Positions 1-64,000 of a DNA stretch of 64,000 nucleotides are shown here, in pieces. Positions within the stretch are counted from its first letter, which is position 1. The number at the start of each line of letters is the position of its first letter. The stretch spans positions 25,892,695 through 25,956,694 of the forward strand of contig NC_037599.1 of the NCBI RefSeq assembly GCF_003073045.1, written 5' to 3'. The notes beneath the pieces were generated by a model, which had not been told where the DNA came from, searched no databases, and was given only the letters and a program-made list of their open reading frames with translations. The position numbers and the translations under genes are program-made. The DNA comes from Pomacea canaliculata (Eukaryota > Mollusca > Gastropoda > Architaenioglossa > Ampullariidae).

Positions 1-1510
1 AATGTAGTGAGGGGAACCTTGCTAATTATATCATATTTAATAGAGGGATTGACTTAATATAATGATAAGAAGGCCGATAATTATATCATCTGTAATAGAG
101 TGAATGATTATATATAGTGAGGAAAAGCCCGCTAATTATATCATCTGTAATAGGGGGATTGATAAAATGTAGTTAGGGGAACCTCGCTAATTATATCATA
201 TTTAATAAAGGGATTGACTTAATATAATGATAAGAAGGCCGCTAATTATATCAGCTGTAATGGAGTGAATGATTATATATAGTTAGGAAAGGCCCGCTTA
301 TTATATCATATGTAATAGAGTGAATGATTATATATAGTGAGGAAAAGCCCGCTAATTATATCATCTTTAATAGAGTGATCGATTAAATATAGTGACAAGA
401 AGGCCGGTAATTATATCATCTGTAATAGAGGGATTGATAAAATGTAGTTAGGGGAACCTCGCTAATTATATCATATTTAATAGAGGGATTGACTTAATAT
501 AATGAGAAGAAGGCCGCTAATTATATCAGCTGTAATAGAGTGAATGATTATATATAGTGAGGAGAAGCTCGCTAATTATATCATCTTTAATAGAGTGATC
601 GATTAAATATAGTGACAAGAAGGCCGGTAATTATATCATCTGTAATAGAGTGAATGATTATATATAGTAAGAAGAAGCCCGCTAATTATATTATCTTTAA
701 TAGAGTGATCGATTAAATATAGTGACAAGAAGGCCGGTAATTATATCATCTGTAAGAGAGTGAATGATTATATATAGTGAGGAGAAGGCCGATAATTATA
801 TCATCTGTAATAGAGGGATTGATGAAAGGTAGTGAGGAAAACGCCGCTAATTATATCATATTTAATAGAGGGACTGATTTAATATAATGAAGAGAAGGTC
901 GATAATTATAACATCTGTAATAGATTGATTGATCCAATATGGCGAGTACAAGGTCGCTTATTATATCATCTTTAATAGAGTGATTGATCAAATATGGCGA
1001 GGAAAAGGCCGCTAATTATATCATCTGTAATAGAGGGATTGATGAAATGTAGTGAGGGGAACCTCGCTAATTATATCATATTTAATAGAGGGATTGACTT
1101 AATATAATGATAAGAAGGCCGATAATTATATCATCTGTAATAGATTGATTGATCCAATATGGCGAGTACTAGGTCGCTTATTATATCATCTGTAATAGAG
1201 TGAATAATTATATATAGTGAGGAGAAGCCCGCTAATTATATCACCTGTAATAGAGGGATTGATAAAATGTAGTTTATTATATCATCTTTAATAGAGTGAT
1301 CGATTAAATATAGTGACAAGAAGGCCGGTAATTATATCATCTGTAATAGAGTGAATGATTATATATAGTGAGGAGAAGGCCGATAATTATATCATCTGTA
1401 ATAGAGGGATTGATGTAAGGTAGTGAGGAAAACGCTGCGAATTATATCATATTTAATAGAGGTATTGATAAAATATAGTGACAAGAAGGCAGGTAATTAT
1501 ATCATCTGTA
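1..1510. repeat. Satellite-like tandem array, about 56-bp unit
   Basis: About 27 head-to-tail units of roughly 56 bp fill this stretch. Each contains the core AATTATATCAT followed by TAATAGAG. Several variant unit types alternate, for example ones with GATTGACTTAATATAATGA, GATCGATTAAATATAGTGAC or GGGGAACCTCGCT, which gives a higher-order pattern. No open reading frame is seen. The array continues off the left edge of the window. Confidence 0.9.
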
Positions 1511-1735
1511 AACGCACCTACTTAACTTTACGAACTGCGCTGAATGCACTTACTTAACTTTACGAACTGCGCTGAATGCACTTACTTAACTTTACGAACT
1601 GCGCTGAACGCACTTACTTAACTTTACGAACTGCGATGAACGCACTTACTTAACTTTACGAACTGCGATGAACGCACTTACTTAACTTTACGAACTGCGC
1701 TGAACGCACTTACTTAACTTTACGACTGTGAAAGT
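1511..1735. repeat. 32-bp tandem repeat
   Basis: About seven copies of a 32-bp unit built around ACTTAACTTTACGAACTGCG directly follow the AT-rich array. Copies differ mostly at one or two bases (GAATGC or GAACGC). It is a separate minisatellite that abuts the larger satellite. It lies downstream of the last visible exon of gene A. Confidence 0.9.
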
Positions 1736-2004
1736 GGGAGAAGATATCATCACAATGCAAATATACACATTTTTTGGTTAAGCCTTTAAGCATACTTATT
1801 AATTATTTCATTATTAAGGAAACATACGCAAGCATTTCAGAATCTCAATGCTCACATAAAGACAGACAGGCAGAAAAAAGTATAAAAAGTGAGGGGGAGA
1901 GAGAGAGAGAGAGAGTGAACAATGAGTCGATAATATATAAATCACCGATGTAAAAATTGTATTTAAAAAAAATTATAAACTCTGTAATAAAGTAGGGCAC
2001 ATAC

Positions 2005-4738
2005 CTTTTGCAGGTGGGCTTAGTTCGTCCAGACGAGTGAAAGCAATGATCATAAAGCTGCAAATATTTTGTGTGAAGATTTTCTTTATTGTTTCGTAAG
2101 CATCCATCTCTTCCTGACAGCAGAGAGCAATAAATAAACAAACAAATAAAAATAAAAAATATTTTTGATATTACGCTTTATTTATAATCCGTTTGAAAGG
2201 AAATAGGAAAAATATGCCTGAACTAAGTTTAAAATCCCTGTCCTTTTAAAATTATTTAATCGTTTGTGACGAAGAAGAAAAAAAAAATGATGTAGAAGGA
2301 GATTATGTGAACTCGTGGCAGTAAAACGTTCTTTAATAATATTGTCGAACACATATAAGCAGAAGTTTTTTTATGTGGATGAGTGCCAGATATTTAGTAA
2401 CGATGGCTTTTCTTTGTAAGAAGAACGAGAGAAGGCTGCAGGCAAAAGGTTAGTAACATGAATATCACTCACACACAGCTTTAGCTTGTTGAACAAAGGG
2501 CTCTTTCTCAACAACCCAAGAAATTGTATACTGTATATAAATTATTTAGAGAGAAATATTTCTCTACTTAGGGATGAGGGGTTGGGGAGCGTCCGGCCCG
2601 CGAAATCATTTGATCCGGTCCGCCAGGCAACCAATTTTTAGGGACAATCAAACAACATCCATATTCAGTACACATAAGAGTACATGACAGGACATACAGA
2701 TATGCTTCTAGTATAGTTTAGACCTTTGTGAAACGACGACTACCCGCAATGACAAAAATAGCCACATGGGGTCCAGGAGAAATCAGCGCCGTGCCCTTTG
2801 CAATTTCCTTTATGATGTCTTCCTCTTGGCGATGTGTGTCACTCAGTCCTGGTAAATCCGTAATCTATCAAATAGGGACACAATATAAAATATGAAAATA
2901 CACATACATTTTAATACAAATAATAACAAAAACAAGAACAAGAGGGAGGAGGAGGAGGAGGAAGCAGAAAATTAGAGTAAAGATAGGCGCAGAAAAGTAG
3001 GTTAGAAAGGCGAGTAAAACTTAAAACTGTATTACACAATCTGTATGTTGTACATCGTAGGTCTTCTTCTGTGCAAAATGTTTGGAAGTTACTAAAGGAA
3101 AATATTTTCGTTGCTATAGTTGCATCTTTCATGGCCTTTCTTTATTCACACTTTTCACATCACTGAGGCAGTTATCTAAACTTTCTGCTTGTAAACGTAT
3201 TTGAAGTGCTTGAGAGAAAGATACGAATAGCCATATTGAACTTTAATTAGCTAATTCTTTTAACTGCCTACTTGTTGTGTAGATGCAGTTGGTTCACTTT
3301 TGTCTCAATATGCAGTTTAATTTTCTCTCTGTCCACATTTGCTTTTCCATGATTCAAGTAATACATTCTTAGGGCTGTGCACAAGAAGATTTGCGTATGC
3401 TTTTTTCTTTCTTTCTTTCTCTCTCACTCTCTCTGTTTTCTCTATATTAAAAGATGGAAATGTGTTAAAATTAAACGTCACCTTGAGTTTCAATCCGTCA
3501 ACTATAGCTTGATTCCAATCGGTTGTTTGAGTTCCAGACTTCATTCCTTGTTGTTGTTCAAACACCTTCTTACCCAGAAGAGTGTTACCCAAAGAACTTT
3601 TCCCGCTGCCTGTCTTTCCAAAGAGAACCAAGTTGTAGCCTTCGTCTTCCAGAGCTTCAAAAATTTGTAAAATAGTTTAAAGTGCAAAGCTCATCTCGCC
3701 ATTAAATGCACACTCCTGCAAAGGTAGTGGAAAGAGATAGGAAAAGGAACTAGAGGACGAGGAAGAATACTACTACTAATAATAATGATTAATGAGAAGA
3801 AAACCAGAAAATAATAATAGAATAATAGAAGAAAAAATAAAAAAAAGACAGAAAATAATTAAATAAAACTAATTAATAAAGAAAAAGGAAGGAAGGAAAA
3901 AATAAAAGAAGACAAAAGAATGGGGAAAAAATCTATAAAAGGAACAAAAGGTCTATGCATATACAGTATATATATATAATCACACACACAATCGCATTAA
4001 GATGAGATGGCACACATATACATTGTATACTAAATTTCTAGGAAGGAATAAGCAATGTTTGTGCCTTAATACTTATAAGTTATACAAAACTGTAATCTTT
4101 ATAGGTGACATCAGTTTTATTACCGTCGTAGAATGTTGACTTTCCTTTCATTTCCTTCTCATATCCCTGTCGACAATGAAATATAAATCTATATAATATG
4201 TAAGCGAGAAAGCTTGTGCTTGCGATTGTACTTAGAAAATTGCACAAAATTATTTAATGATTAAACATAAGATCGAAAGGTTTCACAAAAGATAAACAAG
4301 ACAGAAAACACGTAACACCAAAATATAATCTTGCTTTATCTTTCAGGCACACAGACGCACGACCGCGTGCACTCCCACGCCCACCACACACACACACCTT
4401 TATGGATAAAAACAGATTTTACCTGGTAATAAGAAGTTTCGACATATGATTGAGCACTGATTCCCCTTTGAAGATCTGTTTCGCATGTCAAAACTTTTAC
4501 AGTCTTCAAGGGCTAGATAGAGAAAAGTAAAATCATATATATATATATGTTATTCACGATATTACTCCGTCACTAACAGCTTTTGTTCTATGACAAAACT
4601 AAATGGTCTTAATAATGACAATACTTTATTCATTCATGTTTAAATTATGCCAACAGGCACTGTCAACTTACCGGGATCTTACAGCAATGCTGTTTGTACA
4701 TAACAACACGATCTACGGGATAAATTTCTATAGGCTCT
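2005..4738 (-). CDS. Gene A: AIG1/GIMAP-family GTPase, partial (3' exons not seen)
   Basis: Minus-strand multi-exon gene. Family exons are 3482-3654 (P-loop GKTGSGKSS, then LGNTLLGKKVFE), 2724-2864 (G3 DLPGLSDTHR and the GPHVAIFVIAGSRRFT box) and 2005-2113 (AYETIKKIF, then the G4-like FTRLDEL). Their lengths and phases match gene G (141-nt second exon, phase-1 end of the third). Three upstream exons, 4124-4166, 4423-4512 and 4672-4738, join the P-loop exon in phase and would add an N-terminal region of about 54 residues containing TCETDLQRGIS, which I do not recognise. A possible start ATG is at 4701-4699. The C-terminal exons should lie left of 2005, but only simple sequence and satellite is visible there, so the gene is either truncated or continues beyond the window. 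Family exons are secure; the upstream exons rest only on splice sites and phase. Confidence 0.75.
2570..2680. other. GC-richer island, possible old transposon scrap
   Basis: A short stretch around GTCCGGCCCGCGAAATCATT lies in the intron between gene A exons 2724-2864 and 2005-2113. The composition (GGCCCGCGAA...CCGGTCCGCC) is unlike its surroundings and resembles sequences found in dispersed hAT-type elements. I could not find clear terminal repeats or a target duplication. Confidence 0.25.
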
Positions 4739-5696
4739 CTGTCAAAGTCGGATTAAATGGAACTGAGTCTGAGCTGGGATCAGTAAGGTCTGTACCCGCT
4801 GGATAACTCGGGTCTTTCTCTGTCAACTCTCATTTTCAATCAGTTCTTTCAGTACTTTTTTTAAGATTCTCATCATTCTTTGTTTCATTTTCTGGTTCCA
4901 CAACTTCTCCTGCGGCAGCATGAGAGGTCTAGTCTCTTTTAGTAATGTTCGCTTTAAGAGATAAGAACAAAGCAGATGGATATAGCTGTCTCATATAATA
5001 AGAACATCGGTATAAAGACATCCCTCATCCTCGCTGTTCCTTATCTTGTACTGACACGTGACTTCTGACTCTTGATGTTTGACCTTAGATTCGCGATGTC
5101 AGTAGGTAAGTAATCGTCCTGTTAGCTAATTTCCTGTGCTAGCCTCTCCATTGACACACGTCCAGTCCTCGGACAGGGTAAAACAATACATCATAACTGG
5201 AGGGTTAGATATACTTAAGTTCTAGTTTGTCACGAACACAGGACGATCTGGACTTTGCCACTCAAACCTAACTACATAATTTAACTTTTCACTCTACTTC
5301 TATCACCTGTTCGCGCCTTTACTTTCCTTCACAATTTGGATGGTATAACTGCCAAGCAAACGGCACACTCAGACCAACAACAACACTGATAAGTTTATGT
5401 TAACACAGCGCGCACAATATACTCCTCTCTCTATATATACTTAAGTATACACTGATCTACATAATGTCATATAGCACACATTAATTGATCCACTTTTCAT
5501 ATGAAAAAAATTAGTTGATCAGTACACACACCTCACCTTCTCAGTTTCAATTGTCTCACTCTGTATAGTAATTTATGGCTTAATTATTAATAGTATTGCC
5601 TCGAGATGATATATTAAGAGATGGCAAAATAAAGTTCCTCGAATTTTTCGTAACACAGTCGTCGTAATCACACATAGTCTTTGACCCCTGACATAC

Positions 5697-8400
5697 CTGG
5701 AGCATATCACCATGGTGCGCCTCTGATGCTCCTTGAACTGCTGGTTTGATCGGAATTGTACTCTCAGAGTGCCTTTCATTGCATTCAAATGGATCACTTG
5801 TTCAACACAATAAAAAGCAGGTTCACATTTTTAAAGCGTTTTATACAAGCCATCGGTATGATTATATACAGTATTGTAACCATGGTTTGGTTGACATTAG
5901 GAATCTAATGCACTTATTTTTATATACGACTAAATACAACAAAACTAATATTTGGTCTACATTTTCTAATTAATTTTCTAATCAGTGAGATCAGCATTAA
6001 CAGACGTTTGCATTACCTCATTAAAGGCAAATGCGGTGATAAATTGTATCTGTATAATCGGCGCGGCGGACGCATGAACTGATTTTCTGGAATCCTGTCC
6101 TGTACTGGATCCTCGTTGCTGAACACACATGTAGCGACTGTCCTGCCTCTTTAAGCAGCACATCTTCAGCTCTTGGTGTATAGCAAACTGTTTTTTAGTC
6201 TTTTCGTCAATCCGCGCTATGAGGCAAAATGTAACTTACACTGCCCAACGATCTCCAAACGTCTTCCGTTTCTCGTCATAAAGGCCACTATTAATAGGGA
6301 CGGTTGGTGACGCGGTACACATATTTCTGACGGTGGAAGGTTCCCAAGACTTCCTCTTAATCTCTGGTTAACCTCTCTCGGTGTATTTAATCCTCCGATG
6401 AATACAGAAACGCTTCTAACGACACCCCCACATCTTGGGCCCATCGATGAACATTTTTCTAACTGGCTTTTAGCTTGCAAAGGTAAATGTGTCCAGAACA
6501 ATTACTATTGACTCTATCACATCGAATGGCCAACAAAATGATGTCAGGGTGAAAAGCATACCATTCTTTATTTCTTCTTCGCAGACTTCTTGACGATACC
6601 AAGATTTTCATGTCAGGTGTGTCAGTCACCTAAATACAGTGCTTACAACTTAGTTCATAGCTTTTTTCAAATATTTAAAAAGTAATAAAAAAGATATAAA
6701 TTGATTATACATTTGCTATTATTAAGATATAAAATTTGTAATTATGGTAAAAGTCTGATTGTCACAATTTTATTTAAGTAAGCTTAGTAAGAGCATTGGT
6801 AATAGTACCAAGGAAGAAAGTGCTTACATTCTCAATGTCAGTCAATGTGCAGTAGGCTACTAAGTAACGAACTTACTGATCAAATGATGGTAATAATTTT
6901 CCATAATATTAAGAAAAAGACAGAGCTAAAGAGCTAACAGGGACATGTTTAGCTGCCTTACTGTGATGGCCACGCGTCTATCTCAAAGCTGACCGCGTCA
7001 CGGTGTGAAAGTGACTGTGTCGGTCCATGGGAGACACTGAAGGCGGCGGTGTTAGAAGGTAGCTTGCCAGGTGCTTTTACCAGCTCTTAACTTTTACCGA
7101 TGATCATCACATTAAAAGTCCGTGTCCTAAAAATTTTACTTATTATGTAATAATCAATAGTTATCCAATAATAAAATTAACAACTGAAAAGTAAAAGAAT
7201 AATTAATATCATCATACAGGTGTATAGTTTGAGATTTTCAAACATGCGTTTTTATTAAATATGGAGAATACTTCCTATAAATCTTAGTTTCTGTTTTCTA
7301 GAATATAGGTATTTAAATAAGCCACACTCGTATAAGACAATTCTAATGTTTATTTAATTTTTTCGAAGCCGAAACTTACTAAGCTCAATTAACAAATTAA
7401 ACACTTGTGAACACGGCCATCTTGTTTGCTTGCACCGAGTGAATCTGTCAAAGATGACGTAACTGATGTCCATGCAGTCCTAAATGTCCTGAAGAGTAGG
7501 ATGAGAACGATCCAGAAGCTCGTCGATGTCGTTTTGTAGTTTGTCTCCAAATGTGAAGAGCACCACAAGACGTCTTCTGAGATTGTCTCCCACATTTCTG
7601 AATTTGTTGAATCTCATCACATCAGCGTCAAGATCATGGGAGTCACAGCGAATGGCCAGCAGGATCAGATGTGCATCAGGACACGTCGTCTTCCACTTCT
7701 GGATTTCTTCTCTAGCTTTGGACTCCTCTCTTAGTTTTGGAGCCATGATGTCGGGCGTATCTAGGACCTTGAGAAGTAACAGTGATCGTTCGAATTTATG
7801 AGGCAAATTTTGGGAACCACGAAGATGAAGCTAATATTCACCACTCTTTATTAACTTCTCGTCTCTTCTTTTAGCAAGTTTGGATTAAATTGTCCTCTGC
7901 GGCCTATGGTGTATTTTATGTATATAAAACAGTTGGTGTTGTTTGTTATTTTAGTATTACCTCTAAGAAGACTTTGTTGCGATGAGCCGCAGCTTATATA
8001 TGACTCAAACACATGTCATAGCAAACACTTAGTATGAGGTTTTGAAACCATTAACTTGATTGATTGATGGATCGATCTGGGCATTAAACTTAAAATCTTT
8101 TTTTTTCTTATGATTACGTTTTGTCTGCATTTTGTCTCGGACTCATACAATTTTGCATTGATCTCTTACACTGATTTATTAATTTCTGACAAGAGTATAA
8201 GATACTGACCTTGACGTATCCATGTTCTGTTTTTGTCATTCCAAACTGACATGTCATGTGCGATCTCTGCCTAGTGTCTGCCGACACCTGGAATATATTC
8301 TTGCCGAGAAGAACATTTGCAGCTGTGCTTTTACCACCTTCGTGAAGCACAATGATGTATGATATCCTAATCTCTTCATGTTGAGTTTCAGTTTTTGCTC
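5697..8400 (-). pseudogene. Pseudogene B: decayed double-AIG1 (type II + type I) GIMAP gene
   Basis: Four modules lie in the same order as in gene D. Domain II P-loop exon 8210-8400 reads HEGGKSTAANVLLGKNIF, so the first Gly of the P-loop is lost. Domain II G3-G5 exon 7380-7767 (LDTPDI, LILLAIRCD, LVVLFTFGDK) contains an in-frame TAG where relatives have DVMDC. Domain I P-loop exon, about 6950-7112, starts VMIIGK but is frameshifted. Domain I G3-G5 remnants at about 5978-6635 keep TDTPD and HPDIILLAIRCD but change frame several times. A linker exon at 5697-5800 ending in a good donor resembles the 18399-18529 exon of gene D (IPIK...GASE). No membrane-anchor exon was found. Several independent lesions make this a pseudogene. 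The two-domain layout shows that the tandem predates the B/D/F split. Confidence 0.8.
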
Positions 8401-9256
8401 ATATGACCTGACCAGAGAATGCATCCATGCCTAAGAAAATCAGCAAAAGAAACCGTTTACATTAACCGTTTCTCAGAAAATAGCAACAGGTCCTAATGTT
8501 TGCTTAAAAAAAGCTGTTAGGTCTTATTCTCAATGGTGTCTTGTTTTGCATGTTTAAAATTCTATGATTCACGTGCAAAAGCTACATTAACCCTAATACA
8601 AACATGTCATCTTCATTTGGAAGATTGTAAAACCTTAAAACGTTATTTAATAATATATCGATATCCAACACCCGGTTACTGGCAATTGTTGCCTTTTCCG
8701 TCCATCCGACTACATCTCGTGTGCCTTGTGTCACGTGTCATGGTACCTGTCTCATTGTTTATCCACTACCGCTGTACTATCATTGTAATATCGTACTGTC
8801 AACATGAATGAGTTATCGTAATCAGAGGTTGTCATCGTGAAGTTTGATAGTGAAGCCTGTATCAATCAGCTATATACAGGTCACAGAGATAGCGACCACA
8901 GTGCATGTCGCTCAGCACTCGTCAAGAGGACTGACGACTTACTGCAGGGCAAGCACCTGATGTCATCTTTCCTTCATTTTTCCTACAATGCCCATGTAAA
9001 ACACCTGTTTTACTTCTCCTGATTTGTGCACCTGTGTTTGTGAGTGGTGTTCATGCGCTTGGAAAGCAGCAGATCGTCGCTCCACAATTGTGGTTCTTTT
9101 TTAGCGTTCGATCGCGTTTATACTGTATAGATTTTGGTGTGAACTTCCCTTTTGGTTTTCTGCAGCTGCCTGATGTGGGATTTTATTGGAAGGAATTTAT
9201 GTAAAATTTCGGCGCATTGAGCGTTTCTCCATGATACGGATTTTTGCGCGTTATGC

Positions 9257-9377
9257 AACCCCATCATCATCATCATATCATATTCATCATCATCATCATC
9301 ATCATCTCATCATCGCTCCTCATCATCATCAATCATCATCTAGATATCGATGTCATCTCATCATCATCATCATCTAG
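9257..9377. repeat. (ATC)n trinucleotide microsatellite
   Basis: Imperfect ATC/CATCAT runs of about 120 bp, just downstream in transcription sense of the proposed 5' exon of pseudogene B. No coding meaning is inferred. Confidence 0.85.
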
Positions 9378-9411
9378 CGATAACAGTTGAGATGGAAGGA
9401 AGCAAACATAC

Positions 9412-9580
9412 CTTTTGAACAGCAGTGAATTCTGAAATCAAACGTTCACGTCAGGTAAGTCAGGTTCTGTAACACGTCCCAACCCTAGCGATCACCACTT
9501 CATGTGACTGTGATACTTGCTTGGAGAAAATGACAGCTGAAGCAGGGGGCGGGGCCAAACATCAACGTGCTGTCAATCAC
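9412..9580 (-). promoter_or_regulatory. Promoter and 5' untranslated exon of pseudogene B
   Basis: On the minus strand this segment holds TGATTGACAG (9580-9571), then a GC-box-like GGCCCCGCCCC, then GTGATCGCTAGGGTTGGG, and ends with a donor CAAAAG|GTATGT at 9412. The region upstream of gene F (34434-34609) carries the same parts in the same order: TGATTGACAG, a GC-rich box, GTGATCGTTGGG and CAAAG|GTATGT. Both lie 1 kb or less from the first coding exon of a type II + I GIMAP gene. TGATTGACAG matches the known PBX-MEIS/PREP composite consensus. The promoter role is inferred from conservation and position. Confidence 0.5.
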
Positions 9581-9912
9581 ATTTAACGACACTGAACGTT
9601 CTGCCTAATGTATGTTTTGTTATTCGTCTGTACTATTTTATTTTGGGGTGGTCATTTTCCATTTTCTGAGAAATTACGCAGCGAGCATGTGTGCGTGTTC
9701 GATATACTGCTTATGCAGAGGAGCAGCTTGCAGCATCTGTTGCATAAATACATCTATAGAATGCTGTGACTGGCTATACCTACTGTATGAACTAGTGATT
9801 AGCCAGGTCACGTGTCTTGCTTCATCTTGTGGATGTGAACTGTAAACATTCCATAGGCGTGTGGCTAAGAACGAAAAGCCTACTTTAGAACTAAACAGGG
9901 GCTAGAGACTGA

Positions 9913-9920
9913 TATAAATA
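9913..9920 (+). promoter_or_regulatory. TATA-like box upstream of gene C
   Basis: TATAAATA lies about 90 bp upstream of the ATG of gene C at 10009, and no splice acceptor abuts that ATG. It is a reasonable core promoter for a short 5' leader. AT-rich context makes chance matches common. Confidence 0.35.
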
Positions 9921-10008
9921 TATAACAGTTGGGCCTAAGAGCCTTACTTCCGTGAGTATTCTAGAATCTTCCTTGAGATAACAGATAAAATACCAAGGTA
10001 GAGATCTT

Positions 10009-11594
10009 ATGATGGCTTCACACCACGTCTTCCTCATCGTTGGAAAGACAGGCAATGGAAAGAGTAGCCTGGGAAACTGTATTCTGGGTAAAGAGGAATT
10101 TGAAACTGGTACTGGTATGTTTTCGACAACAGCAAGAGCTGAAAAGAGATCAAGAATTAGTAGCGTGAAAACTATAACGGTATGACATTTTATTAAAATT
10201 ATGTATTGTGTACGAAACAGTCATCACCACAAAATCCCTTTTGTTAATTGTAGATCTTAGGTTACACTGATATGAGTAATTCTATTTTGCTTTTGCAGTA
10301 ATCATTAATGGAAGCCAAGACGATATCTTTTCTGTAAATTAAGTAGTAAAGAGGGACAACATTTTCTGTCCTAAGGTTGTGGACACACCAGACATCGATA
10401 ACCTTCATTACGGTCCTGACGAGAGGGAGCAAGAAGTCCAGAGCTGGAAAAGAATGACATCACTTGACCATCCAACCATCCTACTTGCTTTGCGCTGTGA
10501 CGAGGAGTTTGCCATCTACAAAGACTTTAAGCGCCTTTGGGGGGACAACGCCGGCATCAGGCGCCATCTCGTTGTGGCCTTCACCTTTGGGGACAAGCAG
10601 ACGCGAGACCTCAAGAGGAGCTGAGGGTGTGTGTATGAGCTGAAGAGTGTCTTGAAAGATGCCAACCACCGCTACATGCTTTTCAACAAAAAGGTCAGTA
10701 GGTCAGTATGTGTGCATGTGTACGCCATTGCGTGCATGTCCGCCATTTCACTCGTCAGAGCGCCATTATTAAAGCGTCTGTCACATTAGGATCCTACGTC
10801 TTCGAAGAGGACAGTGACTCTGGATCCTTCTGGATGCAACTGTTTTCACAGGGCTTACCTTGAATTTCTCTGGGTACTCTGTTTTCTTTTCACCCTCTCT
10901 GTGTATATATATATTTGTCCCTGTGTGTGTGTGTGAATGATTGCAAAGCACATTTGTTGTTTGCTTTAAGTTTGTTTGTGGATGTGTTTCCAGCATTTTG
11001 ACTCTGCCTTGAAAGTTAAAAAGGGACATTTTAAAATAAAACAATGTATTAAACCGTTACAACCGACTATCAAGGAGTATTTGCTTTAGTTTGTTGCTTT
11101 TTAAAAGTGTTCACCCACTCGTATAGGTACAAGCAGGGCCGTGCTTAGGGGCAGGCGGACGAGGCATCTGCCTAGGGCCCCGCGCTTTTGATTGATATGG
11201 TAACTAGGCATATGGAAAACCGTGTGATCGTGACGTGAGGGCCCCGCACATGCGCTTTGCCTCGGGCCCCGCGGGGGCTAAGAACAGGCCTGGGTACAAG
11301 TGCCCCTTGCGTATCGTGAGCGAACAACATCTCATTAAGTTTTGTTTACAGGGCCTGAACAAAACAGAGCAAGTCGATCAGCTGTTTAAAGTCATCAGAT
11401 CACCATACAGGTCGGAGGCCTCACAGAAACCGAAAATCATGTCCATGGTCTGCATGGCCATCGGTCTACTAGCGGCAGGTGGCTGTGTCACTGCGGGAGT
11501 CTTCCACGAGCTGGATTTGGCTATCGGCCTGGGGGTGGTTGCTTTGTTGATAGTCCTTCTGGCGCTGGTATGTCGGTGTAAATTCCGAAAATAA
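10009..11594 (+). CDS. Gene C: type I AIG1/GIMAP GTPase with C-terminal membrane segments, one in-frame TGA
   Basis: Three exons in phase: 10009-10179 (57 codons), 10376-10693 (106 codons) and 11352-11594 (80 codons plus stop). Exon 1 carries the P-loop GKTGNGKSS (from residue 12). Exon 2 carries G3 VDTPD, the LLALRCDEEF box, VVAFTFGDKQ in place of G4 and VLKDANHRYMLFN. Exon 3 encodes a hydrophobic C-terminus with two membrane-length stretches (IGLLAAGGCVTAGVF and IGLGVVALLIVLLALV) and a basic end, CRCKFRK. This suggests a membrane-anchored GTPase facing the cytosol. A TGA at 10622-10624 (codon 140) sits in an otherwise conserved stretch that is one codon shorter than in relatives, as two close indels would produce. 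The gene is therefore either a recent pseudogene, an inactive allele or affected by a sequence error. Splice sites and both flanking exons look intact. A short hAT-like MITE sits in intron 2. Confidence 0.75.
11134..11292. mobile_element. hAT-like MITE, 159 bp, with 8-bp target duplication
   Basis: The element starts CAGGGCCGTGCTTAG and ends in the imperfect inverse CTAAGAACAGGCCTG. It is flanked on both sides by GGTACAAG (11126-11133 and 11293-11300). An 8-bp duplication with CAGG termini is typical of hAT elements. The interior is GC-rich (GGGCCCCGCG) and has no ORF. It lies in intron 2 of gene C. Confidence 0.8.
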
Positions 11595-12780
11595 ATCTGA
11601 TCAACTTGTTACTCCTCAGACATTTTTTTACAAAGCTGATTTTCTAAACAATAAAGGAAAATTTGTCTGATGTCTTAATCTTAATTCAGAAGATAAAGAT
11701 TTACTAAAAACGTATATGTTTGTGAACGTGGGTGATCATGTCAGTGTGCATGTATCAGAGAGAAAAAAAAACCCAGAGAAAGAGAGAGAGCAAGGGAGAG
11801 AACATTGCTGTCTACATAAGAAGCGGTTTGAAATTATGCAAAAATATAAAAATATTCAAGGCTACAGAATACTAAGGCTAAGGGTGGGGCTGTGAAGGAC
11901 AGGCCAAAAATTTAATAACCCATTTCTAGAGGTAGCATACGGGAAGTAACTGCGATCTACTTACTGAATAATTTTTGTGCGGTTACCTAACTTGAAATAG
12001 TTTTAATGTTATTGTGGTCCATAATTTTTTCTTGGAAACATTTATTGCTTTTTTTTTAAAAGAAGGAGTTAGAGGCTCAATGTGTCACATTCCTTATCAG
12101 TTCTACCTTGAGATGTTTCCTGATAACGAAGTGCAGAATGTTATCTAACAAGATGCTGACAATAAGGATTGAACTTCATAAAAATCTTTATAAGATTTGT
12201 CATCTGATATCGAAAAGGTGTAAATAAGTGCCACAGCTAGTCTGCATAAATAATTTAAAGTTTATAAAATTCCGACAAGCTCACATATTACTTTCAGCAT
12301 CGATGATGAAGACATATTCATTTTTTCTTTTCTTTATTAACTTAATTTTAACCTGTTAAAAAATTAACTTCCTTTTAACCTTTGTTTCATGGTTTAAACT
12401 GTGTAAGTGCATATTAAGCGTGGAAAGTAAGCTTGAACGTCACTAATTATTTAAAGTCTCACTAAAGATATTTTACCATCGCCAATTAACACGTTTATGT
12501 CTGTCTTCAATTAAAGTTCTGAAACTGTGAACTTTGTGTGCTAGATAAATCCCTTTAAAATCTTTAATTTCTCTGATTTACACATTAAGATTTATACTCT
12601 AATGACTGCCTTTCTTGTACATACCGAGAGCTGCAGCTAATACTTGTCAGTCGAATATATGCTTTTCTTAACCACCACTTTTTTACATATTTACATTCCA
12701 CTCTCCTTTAAATTGATACGTCCTTACCGTATGTTTACTACTAACTATTCTCATAGTACTTAATTATTTCATTTACTTAG
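11595..12780. other. Intergenic, no gene seen
   Basis: AT-rich sequence downstream of gene C. An AATAAA at about 11650 could serve as its polyadenylation signal. A short GA-rich run lies near 11760-11800. No exon, promoter or repeat structure could be supported otherwise. Confidence 0.5.
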
Positions 12781-12793
12781 TTTATTTTTTTCC

Positions 12794-12873
12794 CATAAAG
12801 GGCGAGGGCTAAATGGAAAAAAAACATTTTCTTGCTTATTTTACCTCTCGTGAATAAAGAATTGTCTTTGTCA
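12794..12873 (+). mobile_element. Retroposon 3' tail (plus copy)
   Basis: AAGGGCGAGGGCTAA, then GCTTATTTTACC, then AATAAAGAATTGTC lies here on the plus strand. The same sequence occurs on the minus strand at 13521-13608. The constant 3' end, AATAAA motif and trailing short repeats are those of a LINE or SINE tail. No coding part is attached. Confidence 0.6.
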
Positions 12874-13520
12874 CTGTGTGCTACCTTATAGCCTTGACAA
12901 GAGGAATGCACTCAGTCACGTTTTTGTAAAAGGGAGACAACTCGATAGCATGGCTACGTTTCTGTTCGAGTTGTTTACTGACATTTCTTTAAAGGTAAAG
13001 GTTTTAAATGTTTTTAATAATGATCCAATTTCATTGAAGTAAACGAGATTAGGATTAAGCAAATGATTTTTGTCGTTGAAGTGTTATGTACGAAATACGT
13101 TTAGTGATGATGCGTCATTTGAATTCAGTTGCTGGCCTAACCCAAGCTGACACTTTCATTGATGTAGAAAATATGTTCTAATGTGCAGTTAAAATATCGC
13201 AGTCAAGCACAGACACTTTATCTTAAGCTCAAAATTGTAAAAGAATGCACTCATACCTAGTCGAATAGATGCAATCTCTAATGAAACAGGAAGGGAAGCA
13301 TTATAGCCCAGGATTTCTGCAGTCTTTCAAAATGTATTTTATAGTTTATGTGGTTTAGTTTATTTGTATTATTAGATAAGACAATAAAAATAGCCTTAAT
13401 GTCTATCTCTATATATATATATATAAATTATCATCTTTAATAAAACAAGACAATATTGATTGTAGGAATATACTTGTCTTTTACATACAAACAGTAATAA
13501 TAAACAAAATAACTACATGA

Positions 13521-13608
13521 CAATGACAATGACAATTCTTTATTAACGAGGGGTAAAATAAGCAACTGAGCGCTTTTTTCCACTTAGCCCTCGCCCTTTT
13601 CAGGGAAG
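13521..13608 (-). mobile_element. Retroposon 3' tail (minus copy, inverted to 12794-12873)
   Basis: Read on the minus strand it matches the plus-strand tail at 12794-12873 and ends in an ATTGTC tandem tail of three units. The pair forms inverted repeats about 650 bp apart, which a transcript across the region could fold into a hairpin. Confidence 0.6.
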
Positions 13609-13913
13609 GAAATTAACTATATAAATGAATTAATTAAGCATTAAATATAAAAAGATAATAAGCACAGAGAAGGGTGGATATGTACAAGGTGATGGTTAAA
13701 GAAGAGATAAGCATATATTCACAAGGTCACCTGGAGTTGGTAGGAATTAGAGGGCTTATCTATATATCTTGAACGTACATTGAATAAACCTTCACTCAAT
13801 TCAAATATGTCGAGATTCTCTGTAAACCTCTATTATTTTGTTGACATATAAGAAGGAATACAATATTTGTAGTTTTTTTCCCGATTTCCATTATTTAGTT
13901 TGCTTTATCATTC

Positions 13914-14205
13914 TATCCATCAAAGATAAAGCTTGCTTGAAAAGGGTGGTCTAGATTTGCCAGCATCGTTAGCTTTCCACAAAGACCACTAAGTGACCTA
14001 TAGACCAGTGTTGTGAGGTTAAAAGCTGTCAGTATTATCACAGACCACTAAGTGACTTATACAACAGGACTGTGAAGTTAAAAGCTGTTACCCCGTTTCA
14101 CCAACTACATCACCATTTCCAAATGCTACCCTCTGGAGGTGGATGGAAACAATAGTTCTCTAGAAAGAGTGTTTTGCCAAGTCCTTCATAGTGTTTTTTC
14201 CAATT
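13914..14205 (+). mobile_element. LINE ORF2 3' fragment (L2/CR1-like), second copy
   Basis: About 290 bp nearly identical to 15895-16200, from the TTTGCTTTATCATTC block to AAGTCCTTCATA, with a few small indels. The translated end contains the LPSGG motif common at the C-terminus of L2/CR1-type reverse transcriptase ORFs. The fragment is broken in all frames. Confidence 0.65.
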
Positions 14206-14937
14206 TCCATTATCTTAGCTACTAATAACAGCTGTGCACTATCTGGTCATGGTGTGATCACATTTGAATCGACATTGTGCTTATGTATATATATAGATTT
14301 AAAGACTAGGCTTTCTAAGAATAGATGGAGAGATAGAAAAGAAAGTAAAATTAGTCCTTAGCATTGTCACAAACAAACATAGCCAGTAGAGGGCAACAGA
14401 ACACACTTATCCATTGACTTACAAAAAAGGCAAGCATGGATGCTGTCACTCATATGACTTTATTCATGTAGTATATACACAAGTAGGAAAGTGTTATTTT
14501 CTTTGCATGCAGCTTAGACTACCCTTCTAAACCATGATCAGAGCTAAATACAAAGCAGAAGTTAGTTTAAAACATTTACAGAAGTACAAAAAAGGAATCT
14601 TTAAACTTCCATAAATCTTTTGTCCCAGTAAAGGAATACAATTTGAAGCCTATATAAATTGTCATGTACATTAAACTTCACTTATGTTATGCATACATAG
14701 GTAGGAAAACTACTCTTTTAAACATCATCAACACCAGTTAAACAACTGTAAACACTGGTTTTAAACATTCACAGAAGCTCAAAATATGCTGACATTCTTG
14801 AATATTTAAATAAGCTTCAGTAGAAAATATAATTTGCTGACAAAGTCAATTGCATTTTCAAATTGAAGATGTCTATTCTGTCTATTTTATTTTTATAACA
14901 GTTGTACTTACTTTTACTAAGGCTTTAATACCATGTT

Positions 14938-15547
14938 TTAAACTTTATATATATATATAGCAAAAACTGATCTAAATAAATATAAACAAATAAATAACTC
15001 AGCAACAGTGCGGAAATCACCAATAAACATATCAAGTATAGCTTTGTGTATGCACATAGATCTGGCATACTTTCTACAGCTGATTCTAAAAGTTGAATAG
15101 GGTATATGATTATGTTTAATTAATAAATGTCTAACAAGTGTACATGTGGTTTTCACACAGCTTATTAAATATAAGAAAGGAAGCCAAAATATAATTCGTC
15201 GGCTTGTCAGTTGTTTAAGCTTATAAAGACAGTAACAAATAATGTTGTCAGCAGACTCATAGTGTAGGAAAATCTCAAGGATAGAAAGATCATTTATTGT
15301 AAGTACAATTACAAAGACTATGTTTAAAGTATATAAATAGTCATCTATCGTTAAGAAGTATTTTATTTGCTCAGGCAAAATGACTTTAAATAGCTTAGCA
15401 AATTTGATCGCTAAACCATGAAGATGTCTCATAACATCTGAAAATATCAAACAAAGCCAAAACAAATAAAAATGCTGTAAGGAACAACTACATGTATTTA
15501 TGCAATGGTTATGCATTATATAATACAAGATTTGTATGGCAACATAT
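14938..15547 (-). CDS. Hypothetical terminal exon or long open frame of unknown function
   Basis: A 207-codon open frame on the minus strand (14938-15561). It may in fact be a last exon: a strong acceptor (pyrimidine-rich tract ending TTTTCAG at about 15548) precedes VMRHLHGLAIKF. An AATAAA follows the stop, near 14890. The product would be very rich in Leu, Ile, Phe, Tyr and Cys, as expected for translated AT-rich DNA, and I recognise no domain. An acceptor in phase 1 would fit the phase-1 end of the gene D exon at 18949, so an alternative 3' end of gene D is possible but speculative. It may equally be a chance frame. Confidence 0.25.
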
Positions 15548-15639
15548 TGTACATGTTCCATCTATTCATACTTAAAGATCTCCATGTAGATGCATTTTTT
15601 GAGCACAGTTAAAGGTTAATTGGTGAATTAAAAGTTAAA

Positions 15640-16250
15640 ACTAAAACAATTCGTCCTTGATAAGAGTAAGCATCAACCTGTCCATGCATCTTTGGCTTTT
15701 GGCAACAAGACGGTAGAACAGGTGCAAAGCTTTAAATACCTTTGCATATTGTTGTACAGCAAACTATCCTTCCAGGAAAACACTAACATCATTTCCAGGA
15801 AAGTACATTAGTGCTTGCAATTTTGATGTCAGTAGCCATGTACTTTAATTGGTGTATCGAAAACATTCTCACATTTAATCTGCATTTAAACATTTAGTTT
15901 GCTTTATCATTCTACCATCAAAGATAAAGCTTGCTTGATAAGGGTGGTCAAGATTTGCCAGCATTGTTAGCTTTCTACAAAGACCACTAAGTGACCTATA
16001 GACCAGTGGTGTGAGGTTAAAAGCTGTCAGTATTATCACAGACCACTAAGTGATTTATACAACAGGACTGTAAAGTTTAAAGTTGTTAGGAAAATCAGAA
16101 ACTCCCTCTCACAAACTACATCACCATTTCCAAATGCTACCCTCTGGAGGTGGATGGAAACAACTGGTCTCTAAGAAGAGTGTTTTTGTCAAGTCCTTCA
16201 TACCAACTGCAATGTCATTCTTGAACAGAACTAACAGATTTGCCTAATGT
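15640..16250 (+). mobile_element. Decayed L2/CR1-like LINE, C-terminal part of reverse transcriptase ORF
   Basis: Plus-strand translation, with changes of frame, gives VEQVQSFKYL, then LLYSKLSFQENTN, then a later LPSGGG and KSFIPTAMSFLN. These are the order and motifs of the RT C-terminus in L2/CR1-type LINEs. The 3' 290 bp recur at 13914-14205. The element is truncated at its 5' end and carries several stops and frame changes. Confidence 0.7.
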
Positions 16251-17126
16251 GAACACGCACCTCTGATAATCATTGCAGGGAGAGGGCTCAAATATGAGTG
16301 TTGTAATTGTATGGATGTGAGTGTTCAGTTATTACTTGTTACCTATTAGATCTCCCAACAAGGGAAAATTTTTGTTTTTCTTCGAACCAAAGTAGATAAT
16401 AAAGATGTTTAATACTATAGTCAAATATAAGATCATGTCATTATGTTGCCTGAAAGAGAATAAGCATGATACATATATATATATCAGGGCATATTACTGT
16501 GAGTATCGTTATTAATATACTAAATTATTTAATTTTAATGATTACTATGATTATTCTAAACAGTTGAATTACATAAGTGGTTATATCCCTATAAAAAAAG
16601 TTTAAAAGATCTAACCTAAACACAATTGAATGTGTCAATAAACTTATTAAAAGGTACCTTAACATTGCTGAATATATATATATCCAGAAAATGCCCCAAA
16701 ACGGCTTACTACATGTAAGAATATCTTAATATGGCTCATTTACATATATGTGCACAATGTATGTACACAATGTATGTACGCAACACAGTACAATGTAAAT
16801 ATTTAAACAATAAAATTGTCTTTTAAATTTCACAATTTCACAGAAGCTCACAGTGGAAGGCTGAAAATCTTTCAGAACTTTTCACATCCTTATAAGGTTC
16901 CATTCTTGACACCCTTCCAGGCAGCTGGATAAACAAAATGTATAGTAAGAAATCACCTAATCTTGCCAATGAAGTCCTCTAAGTTTAGCTTTTATTATAA
17001 AAACCACATTTCCGTTATGTCCTTCTTGTCAGGTAGCCTTATTTGTATATTTTTATGTCACTTTACAGTTGAATGGATAGCCGAGGTCATAAGCTTTTAA
17101 AAGTGGATCTATTAATTGAGTTCCTG
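16251..17126. other. Intergenic or 3' flank of gene D
   Basis: AT-rich, with short TATATA and ATGTATGTAC runs. It follows the terminal exon of gene D on the minus strand. No additional exon is supported. Confidence 0.4.
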
Positions 17127-20100
17127 CTACAACAACAACAATGAAACAAGAATAGAAAAAATCAGTGGAATGAGAAATATCCAGAGTGTTGTCTTAAGTT
17201 CAACATCCTAAAAGAACTCGTTTGTTTTCCTTTACTAGACTTGCTTGGCTGCTGGTCATGTATGGCAGTCATGGCAATAGTATACGATTAACATTTATTT
17301 GAAAAAGGCCCAGAACAGATCTAAGCTACATCTACCTTTCACATGTTCAGTTCTTTCAGAAGCTGGGAATAAAACATAAAAACAAAGCAAAAAATAAAGA
17401 AAGGAAAAAGTAAACATAGGACAGGTAAGTAAAAGTGAAAAAAGGGCATTGGGAAGTTCCTTTGAATGCAGTGAGAAGGCAGAAATTTGCAAACACTTAA
17501 GCGGCTCTTTTTAAAATCTATTTAGCTGGAGTCACTATATTGACTTTTAAAAAAAGTATAATTCAACAGTTTGTAAAACAGCCTTCCAGGCTTGTTTATG
17601 ATTAGTGCAGTTGTATAAAACACATCAAATTCAACTTTTCGAATTTAGGTTGTCCGAAGTGTCATTTCAATTGTGTTATATCTTATTTTTATTATATAAT
17701 GATTTTTTCATGCTGCAACTTAAGATTAGATATTATCTTTAATTAAAATCTTAACAAATGAACTGTTATATTTATCAAACACACAGATATTTTCATGTAG
17801 GAACAAACACGCTTGTTACACAAATTGTATGTAAAGGATAAAATAGATGACCAGTGATGAGACTGAAAGTATGAGACAATGACGACACAGAGGCAACAGT
17901 AACAGTATGAATTAGTGGGTATTTAGATATATTTAGTCTTTGTTTCACCTGTAGTGATTAGAATTCTTCCAATCAGATTTGATAGTGTTTTTCACATTTA
18001 AGCAAAATTAACTATTTTAAAGTCTGTAAGGTCATCTGTTAAGTGACATTCAAGCTATTTTAAATACATTCATTTTTTGAAACGATTTATGTTGTTGCAT
18101 ACATTTTAAGACATCTTACTTGTTTGGATTTCACTCACATCTTCTAAACAAAGAGAGACAAAATATAGCAAACATCTTTGTAAAATGATTTTCTCTGGCG
18201 AGAAAATAATTCAGTCGTTTTTATCTGAAGCCCTTCATTAACTATTTAAAAGTTAACAATACTTTTTCTACTTTCTTGTATAAAATTTAACATTTTTAGT
18301 CGGTCTTTCCATCTCGTCTAGCTAATAAATCCAGATGTAATGTCCCCTGAATTCTTATTCTGACAATTTGAATCAGACATATTTTATTTCGTACTCACCT
18401 GTAACTGTATATTATGGACAGTCTCTGAGGCTCCTTTGATGGGCAGCTTCGCTTCCTTGCCTGTTGTGGCCTTACGATCGGACTCTTGTGCACGTTTAGG
18501 GCGCCTAGTGTTACCTTCAGAAGGAATTTCTGATAAGCCCATACAATTCGTCGCATTTTGAAAAAAAAACATTTTTTTATGATTTTAATACATAATCTTC
18601 ATTATAAATAGGAAGAGTAAAGGTGGCCATGGTACCTTTTCAGTTGTTACAATTTTCACTTATACTTTTTTTTACAACAGATGAATTTAAGAGATAAAGT
18701 AATCCTTTACTGATTTTTGTTGTCCACAAAATACTTTCGGAACAATTAAGTTCCTAAAATGGCCTTTAGAAAATTGCATGTAAGATTGTTTAAACCTCTT
18801 TTCAATGAGCTTAGAAGTAATCAAAGCAGACAATATAAGCAATTCAAGCTATTCTCACAAAATTAGATACCAGTAAAAACTACAGATAATCTGGTAACCT
18901 CTACCACATTTGGAAGAAGTTGTTATGAATCCATTGCAAAAGACGTACCATCATCAAAGACAAACTTTTTAAGACGCATAAAATGTTCATGTCTTTTGTC
19001 TGCTTTGTCTTCTTTGTTGAAGAGGATGTAGCGTTGACCTGCATCTTTAAGAACATTTTTCAGCTCAGTGCAAACCGTTTTCAGCTCCTCATTGATATCT
19101 CTGTCTTGACGATCACCAAAGGTGAAGGCTACTATGAGCCTAGACCTGAGATAGTCTTCCCCCAAGACTTTCTTAATCTGTTGGTATATCTGGTGTTCCT
19201 CGGCGGTGTAGCGGACGTCACATCGAACGGCCAACAAAATGATGTCTGGATGAAAGAGATACCATTTCTTGATTTCTTGCTCGGCAGTTATCCGCTCGAC
19301 ACCAAGGTTGCTGACGTCAGGGGTGTCTGCTACCTTGAAAGCATAAATGTTTAGCTAACTGACCTGATAGGCAATCACAAGAAGAAAAAAAAACTAATGA
19401 GATCTAGTGTGTACGAAGGTGAAATACAAACAAGAAAAAATCTGTAAATGTATACACATATCTGGTTAAAAATTGGAGGTTAGCAGCAGCACAATCATCA
19501 TCATCATTCCTTGTTACTCCTCAAGGAGCATAGGGCCGCAACAACAACTCGCCAGCGAACCCGGTTTTGGGCAGCCCCCCTCAGTTGGGCCCATGTGGTT
19601 CCGGCAGCCTTTGCCTCGCTCTCTACTGATCTTCTCCAAGTCTGTTTTGGCCTCCCAACTTTCCTCTTCCCCTGCGGGTTCCAGTCAAGTGCCTGCCTGG
19701 CAATGGTGTCAGCCGGTTTGCGCAGGGTGTGTCCTATCCAGCCCCACTTGCGCTTTTTGATGTCTTGACTAGTGGCATTCTGGTTGGTTCTTTCCCACAG
19801 GCTGCTGTTTGATATCCTCTCAGGCCATCTTATTCTCAAAATATGGCGAAGGCATCGGTTGGTGAAGGTCTGGAGCTTGTTGTTGATGGTGTTTGTCACT
19901 CTCCAAGTTTCAGAGCCATACAGTAGGACTGCCTTCACATTGGTGTTAAATATGCGGGTCTTGTTGCGAAGGGATAATGCTCGGGAGTTCCAGATGTGGC
20001 GCAGACTGTTGAAAGCATGCCTGGCCTTGTTTATGCGGCTTCTGATGTCGTCGTCCGCTCCACCATCCTTGCTGACGATGCTCCCCAGATATGTGAAGCG

Positions 20101-23100
20101 GTCTGTTTCTAGGATGTTCTCTCCTTGAAGTTGAATTGGAAGTTCCTGCTTGTTGTTCCTGCTTCCTCTGCTAGCTTGCTCAGTTTGGTTTGTGCATGCT
20201 GCTGCCGATGAGATAGGAGACTAATGTCATCTGCAAAGTCCAGGTCTTCTAGCTGTTTAGTGAAGGTCCACTGGATACCGGTGTTGTTGTCTTGGGTCGT
20301 CTTACTCATAACCCAGTCTATGACCATCAGGAAGATTGTCGGTGATAGTATGCAACCCTGTCTTACACCAGTCTTCATTACAAAAGGTTTAGTGAGTTTG
20401 CCATTATGGATAACTTGGCAGGATGAGTCTTCATACAATCCCTGGACGATGTTTATGAATTTAGGCGGAATACCATAGTGGTTCATCAGTCTCCAGATGA
20501 CGTCCCTGTCTACACTGTCGAAGGCCTTCTCAAAGTCCACAAAGGTTATATAAAGGGAGGATTGCCATTCGATGGACTGTTCTATGATGATACGAAGGGT
20601 TGCAATGTGGTCAGTGCATGATTTGTCCTGGCGAAACCCTGCTTGTTCTGGTCTCATTCTCATGTCTAGTGCCTTCTTCAGTCTCTCTAGTATTATCCTT
20701 GTCAGGACTTTGCTGGGGATGGACAGCAGCATTATTCCCCGCCAGTTGTTGCACTGGGACAGGTCTCCTTTCTTTGGTAGTTTGACCAGGTGGCCTAATT
20801 TCCAGTCTGCTGGGACTAGCTCTTGTTCCCAGATCTTGTGTAGGAGGGGCTGTAAAATTGTTGCTGTTGTTTCTGGGTCTGCCTTTAATGCTTCTGGAGG
20901 TATGCCGTCCGGGCCTGCTGCTTTGTCATTTTTCATGCTTTTGATAGCTTTGATGATTTCTGTCTTAGTGGGAGGGCTGGTGTTGATGTGAAGTTGTGCA
21001 GTTGCTGGTGGTATGTCAGGTAAGGATGGTGGATGAGGTCTATTCAGCATCTCTTCGAAGTACTCCATCCAGCCGTCTCTTTGCTCTGCATCATTTGTTA
21101 TGGTCTTGCCGTTTTTGTCTTTCACCGGCTTGTTTGAGTTTACGCTCTTGCCTGACAGAGTTCGTGTTATTTCATATAATCTCTTCATGTTTCCCTGTGT
21201 GGCTGCTGTCTCTGCTTCCTCTGTTAGTTCATGGGTGAAGCGTCTCTTGTCCTCCCTTGCCGACCTCTTCACTTGCGGTTGGCTTCCCAGCATTTTGCTC
21301 TGAGACCTTCTTTCTCTTGCTGGTCTTGGCACTGGTTGAGCTTCTGTTTCAGTCCCTTTCTTGATTCAATCTTTGCCCAGGTCTCTTGGGTCATCCATTC
21401 CTTATGTTTTCTTTCCCTCTTTCCTAGAACATCTGTACAGGTTGACTTCCAAATTCTTTTGAGTGTTGACCAGTGTTCTTCCACAGATTCTTCCGCCAAT
21501 CCTGAAAGGGCCTCGTACTTATTCTTAATTTCACAGTTATAAATTTCCCGTGTCTCCTTGTTCTTGAAGTACTGGGTATTGAACTTGTGATGTGGTCTGC
21601 CTGCTGTATCAATGAAAGACTTCAGCTTGATCTTGAAGACTGCTATTAGAAGCTGGTGGTCTGAAGCAGCATCTGCTCCTCTTCTCACTCTGACATCTTG
21701 GAGAATCCTTCTCCACCTTCGACCAACTGTTATATGGTCAATCTGGTTTTCCGTTTGGCCATCTGGGGAAGTCCACGTTGTTTTGTGTATATTCTTGTGT
21801 GGGAATACAGTGCCACCAATGACATGGTCGTTGAAAGCGCAGAAGTCTATGAAGAGCTCCCCGTTTTCATTGCAGGTGCCGACGCCATGTCTTCCCATGA
21901 TGAGCTCTCTGTCGGTGCTGTCATCTCCCACTTTGGCATTTAAGCAGCACAATAGGTCAGAAGATGTATTCCGACTGATTTAATATCAAATATATATACA
22001 TAACTAGCAGTTATTTTTCAATACCGAATCTTCCAGCTAATGGATAAAACGTTTTCAATGTTGTTAGCAAGTGAAGCGAGATTTCTACAGTTATCAAACT
22101 TCTTGCAAAACTAACGAAACTAAATGAAAAGATCTTCCCACAAAACTACTAAAGCAGTTTATTAACAAAAATGAATAATTATAAAATATGTAGGCTAGCT
22201 ACACTGTTTACACTGCCTTACTGTGATCGTCAAGCCATCTTTTTGAGCTGAGGCTGTCACGGTCTGCGTGGTGGATGTTGCCAACCCACGCGTGACTCTG
22301 AAGGCGGCTGTGTCTAGGAGGGAGTTACCCACGGTGCTTTTACCGTTTCCTGTCTTGCCAATGATCATCACATGAAACCCGTTTTCTGAAAGAAATGACT
22401 TTTTATTTGTGTGTTTAGTAAAGATTGTATTCAAGTACATAAGTAAGCTCATTAGTCATAAGTAATATCTCAACAAATACCCGACAACAACTTTTATAAT
22501 GTAAATGAAAATAAAAATGTATTTTACACTATGCACAAACACACATAAAAGGAATGATTTGTTATAAAATTCATTTCCTAATACACTTTTTTGAAATGAA
22601 AAAAATCATCTTACTGAGTTCATTCACAATGTTGAACACCTGGTCAGCACGATCTCTCTGTTCACTTGCACTCAGTGACCTGTCGAAGATGACGTAGCGA
22701 TGTCCAGCGCAGTCCATGACCTGATGAAGGGCAGAAGAGGAACTTACCATAAACTCTTCGATACTTTTCTTCAGTCTGTCTCCAAATGTAAACAGAACCA
22801 CTAGACGTCTTTTGAGATTGTCTTCCCATAGTTCTACGAATCTCTGGAATCTCAACACATCAGACACTAGGTCACGTGTGTCACAGCGAATGGCCAGTAA
22901 AATCAGGTGAGGATTGGGACACATCGCCTTCCACTTCTGGATTTCCTCCTTTGCTTTCTTCTCGTTCTTTAATTCTTGACAGTCGAGATCGGGCGTATCA
23001 AGAACCTTTAAACACAGCAAAAATGAAGCCAACTAATCATAAAAGAGAAAAATAGATAACATTGAGAATATTGTTCATTTATCCTTTATCATCACTTACG

Positions 23101-23741
23101 ATTTGCTGTAGTTTTATTACAGCATCTACCACTAGCATTAGATATTCCTAACAGCCACATTTTCTTTAGTTCTTGCTTCTAGTCAATCCTTAAGGCTCTT
23201 TTACTTTTGTACAAAGGCTGCTTACAGAACTGTAGGGAAAAAGTTTACAGCAAGCAATGTTATTAATTAAATGGTGTAGCGGTCTGTGCAAGGTGTCGTC
23301 AGCGCTTTGAAGCGGAATGTGACCCCGTTTGACCTGCCGGTGACCACCGCGCGGATTTGACTAGAGCTGCTTATTCTAGCAAGTGCGTGAGTGAGTGTGA
23401 CTGACGATTATTTTTTTTCGGAGAGTTTGTTATAATACTGACCTTCATACGTGGGTGCTGTGATTGTGTCTGTTTGAGCTGACATGTCGCTGGTGAGACT
23501 GGATTATTAATTGAATACATTTGAAACATGTCTTCTCCAATGAGAACATTTGCAGCTGTACTTTTGCCACTTCCAGAAGCACCAATGATGATGATTCTGA
23601 TTTCCTCACATTGGTGCAGGGCGGCGTTTGTGTCAGCGCCATTACAAGAGACTGGCATCACAGGATGAGCAAGGACATCATCACTGTCAGCTGCATCACA
23701 TTCTTTTCGTCTTTTTTTGACTGCGACAGGATCCTGTGATT
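17127..23741 (-). CDS. Gene D: two-domain (type II + type I) AIG1/GIMAP GTPase with C-terminal membrane anchor
   Basis: Six exons join in phase: 23443-23741, 22615-23005, 22222-22385, 18949-19333, 18399-18529 and 17127-17207, giving about 483 residues. Residues about 1-45 are a hydrophilic leader with a basic cluster, AVKKRRKEC. Domain II (about 46-230) has P-loop GASGSGKST, G3 LDTPDL, the LLAIRCDTRD box and FTFGDR. Domain I (about 231-413) has P-loop GKTGNGKST, G3 ADTPD, AVRCDVRYT, FTFGDRQD and AGQRYILFN. A basic linker of 43 residues follows. The last exon reads DVELKTT, then LWIFLIPLIFSILVSLLLL, then stop: a textbook tail anchor. The first exon begins in phase 1 after an acceptor, so an upstream exon is needed. 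None is obvious before the LINE at 24003, and the site is phase-compatible with gene F. An internal ATG at 23658 is an alternative start. A 2.4-kb LINE sits in the third intron. Confidence 0.8.
19496..21942 (-). mobile_element. RTE-like LINE, 5'-truncated, 11-bp target duplication
   Basis: Minus-strand non-LTR retrotransposon in an intron of gene D. Reading 5' to 3' it holds the C-terminal half of an AP-endonuclease (LNAKVGDD near 21930, QIDHITVGRR, ASDHQLL), a reverse transcriptase (about 21300-20110; PEQAGFRQDKSC, DFEKAFDSVDR, GVRQGCILSP, LDFADDISLL) and the C-terminal part (VLLYGSETW, then WGWIGHTLRK, ending CSLRSNKE). Frame changes near 21300 and 20130 split the ORF. The 3' end carries an ATG/GAT short tandem tail, as in RTE elements. 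AGCAGCACAAT flanks it exactly (19485-19495 and 21943-21953), so it is a single 5'-truncated insertion. Clade call is from RT motifs by eye. Confidence 0.9.
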
Positions 23742-24002
23742 CTGCGATACAGACAAACGTAAATAAAGACCTGCTAAATTTTTTGTCCTACCCAGAACTA
23801 TCATACATTAAATTGATAATTCGTTGTACTCTAGCGCATAAATTAATGAGTATGACAGAGCAGTATAAACAGAACTTTTCTTCGATGCTTACCACTGGAA
23901 ATGATCATGCCAATTATAATTTAATAATTGATGATAATATTTTTTTCTCATAATATTTGCGATTTACGACTCATCCGGAGACTTTTTAGAGCACTTGTGA
24001 CT

Positions 24003-25636
24003 CAATACTAATAATAATGTGTGTACTTGTATCGCGCAGCAACACGACCAAGATGGGTCGCACCCTCTGTACTGACCAGTGATGATTAATGAATATAATG
24101 TAACACACAATGGACGGTGAGATACGTATAAGCACACTAAAGATGAAGTACAAATGATAAATGAACATTAGGAACACACAGTGACTGTGAGATCCGTTTA
24201 AGTGCACTAAAGAAGTGTAGAACGTGATGCAATGAACAGAGGTATGAAAGGATATAGGAATTATAAACATTGTAGACATGGAGTAGTTACATAATGGTGC
24301 CTATGACAGACAACATTGCAGAAGGAGGTGTGGATAGTAATTCATTGATAGTACTTAGTGAACAGAAATGTTTTAGAGAGCCTTTGAATGTAGTCTTGGA
24401 GTCCGAGTGGCGTATGTGATGTGAATTCTACTACTTAGCAGCACAGATGGAGGATATCCGTTGTCCCCATGTGACTGTCTTTGTGGGAGGGAGGATAGAA
24501 TGCAGGAGTCTGATGAGGAGCAAAGGTTTCGAATAATAATAACAATATTAAGAAAAAGAAGTGAGAATTTATATAGTGCAATATGTTAGCCAAAGGTTGA
24601 CTCACTGCAATGAACACGATAACAAAATAGTAACAAAGATGTAGAAGGAGGAACAATGCAAGGACTCTTTGTGTTCCGACAGTAAAAGGCGATAACTAGA
24701 TGCAACAGTAACGACTCCAGAGAATAAGGTTAGTGACATCTGAAAAATACTGGGAAGATACTGAATAATCTTGAGAACATAAAGAAATGTTATCATGTGA
24801 AACTGCAAAAGGGTGATCGTCACTTTTTTTCACTGCAACTTAGTGTGGTAACCGGAGGAAATGAAGCACGGTGGAGTGGAATCAAGCCAATAGATCCAAG
24901 AAATTCGCACTTCAAATAACATTACAGGTAGTCCTCGGGTTACGACGGTCTCGAGTTACGTCGTTTCGGGGTTACGACGCTCATTCCGACTTACGAGGTT
25001 TAGCGTCGTACACTGTTTATTACTGTTACAGCACTTACAGTACAGTATCTCATTATTAAACGTACTGTACTGCACAATATTTTACTGTACTTATGTTTAT
25101 TGAGAATTATTTAGGGTACTGTGTTAGGATAGGTGTTTGGATAGGCTAAATGTTTGCAGTACTGTGCTGTAAAGTACTGTATGAACGTATGATCCGACTT
25201 ACGTCGAAATTCGGTTTACGACGCCGCGTAAAACGGATCACCGTCGTAAGTCGAGGACTATCTGTATATACATTATCTACATTATATACATTAAGAGTAA
25301 GAGTGTAGACAAACAAAATTTCAATAGAGTAGAGAGGAGGAAGCCATCAAAGAATCCATAGCACAGAGGTGAGAGCTTGTAGTCTAATAAAGAGAGTGAA
25401 GAAGTGGCGTGACATGTTCACATTTGCGAGTCAGGAAAACGAGGCAAATAGATATGTTCTGGATTTTCTTATGCTTATCAATGAGGTCATGTAGACAGCC
25501 AGCTAGAAGAGAGCTTCAATAGTCTAATGAGAAAAAAAAAATGGACAGATGAGAATGTTGGTGGTTAAGAAGGACATAGTATGGCGAACAGAGTTGATCT
25601 CACAAAGTTTATAGGACGATTAAGAATATTAGAGTG
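24003..25636 (-). mobile_element. L2/CR1-like LINE fragment inserted in the last exon of gene F
   Basis: On the minus strand the segment encodes broken RT C-terminal pieces: SSLLAGCLHDLIDKHKKIQN, then RKCEHVTPLLHSLY, and later IRHSDSKTTFKGSLK. This is the normal order at the end of L2/CR1-type ORF2. It ends in an ATT-rich tail near 24003-24015. The right border, about 25636, is where module A of gene F stops matching module B (after GATGTTACT). A MITE is nested inside at 24925-25264. I found no clear target duplication. Confidence 0.75.
24925..25264. mobile_element. Tc1/mariner-superfamily (Tigger/pogo-like) MITE, 340 bp, TA duplication
   Basis: Terminal inverted repeats are CAGGTAGTCCTCGGGTTACG on the left and, on the opposite strand, CAGATAGTCCTCGACTTACG on the right. 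They are flanked by TA dinucleotides at 24923-24924 and 25265-25266. The interior is short, without an ORF, and rich in ACAGTACTGTA-like motifs. It is nested in the LINE at 24003-25636, so it is the younger insertion. Confidence 0.9.
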
Positions 25637-26930
25637 TACTTCTACAGTAACATCACCGTGCATTTGATCACCTGCAATGAGTGAACTGTCGACTTCACAA
25701 CCACGCATTCTCTCAGCTGTAAACAATTCAAAATAATCAACTAATTCTAAATTTTTGTTAGGAGATATATGTAATGTTTGCTTTAGTAACTGTTCTGTCA
25801 TTGTAAGTCATTGTTTGCATCCTTCTTAACTACCAGTTATTAAAAGAGATTTAAGAAAATTCTCACCATGACTAAGTGCACAGTTCATAAGTTGGGTAAG
25901 AGGGTCTTTCTTGTTGTGTTCTGAAACCTTTTGTGCTTTGTTGCTGAACATAATGTATCGGTTATCCGCATCTTTAAGAACATCTTTCAGCTCTGGGCAA
26001 ACTGTTTTCAGCTCCTCGTTGATATCTTTGTCTTGACGATCACCAAAGGTGAATGCTATCGTTAACTTTGATGTAAGATGTTCTTCCCCTAAGACTTTCT
26101 TAATCTGCTGGTATATCTGGTGTTCCTCAGCAGTATAGCGGACGTCACATCGAATGGCCAACAAAATGAAGTCAGGATGAAAGGAACACCATTTCTTGAT
26201 TTCTTCCTCTGCAGCCTTCTCGTCGACACCAAGGTTGCTGATGTCAGGTGTGTCCATTACCTATGTAAGATTAATGTCTAGGAAATGAGGTTTACTGGAG
26301 TTTTAAAGAATAAGGTTAGAACTGACGTAATTATTTTTAGTGGATTCAGATAAATGAGAAAATGTAAAACAATAAAGAAATTTGTACAAACACTTATTCA
26401 CACAAAAATATTGCTGCAGTGTCAAACATAATGTTTCCAAGCATGCTTCACTTTACCGTTCAAAAAAATAGAATAACGATAACGAGTTTTGTTATAACAT
26501 CGGTGATTTTCCACCACTTTGTGTGTGTGTAAGAGGCAGATAGAGAGAAAGGTAATTTGAACGACGGTGAATGAATCTGCAAGATCCATTTCCTGCCCAA
26601 TTATTTATGTGCTCGTGTAACTTAAGGCATGTGAGTCCCTTAACGTCCTATTTCATCTTCATCTTCATCATCATCATCGTCATCATCAGGAAAAAACAAG
26701 AAAGGTATGGTATAACAGAGCTCTAAGTATAAAGGCCCTGTTTATATCTTACTGTGACCGTCACTCCATGTACTTCAGCAGAATTCGTGACAGCGAATGT
26801 TGTGGAGGAATTCAACCCACGTGAGACTCTGAAGGCGGAAGTGTTGTTCAGGAGTATGTTTCCCAAGCTGCTTTTTCCGTTTCCAGTTTTGCCGATGATC
26901 AGTACTTAAAAGCAAAGGAACTATATTATA
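25565..26930 (-). repeat. Module A of gene F (third type I domain copy)
   Basis: This segment is nearly identical to module B (28308-29690) across introns and exons. Similarity ends at 25636, where the LINE begins. It contains P-loop exon 26753-26904, G3-G5 exon 25867-26260 and the start of the linker exon at 25794. The G3 is MDTPD, and the box reads LLAIRCDVRYT. The near-identity of introns points to a recent duplication or to gene conversion. Confidence 0.85.
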
Positions 26931-29900
26931 AACATCTAAAGAATATAGCATGTAACATACAATATGTAACCATATATTAATTTTGTAATGACATAACTGA
27001 GAACAAATGACTTATAAAAAGAAATTTAAACAAAGGAAAGATCAAGTTAATGCAGTAAGATAAAAATGCTCTTGGGAAACTAATCAATAGTAGCTCTACA
27101 CTGAATGTTTTTGTGACATAAGTATTCGAAAAACAAGCATGTGCTTTCCCTTTCATAATTACTTTTTAGCAGTTTCTCTCACTGTTAATGATATTACTAC
27201 AAAAAGCGATGTTTCTTTAACTAGCAGCGTTACACTTTATAGTAGGAAAGTGGCTTAATAACAACACATTGTTATTTTAACCACAAAAGAGCTGGAAAAA
27301 ATAAAATCAACAAAGTTGAAAAAAGCAAGCGAAATGTATGCTCGCATGAACTTCAACAACTTCTCTCTGAGGTGAAGGTGTTGCCATCCCGACTACGCCT
27401 ACCGAGCCTTATTCTTTGGAAAGACCTTCATCATTACTTTCAGTGACTACGACAAACCCTTAAAGGGACTAAATACGTAAATACATTCACTGACCGTTGG
27501 ACTAACCTATTTTTCTCTTGAATTTTTTTCCTTCTTCTCTCATGGTCCCATTTCACAAATAACATCCACAATATTAAATGAGGAAGAGAGAATACGAGAG
27601 AAATTGTTTGAGGGAATGTTGTGGCAATAAACATTTAAATATAGATGTAAGCACATCTTGTGATATCGACTACTTTCATGATTCCAATCACGTACAAGTG
27701 TCCCTTTCCTCATCAAACACAGTCCATACATTATAATATTCTCCGAAGCAAAGATAAAAGTTTTTTTACTCAACATTATTTGCATTCTTTGACAAAAGAG
27801 CTTAATTTCTATGAAAAATGAAAATTACCAATAGAAAATATTCGAAAGTTTGCCGCACATTCCAGTAACTAGAACTAAATATTTCATATTATATACACCC
27901 CATGAATGAGTACCTTTAAGCTGTCGGGTGTTGCGAGCAGGCATTGGCTGTGTTTCCACATCAGCAGCACGACAAGACTGTAACTGTGTTGGAGTGTTTT
28001 CACAAGGGTCTTCTGGAAATGAATAAAAGCTATCTGAAAGTAAATACAGAATCAAACATTAACAGGCAAATAGCAAACTCTTTTCACACTTCTTGGTATA
28101 ATGTCTCTCTACACAGCAGTACTACAACTTTCTCCATCCTGTAATAATATATATCTAACACTACAAACGTCGTTAAAAATTAAATTAAAAACACTCCTAT
28201 TAAAGTACGAAGATTTAGGAAGCAAATAAGAGGGAAAAGAATATTAAAAAGATTTCATGATAAAACATTTCAAACTTACACCGCTTATCTCATTTTTATG
28301 TTATTGCTTATAAAATAGAAACCATTAAGTAGGCATTAACATTACATCCAATAAAGAATATAAATTTGATGCTAAAAACAATTGTCAAATTACCAGCCAC
28401 ATACTTACTGAGTTTAGTAACATCAGCGTGCAATTGATCACCTGCACTGAGTGAACTGTCGACTTCACAACCACGCATTCTCTCAGCTGTAAACAATCCA
28501 AAATAATCAACTAATTCTAAATATTTGTTAGAAGATATATGTAATGTTTGCTTTAGTAACTGTTCTGTCATTGTAAGTCATTGTTTGCATCCTTCTTAAC
28601 TACCAGTTATTAAAAGAGATTTAAGAAAATTCTCACCATGACTAAGTGCACAGTTCATAAGTTGGGTAAGAGGGTCTTTCTTGTTGTGTTCTGAAACCTT
28701 TTGTGCTTTGTTGCTGAACATAATGTATCGGTTATCCGCATCTTTAAGAACATCTTTCAGCTCTGGGCAAACTGTTTTCAGCTCCTCGTTGATATCTTTG
28801 TCTTGACGATCACCAAAGGTGAATGCTATCGTTAACTTTGATGTAAGATGTTCTTCCCCTAAGACTTTCTTAATCTGCTGGTATATCTGGTGTTCCTCAG
28901 CAGTATAGCGGACGTCACATCGAATGGCCAACAAAATGAAGTCAGGATGAAAGAAACACCATTTCTTGATTTCTTCCTCTGCAGCCTTCTCGTCGACACC
29001 AAGGTTGCTGATGTCAGGTGTGTCCATTACCTATGTAAGATTAATGTCTAGGAAATGAGGTTTACTGGAGTTTTAAAGAATAAGGTTAGAACTGACGTAG
29101 TTATTTTTAGTGGATTCAGATAAATGAGAAAATGTAAAACAATAAAGAAATTTGTACAAACACTTATTCACACAAAAATATTGCTGCAGTGTCAAACATA
29201 ATGTTTCCAAGCATGCTTCACTTTACCGTTCAAAAATAGAATAACGATAACGAGTTTTGTTATAACATCGGTGATTTTCCACCACTTTGTGTGTGTGTAA
29301 GAGGCAGATAGAGAGAAAGGTAATTTGAACGACGGTGAATGAATCTGCAAGATCCATTTCCTGCCCAATTATTTATGTGCTCGTGTAACTTAATGCATGT
29401 GAGTCCCTTAACGTCCTATTTCATCTTCATCTTCATCATCATCATCGTCATCATCAGAAAAAACAAGAAAGGTATGGTATAACAGAGCTCTAAGTATAAA
29501 GGCCCTGTTTATATCTTACTGTGACCGTCACTCCATGTACTTCAGCAGAATTCGTGACAGCGAATGTTGTGGAGGAATTCAACCCACGTGAGACTCTGAA
29601 GGCGGAAGTGTTGTTCAGGAGTATGTTTCCCAAGCTGCTTTTTCCGTTTCCAGTTTTGCCGATGATCAGTACTTAAAAGCAAAGGAACTAGAGGTTATTA
29701 CATAAAACACCTAAAGAATATAGCATGTAACATACAGCATACACCATAACATGATGACATAACCGAGAACAAATGACTTATAAAAAGAATTTTAAACAAA
29801 CAAAGGAATGATCCAGTTAATACATAAAAAACACGCATGTGAAAATATTCAATAGGTGCTTGAACTGTACACTGCATGGTTTTGCTAAATATGCATCCGA

Positions 29901-32900
29901 AAAACAAGTCTGTGGTTTCCCTTTAATAATTACTTTATAGCAGTTTCTCTCACTGTTAATGTATTTGTCTACACTGATTATCCCCATTTATTAGTGTCAA
30001 ACACAAACTTTAAAATTGCCGTGGCCGTTTGGCAACATTGTTGTTACAAAAGGCAAAGTTTCTTTGATAGCGTTACACACTACATGTATAGTGTGAAAGA
30101 GACTTAATAATGACACACTGCGATTTCAAAAAAACTTCAAAAATAATTTAATAAAAAGACGCAAATGAAATGTATGCTCGCATGAACTTAAACCACTTCT
30201 CTCTGAGGTGAGCTTGTTGCAATCCCGACTACGCCTAGTGTGGCCTTATTGTTGGGAAAACCTCTATCTGTCACTACTTGCGGTGACTACGACATACCTT
30301 TAAAGGGACTTAATTCGTAAGTACCTTCACTACCTGGTGGTCTCCCCTATTTTTCCCTCATTAAATTTATTTTCCTTCCTCTCTCTAACCTCATGGTCAC
30401 ATTTTGAAAATGACACTCGGAAGATCAAGTGAGGAAGAAAGAGTATAAGAGAAAAAGTGTGGGAGAATGTTGTGGCAAAAAACCTTTATTAGCTAAAAGT
30501 CCTTTCATTGTTTTAATCGACATGTAAGCACATCTTGTGATATCGACTCATTTCATGATTCCAATCACAGGCAAGTACCACTTTCCTGATAAACCACATT
30601 CCATAGGTATGGTACTCTCCGAAGCGAAGATAATTTTTTTTCTACACATTTACAAATTCACACATTTTTGGATAAAATAAATTAATTTCTATGAAAAAAG
30701 GACAGCTATTAATAGAAAATATTCGAAAGTTTGCCGCACATTCCAGTAACTAGAACTAAATATTTCATATTATATACACCCCATGAATGAGTACCTTTAA
30801 GCTGTCGGATGTTGCGAGCAGGCATTGGCTGTGTTTCCACATCAGCAGCACGACAAGACTGTAACTGTGTTGGAGTATTTTCACAAGGGTCTTCTGGAAA
30901 TGAATAAAAGCTATCTGAAAGTAAATACAGAATCAAACATTAAAAGGCAAATCACAAACTTTTTTCACACTTCTTGGTATGAGGTCTCTTTACATGGCAC
31001 TGCTACAGCTTTCTCCATCCTGTAATAATATATATCTAACACTATGGATAAAGAATATAAATTTGATTCTATAAACACTTGTAAAAACATCAACTAGATA
31101 CTTACTAATAAGAATTACTATAATCACTTTGCATTTGTGCATTTGATCACCTGCACTGAGTGAACTGTTGACTTCACAACCACGCATTCTCTCAGCTGTA
31201 AACAATTCAAAATAATCAACTAATTCTAAATTTTTGTTAGGAGATATATGTAATGTTTGCTTTAGTAACTGTTCTGTCATTGTAAGTTATTGTTTGCATC
31301 CTTCTTAACTACGAGTTATTAAAAGAACTTTAAGAAAATTCTCACCATGACTAAGTGCACAGTTCATAAGTTGGGTAAGAGGGTCTTTCTTGTTGTGTTC
31401 TGAAACCTTTTGTGCTTTGTTGCTGAACATGATGCATCTGTGATCCGCATCTTTAAGAATATCTTTCAGCTCTGTGCAAACTGTTTTCAGCTCCTCGTTG
31501 ATATCTTTGTCTTGACGATCACCAAAGGTAAAGGCTACTGTTAGCCTTGATCTCAGATATTGTTCTCCTAAGGCTTTCTTAATCTGCTGGTATATCTGGT
31601 ATTCCTCTGGGGTATAGCGGATGTCATAACGAATTGCCAACAAAACAGCGTCAGGATGAAAATAACACCATTTTTTTATTTCCTCACCTGCAGCCTTCTC
31701 GTCAGTACTAATGTTGCTGACATCAGGTGTGTCTGTTACCTAGGAAATATTAATGTTAAGCATACTGGTCTTGTATGCTCTCACGATGAAAAGAAAATGA
31801 GATCAAAGCAGCTAGGAAGAGAAAGCACAAACATTTAAGCAGTCTTTGTTTATTAGACTGGTCGTACGATGTTTTCAGAAAGATACTTCGGCCTGATTTT
31901 AGCTATCACAGTGACGACAAGCAAATAAGAAAACAGTATATCAATATATCAAAACATAGATGCGTACATACACTAAATGAATGATAATTTTTCAATAAGA
32001 AAAGCAATTCTTTTTAATAAAACTAATAGGATAAAGCCCTAGATAACACTATCATCAAATTATTCATCTTGATAAAGTAGCTAAATAAGACTGCTAAATA
32101 AAGCTAACAAGTAAAATTTTAATATTAAGGAATTTGAGAAAACTAGTTACTCCTACTATCTATTAAATCAATACCTCAAAAACAGAACTTTGTTTTAAAC
32201 TAATATTTTGCGCATTTGATTCATAACAGGAATATCTTCAAAGAGCAGTCTCTTTACAAGGATATTAGCCATTTTATTCTTACGATTTCAACATCTCTAG
32301 AGGCAGCATCATAATCATTCTGCGTACAATAAGACTAAATTTATCTCGGGTGTGGTTTTTTTTTAATCTATCTATAAATCTATTTTTCTTTCCTAAACCT
32401 TTAAGTAGTCAGAAAAACTGAGTTAATAAACTGTCTTACTTTGACGATCATGTCGTTTATCTGAGCTGACTGTGTCACGGTGTGTTTGGTGAATGATGAC
32501 ATCCCACGAGAGACACTGAAGGCAGGTGTTCTCAGAAGGGAGTTACCTATGGAACTTTTACCGTTTCCTGTCTTGCCGATTATCAACACATTAAACACAT
32601 TTCCTGAAACAAATCGATTTGGTGCAACCATCATACTGTTATCCTGACAAAAATATTACAGTGTCCAAATATAAAGTAACAGAAGAATCCAGTAATTCAT
32701 AGCGTGTAAGTTAAGTGGAAAACTCTTATAGACTGAAACAACTAACTTACTGAAGTCCTTGACTATTTGAAACACCTGCTGAGCACGACCTTTCTGTTCA
32801 CTTGTACTTAGTAAACTGTTGAAGATGATGTAGTGATGTCCAGCGCAGTCCATGACATCCTGTAAGGCTGAATGAGACCGGGATAGAAACTCGTCGACAC

Positions 32901-33672
32901 TTTCCTGCAACTTGTCTCCAAATGTGAAGAGCACCGAAAAACGTCTTCTCAGATTGTCTCCCCATAGCATTCTAAATCTCTGGAATTTCGACACATCAGA
33001 CACTAGGTCACGTGTGTCACAGCGAATGGCCAGCAAAATCAGATGTGGATCAGGACACATTACCTTCCACTTTTTGATTTCTTCTTTCGCTTTTTTCTCG
33101 TCCCTTAATTCTGGACAGCCGATATCAGGCGTATCGAGAACCTTTTAAACAAAAATACCACGACACTGTATAAGCATGAAAGAGATAATTTTGCAACCAT
33201 TATTATTACTCTAACAATAATAAAGAGAACAGTATCAGCTACTCTTATGACGACGACGACGACGACGATGATGATGATGATGATGATGACGATGACGACG
33301 ACGATGAGGATGGGAGCAATGTCTTTAAAAGGCATGTATTTGAAGCTAATGAATATCACTATTGTGTCTAATATTATTATCATTAATATTTACCTTAAGA
33401 TACATATCTCCTTTTTCCACCTCAGCCATCTCTGCCGTGGTAGTTGTGGAACTTGATTGACTAGCTGGTGCTCTTTGTTTAATGCATTCCTCACCAAGCA
33501 AAACATCTTTGGCTGTGCTTTTCCCACTTTTAGAGGCACCAATAATGATGATTCTCATTTCTCTGTCGTCACCATTTTGGGAATCTTTAGTTTCCGCGTT
33601 TTTGTGGAGAGGAAAAGCCTGCGAATCCGTTTGCTGATTTTTCTCCAAAGATGCTTGTTTTTCTGTCTCCAT
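25565..33672 (-). CDS. Gene F: four-domain AIG1/GIMAP GTPase built by tandem domain-module duplication
   Basis: Thirteen exons join without a phase break: 33394-33672, 32751-33141, 32440-32603, 31346-31739, 31106-31273, 30795-30914, 29520-29671, 28637-29030, 28409-28564, 27914-28033, 26753-26904, 25867-26260 and 25565-25794. The sum is 3114 nt, or 1037 residues plus stop. The ATG at 33672 has an in-frame TGA upstream. Domain II (about 40-223) has P-loop GASKSGKST and LDTPDI. Type I domains lie at about 224-409, 506-687 and 780-961, each with GKTGNGKSS, a DTPD G3, an RCD- or RYD-type box and FTFGDRQD. Between them run linkers of about 96 and 92 residues (SHEQLLKQTLHIS, then CRAADVETQPMPARN). 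The last exon runs into a LINE and stops 24 residues later, so an ancestral C-terminus, probably a membrane anchor as in gene D, is lost. Separate shorter genes cannot be excluded, but modules B and A have no start codon of their own. Confidence 0.7.
27830..29690 (-). repeat. Module B of gene F (second type I domain copy)
   Basis: Contains P-loop exon 29520-29671, G3-G5 exon 28637-29030 and linker exons 28409-28564 and 27914-28033. It is offset by 2770 bp from module A at the G3-G5 exon; the two encoded G3-G5 exons differ at only one residue (Phe for Ser in KKWC-F/S-FHP). Linker exon 27914-28033 is almost the same as 30795-30914 in module C. Confidence 0.85.
30709..32640 (-). repeat. Module C of gene F (first type I domain copy, more diverged)
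   Basis: Contains P-loop exon 32440-32603, G3-G5 exon 31346-31739 and linker exons 31106-31273 and 30795-30914. Its G3-G5 exon has the same length (394 nt) as in A and B but differs more, including AIRYDIRYT where other copies have AIRCDVRYT. The P-loop exon is the older form (164 nt, as in gene D), while A and B use a 152-nt version with a different acceptor. So C sits next to the ancestral type II domain and A/B are later copies. Confidence 0.8.
33247..33304. repeat. (GAC/GAT)n microsatellite in first intron of gene F
   Basis: GACGACGAC followed by GATGATGAT and mixed units, about 58 bp. It lies between exons 33394-33672 and 32751-33141. Confidence 0.85.
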
Positions 33673-34433
33673 TTTATTAATTGAGGGATCTATTTCTCAA
33701 ACTGTAAAATACGTGGGTTACGGTCAAGAAGAAAATACAAAAAAACATATGGTCTACGGAAGAATAAACAACACTGCGATGATGAATATGCTTTAATAAA
33801 GCAATTTAAAACAAATAATTTACATGAAATTTTTTTGTTGTACCAACTTTTTCAAAGACTAGAAACAATAAAACAACATATCAATCGACTAAAATAAATC
33901 GTGACTTGCAATATACCATTTATGAGCAAAGTTTTGTCATGTGATATAAACTTCTCTCGTACAAGTTTCTTTAGTTATGATAATAGTTTATCAGTTCTGT
34001 TAGATATCAGCTTTTGTGATAAGTAGATACTGAGTAAAACGTGTTTCGTTTTCCGCTGCAATTTTGATCAACAGAAAGGAGAAGGAAGGCTTTGGAGCTT
34101 CTTGTTTACTATGTGAGGGAGAACAGGCTTATGTTGGAACAAGTGACGAGTAAGCTCTTCCTCCATACACAACAACGACTGATAACGGAGTCATAAGAGA
34201 AAATCATTCTACGGAAGAGCTGGTTGATTAATCAACCAAGACCATATAAACAAAAGAGGAATAACCAGTAGGAAATCAACTGCTCTCAATACTATCTAGA
34301 ATTTACTGATTGTGATTACAGGTCCACTACCAGTAAATTTTATATTAGTGAGTCTTATAGTTTTGGATGTCATCTAATTTGCTGTCATTTTTTAGAGACA
34401 GTTGCAGTGAATACGAACAGAAAACAAACATAC

Positions 34434-34609
34434 CTTTGAGCCAAATCCTAAATCAGAAGGTTAGGCTGGATAACAGCGTGTCCTTTCGAAAACTCGCCGA
34501 CCCAACGATCACGAAAGGCTGTGAAGTAATGAATGGAGTGGCTCGTCAGTCGACCATGAATCAGAAGGCGGGTCCTGTTTGGCTGAGAGCTGAGCGACTC
34601 TGTCAATCA
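34434..34609 (-). promoter_or_regulatory. Promoter and 5' untranslated exon of gene F
   Basis: On the minus strand: TGATTGACAG (34609-34600), a GC-rich box (GGACCCGCC), GTGATCGTTGGGTCGG, and a donor CTCAAAG|GTATGT at 34434. A matching acceptor (ATTTTACAG) lies about 25 bp upstream of the gene F start at 33672. The arrangement parallels that upstream of pseudogene B (9412-9580). The start of transcription is not fixed by the sequence. Confidence 0.5.
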
Positions 34610-34619
34610 ACAAACCTGA

Positions 34620-35693
34620 GTGCCCCGCCCAGTGTGCAGCCTTTATTGCTTGGATCCCTGATGTTTCTTCAAGCTGAAAATTTTCACAGCTCACTAGAAG
34701 CTGTAAGTCAGTGTGCGCACACACACACACAAGTAAAGGAAAGATTTATTTAAAAGAGTGTAACTTTAACATAACTATATGACACACTTAAGGAATTATA
34801 ATTAGCCAGATAGCTACTCGAAACTATCGGAATATAGGAATCAACAACAAATACTACGTCGTTTATTGTACGGGTTTGTAACTGTCTTGTTTTTTGTTAA
34901 CATTTATTAACCACAAGCCTAAAGCACACATTGTGGGCAGATATATATGCATAACTATAAATGATCACAGTCTGTTCACAGTTGTTGGATCAGTCAAAAG
35001 ATAGCACATTCATGTTTAAAGGAGATAAATATTAGTGGTCAATAGCAAATGCTTCATTTAACCTGCATTCATGTTAGGGAGGCCCTTCCTATGTAAATGA
35101 AGGACTGGCGGATCAAATGAACAATTTCATAGAGAAGCATGTTGTTAAGTATCTACTCTGTGGGCGTGTAACAGTCATGTCCATCAAGTGTGATCATTTG
35201 CCGGGGCTTATCAAGTTACTCCGCCCATACCCACCGAAAACATTTAGTTTCATGCACGACGCCAAGGAGTAGATACAACTGTAATCTGCTGCACTTGCTT
35301 CTCTCCTCGTCCAAGCCTGATCATCTACGGCAGATAAAACACTATTTTCTAGTCGTAAGCTCAAGAGATTCTTCATATTTTATTTCATATAGTTTGTAAG
35401 ATTATATAAAATGTGTTGATTCCTACCAATGCTCATGAATTGTTCTTTTTAACAGAATGGACTTACGTATATGCATACATTTACTTTTTCCTCTACGTAA
35501 TGCAACTGTGATATTTTAGTAATTCCTAAGCTGTAGCGTATAATATAATTTAGTGTTTACAATATTTTTGCCATATCTGACGAGCTATAGTTTGTTAGTG
35601 ATATCACTGGAGTGTTAAAAGCTTCTGACGATAGATTATATAATGATCTTATACGTTTTGGCCTCTAAGAGGATCCATTATGTCTGTGAGCAG
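34620..35693. other. Divergent intergenic region between genes F and G
   Basis: Holds the upstream parts of two genes pointing away from each other. A splice acceptor (GTGAGCAG) abuts the gene G start at 35696, so an untranslated first exon of gene G should lie here, but I could not place it. No further coding exon is seen. Confidence 0.4.
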
Positions 35694-35695
35694 GA

Positions 35696-38600
35696 ATGGA
35701 CGAACTTCGCGTGGTTCTAGTGGGAAAGACCGGAAGTGGCAAGAGTGCTTTGGGAAATACACTCCTAGGCCGTAACGCCTTTGACTCTGAACGCGGCCTG
35801 AATTCTGGCACAAAAAAGTGTAACTGGGCAGAAGCTAAAGTTGATGGGACAATCCTCAGTGTGAGTATTTCTAAACAGAAGTTACCATTACAAAACCTCA
35901 CTAGTTTAGTCCTAACTATTCCTCGAGTAGCATAGGACCACATCCATACTTCACGAAACCTGCTAATTTCTATAAGATTTAAAGTGTAAAACACACGTAA
36001 TTAGTACAGCGATTGATGAAGATAATTAATTACTAGGGACCAATACTCTTACTAAATAAAAGTTGGCTGTTGCGAAAGTTGTGCAGTTAATCACTGAATG
36101 TTATGCATGTGTAAATCTGAACCTAAGAAGTAAAAAAAAGCCTTCCTTATGTCAGTTTGCTAGTAAACATGGCTGTCTCTTCGGGAATAGTTAAAGTACA
36201 TGCAGTAGTCATGACAATTCTTAGTAAAGAAAGAGTTTAATGTAGTATACTATTCTATTTAGCTTTAATGATGTTCTCTAAGGTATGAACTTTTTCTTAC
36301 AATCTTCCAAAATACTCAATATTTTATCATTTTCCCTTGTAAAGTGAAGTCAAATTGATTAAGCTGCTCCTCTCCTAGATGAACTGTCTAATCTGTTTTA
36401 TTTTCTTCCAAGGTGACAGACACACCTGGACTGTGTGACACCCACCGCAAAGAGGAGGAAATTCTATTGGAAATCGGCAAGTCCATAGCTGTGGCCTGCC
36501 CAGGACCTCACGTTGTCATCATTGTCCTTCGATGTGATCAACGCTTTACCAATGTTAGTCTACTCGTGATAATCCCTTTAAAAATCAAGCTGTTTCTTTG
36601 GGTGTGTCCTTAAAGTAAGGAAAGAAAATCCACCCTTGGGAAACACGTCTTAAATAAACGCCATAAAGAATAATGTTTTCATAGCACCACTTGTAGCTTC
36701 TTAAAGGCTTCACACTTGAAGAAAAGTGAGAATCGTGTTGTACTTGGCGATTAACCATTTTTTTTTAGGCCCTTCGCCCATCCTGGGGCACAGGCCATCG
36801 ACTACGGTCTTAACTGTTGTCGATGTTTTGATAGCAAGGATTTGTTTTAGGGGTGGGGGTGCTGGCCCCACGCCCAACCCTCCTCCTTTTGCAGCCGGGC
36901 TTGGGACCGTCCTTGGCGGAGGGCGGGCAGCCCTGTAAACAGATGCCACGTGCAGAGAAAGAACACCATGCCCGAGACGAGAAATGAACTCAGGGCAGCC
37001 AACCTTCACTGTATTGGTGACAGGCGCTAAAAGCGCTAACAGCTAACCGTTGCGCCACCAGGCCGCTGGCGATTAACCATGACTGTGAAATAATTACAAA
37101 GACGTCTTCTTGTAACGGATCTCCCTTTGTGTGTATACGAACACATGAGTTTGTATTTGTCTGTTTGTACTTGTGTGTGCATGCAATCCATTACCCTCGT
37201 TAGACCTCATCCCCTTTGTTTTTTTCCCTCTGGTTAAAATGTATTTGTTTAAGCTTAAGCTTTCTGATTCATAGTACAAAATTACTTTTTCTTTGGCAAG
37301 CTTTGTAATTCTCTTATGAGATGTTGAAATTAAATATTTTAAATTATTTCCGCTTCTGTAAGCATGTTTCTTGCAAATTTCTTTTCTCCTGACAGGAAGA
37401 ACATCAGGCAGTAAAGACTCTGTTGAAACTGTTTGGAGAGAATGTTCGTTCTCATCTCATGGCAGTTTTCGTCGGAGGAGATAGCCTTGACGTTCCTTTC
37501 AGTAAGAGTCAACACAATCTAATTCAAGCAGGTTTTTTCAGATATTTCTGGACCTAAATTGTGTTTTTCTTGATCTCGTAAATATGAGATTATAATCTGC
37601 TATTTCTTTTACAGAGTACACTACCTCTTTCTTTGTCAACAGATCAGATGCAGGCTGCTCTAAAAGAAGAAATTGACAAAGGATCAGAACTGTTGAAAGA
37701 TGTTGTACGCGACGTCTGCAACCGTTTCTGTGTGGTGGACAACAAAGGTTCACCTGAAGCCAAGAGGCAGCACGCACGGGTCGTTCTAAAGATCATTGAA
37801 GTAAGTCGAAGAAGCTATATTTGAGCAATGTTTAGCTATACGAAATAAAACATATGTTCCGGCCGCTATCAGACCTGTCATATTTGACTTCATCATTTAT
37901 TTGTAGTTCATATATTGATAACTGCACCGGCCAAGACAAAGTGCCCATTCGTTCACAAAAGAGAAAATAGAATCAAAGCGAGATTTTAATTAATATCAAA
38001 AACACAATTTTGATACACTAATAAAGGATGGGATATTCCATCACTAACCATTATCAAGCATTTTCAGTCTAAGTAGGTGTGATTTTATTCGCTTGATAGA
38101 ATATTGCCTGTCAAGTTCTGTGCCATTTTCTTGATTTAATAATCAGAGAACTGACTTTGAATAATCAAGGGAAACATTGTGCGTACTAAAATCAGGTAAA
38201 CTCAATCAACCGCCATAAAACACGAAGATAATTTAAATTATATAAAAAAGAGATTAAATACCTTTAACAGGACTCTTTTAGGTTACAATAATAATGTCTT
38301 AACAAATATTCAGAAGCAAAAACATCCTTTGTTTAAATAAAGTTCTCACCTAAGCTTGAAGTCTGTAATCTGCACAATAATACTTGTTTATATGTGACCA
38401 TCCACGACGAAATGAGTCTTAAGTCGCGCAGAACAGTTTTGTGCTAGAGGCCCTGAAAGGAGATAGGTCAGTTTTGTGCAGCTTGACTTTTCTTTAAAAA
38501 TGGATTCCTTGGTTATTACACTATCAGGAAAATACACTGGTATGTTAAAATAAAGTTAGAAATTGACTTTAAATACGTTTTAATCGAGGTACCCTACTGC

Positions 38601-39350
38601 GATCAGTACCTCTTTCAGACAAAATTCAAACGCTGTTTCGATACTAATTCCAAGTCATAACCCATCGTGTTATACTTGACAGAAAGCACGGAGTCTGTAT
38701 GTTCAACTTCTTCAAAGAACGATTCAAATATTAACCGATCAAAAGATTTGTCTGAAAAAGTTTAGGAGTAAACAGACATGGTCGGCCATCTTGACGCTAA
38801 TCTTTGAACCCGCTTTTCTCAAAATGGTCCCAGCCGTACTGTCACACTTCAAACGTTTATAACTCACTTCGCGATAATGCTAGAAGAACAACATTTATAT
38901 CAAAAGAAAGTTCAGAACCTCTACCTTTTACAAATATGCAATTTGGCAATGTGCTTCATCTGTGTGCGTGTGTGTAAGTGTTTTCGCGTCAAGTAGGTTG
39001 GCCATTACATAGGGAAACATTGAAATCAGTTGTCAAAGAGGTATGTCTTTCATTTATGTCTTTTTCAGGATGTAGTTGAAAGCAACAAAAAACGTTTTTT
39101 TACCAACAATATTGTTGCTAAATACGACAAAGAAATGGAGAAAACCATAAGTCGCCATCAGGCAGAGCGAAACTTGTCAACAGAGGAGGCGGTCAAAGAA
39201 ACCAGACAATTCGTCGTGGAAGAAAAAGAAGAACCTGGTTTCTTTCAAACTCTAACGAATGTTACCAAGGATTACATATTGCCAGTTGTTTCAAACCCCC
39301 TAGTGGGTAAAGCTGCTACTTTGGTGTCATCGCAATGTTCTGTTATGTAA
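35696..39350 (+). CDS. Gene G: classical-type AIG1/GIMAP GTPase ending in a CAAX box
   Basis: Five exons: 35696-35860, 36413-36553, 37396-37501, 37643-37800 and 39069-39350, in phase, 283 residues. P-loop GKTGSGKSA starts at residue 10. Exon 2 gives G3 [15 protein letters not shown] and the [11 protein letters not shown] box. Exon 3 has [11 protein letters not shown] where classical GIMAPs carry the TRxD-type G4, so nucleotide specificity may be weakened. Exon 4 encodes the conserved [12 protein letters not shown] loop. The last exon is a charged, probably helical tail ([17 protein letters not shown]) ending Gln-CSVM, a CAAX-type prenylation signal expected to favour farnesylation because X is Met. 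An AATAAA follows at about 39379. The ATG is two bases after an acceptor, so a 5' untranslated exon is likely. A SINE lies in intron 2. The last exon was copied three more times downstream. Confidence 0.9.
36759..37066 (-). mobile_element. tRNA-derived SINE, 308 bp, 14-bp target duplication
   Basis: On the minus strand the element begins AGCGGCCTGGTGGCGCAACG, with an A-box-like TGGCGCAACGG and a weak B-box region (GAGTTCATTTC). It ends in an A-rich tail (the T run at 36759). TGGCGATTAACCAT occurs at both borders (36745-36758 and 37067-37080). It sits in intron 2 of gene G. Confidence 0.85.
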
Positions 39351-40379
39351 TTAGAGCAAATATGTGAATGATTATTAGAATAAATTAAGACACTTGCAAT
39401 TACTGATAACTGTGGCACACAGTACTTACCTCCAATAGATAATAACAACAAACACCTACAGATTATCGCAGCAATGATTTTAAAAAAAAATTGATCAAAC
39501 GATGTTTCTGCAAAAAGCCAAAGAACCAATCAGTATGTAATGTTGTATTTGAAATGAGTTCTTGAAAAACGTAATTTGTTTTTAACATATACATAATTAA
39601 ATCATGTGACATGTTCAAAGAAATGTAAAACAAAAAGATTGATATGTACATACGTTTCCATCTCTTGTTATTGTTCAGTTCATGTTTTAGATTACTAGTC
39701 TTATTAGAAAATATCTCTGTTAACCTCATTACAGGACGTCCGATCTCTCACCTTAGCTTAGACTCAGGCCGACTATTGGTGTAAACTTTCCAATGTGTCC
39801 ATAAAGTCTTACCAAATGTGTATTACTGTCATAGCGAGGTTTCCATATCTCTTTTTAACATTTTAATCTTCTGTATATTTTGCTTTCGTATTATATATAT
39901 ATACAGAAAAAGATTTTAACTATTGCAAGCTTGTAAGGTTAAACAAGGAAGTTTGACTTTAACTGACTTTGGTTGATAATTATGCTTATCACACATAACT
40001 AGTAGATTAATAATAATAACTGCGTGATCACATTTACAAATAATTATTTTTGTTTTAACTCATTACATTATTTTAATTATCTGTTTTACAACGTGAATTA
40101 ATTGTGTATTTATATGAACATCAGACTATTTTGTACACGCTTCTACAATGAATGTGTAAATAAATTAAGATAACACTGAAAGTTCTTTCATTTGCTTTTA
40201 TTACTTTTCGATAAAGTCTCCATTTTCTTGTGAATTTATTTTATTTATATTACACTTTTATGAAGACCCAATCTTCTTAAACTATTATGAAGATATGCTT
40301 ATTGTAAAAATCCTTCTACACAAATAAAAGCCTATAGTATGAAGATTTTTAGTTATTGTGCAGCAAAACGATGTAGTTT

Positions 40380-40675
40380 CTCCCTTTTTTATAACTTCCA
40401 CCTACACACGATTGAATCCTTTAAATGTTCATTGAAAATGCATCAACCTGCCACACAATACTTGTTGCACACTTCCTCCATTTTCCTCTTAATGTCACTT
40501 TCCTGTTCTCAGTCCTTGTTACTTGGTTCCTTTCTGCGTTTTCTGAATTTATCTCTTATTCTTCATCATTACTGTTTATACTTCCGTCGTTCCTATGTTG
40601 TTTGTTTGTTATTCTATCTCTGGTATGTTGTCCCTGTCTTGTTGTTCTATAGCGCTATAAATGAAAATATAAAAG
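40380..40675 (+). mobile_element. LINE 3' fragment inside array unit 1
   Basis: Plus-strand translation starts IESFKCSLK, the usual last motif of L2/CR1-type ORF2, and the segment ends with TATAGCGCTATAAATGAAAA, a common LINE 3' end. It is part of the block present only in units 1 and 2. Long open frames here are by-products of this fragment and are repeated by duplication. Confidence 0.5.
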
Positions 40676-41228
40676 CATCTGCGTGCGGAAGGAAGTTATT
40701 TTCTTAAACTAAAAGTTTCTCTGCTTCTAAAAGTAAGAATCACAGTATCCATACTCTGTACTAAAATATTAATAGAAAATAGGTTTTGATTATATGTTAA
40801 TTATTGTCTGAAGAGATAAATTTATTAATGTTTGGCCATAGGTCTAGGTTAATGCGTTTCTTAACACGTTCCCTTCTCACTCTTTGGAGCTATGCTTTTC
40901 TTAAATTGCATATTCTGAGTGATCTTCTCCATTTTTTACATTCAAATTAAAATCGAATATAATTTCTAAAGCTTTCAGACATACTTTTCCTATCATTATT
41001 AAAATATATGATATTTATTATTCATCACTTATTATAAGGAAACGTACAACTTGTTTCTACTGTTTTCAAAGGCATTCTTTACAAAGAAACTTTTTTTTTA
41101 ATACATACGATGCAATGAAAGCTGCAATGTTTGGAATCGACATTGCGTTTACACACCTTTAGTAAAGCCTCCATTGTCAAGAACAGAGGAAAACTTCATT
41201 TGCATAAAATAATTTTGTCGGATCCGAC

Positions 41229-42430
41229 GCACCCATGACCTTGAGCCAGTCACATGACACGCGCGTCCATCTTGATTTCTTTGCTTTGACAACAACCTTG
41301 CAGAAACAATGCCATATACTCCAACCAATACCAAGACCTTTTCCGTAGAAGATAAAGTCTAGTAATCGGCATGAAAACACGGGGGTGTAAAATATACCTA
41401 CAAACAAGTCTCTTCAAGTGCGTTGGCACCAGTTGCAGGTGTTCTCGAAACTGCTGAATAACTGAAGACCTTTGGAAAAGACCTTTGTTTTTATGTATAT
41501 TGACCTCTCCTTACCCTATGATTAATCGAGCTTCCAGAACATACACTCATGACCGTAACCCAGTTACTTCACACGCACACCCTTCTTGTTTCTTATCCTT
41601 GGCAGAAATAATGGCCCCATGTCTAACCAATACCAAGTCTTCTTTCACAGAAAATTTACATGGAGTCTAATCACCGGCATAAGAAAGGTTTGTGCTGTGC
41701 AGGAGAGAAAAATGCTGTTTATGTTAATAAAAGCTGACCCGACGACCGTTTTGGTTGACATTTGGGTCATTAGACGGTCAGGACATTCGAACTTGTACGG
41801 GTTCAAGTGATTAAACGAGTTTAAGTGAGCATGATTGAACACAAGAAGCTTACCAAGCACTCGTGTCAAAACACATTGGACATTTGAATAGAAACAAAAA
41901 TATCGTTCAGTTCTATAGAGAGCATGTAGAGAGAAGACATCCTTGCTGCTCATAATGCTTTTAAATAGTTGTCTTCAAAGTTGCCTGCGGCTTTTACTCG
42001 CGTGTGTCTGTGTGCAGGTGGCGCGCGAACGTGATTATTTTACCAACAGGTGGCTGCAGATGCGTACGCACCTGTTCCAAGTTTGTTTGCTTTTTGTGCT
42101 GAACGACGTACGAGTTTCGAGAAAACATGTGTGCGCTTGTCTTTAGATATGTTAACCTCTCCCTACCGCATGATTAGTAGAGCATACCCAGTCATGACCG
42201 CAACCCAGTTACTTCACACTCGTACCGACCTAGATTCTCATGCTTTGACAACGACTTTGCAGAAAGTCTTAAAAATTGACCAATAGCAAGTCTTCCTTCA
42301 CAGAAAATTTACATGAAGTCTCGTCACCGGGATAGGCTAAGCACGAGAGAAAAATGTTGTCTGTTGCAATAAAAGCTGACCCAGTGACCGCTTTGTTGGA
42401 ATTCAGGTTCATTGAGCTAAACGACCTTCT
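41229..42430. repeat. Internal sub-repeats of the array unit
   Basis: Within each unit, two or three diverged blocks of about 650 bp recur. Examples are CCTATGATTAATCGAGC (from about 41516) and CCGCATGATTAGTAGAGC (from about 42163), each followed by CCCAGTTACTTCACAC, then CAAGTCTTC...ACAGAAAATTTACATG and AAAAGCTGACCC. The block at 41270-41400 is a weaker third member, and 51795-51840 a fourth outside the array. Confidence 0.65.
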
Positions 42431-42702
42431 TGACATGCAACGGATTTTTTTCTATCAGCTAGGAAAATGTCGCAAAAAGATTAATTTAGGTCAATAGACA
42501 GAAGTGGTTAAAAGTTTCGAAACTGAAATAATTTAACCCGAGAAGTGTACTGAACATTCGGTAAAAATAGTTATCTTGAAAGTGTGTGTGCGTTCGTGCG
42601 TCCGTGTGTGTGTGTTTTATGTCAAGTAGGTTGGCCATTACATAGGGAAACATTGCATTCAGTTGTAAAAAAGGGTATGCCTTTTATTTATGTCTTTTTT
42701 AG

Positions 42703-42982
42703 GATGTAGTTAAAAACAAGAACAGTTGTTTTTACCAACAATATTGTTGCTAAATACGACAAAGAAATGGAGAAAACCATAAGTCGCCATCAGGCAGAGC
42801 GAAACTTGTCAACAGAGGAGGCGGTCAAAGAAACCAGACAATTCGTCGTGGAAGAAAAAGAAGAACCTGGTTTCTTTCAAACTCTAACGAATGTTACCAA
42901 GGATTACATATTGCCAGTTGTTTCAAACCCCCTAGTGGGTAAAGCTGCTACTTTGGTGTCATCGCAATGCTCTGTTATGTAA
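42703..42982 (+). pseudogene. Copy 2 of gene G last exon, frameshifted
   Basis: The acceptor TTTTTTAG and the exon body are kept, including the final CSVM and stop. The first 37 bp are two bases shorter than in the functional exon, so reading from the acceptor in gene G's phase runs into a stop after about 16 codons. The rest (from METEK-like MEKTISRHQ at 42767) remains open and almost unchanged. No other gene G exon is duplicated with it. Confidence 0.8.
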
Positions 42983-44015
42983 TTAAAGCAAAGATGTGAA
43001 TGATTATTAGAATAAATTAAGACACTTGCAATTACTGATAACTGTGGCACACAGTACTTACCTCCAATGGATAATAACAACAAACACCTACAGATTATCT
43101 CAGCAATGATTTAAAAAAAATAATTGATCAAACGATGTTTCTGCAAAAAGCCAAAGAACCAATCAGTACGTAATGTTGTATTTGAAATGAGTTCTTGAAA
43201 AACGTAATTTGTTTTTAACATATACATAATTAAATCATGTGACATGTTCAAAGAAATGTAAAACAAAAAGATTGATATGTACATACGTTTCCATCTCTTG
43301 TTATTGTTCAGTTCATGTTTTAGATTACTAGTCTTATTAGAAAATATCTCTGTTAACCTCATTACAGGACGTCCGATCTCTCACCTTAGCTTAGACTCAG
43401 GCCGACTATTGGTGTAAACTTTCCAATGTGTCCATAAAGTCTTACCAAATGTGTATTACTGTCATAGCGAGGTTTCCATATCTCTTTTTAACATTTTAAT
43501 CTTCTGTATATTTTGCTTTCGTATTATATATATACAGAAAAAGATTTTAACTATTGCAAGCTTGTAAGGTTAAACAAGGAAGTTAGACTTTAACTGACTT
43601 TGGTTGATAATTATGCTTATCACACATAACTAGTAGATTAATAATAATAACTGCGTGATCACATTTACAAATAATTATTTTTGTTTTTAACTCATTATTA
43701 TTTTAATTATCTGTTTTACAACGTGAATTAATTGTGTATTTATATGAACATCAGACTATTTTGTACACGCTTCTACAATGAATGTGTAAATAAATTAAGA
43801 TAACACTGAAAGTTCTTTCATTTGCTTTTATTACTTTTCGATAAAGTCTCCATTTTCTTGTGAATTTATTTTATTTATATTACACTTTTATGAAGACCCA
43901 ATCTTCTTAAACTATTATGAAGATATGCTTATTGTAAAAATCCTTCTACACAAATAAAAGCCTATAGTATGAAGATTTTTAGTTATTGTGCAGCAAAACG
44001 ATGTAGTTTCTCCCT

Positions 44016-44300
44016 TTTTTATAACTTCCACCTACACACGATTGAATCCTTTAAATGTTCATTGAAAATGCATCAACCTGCCACACAATACTTGTTGCAC
44101 ACTTCCTCCATTTTCCTCTTAATGTCACTTTCCTGTTCTCAGTCCTTGTTACTTGGTTCCTTTCTGCGTTTTCTGAATTTATCTCTTATTCTTCATCATT
44201 ACTGTTTATACTTCCGTCGTTCCTATGTTGTTTGTTTGTTATTCTATCTCTGGTATGTTGTCCCTGTCTTGTTGTTCTATAGCGCTATAAATGAAAATAT
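44016..44300 (+). mobile_element. LINE 3' fragment inside array unit 2
   Basis: Copy of the fragment at 40380-40675, duplicated with the unit. It has the same IESFKCSLK start and the same TATAGCGCTATAAATG end. Confidence 0.5.
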
Positions 44301-46335
44301 AAAAAGCATCTGCGTGCGGAAGGAAGTTATTTTCTTAAACTAAAAGTTTCTCTGCTTCTAAAAGTAAGAATCACAGTATCCATACTCTGTACTAAAATAT
44401 TAATAGAAAATAGGTTTTGATTATATGTTAATTATTGTCTGAAGAGATAAATTTATTAATGTTTGGCCATAGGTCTAGGTTAATGCGTTTCTTAACACGT
44501 TCCCTTCTCACTCTTTGGAGCTATGCTTTTCTTAAATTGCATATTCTGAGTGATCTTCTCCATTTTTTACATTCAAATTAAAATCGAATATAATTTCTAA
44601 AGCTTTCAGACATACTTTTCCTATCATTATTAAAATATATGATATTTATTATTCATCACTTATTATAAGGAAACGTACAACTTGTTTCTACTGTTTTCAA
44701 AGGCATTCTTTACAAAGAAACTTTTTTTTTAATACATACGATGCAATGAAAGCTGCAATGTTTGGAATCGACATTGCGTTTACACACCTTTAGTAAAGCC
44801 TCCATTGTCAAGAACAGAGGAAAACTTCATTTGCATAAAATAATTTTGTCGGATCCGACGCACCCATGACCTTGAGCCAGTCACATGACACGCGCGTCCA
44901 TCTTGATTTCTTTGCTTTGACAACAACCTTGCAGAAACAATGCCATATACTCCAACCAATACCAAGACCTTTTCCGTAGAAGATAAAGTCTAGTAATCGG
45001 CATGAAAACACGGGGGTGTAAAATATACCTACAAACAAGTCTCTTCAAGTGCGTTGGCACCAGTTGCAGGTGTTCTCGAAACTGCTGAATAACTGAAGAC
45101 CTTTGGAAAAGACCTTTGTTTTTATGTATATTGACCTCTCCTTACCCTATGATTAATCGAGCTTCCAGAACATACACACTCATGACCGTAACCCAGTTAC
45201 TTCACACGCACACCCTTCTTGTTTCTTATCCTTGGCAGAAATAATGGCCCCATGTCTAACCAATACCAAGTCTTCTTTCACAGAAAATTTACATGGAGTC
45301 TAATCACCGGCATAAGAAAGGTTTGTGCTGTGCAGGAGAGAAAAATGCTGTTTATGTTAATAAAAGCTGACCCGACGACCGTTTTGGTTGACATTTGGGT
45401 CATTAGACGGTCAGGACATTCGAACTTGTACGGGTTCAAGTGATTAAACGAGTTTAAGTGAGCATGATTGAACACAAGAAGCTTACCAAGCACTCGTGTC
45501 AAAACACATTGGACATTTGAATAGAAACAAAAATATCGTTCAGTTCTATAGAGAGCATGTAGAGAGAAGACATCCTTGCTGCTCATAATGCTTTTAAATA
45601 GTTGTCTTCAAAGTTGCCTGCGGCTTTTACTCGCGTGTGTCTGTGTGCAGGTGGCGCGCGAACGTGATTATTTTACCAACAGGTGGCTGCAGATGCGTAC
45701 GCACCTGTTCCAAGTTTGTTTGCTTTTTGTGCTGAACGACGTACGAGTTTCGAGAAAACATGTGTGCGCTTGTCTTTAGATATGTTAACCTCTCCCTACC
45801 GCATGATTAGTAGAGCATACCCAGTCATGACCGCAACCCAGTTACTTCACACTCGTACCGACCTAGATTCTCATGCTTTGACAACGACTTTGCAGAAAGT
45901 CTTAAAAATTGACCAATAGCAAGTCTTCCTTCACAGAAAATTTACATGAAGTCTCGTCACCGGGATAGGCTAAGCACGAGAGAAAAATGTTGTCTGTTGC
46001 AATAAAAGCTGACCCAGTGACCGCTTTGTTGGAATTCAGGTTCATTGAGCTAAACGACCTTCTTGACATGCAACGGATTTTTTTCTATCAGCTAGGAAAA
46101 TGTCGCAAAAAGATTAATTTAGGTCAATAGACAGAAGTGGTTAAAAGTTTCGAAACTGAAATAATTTAACCCGAGAAGTGTACTGAACATTCGGTAAAAA
46201 TAGTTATCTTGAAAGTGTGTGTGCGTTCGTGCGTCCGTGTGTGTGTGTTTTATGTCAAGTAGGTTGGCCATTACATAGGGAAACATTGCATTCAGTTGTA
46301 AAAAAGGGTATGCCTTTTATTTATGTCTTTTTTAG

Positions 46336-46615
46336 GATGTAGTTAAAAACAAGAACAGTTGTTTTTACCAACAATATTGTTGCTAAATACGACAAAGAAA
46401 TGGAGAAAACCATAAGTCGCCATCAGGCAGAGCGAAACTTGTCAACAGAGGAGGCGGTCAAAGAAACCAGACAATTCGTCGTGGAAGAAAAAGAAGAACC
46501 TGGTTTCTTTCAAACTCTAACGAATGTTACCAAGGATTACATATTGCCAGTTGTTTCAAACCCCCTAGTGGGTAAAGCTGCTACTTTGGTGTCATCGCAA
46601 TGCTCTGTTATGTAA
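46336..46615 (+). pseudogene. Copy 3 of gene G last exon, frameshifted
   Basis: Same two-base shortening near the acceptor as copy 2, and the same terminal CSVM codons. The shared lesion shows that copies 2-4 descend from one already broken copy. Confidence 0.8.
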
Positions 46616-49041
46616 TTAAAGCAAAGATGTGAATGATTATTAGAATAAATTAAGACACTTGCAATTACTGATAACTGTGGCACACAGTACTTACCTCCAA
46701 TGGATAATAACAACAAACACCTACAGATTATCTCAGCAATGATTTAAAAAAAATAATTGATCAAACGATGTTTCTGCAAAAAGCCAAAGAACCAATCAGT
46801 ACGTAATGTTGTATTTGAAATGAGTTCTTGAAAAACGTAATTTGTTTTTAACATATACATAATTAAAATCATGTGACATGTTCAAAGAAATGTAAAACAA
46901 AAAGATTGATATGTACATACGTTTCCATCTCTTGTTATTGTTTCAGTTCATGTTTTAGATTACTAGTCTTATTAGAAAATATCTCTGTTAACCTCATTAC
47001 AGGACGTCCGATCTCTCACCTTAGCTTAGACTCAGGCCGACTATTGGTGTAAACTTTCCAATGTGTCCATAAAGTCTTACCAAATGTGTATTACTGTCAT
47101 AGCGAGGTTTCCATATCTCTTTTTAACATTTTAATCTTCTGTATATTTTGCTTTCGTATTTATATATATACAGAAAAAGATTTTAACTATTGCAAGCTTG
47201 TAAGGTTAAACAAGGAAGTTAGACTTTAACTGACTTTGGTTGATAATTATGCTTATCACACATAACTAGTAGATTAATAATAATAACTGCGTGATCACAT
47301 TTACAAATAATTATTTTTGTTTTAACTCATTACATTGTTTTAATTATCTGTTTTATTACGTGAATTAATTGTCTATTTATATGAACATCAGACTATTTTG
47401 TACACGCTTCTACAATGAATGTGTAAATAAATTAAGATAACGCTTTTGAATCGACATTGCATTTACACACCTCTACCAAGGCCTCCAGGTCAAGAACAGA
47501 GAAAAACTTCATTTACATAAAATATTTTTGTCGGATCCGACGCACCCATGACCTTGAGCCAGTCACATGACACGCGCGTCCATCTTGATTTCTTTGCTTT
47601 GACAACAACCTTGCAGAAACAATGCCATAAACTCCAACCAATACCAAGACTTTTTCCGTAGAAGATAAAGTCTAGTAATCGGCATGAAAACACGGGGGTG
47701 TAAAATATACCTACAAACAAGTCTCTGCAAGTGCGTTGGCACCAGTTGCAGGTGTTCTCGAAACTGCTGAATAACTGAAGACCTTTGGAAAACAAGGACA
47801 GAGACGAAACGTTTGCATTCCTGTTTTTATGTATATTGACCTCTCCTTACCCTATGATTAATCGAGCTTCCAGAACATACACACTCATGACCGTAACCCA
47901 GTTACTTCACACGCACACCCTTCTTGTTTCTTATCCTTGGCAGAAATAATGGCCCCATGTCTAACCAATACCAAGTCTTCTTTCACAGAAAATTTACATG
48001 GAGTCTAATCACCGGCATAAGAAAGGTTTGTGCTGTGCAGGAGAGAAAAATGCTGTTTATGTTAATAAAAGCTGACCCGACGACCGTTTTGGTTGACATT
48101 TGGGTCATTAGACGGTCAGGACATTCGAACTTGTACGGGTTCAAGTGATTAAACGAGTTTAAGTGAGCATGATTGAACACAAGAAGCTTTACCAAGCACT
48201 CGTGTCAAAACACATTGGACATTTGAATAGAAACAAAAATATCGTTCAGTTCTATAGAGAGCATGTAGAGAGAAGACATCCTTGCTGCTCATAATGCTTT
48301 TAAATAGTTGTCTTCAAAGTTGCCTGCGGCTTTTACTCGCGTGTGTCTGTGTGCAGGTGGCGCGCGAACGTGATTATTTTACCAACAGGTGGCTGCAGAT
48401 GCGTACGCACCTGTTCCAAGTTTGTTTGCTTTTTGTGCTGAACGACGTACGAGTTTCGAGAAAACATGTGTGCGCTTGTCTTTAGATATGTTAACCTCTC
48501 CCTACCGCATGATTAGTAGAGCATACCCAGTCATGACCGCAACCCAGTTACTTCACACTCGTACCGACCTAGATTCTCATGCTTTGACAACGACTTTGCA
48601 GAAAGTCTTAAAAATTGACCAATAGCAAGTCTTCCTTCACAGAAAATTTACATGAAGTCTCGTCACCGGGATAGGCTAAGCACGAGAGAAAAATGTTGTC
48701 TGTTGCAATAAAAGCTGACCCAGTGACCGCTTTGTTGGAATTCAGGTTCATTGAGCTAAACGACCTTCTTGACATGCAACGGATTTTTTTCTATCAGCTA
48801 GGAAAATGTCGCAAAAAGATTAATTTAGGTCAATAGACAGAAGTGGTTAAAAGTTTCGAAACTGAAATAATTTAACCCGAGAAGTGTACTGAACATTCGG
48901 TAAAAATAGTTATCTTGAAAGTGTGTGTGCGTTCGTGCGTCCGTGTGTGTGTGTTTTATGTCAAGTAGGTTGGCCATTACATAGGGAAACATTGCATTCA
49001 GTTGTAAAAAAGGGTATGCCTTTTATTTATGTCTTTTTTAG

Positions 49042-49321
49042 GATGTAGTTAAAAACAAGAACAGTTGTTTTTACCAACAATATTGTTGCTAAATACGACA
49101 AAGAAATGGAGAAAACCATAAGTCGCCATCAGGCAGAGCGAAACTTGTCAACAGAGGAGGCGGTCAAAGAAACCAGACAATTCGTCGTGGAAGAAAAAGA
49201 AGAACCTGGTTTCTTTCAAACTCTAACGAATGTTACCAAGGATTACATATTGCCAGTTGTTTCAAACCCCCTAGTGGGTAAAGCTGCTACTTTGGTGTCA
49301 TCGCAATGCTCTGTTATGTAA
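49042..49321 (+). pseudogene. Copy 4 of gene G last exon, frameshifted
   Basis: Identical in structure to copies 2 and 3, with the shared two-base loss after the acceptor. It lies 2706 bp from copy 3. Confidence 0.8.
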
Positions 49322-51490
49322 TTAAAGCAAAGATGTGAATGATTATTAGAATAAATTAAGACACTTGCAATTACTGATAACTGTGGCACACAGTACTTAC
49401 CTCCAATGGATAATAACAACAAACACCTACAGATTATCTCAGCAATGATTTAAAAAAATAATTGATCAAACGATGTTTCTGCAAAAAGCCAAAGAACAAT
49501 CAGTACGTAATGTTGTATTTGAAATGAGTTCTTGAAAAACGTAATTTGTTTTAAACATATACATAATTAAATCATGTGACATGTTCAAAGAAATGTAAAA
49601 CAAAAGATTGATATGTACATACGTTTCCATCTCTTGTTATTGTTCAGTTCATGTTTTAGATTACTAGTCTTATTAGAAAATATCTCTGTTAACCTCATTA
49701 CAGGACGTCCGATCTCTCACCTTAGCTTAGACTCAGGCCGACTATTGGTGTAAACTTTCCAATGTGTCCATAAAGTCTTACCAAATGTGTATTACTGTCA
49801 TAGCGAGGTTTCCATATCTCTTTTTAACATTTTAATCTTCTGTATATTTTGCTTTCGTATTATATATATACAGAAAAAGATTTTAACTATTGCAAGCTTG
49901 TAAGGTTAAACAAGGAAGTTAGACTTTAACTGACTTTGGTTGATAATTATGCTTATCACACATAACTAGTAGATTAATAATAATAACTGCGTGATCACAT
50001 TTACAAATAATTATTTTTGTTTTAACTCATTACATTGTTTTAATTATCTGTTTTATTACGTGAATTAATTGTCTATTTATATGAACATCAGACTATTTTG
50101 TACACGCTTCTACAATGAATGTGTAAATAAATTAAGATAACGCTTTTGAATCGACATTGCATTTACACACCTCTACCAAGGCCTCCAGGTCAAGAACAGA
50201 GAAAAACTTCATTTACATAAAATATTTTTGTCGGATCCGACGCACCCATGACCTTGAGCCAGTCACATGACACGCGCGTCCATCTTGATTTCTTTGCTTT
50301 GACAACAACCTTGCAGAAACAATGCCATAAACTCCAACCAATACCAAGACTTTTTCCGTAGAAGATAAAGTCTAGTAATCGGCATGAAAACACGGGGGTG
50401 TAAAATATACCTACAAACAAGTCTCTGCAAGTGCGTTGGCACCAGTTGCAGGTGTTCTCGAAACTGCTGAATAACTGAAGACCTTTGGAAAACAAGGACA
50501 GAGACGAAACGTTTGCATTCCTGTTTTTATGTATATTGACCTCTCCTTACCCTATGATTAATCGAGCTTCCAGAACATACACACTCATGACCGTAACCCA
50601 GTTACTTCACACGCACACCCTTCTTGTTTCTTATCCTTGGCAGAAATAATGGCCCCATGTCTAACCAATACCAAGTCTTCTTTCACAGAAAATTTATATG
50701 GAGTCTAATCACCGGCATAAGAAAGGTTTGTGCTGTTCAGGAGAGAAAAATGCTGTTTATGTTAATAAAAGCTGACCCGACGACCGTTTTGGTTGACATT
50801 TGGGTCATTAGACGGTCAGGACATTCGAACTTGTACGGGTTCAAGTGATTAAACGAGTTTAAGTGAGCATGATTGAACACAAGAAGCTTACCAAGCACTC
50901 GTGTCAAAACACATTGGACATTTGAATAGAAACAAAAATATCGTTCAGTTCTATAGAGAGCATGTAGAGAGAAGACATCCTTGCTGCTCATAATGCTTTT
51001 AAATAGTTGTCTTCAAAGTTGCCTGCGGCTTTTACTCGCGTGTGTCTGTGTGCAGGTGGCGCGCGAACGTGATTATTTTACCAACAGGTGGCTGCAGATG
51101 CGTACGTACCTGTTCCAAGTTTGTTTGCTTTTTGTGCTGAACGACGTACGAGTTTCGAGAAAACATGTGTGCACTTGTCTTTAGATATGTTAACCTCTCC
51201 CTACCGCATGATTAGTAGAGCATACCCAGTCATGACCGCAACCCAGTTACTTCACACTCGTACCGACCTAGATTCTCATGCTTTGACAACGACTTTGCAG
51301 AATGTCCTAAAAATTGACCAATAGCAAGTCTTCCTTTTACAGAAAATTTACATGAAGTCTCGTCACCGGGATAGGCTAAGCACGAGAGAAAAATGTTGTC
51401 TGTTGCAATAAAAGCTGACCCAGTGACCGCTTTGTTGGAATTCAGGTTCATTGAGCTAAACGACCTTCTTGACATGCAACGGATTATTTT

Positions 51491-52022
51491 TTCTGCCGGC
51501 TTGGTGAAGGTCGAAATAAGATTAATTTTTCAATAAGCAGAAGCGGTTAAAAGCTTGTAAGTGGAGTTGATTTAACCCAAAACGTTTACTTAACACCTCA
51601 GTTTAATTAGCTGTCTTTAAAGTAAGTGCTTGCTTGCGTGTGTATTTGGGAGTGGTAAGCACGCTAAAGTTATTAAATATTTCAACGGGCCACTGTAGGT
51701 GTATGTGCAGCAGTTCCGAATGTTTAAAAACTGATGAAAGATGTAATTTTCAAGAAATAATGGCGGAGTTAAAGCTTTTGAACTAAATGTATCTGTCTTT
51801 AGATATATTAACCTCCCCTTATTGCATGATTAATAGAGCTGCGGCACTCTGTTTCTCTCTTTCTCTCTGATTGCTCACTGTCCTTAACACACGCTCTGTC
51901 CTTCTTCCTTCCTGCACCTGTGCTCTCGTTTTCTCGCTTTCTTAACTTACCCTTTCTTTTCCATCCAGGCATTACCGTATTACATCGCTTGCATCTTCAA
52001 CTTTGGATATATCTCATTAAAT
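51491..52022. other. Flank of the array, no gene seen
   Basis: Diverged continuation of the unit (AAGATTAATTTTTCAATAAGC, then CAGAAGCGGTTAAAAGC) followed by CT-rich sequence. No exon could be supported. Confidence 0.4.
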
Positions 52023-52676
52023 GGTACACGGACTTTTCGCCGACGGACGTTTTGCCGCCGGACGTTTCGGAGTCGGACGTTTTGCCGACCGGACGTTTCG
52101 CCGCCTGACGTTTCGGCGCGGGGCACTTCATTTCGGCATTTCACGCGGGACCTTTAGCCGAAGTCAAGTGTGGGACGCCCCTTAGCTCACACATTTCCCT
52201 CGCCATTGTATCAATGTATCAGTGAACTCTCTCTCACTATCCCTCCTCATGTGAACCGTTAGCTCACACATTTCTCTCGCCATTGTATCAATGTATCAGT
52301 GAACTCTCTCTCACTATCCCTCCTCATGTGAACCGTTAGCTCACACATTTCTCTCGCCATTGTATCAATGTATCAGTGAACTCTCTCTCTCACTATCCCT
52401 CCTCATGTGAACCGTTAGCTCACACACTTCTCTCGCCATTGTATCAATGTTTTTTCTCAAAGCTGTTGCGCATAATCTGTGACAATCAAAGTGAACTGTC
52501 TGTGAAGTCTGTGTGTAAAATTTGTTTGAAATAAAGAATTATTGTGTAATCTAGTAGTTACTTTCATTCTTTGGGAAGTAAGTAAGCTCTCTCTCTCTCT
52601 CTGACATAATGCGGCGAAACGTCCGGCGGCGAAACGCCGGTCGGCAAAACGTCCGTAGGCAAAACGTCCGCACACG
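52023..52676. mobile_element. Non-autonomous TIR DNA transposon, 654 bp
   Basis: The ends are imperfect inverted repeats made of GGACGTTTTGCCGCC-type motifs (left 52030-52120) and their inverse, GGCGAAACGTCC / GGCAAAACGTCC (right 52610-52670). CATTAAAT occurs directly outside both ends (52015-52022 and 52677-52684), an apparent 8-bp duplication; if the true duplication is the internal TTAA, a TTAA-inserting family fits instead. There is no transposase ORF. Confidence 0.75.
52182..52450. repeat. 77-bp tandem repeat inside the TIR element
   Basis: Units start TTAGCTCACACATTT at 52182, 52259, 52336 and 52415. They contain CGCCATTGTATCAATGTATC and CTCTCTCACTATCC. The third unit has an extra CT, and the fourth is partial. 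Confidence 0.9.
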
Positions 52677-52684
52677 CATTAAAT

Positions 52685-54151
52685 ACACATTTTTATGCAT
52701 TTTTAACCCATTCCTTTTAAATCGAGTGTTTTACTAAGCTGTACATATGAAAATTAATCGCAGGACATGATTGAAGAATATCGTCATTTCGATTGTGGTA
52801 TGCTTAAAAACAAATGAAACTTAAAGAAAAGAAGCTCGTAAAAATGGAGACAGAACAAAAAAAGAGACAAGAAACATAACTGTAGCTACCACACAGCCTT
52901 TAAATGACTTTGCAGAAGTCTTTTGCTAACACTGTAACTCGACGATATCTCAAAATGTACATCTCATAAATAAAAACAAATTTCTTTCAGATTTCTTTCA
53001 GTTTATGCTGTTTAAATGAAAATAAGAATTGTAAGTCACTATGTGAGGTCGATGGTGACACCGAGGTCCTTCACAGATTTCTGGGAAGTAATCGCCTGAG
53101 GCCATCGAGTTGTGTTTACCTTAACTAGTACTTCAAATTGGATGCAATTAGCATTCATGGCACGTCAAGCGTTTCCAACAGACCATCTCTTAAGTAACCC
53201 AAACCCAAAGATTTAACTAAACACTAAAAAGAAGATTTAAGGAAATGATTTTACTACACATGCATAAATATGTGTATGCATTTGTGAAAGAGAGAGAGAG
53301 AAAGGGGAGGTGGTTACCGGAGGTAAAGGGGTTAGACTCAGAACAAAACGAAGAAATGAAGAGCAGCAAAGACTTTAGGAACGTACGTACGATCTGACAA
53401 ACGCGAGCACACACACACACGCAAGCGTCTTTCATTGCTGTTGGACGATTTGCGCGCGCAAGGAGAGAGAGTTTGGGTGGTGAACTAAGTGAGATAGGCT
53501 TTAAATTAGGTCTTCAGCCCATGTCTGAATAAAAGCGATACCTGATACTCATTTTTTGCATAGATCGGCACGCCAGGTGGAAACCTTTGAACAGCAGTTG
53601 ATTATAATCACTGAGATCCAGTCATTAAATTTCTCAGGAAGACCCACACTAACAGTATGGCTGTGTTGTATGCATATCTCGTCGTGCTGAGGTTCACAGC
53701 TTTAGTTTTGTCTCTTGTATGTTAATGACATTATTTCTTGCCTAACCATGTACATCAACTAGGTTTTTGTGCAAAACACGAGGCTATCACTATACATCAA
53801 ACAATAAACTTTTGGAAAGCTTAAAAACATCAAGCATATCTTCGGTGTGGATGTGATTTTTCAGAAATAAATGTGTATAGAGGTCAAAGGTGATTGTATT
53901 TACCTCGGAGTTGTCTTCCTGTCCCACTGTATGCATCTTGCAAGGAACGCAGAGCGGTGAACTTTTTCAACCCGTCAGGTGTTCTGGAGCAGGCGGAAGA
54001 ATTATGTATTTAATGTAAAAAGATTAGAACAGAGGGGAAGTGAACAATAAGATAACAGTTCATGTCACTAACTCATTGGATTCACAGCTACGACTGTTTT
54101 GTCTGATGGACCCGAATACTACAGTTTAAAGGACTGAGAGATTTCTGCAGT
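52685..54151. other. Intergenic between the TIR element and gene I
   Basis: Contains a GA-rich run near 53288-53305 and (AC)n near 53410. TTTGAACAGCAG at 53587-53598 matches TTTGAACAGCAG at 9414-9425 in the 5' exon region of pseudogene B, which may mark a remnant of the same leader. No coding exon is supported. Confidence 0.4.
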
Positions 54152-56361
54152 ATGGCTACACGATTTTGGATCAAACCCCAGTATTTCCGAATAGGTAAAG
54201 GTTAAATCCGTAGCAGCGTATTTTAATCAGATAAATTTACTTTACAGTTTTAGATAATAAACAAATTACTTGAATTTCCTTAAGATTATTTAGATAATTT
54301 GTGGCTTTTAATTTTCTCAAAGAAATTTACTTTACTGGCTCCATTCTTGAATCTTTCAAATGTTAACATTAGTAAGAACACATGAACGCCTATGTCCTAT
54401 GTCCGCATTTTATTATAGATGACTATTAAAATCATTCTTATACTGTATAGAACGTCGTACTTAATGATATTTATGAAATTAATCTGATTAGTAACAATTT
54501 CCATTTATTTTATGTCTCTACTCTACAAAATTGAAAAGTTTTTATATGTAGAGGGGTTTCGGTTTCCTACACATTATGCTATTAACACTGTTCTAATAAA
54601 AAAAAAATACATAATTGCAACTCTTTTTCAGCCATTCCGGCTTTGTGGACATTTTTTGCTCAGGCCCAGCCTGTACACGGTGAGTGCATTCATGCCTTAT
54701 GAACACACACGAAAGCCATATTAAAACAGTTTAAAATATTACTGCTCAAAACATTGATTGATTGAACAATGAAGCTAACACGTTTTTATTATCTCTAGCA
54801 GCCCATTAGGATTCCCCTATGTATGTCCTCGCACTTTAAAATAAATCTTAGAAAGAAATCATAATTTGGTGCAATCATTTTCCTTTAAAACAACAATCAA
54901 TACAACCACACTCTTACGTAAAACATCACTGTTTATATTTTACTGCTGTGCTTTTAACTTGTGAACTGTAATGACTGCAATTCTCCTTCAATCAGTGAAC
55001 ACTTACGACTGCTGGATATCTTGGAAGGTTATCATGTTTCTCAGCAACTTTCAGTCTAGTAAACGATAAAAGAAAAGCATCTAACGTAGATATTATTTAT
55101 ACTGATTGCTAGTACTTCTTATATTTGAAGACGGCGATAAAGTTCACAAGAGAGAAACCACGATTGTCATCATCGGTAAAACTGGAAATGGAAAAAGTTC
55201 CCTCGGGAATGCGATTACTGGCCAGCAAAGTTTCACGGTTGGGAGATCACTGTCTTCAACCACACGTGAAGTGCGAGTCGTCAAAGCCCAATGGGGGGAC
55301 TCAGTGGTAAAGGTCAGCAAAAATAACCCCAGGGTCATGTCTGCTCTTTCCATTTTGGCAGTTCTCGGCTGTTCTCATCTCGCCTTTTAGTCTGTTGTCG
55401 GCTGTTTTCTATTTTTTGCTATCTGATAGATACACCATCTTTTATAGTATTAAATCATTTTGAGAGCTGTAGTGTCATAACTCCAAACTGCCTCGTCATC
55501 ATTCTCTCAGCACAAGAATCATAAAGCCCGAAGCAGGGATATCAATGAATTTAAAGGCCATCCTACACCAATTTAAAGACTACGATTGCTGTAATTTTGT
55601 TATGATGTAAATTTTTAAAGAATTTTGCTCAAAAACTAGTTTCTGTGTTTCATGCAGGTAATTGATACTCCCGATCCGGTCAATTCTAATCTGACTCCTG
55701 AGCAGCTCAATACAGAAATAAAAAAGTGGAAACGACTGACCTCCCCTGGCCCATCCGCCATCTTGCTAACGGTCAGATGTGATGTTCGCTATACAGCTGA
55801 AGAGTACGACATCTACAAGAAGATAAAGGCAGCATGGGCAGACGACTCGTTCAAACATGTGCTTGTGGTCGCCTTTACATTTGGCGACCGTCAGGACACA
55901 GACCTTGACGAGGAGCTGAAGACCGTGTGTCCGGAGCTCAAGAATGTCTTGAAAGACTCAGGAGGTCGCTATGCGCTGTTTAATGCTTTGGTACGTATGT
56001 TGGTTAATTATGGTTTTATTCAATCGCCAGCCTGCATTCTTAATAAAAATAAGTTAATACGAATGTTACTTAACTGTCGTAAGAAAGTTTTTAATTCTTA
56101 TATCTATTGGGATTAAAGGGTTCCAAAGAAGAAATTAAAGAGCAAGTGAAGAAACTTCAAAACATAATTGATGGCATTGGCAGAACATCTTTGACGACTG
56201 GATCTTCAGAGGAGGCGAGGAACAGCCCTGGTAAAATATCTTCACAAGAAGCGCCTGGGTCACCTGATTTTTTAAAGTCTGCGAACTTTAAAAATGTGAT
56301 GGCCATTTCATGTGTAGGTGTTGGCATTTTAGCTGCTGTGATTTTCAAGAAAAAGTTTTAG
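54152..56361 (+). CDS. Gene I: type I AIG1/GIMAP GTPase with N-terminal hydrophobic leader and C-terminal tail anchor
   Basis: Five exons in phase: 54152-54194, 54632-54679, 55131-55312, 55658-55990 and 56119-56361, giving 282 residues. The first two short exons encode MATRFWIKPQYF, then RIAIPALWTFFAQAQPVH, which resembles a signal peptide or mitochondrial leader; no other exon supplies an ATG before the P-loop. P-loop GKTGNGKSS starts at residue 46. Exon 4 has G3 IDTPDP, the LLTVRCDVRYT box, VVAFTFGDRQD in place of G4 and SGGRYALFN. The last exon is hydrophilic with Ser/Gly-rich sequence and ends in a 16-residue hydrophobic segment (VMAISCVGVGILAAVIF) plus KKKF, a tail-anchor pattern. An AATAAA lies at about 56653. 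The leader exons rest on splice sites and phase only; the rest is firm. Confidence 0.85.
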
Positions 56362-58236
56362 ACTAAACCTCTTTTTTAATTCAGTTGTATATCGTGTTCA
56401 GTCTGTCCCAGAAGGACTCAATCGAGCATAAAATATATACAGAATGATCATCATAAAACTATTTTACGAAATTAACATATAAGAACTTCTGCATTTAGGA
56501 TTTATGTGTATCTTTGGTTGCAAAGAAAATATTTAATTCTGGAATTATTTTAAAAGTAAACATTCTTTGTTTGTCCTTTTTGTAACGCGTACTTCGTAAC
56601 TATGATGTCTTTGCCAAAATGTTTTTCTCTTCGTGTCTTTTGACAAAACATGGAATAAAGAAACAAAATACCAGTAAATGATACCCAGGTAATGCGTAGG
56701 ATACTTCCTGTGAACAAATTGTTTAATAGAAATCGGATTATGCCAAATTTTACACCCTAAGAATAATATTAAGTCTCAACGCAGGAACATCACACAGACG
56801 GGAGCATCATTGAGTTTTAGAAGGCGTATCAACTTTTCTCAATCAGCAAACTAATTAAAAATTCTCGTGTAAAGTAATTTAGTACAATAAACTTGTCATA
56901 CAGTTTGCTTGTTTAGATGCTTGAGTCAACGCGTGTGACCAAAAAAGTGAAGCTGACTACAAATAAAAGATTTTTTCCAGCAACAAGACACATTTTCTTT
57001 ATTTTTCTTTTTCTTTCTGACAGTCTGACAGTGCGTTGTTTAAACCTTCTTCTGCTTCCTTTCGCTTTGAGTTTCACATCATTTATGTATCATTTTACTT
57101 TCAAAATTCTCTTTCTAGGGCATGTGTGTGAAATCATAAGTTGACGTATGCAGAGACAGATATATAAAAGCAACTAAAACAAACATCAAAATATCAGCGT
57201 TCACATGCACATTAACTAAAAAAAGTGTAGGGAGACTTCAAAAAGATGTAAAGAGAAAATACAGTTCACTTTAACTTTCAGTATACTAATCGCTACCATG
57301 TAGATATGCCACACATTTTTTCCTGTCAAAGATAAAGCTTTATTCGGTGTCAGTTCTGTCCTGGAGAAAGCCACGTAACATATCTCTAAGCTTTTCTTGT
57401 CTTGAAAATACAAATTATTACATATAAATAACATGCAGTTAAAGTAAGTTTAACAAAATACAGCTTGAAAAAGAACAACGAAACTAACTATTGTTACCAT
57501 AGAAGTCGACCATTTATACCAATATACAACCGGGACTTTTTCCCCGAACGGAAAGAAGAATCCAGGCAATTGAGACCTAAAATTGTGTTCTTTGGTCGTC
57601 TCCTGTGCAAATTTACAACAATGACATTGTGTAACAACATACAGATAAAAAAGTACAATAAATTCAAGGAAGTAAGCCAAATAGCACAGCATAATACAGA
57701 AACATTGCTCGCCAGAAATTGCAAACTGGAAAACATTTTTTTAATGTCTCCTCTTGTCTGCAGTTTTACATCAGCTTTGTGCTTGCCTTGATTTGTAAAA
57801 TTTATAACATAAAAGAGAGGGTTAGATAATTGACTCTAAGGTTAAAAAGAGTTTAGATACTATTATATGTGGCAAAACAAGAACAAATCTGGCTTTTTAT
57901 AATGACTTGCTGCTATCGAAAATGGAGTAAGTCTACTGTCACTAGGACGAATGACCCTAATAACCTGAACATTTGAGTCAATGTTCGAGCTATAAACTAT
58001 CAATAGAAGTAGGACGGAAACATATTTTTAAGTAGAATAAACATAAGAAATACACGGACTCGAACAAGAGTTTAAAAGAGCAGAGAGTTGGAATTAAAAC
58101 TCGGGTATTGCTATAGTCTTACACCCTGCAATTTGTCCTTTGCCCGCTGCATGTTTGAGTTTCATGAAAAATGTACAGACAGTTGATCTTTATATCACTG
58201 GATTACACACTGGTAAGATCAGTGCAGCCTGCCACA
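56362..58236. other. Intergenic between convergent genes I and J
   Basis: 3' flanks of two genes that face each other. AATAAA occurs at about 56653 on the plus strand. Short open frames on both strands are AT-rich and show no family similarity. Confidence 0.5.
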
Positions 58237-59501
58237 CTATGACACACTGCAAATGCTGCAGACAGTGGTTTCTCTGGTCTGCATCTTTTGAATTTCCCTC
58301 ATCAACTTCTTGACTTCCCTGCCCTTATGTTTGTCATGTTTGTCATTAAACACCACGTATCTATGGTTGGCATCTTCGAGCACGCTCTTCAACTCCGGAT
58401 TGGCCTTCTTCAAATCGTCCTTAATGTCACGATCCTGACGATCTCCAAAAGTGAAGGCCACAATCAAATGATCGCGGATGAATCCTCCCCATATTGCTTT
58501 GAACTCTGTATAAATATCATGCTCCTCTTTTGTGTAGCGCACATCACAACGGATCGCCAGAAGAATAGCATAGGGGGTTCTAGAAACCTTTCTGTTTAAG
58601 GACCCGATATCCCTTCTGACCTGATCTTGTTCACGGCCAAGGTTGGTGAAATCGGGAATATCGACCACCTGCAAAACAATGGAATTTTTCATGAGAACAC
58701 AAGGTCAGATTTTATAACCCTAGGCTATTTTTGTCAACTTTTATAATTATCTAACAATACCATTCCTTTTAAAAAATTGTAACTGTGTTTGTGGTGTTTT
58801 GAGGGAAAAGTTTTAGGTCTCATATATACTGTAAGAATGTATTGTTTTGATACAGTGTATGTTTGTGTATGTTTGTGTGTGTGTTGAAGTGTGGTGTAGA
58901 TAGCATGATGATGATGAGGAGGACGAGGAGGAGGAGGAGGATCTGCGTAACAAGAGAAGTTTAAATAAGAATATCACACCACGAGGTGAAATAAGTTATG
59001 GTAACCAAAGTTTTTTTCTGTAAATTTTACTAATTTTCAGACATTTTATTGTCAACAGAAGCGTGTCTCACCAAGAAAAACTTTTGCAACTACTATTTTT
59101 ATGATCTATGTAGCGTTGTAATGTATTGAAGTTGTGGTGGTAATATTGCTGTTGAGATGGGGATGTTGATTTTCTGTTGCTTCTAATAATGTAGAAGAGA
59201 AAGAGACCTATAATAAACATTCTCAAAAAATGTGATGTAAATGCTCCTGTGTGAAAATGTATACCTCGATAGTTTCCCTTTTCCTGTGTGTAGAAATTGT
59301 TTTAATTTCAACAGAAGTGGATGCCAGTCCTCTTCCGACTGGAAATTGCTCCCGAGATACTCCAGTGCTGAGGATGGTGTTGCCGACACTGCTCTTCCCG
59401 TTCCCAGTTTTACCAAATAAGATGATAGTCAGGTTGTTTCCAATGTTGTTTCTGTTTCCGGCACTGCGTGGCGTTGCCATTTTTATCTGAAGATCAGACA
59501 T
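58237..59501 (-). CDS. Gene J: compact type I AIG1/GIMAP GTPase ending in a CAAX-like box
   Basis: Two exons: 59265-59501 (79 codons, ATG at 59501) and 58237-58668 (143 codons plus stop), 222 residues in all. P-loop GKTGNGKSS starts at residue 30. Exon 2 has G3 VDIPDF (Ile replaces Thr of DTPD), LLAIRCDVRYT, VAFTFGDRQD and DANHRYVVFND. Unlike C, D and I it has no membrane exon. The exon reads through to QKMQTRETTV and ends CSICSVS, whose last four residues (CSVS) fit a CAAX prenylation box with X = Ser. A second ATG at codon 8 (MATPRS) is an alternative start. A GGA-rich microsatellite lies in the single intron. Confidence 0.88.
58906..58942. repeat. (GAT/GAG)n microsatellite in gene J intron
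   Basis: GATGATGATGAGGAGGACGAGGAGGAGG run between the two exons of gene J. Confidence 0.8.
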
Positions 59502-60956
59502 TGAAAAGATTTTTAGAAATGCTGTTTAAAAACTTCTCTTTAGCTTGTATTTTAACAAAACTCCTTCACGCTCTCACATAAATATTGAGTTGTTTGTTTA
59601 GTTTCGTATTCCGTAAAGCACATTCCCAAAAAACTTTGTTAAAACAAATCACTGTAATTAAATAACGGCTTAGTAATCTACATGTTTTGCATTTTGATCC
59701 TTCTATCGTTAAAGTATCGCATCGTAGGTAATAAGATAGATATATAGCTAGGCATAAATAGAACCATGCTTACATAGATATGCACATTGATAGAAAGGTA
59801 CAATTAAAAGACAATACCCACCATGACTGCTCGATATCAAGTGTAAAGTGACCGATAACAGCAATGGTAGGGGCCTGAAGGCAGAAATGTCCGCCCACGG
59901 CAGTGAGCTTTGCTTGTGTGGGTATCTCCCTCGTACTACGGGTGTTCAACGACACAACGGGCAAGTATCTATAAATAAACCACTTACAAAGCCGAGACCA
60001 ACTGTGTGCAAAGAATGGGCTGATAGTTGTTAGATGTATGTCTGCGTAGGACGAATATCATAGAACATCTAACGTATTTAAGAGTTAGTGTTTGTCCTCA
60101 ATGACACACACACACACTCACACACATCTATTATCAATAGATCAAGGTATACATGTCCAGTTAGTCTCTGTGTGTGGCTTTTTATGATCACGCAGACAAG
60201 GTCCCGAGAAAGTTTATTTAAGTGTTTATTCCCCTCCAACTCTTACTCCAGAGCAGAAGATAGGCTGAGCCCTCCTTTGCATATCAATCCAGCTGCAGGG
60301 GGAACACACTAAAGTTCCCTCCCTTGCCTATCGTCTCTTGCATAAAAGGTTGCTGTCCGTGTATATTCCACACCCACACCCCTACGCTCTAGATATTTTA
60401 ATGTTTACAGAAACAGATATAAGCCGCATGTGCATAGACCAGTGCTCCAAACGGTTGGGCCATGTAACTGTCGCTGGGGACGTGACAACGAGAACTCAAC
60501 GTTGACTGTAGGGATATCAAGCACTTTCGTTTGCAAATTCACAATAGTATCATAAAGGTAAGATTTTACTTACGCTACATACCATTGGTTGTTTTTCATC
60601 CTTATGCTATCTTATGTAACTAGAGCACATTCCCATGTTTAAATTGCCCAGTGGGACCAATAAAGTTGATCATTGTCACTGTCATTATCATTGTCATTGT
60701 CATTGTCATCGTCATTGTCATTTTCATAACAACATTTCCTTCTTCCTTCCGTCTCGCTATTTTCTCTATCGGTGTGTGTGCATGCGTGTCTGCCTGGGGA
60801 TGAGGAGTGGAATGCATGAGTGTTTGAGAGTTAGAGCGAGTATTTGTAAAATTTTGTGCGTGTGGGTATAAATGTGTTCACACGTTAATTTTTTGTTCTT
60901 TTTTAGATTAATTAAAATATTCAGCCTTTTTTAAATTATGCTCTTGTCTTGTGCAG
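59502..60956. other. Divergent region between genes J and K, with a LINE tail
   Basis: Upstream parts of two genes pointing away from each other. A splice acceptor (TGTGCAG) directly precedes the ATG of gene K at 60957, so an untranslated first exon of K lies in this stretch; a donor-like AAAGGTAAG is at 60555-60563. An (AC)n run is at 60103-60125. TTTGCATATCAATCC near 60277 could be a regulatory site, but this is weak. Confidence 0.4.
60624..60722 (+). mobile_element. LINE-type 3' tail with (GTCATT)n
   Basis: TTTAAATTGCCC followed by GGGACCAATAAAGT and a GTCATT tandem tail. The same tail, with TGTTATT repeats, occurs at 62556-62632. This is the usual 3' end of L2/CR1-like LINEs or their SINEs. 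No coding part is attached. Confidence 0.6.
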
Positions 60957-61171
60957 ATGGCATCTCCCAGAAATGTTCGTCTGATTCTTATTGGAAAAAC
61001 GGGTAACGGCAAGAGCACCACCGCAAACGCTATTCTTGGGGAGGATCTCTGTAAACCTTCCAGAGGTATGAGTTCTGGAACACAGGTGTGCTCGTGGCAC
61101 AAAGTTGTTGTCGATGACCTCACCATCGAGGTCAGTGTTTACGGTATAATGCACACTCTATTACGAGACAT

Positions 61172-61224
<53 letters not shown>

Positions 61225-62316
61225 TTATCTCTCAGCGGAACCACATCTTTTCTTTCTAAAATTGCTATATGTATATAATGTAATATTTTACATTTCATAA
61301 GAAATAAAATTTGCAGTATGGTTCGGACTCGGTTTTAGTAATCTTGCAGCTAACCATTACAGTTTTGCTTCTAACCTTTCATAGTTTGGAGCTAAATCTC
61401 TGCAGCTGTAAACTTGAAACACAGTTTGCGTTGTTTTGCTATAACACTTTACCAAATTATGATTTTTATCAGATACTATCGGGGTATCTAGCCTTGTATA
61501 TATGCATAGTTCACAGCGTTCGGTAATTGTTATAAAATATGACGATTGCAACATATAGCATTATAGCATTTGGAACGTTTTTCATAATTAGGTTAAATAT
61601 TTTTGGTTTAATTGACTACTTTTTCTAATGCATCATAACAGCACTGTTTTCGTGTGCTAAGTAGACATAAACAGGTAAAAAGTGCCTTTAAATCTTACTA
61701 ATTTCAGGTGACAGACACACCTGGAGTTTGCGATACTCATCGTGATAAACAAGACATTCAAAAAGAAATCGCCAAGTGCCTCGCGACAATGAGCCCAGGA
61801 CCTGATGCTATTCTCCTGGTAATCAGCGGCGAGAGAAGGTTCACAGACGAAGAACACAAGGCCTTCCTGGATCTGAAGGAGGTATTTGGAGAAGATCTGA
61901 CCAAGTACTTAATACTGGTGTTCACCGCGATAGAACTCGAAGAACTTCAGGAATTTTTGGAAAATAGCGAGCAACCCCCTCCTCCCAAGTTGATAGAAGT
62001 GTTGAAAGAGGCCGCAGATAGATATGCATGTGTTAGTCCTGATGCGCGCAACAACAAGGAAACTCGACAAAGAGATGCAGAATATTTGCTAAGTATTGTC
62101 CATAAGCTCAGGGAAGATACAAAAGATTTTTACACCAACAGCATCGTGAGGAAATGCGATGACATCCTGAACGATAACGCCAAGGAAAAAGGAGTTAATG
62201 TTGATGAAGTGAAGCAAGAAATTGTCGCCGAACAAGATAAGAATCTCTTAAAAACTTTATCCGAAACTGTTCCAACACAAGTATCAAAAAACAAAACCTT
62301 TTGCTCGGTAATGTAA
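60957..62316 (+). CDS. Gene K: classical-type AIG1/GIMAP GTPase ending in a CAAX box
   Basis: Two exons: 60957-61130 (58 codons) and 61708-62316 (202 codons plus stop), 260 residues. The ATG follows directly after an acceptor, so a 5' untranslated exon is expected. P-loop GKTGNGKST starts at residue 13. Exon 2 opens with G3 VTDTPGVCDTHRDKQD, then ILLVISGERRFTDEEHKAF. The G4 position reads VFTAIELEEL, so the usual Asp of TRxD is Glu or absent. AADRYACVSPDARNNK matches the G5-side loop. The C-terminal third is charged and probably helical, ending KTFCSVM, a CAAX box identical to that of gene G. Gene G splits the same region into four exons; K has lost those introns, which suggests partial retroposition or intron loss. 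Confidence 0.92.
61171..61222. repeat. (AC)n microsatellite in gene K intron
   Basis: Uninterrupted run of about 26 AC units between the two exons of gene K. Confidence 0.95.
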
Positions 62317-62555
62317 GCAGCATAAATGTAAAATGACTGTATCCTATTTTTTATTTTTAGAGGTAAAAATAATGTTTATTGCTATGATTTCTCTGAAATA
62401 TGACCTGGTGAGACGGTTTATAATTATGTTAACTTTATTGTTACTAAGGAATGCTGCTGTTAGGATGAAGGTCTTGTATTGTTTCCAGCTCACTAATTCA
62501 TATATGTTTCTGTTGGTTTTTTTTTTTTTTTTTCTCTCATATACATATATTTTGG

Positions 62556-62632
62556 ACGCAGGGCACAGCTCCCGTGTTTAAATTGCCCATTGGGATTAAT
62601 AAAGTCTGTTGTTATTATTTTTATTGTTATTT
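62556..62632 (+). mobile_element. LINE-type 3' tail downstream of gene K
   Basis: GCACAGCTCCCGTGTTTAAA, then GCCCATTGGGATTAATAAAGT and a TTGTTATT tail, paralleling 60624-60722. It supplies an AATAAA 270 bp after the gene K stop and may act as its polyadenylation signal. Confidence 0.6.
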
Positions 62633-63692
62633 TTCTTCAAATAATTAGATTGTAATAATCTACAATGATCTAAGCCCTCTCTGGCTAAGTAATAATACAG
62701 GAATTCAAAAATATAGAAATTCGAAACCCTGTTAATGGTCATATTAGGCTTTGACATTTATATACAGGTCTGTGAATAAACAGCAACTCAGGCGGAATGT
62801 GTCAATCATGAAAGTAGTTACTGGCGCACTTAATTCTACTTTAGTGTTCTCGCTAATCGGAAATTCCCATTGGACTAATATTATCATTAGACCGGAAATA
62901 GCCTTAGTCTGCAGCTTCTAAATCATTTCTTAGAAATATTTCCATGCGTTTCTAGAAAATCCTATAAATCTAAGAAACATAAACGACTTAGTTTACCTCA
63001 AAAAGTGACCTTTAACCTTGAGAAATCTATTTTTATTAATTTCGATCGCCCTGCTGCCAGTCTAAGCCAGACAGGGCGGAGCTACAGAACTGTCAATCGA
63101 AGTAGAATTTTGTAGCAGCACCACCTTGTGTGTGCGTGTGTAGGACATATTGTTAGACTGTTTATGTTAACATTACTGCCGGCAGGGAACGGATTATTAT
63201 TATTAGGTCAGCGCTTGCTTAAGTTCCAGCACTTTGTCTTGTTCTCTTTATTGCTAAGTTCTAGATGTTTTAATTTTAGAACTACGTTTTTTAGGCTTGT
63301 TCTGTATACAGTATATATTAAATATATGTTCAAAGTGGGGCATCTTTTTTATGAGCTAAATTGCTTGTGTGTGTGTTGAATGCGTGCTGGCTTGCTGAAT
63401 GAAGCTGAAGCATTTTGCTCATGGTTATCAGGATGATGGTTATTTACGGGAAACTGGATCAGCGTGACCTCTATTCGAATGTGCAGGTCTTCTCTACACA
63501 TACACACTTGCGTGTTTCTTCTTTTCACAGCCTCTCTTCAAAAGTACGCGAGTGTGGGAGAGAGGGAGAGTGTGAGTGTGTGCTTGCACGAGTGTTTTAC
63601 GTGAATGTGGTTCAAAAAACAGAATTCCTTTATTTTATTCACCCACAATACACTTTGTGATTTTTAAAGGGATTCTAAAGGCAAATTAAAAC
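62633..63692. other. Right-hand intergenic region with a promoter-like motif
   Basis: Mostly AT-rich without exons. On the minus strand CGATTGACAG (63099-63090) beside a GC-rich CTCCGCCC resembles the TGATTGACAG/GC-box pairs upstream of pseudogene B and gene F, so a related promoter is possible. GT-rich runs occur near 63125 and 63360. Confidence 0.3.
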
Positions 63693-64000
63693 TGCTTAGA
63701 ATCGCGTAAAGAGTAGGATAAATTTGAAAAGAAAATTTTGAATCTTTTCCCATCTTTTCGTGGCAGTCGGGTGCAGCACATTCTCGAGGCATGGTTCTCA
63801 CTATGGAAACCACACGTCATAGGGTCACCTGACGGAGAACGTGACGGAGAACGAGACTTCGTGGAACCAAAAAAAGAGTCCCGTGTCATTTCTCTTATTA
63901 AACACATCATTCTACTAAAAACCTTCAACGTTTTCCACATGAACACACATATAAATAGACGAGATTCAAATCGATCCTACTCTTTACGCGATTCTAAGCA
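63693..64000. mobile_element. TIR element at the window edge, 308 bp or more
   Basis: TGCTTAGAATCGCGTAAAGA opens the element at 63693, and its exact inverse, TCTTTACGCGATTCTAAGCA, closes the window. The inverted repeat extends to about 27 bp. The interior has a short minus-strand frame (TKSRSPSRSPSGDP) without a recognisable transposase. Whether the right end is complete cannot be seen, and no target duplication can be checked. Confidence 0.7.

Follow-up and report, generated by a model that had tools for sequence, protein, structure and literature searches.

A four-domain AIG1 gene model in Pomacea canaliculata with repeated type I modules and mosaic divergence

Gene F and its exon chain

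The window analysed here is the whole stretch of 64,000 nucleotides of Pomacea canaliculata DNA (contig NC_037599.1), with positions counted from its first letter. Gene F lies on the minus strand and runs from 33672 to 25565 in 13 exons, and all of its 12 introns are GT-AG. The spliced sequence is 3114 nt long—1037 codons and a stop codon in an uninterrupted frame—with exon end phases of 0,1,0,1,1,1,0,1,1,1,0,1. An earlier note on this DNA claimed that 13 exons join in one 1037-codon frame without a phase break, and that both junctions from a linker exon to the next P-loop exon are phase 1 to phase 1; rebuilding the coordinates and phases bears out both points. The exons are as follows, all on the minus strand.

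33394..33672, minus strand: exon 1, start ATG and type II P-loop (GASKSGKS)
32751..33141, minus strand: exon 2, type II G3-G5 (DTPD ... FTFGD), end phase 1
32440..32603, minus strand: exon 3, P-loop exon of module C (GKTGNGKS)
31346..31739, minus strand: exon 4, G3-G5 exon of module C
31106..31273, minus strand: exon 5, C-terminal exon of module C, 168 nt, phase 1-1, weak acceptor
30795..30914, minus strand: exon 6, linker of 120 nt in phase 1-1 with an in-frame ATG, a strong acceptor, and a weak donor
29520..29671, minus strand: exon 7, P-loop exon of module B
28637..29030, minus strand: exon 8, G3-G5 exon of module B
28409..28564, minus strand: exon 9, C-terminal exon of module B, 156 nt, phase 1-1, weak acceptor
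27914..28033, minus strand: exon 10, linker, identical to exon 6 at 118 of 120 nt
26753..26904, minus strand: exon 11, P-loop exon of module A, identical to exon 7 at 152 of 152 nt
25867..26260, minus strand: exon 12, G3-G5 exon of module A, identical to exon 8 at 393 of 394 nt
25565..25794, minus strand: exon 13, C-terminal exon of module A, with its own 3' end and stop codon

Each internal C-terminal or linker exon (168, 156, 120, and 120 nt) has a length divisible by three, and omission of the internal C-terminal exons keeps the frame. Modules A and B had also been described as lacking start codons; this is so for their P-loop exons, both of which have an in-frame TAA immediately ahead of the acceptor, but each linker exon holds an in-frame ATG 10 codons upstream of its donor.

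Splice sites were ranked with a general consensus matrix. The linkers have strong acceptors, at ranks 9-10 among 534 AG sites, and weak donors (AAAG/gtactc), at ranks 58-59 among 502 GT sites; the acceptors of the C-terminal exons are weaker, at ranks 130-132 of the 534, and all other modelled sites fall at ranks 3 to 44. Given how often stops occur in the local introns, the 40 open codons of a linker have a probability of about 0.08, and the 53 open codons of a C-terminal exon one of about 0.035, neither of them far outside chance. These two exon types are the weakest elements of the model.

AIG1 domains were identified with Pfam, both in the spliced product and in each segment alone. The product contains four AIG1 stretches (E 2.7e-108), and the separate segments score 78.6 bits (type II), 106.6 (C), 99.6 (B), and 100.7 (A), all four above the curated cut-off of 27 bits and far beyond chance, so that the four domains claimed earlier, one of type II and three of type I, are confirmed. 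The G1 P-loop (GxxxxGKS/T) is present as GASKSGKST in the type II domain and as GKTGNGKSS in all three type I domains. The G4 motif is FTFGD in all four, which agrees with TxGD, the G4 form given for Biomphalaria glabrata AIG1 proteins in the available text of PMC7053062. The canonical G3 motif (DxPG) is absent from gene F, each domain having DTPD instead; this does not exclude membership of the AIG1/GIMAP family, because human GIMAP2, an accepted member, carries DTPD too. The model of gene F, with its four AIG1 domains, is real and well formed, and from it we infer the splicing and the protein product.

Ratios of nonsynonymous to synonymous change (dN/dS) are below 1 in all nine exon comparisons, ranging from 0.26 to 0.65. 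Between modules C and A the whole module gives 0.35, its G3-G5 exon 0.28, and its P-loop exon 0.26; between gene F and the adjoining gene E, type II exon 2 gives 0.36, part of exon 1 gives 0.43, and the type I exons give 0.31 to 0.65, the highest being the C-E comparison of the P-loop exon. These values fit coding sequence under constraint, although gene conversion disturbs such estimates. The coding changes between A and B, nearly all of them in the C-terminal exon, comprise 11.5 nonsynonymous and 0.5 synonymous changes, a preponderance of replacements that speaks against the model but is not significant (Fisher p 0.08).

Gene E and other features of the window

Gene F is adjoined by a two-domain paralogue.

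18923..23658, minus strand: gene E, type II and type I domains, start codon uncertain

Pfam identifies two AIG1 stretches in gene E, and its intron phases are 0,1,0, as in gene F. The two-domain form, type II plus type I, is plausibly ancestral, with the type I part tripled in gene F. The repeated unit, made up of P-loop, G3-G5, C-terminal, and linker exons, has phase 1 at both ends, which together with the lengths of the internal C-terminal and linker exons lets modules be gained, lost, or skipped in frame. Searches for further copies of the linker and C-terminal exons outside gene F gave nothing convincing, the best outside matches having E values of 0.056 and 1.2.

By tblastn, each strand of the window proved to hold further AIG1-like exons, many in all. 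On the minus strand, fragments at 8374-8207, 7791-7390, and 6629-6516 correspond in that order to a type II P-loop, a type II G3, and a type I G3; no type I P-loop was found between them by tblastn of the window, and the fragments (6516-8374) look like a partly decayed third two-domain gene. On the plus strand, an AIG1 exon at 61702-62316 has a canonical DTPG and ends in CSVM. The same CaaX-like ending is seen in an 83-residue reading frame that is identical in each of four tandem copies at 38961-51623 (with unit lengths of 3.6 and 2.7 kb and 94-99% identity); these frames may be repeated last exons of a plus-strand GIMAP at 35702-36544. The last intron of gene E contains long retrotransposon frames (19504-21979), one with a reverse transcriptase domain (PF00078), whereas the frame next upstream of it has no Pfam match; our guess is that the element is of LINE type. 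The window opens with a long tandem repeat (1-1728) whose units, judged from self-alignment offsets, are about 55 bp.

Divergence among the modules and alternative readings

The divergence between modules A and B is very uneven and includes one block of near identity.

25678..26925, strand not assigned: low-divergence block relative to module B, introns included, gene-conversion-like

The block holds 6 differences between A and B in 1245 sites, against 241 in the 1258 aligned sites outside it, where there are indels too; the log-likelihood ratio for the block is 153.9, and the highest in 20 shuffles was 8.7. Selection on the protein cannot explain the block, because it includes an intron with only two differences in 489 aligned sites. 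It indicates gene conversion or a similar exchange, with consensus error as a caveat. A further change in divergence is seen between C and A: the first 320 sites of the G3-G5 exon hold 46 differences, and the next 280, which take in the last fifth of that exon, the intron of 72 bp, and the greater part of the C-terminal exon, hold only 6.

Trees were built with FastTree and 200 resamplings. For the P-loop exon, in an alignment where three of the ten rows (A, B, and the outgroup o10) start one codon after the others, C groups with gene E in 119 of 200, which is weak support. For the G3-G5 exon, with o10 dropped (its reading contains a stop) and o58 trimmed by one codon, 190 of 200 resamplings unite C with A and B, a figure that drops to 121 of 200 on the first 240 alignment columns alone. 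The different shapes of the two trees point to a mosaic history, the P-loop figure being the weak one. Simple duplication is not the whole history of these modules, and the intragenic duplication proposed in the earlier note is correct as to a phase-1 module but incomplete, since A and B look overwritten across 1.2 kb.

Beyond the donors of both linker exons the frame stays open for a short distance.

30709..30794, minus strand: in-frame extension of linker exon 6 past its donor, up to a stop
27825..27913, minus strand: in-frame extension of linker exon 10 past its donor, up to a stop

These read-through reading frames are 28 and 29 codons long, and both stop within two codons of the point where identity between the copies drops. 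The linker copies differ at 2 of 120 sites, compared with 242 of 1171 in the flanking introns (Fisher p 2.5e-9). We set this conservation aside as proof of coding, since the identity runs about 80 nt into the intron and a conversion tract or a terminal exon would fit equally well. A longer linker exon as the normal form was also rejected: its donor, at 27828, appears in only one copy and, counted from the coordinates, would leave the frame. Shorter isoforms ending after a linker are possible because the linker donors and C-terminal acceptors are weak and the linkers read through to stops, especially after module C, which is followed by six poly(A) hexamers from 30517 to 29927. On the gene F strand no AATAAA or ATTAAA occurs between 29927 and 25101, a gap noticed post hoc in a scan of those two hexamers that found 17 in 9.5 kb with about 19 expected, and of supporting weight only.

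The reading that we consider probable is that gene F is one AIG1/GIMAP transcription unit, derived from a two-domain ancestor by duplication of type I modules whose copies were then partly overwritten. The ancestor would have had a type II and a type I domain, like gene E, and tandem duplication of a module with phase 1 at both ends would have added two type I domains; with such ends any copy number would keep the frame. Gene conversion or a similar exchange would then have overwritten parts of the copies, A and B most recently.

It is unlikely, in our judgement, that the locus is instead an in-frame cassette array that makes mostly two-domain proteins, type II plus one type I, and longer ones only sometimes. 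Exon 2, ending in phase 1, would splice to any of the three P-loop exons, and the linker would serve as a terminal exon with a tail and a stop. The relevant donors and acceptors are indeed all in phase 1, the exon lengths of 168, 156, 120, and 120 nt divide by three, the linkers combine strong acceptors with weak donors, their read-through frames end close to the drop in identity, and gene E has the two-domain form; yet the gap in canonical poly(A) hexamers leaves termination after module B unsupported, and a short conversion tract could account for the 80 nt of identity. A related version, to which we give a little less weight, is a phase-1 array in which an invariant N-terminal domain is spliced to one, two, or three conversion-homogenised C-terminal G domains. 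If this were true, splicing would decide how many GTPase domains each protein carries, and the count of modules may vary from one individual to another.

An arrangement of separate genes, in which one two-domain gene (type II plus C) is followed by single-domain genes B and A starting at the linker ATG, would account for the in-frame ATG in both linkers, for the six hexamers after module C, and for the read-through of exon 4, which likewise ends in a stop. The C-terminal exons are, however, only 191 and 375 bp from the next linker exons, and these short gaps, with the lack of a hexamer between 29927 and 25101 and hence between B and A, argue against separate B and A genes. The linkers also have strong acceptors that first exons do not need, and an in-frame stop stands just ahead of the B and A P-loop exons; we regard this arrangement as very unlikely. 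Slightly more remote still is an assembly artefact, in which one of modules A and B is a false duplicate, or the two were evened out by consensus polishing. The concentration of the near identity of A and B in one block and the presence of other near-identical tandem copies in the window are what such an error would give, but the 241 differences and the indels outside the block mark A and B as distinct sequences, and module C is clearly different.

On the favoured reading of a single transcription unit, the window captures stages of a change in domain number in an immune GTPase: a two-domain paralogue, a four-domain gene, and the near-complete overwriting of its two newest modules. If transcripts bear out the four domains, gene F would offer a natural covalently linked foursome of G domains with which to ask about GIMAP pairing within a chain.

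Likely function and comparison with known AIG1 proteins

Cross-species comparison was made with the sequences of solved structures. In this alignment DTPD at G3 is common to human GIMAP2 and the gene F domains. The GRYT arginine of GIMAP4 is matched by an arginine in module A, and that of both GIMAP4 and GIMAP7 by one in the type II domain; we take this residue to be the GIMAP7 arginine finger. Dimerisation of GIMAP7 supplies an arginine finger (PMC8066113, figure legend), and GIMAP2 and GIMAP5 bind GTP with no hydrolysis on their own (available text of PMC8201404). GTP binding with slow or partner-dependent hydrolysis is by analogy the likelier state of the gene F domains, because all four have DTPD, like GIMAP2. 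The protein would most likely work as other GIMAPs do, as a GTP-binding scaffold or switch in cell-autonomous immunity, and we infer a scaffold whose G domains pair within one chain or between chains. Human GIMAP2, GIMAP4, and GIMAP7 belong to the same family by sequence but have a single G domain, and GIMAP2 differs further in its C-terminal hydrophobic stretches (available text of PMC4201521). Among viral contigs 11 stretches matched a pattern and none was confirmed as a relative, and among prokaryote genome contigs 69 matched, again with none confirmed.

Several proteins with more than one AIG1 domain are known. Mammalian GIMAP8 resembles gene F in carrying several AIG1 G domains of the same family in one polypeptide, but it has three to the four of gene F, and a near-identical repeated module with linker exons goes unmentioned in the available text of PMC4201521; gene F may work like GIMAP8 but is not filed as GIMAP8. 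Among molluscs, two AIG1 domains are found in 8 of 91 genes in B. glabrata (PMC7053062) and in a few of 69 in B. pfeifferi (PMC10075465), and the C-terminal domains of some dual genes of Pomacea fall among bivalve sequences (PMC7053062). According to the available text of the two papers, the dual-AIG1 genes of Biomphalaria and Pomacea lie in tandem arrays (PMC7053062, PMC10075465). Most B. glabrata genes, so far as described there, have one exon per domain, whereas gene F has four domains in split exons. Gene E, with its two domains, fits this dual class better than gene F with four. Lancelet AIG1 proteins have two or three consecutive domains, a likeness to gene F, in a family with many dispensable genes, and their most recurrent architectures carry CARD or HINT (available text of PMC12373286). 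Neither CARD nor HINT is among the best 25 of 28 Pfam families for gene F.

The literature search covered open-access papers, in whose available text no four-domain AIG1 protein of an animal was found; such proteins may well have been annotated elsewhere, and annotations of fish proteins with over three AIG1 domains may exist. The phrase 'four AIG1' occurs in papers on Entamoeba, and in PMC5884625 it refers to four family proteins and not to domains. The architecture had been called unusual in the earlier note. Because two- and three-domain AIG1 proteins have already been published, the fourth copy is an extension, and gene F extends a known multi-domain family and is not a new kind of system.
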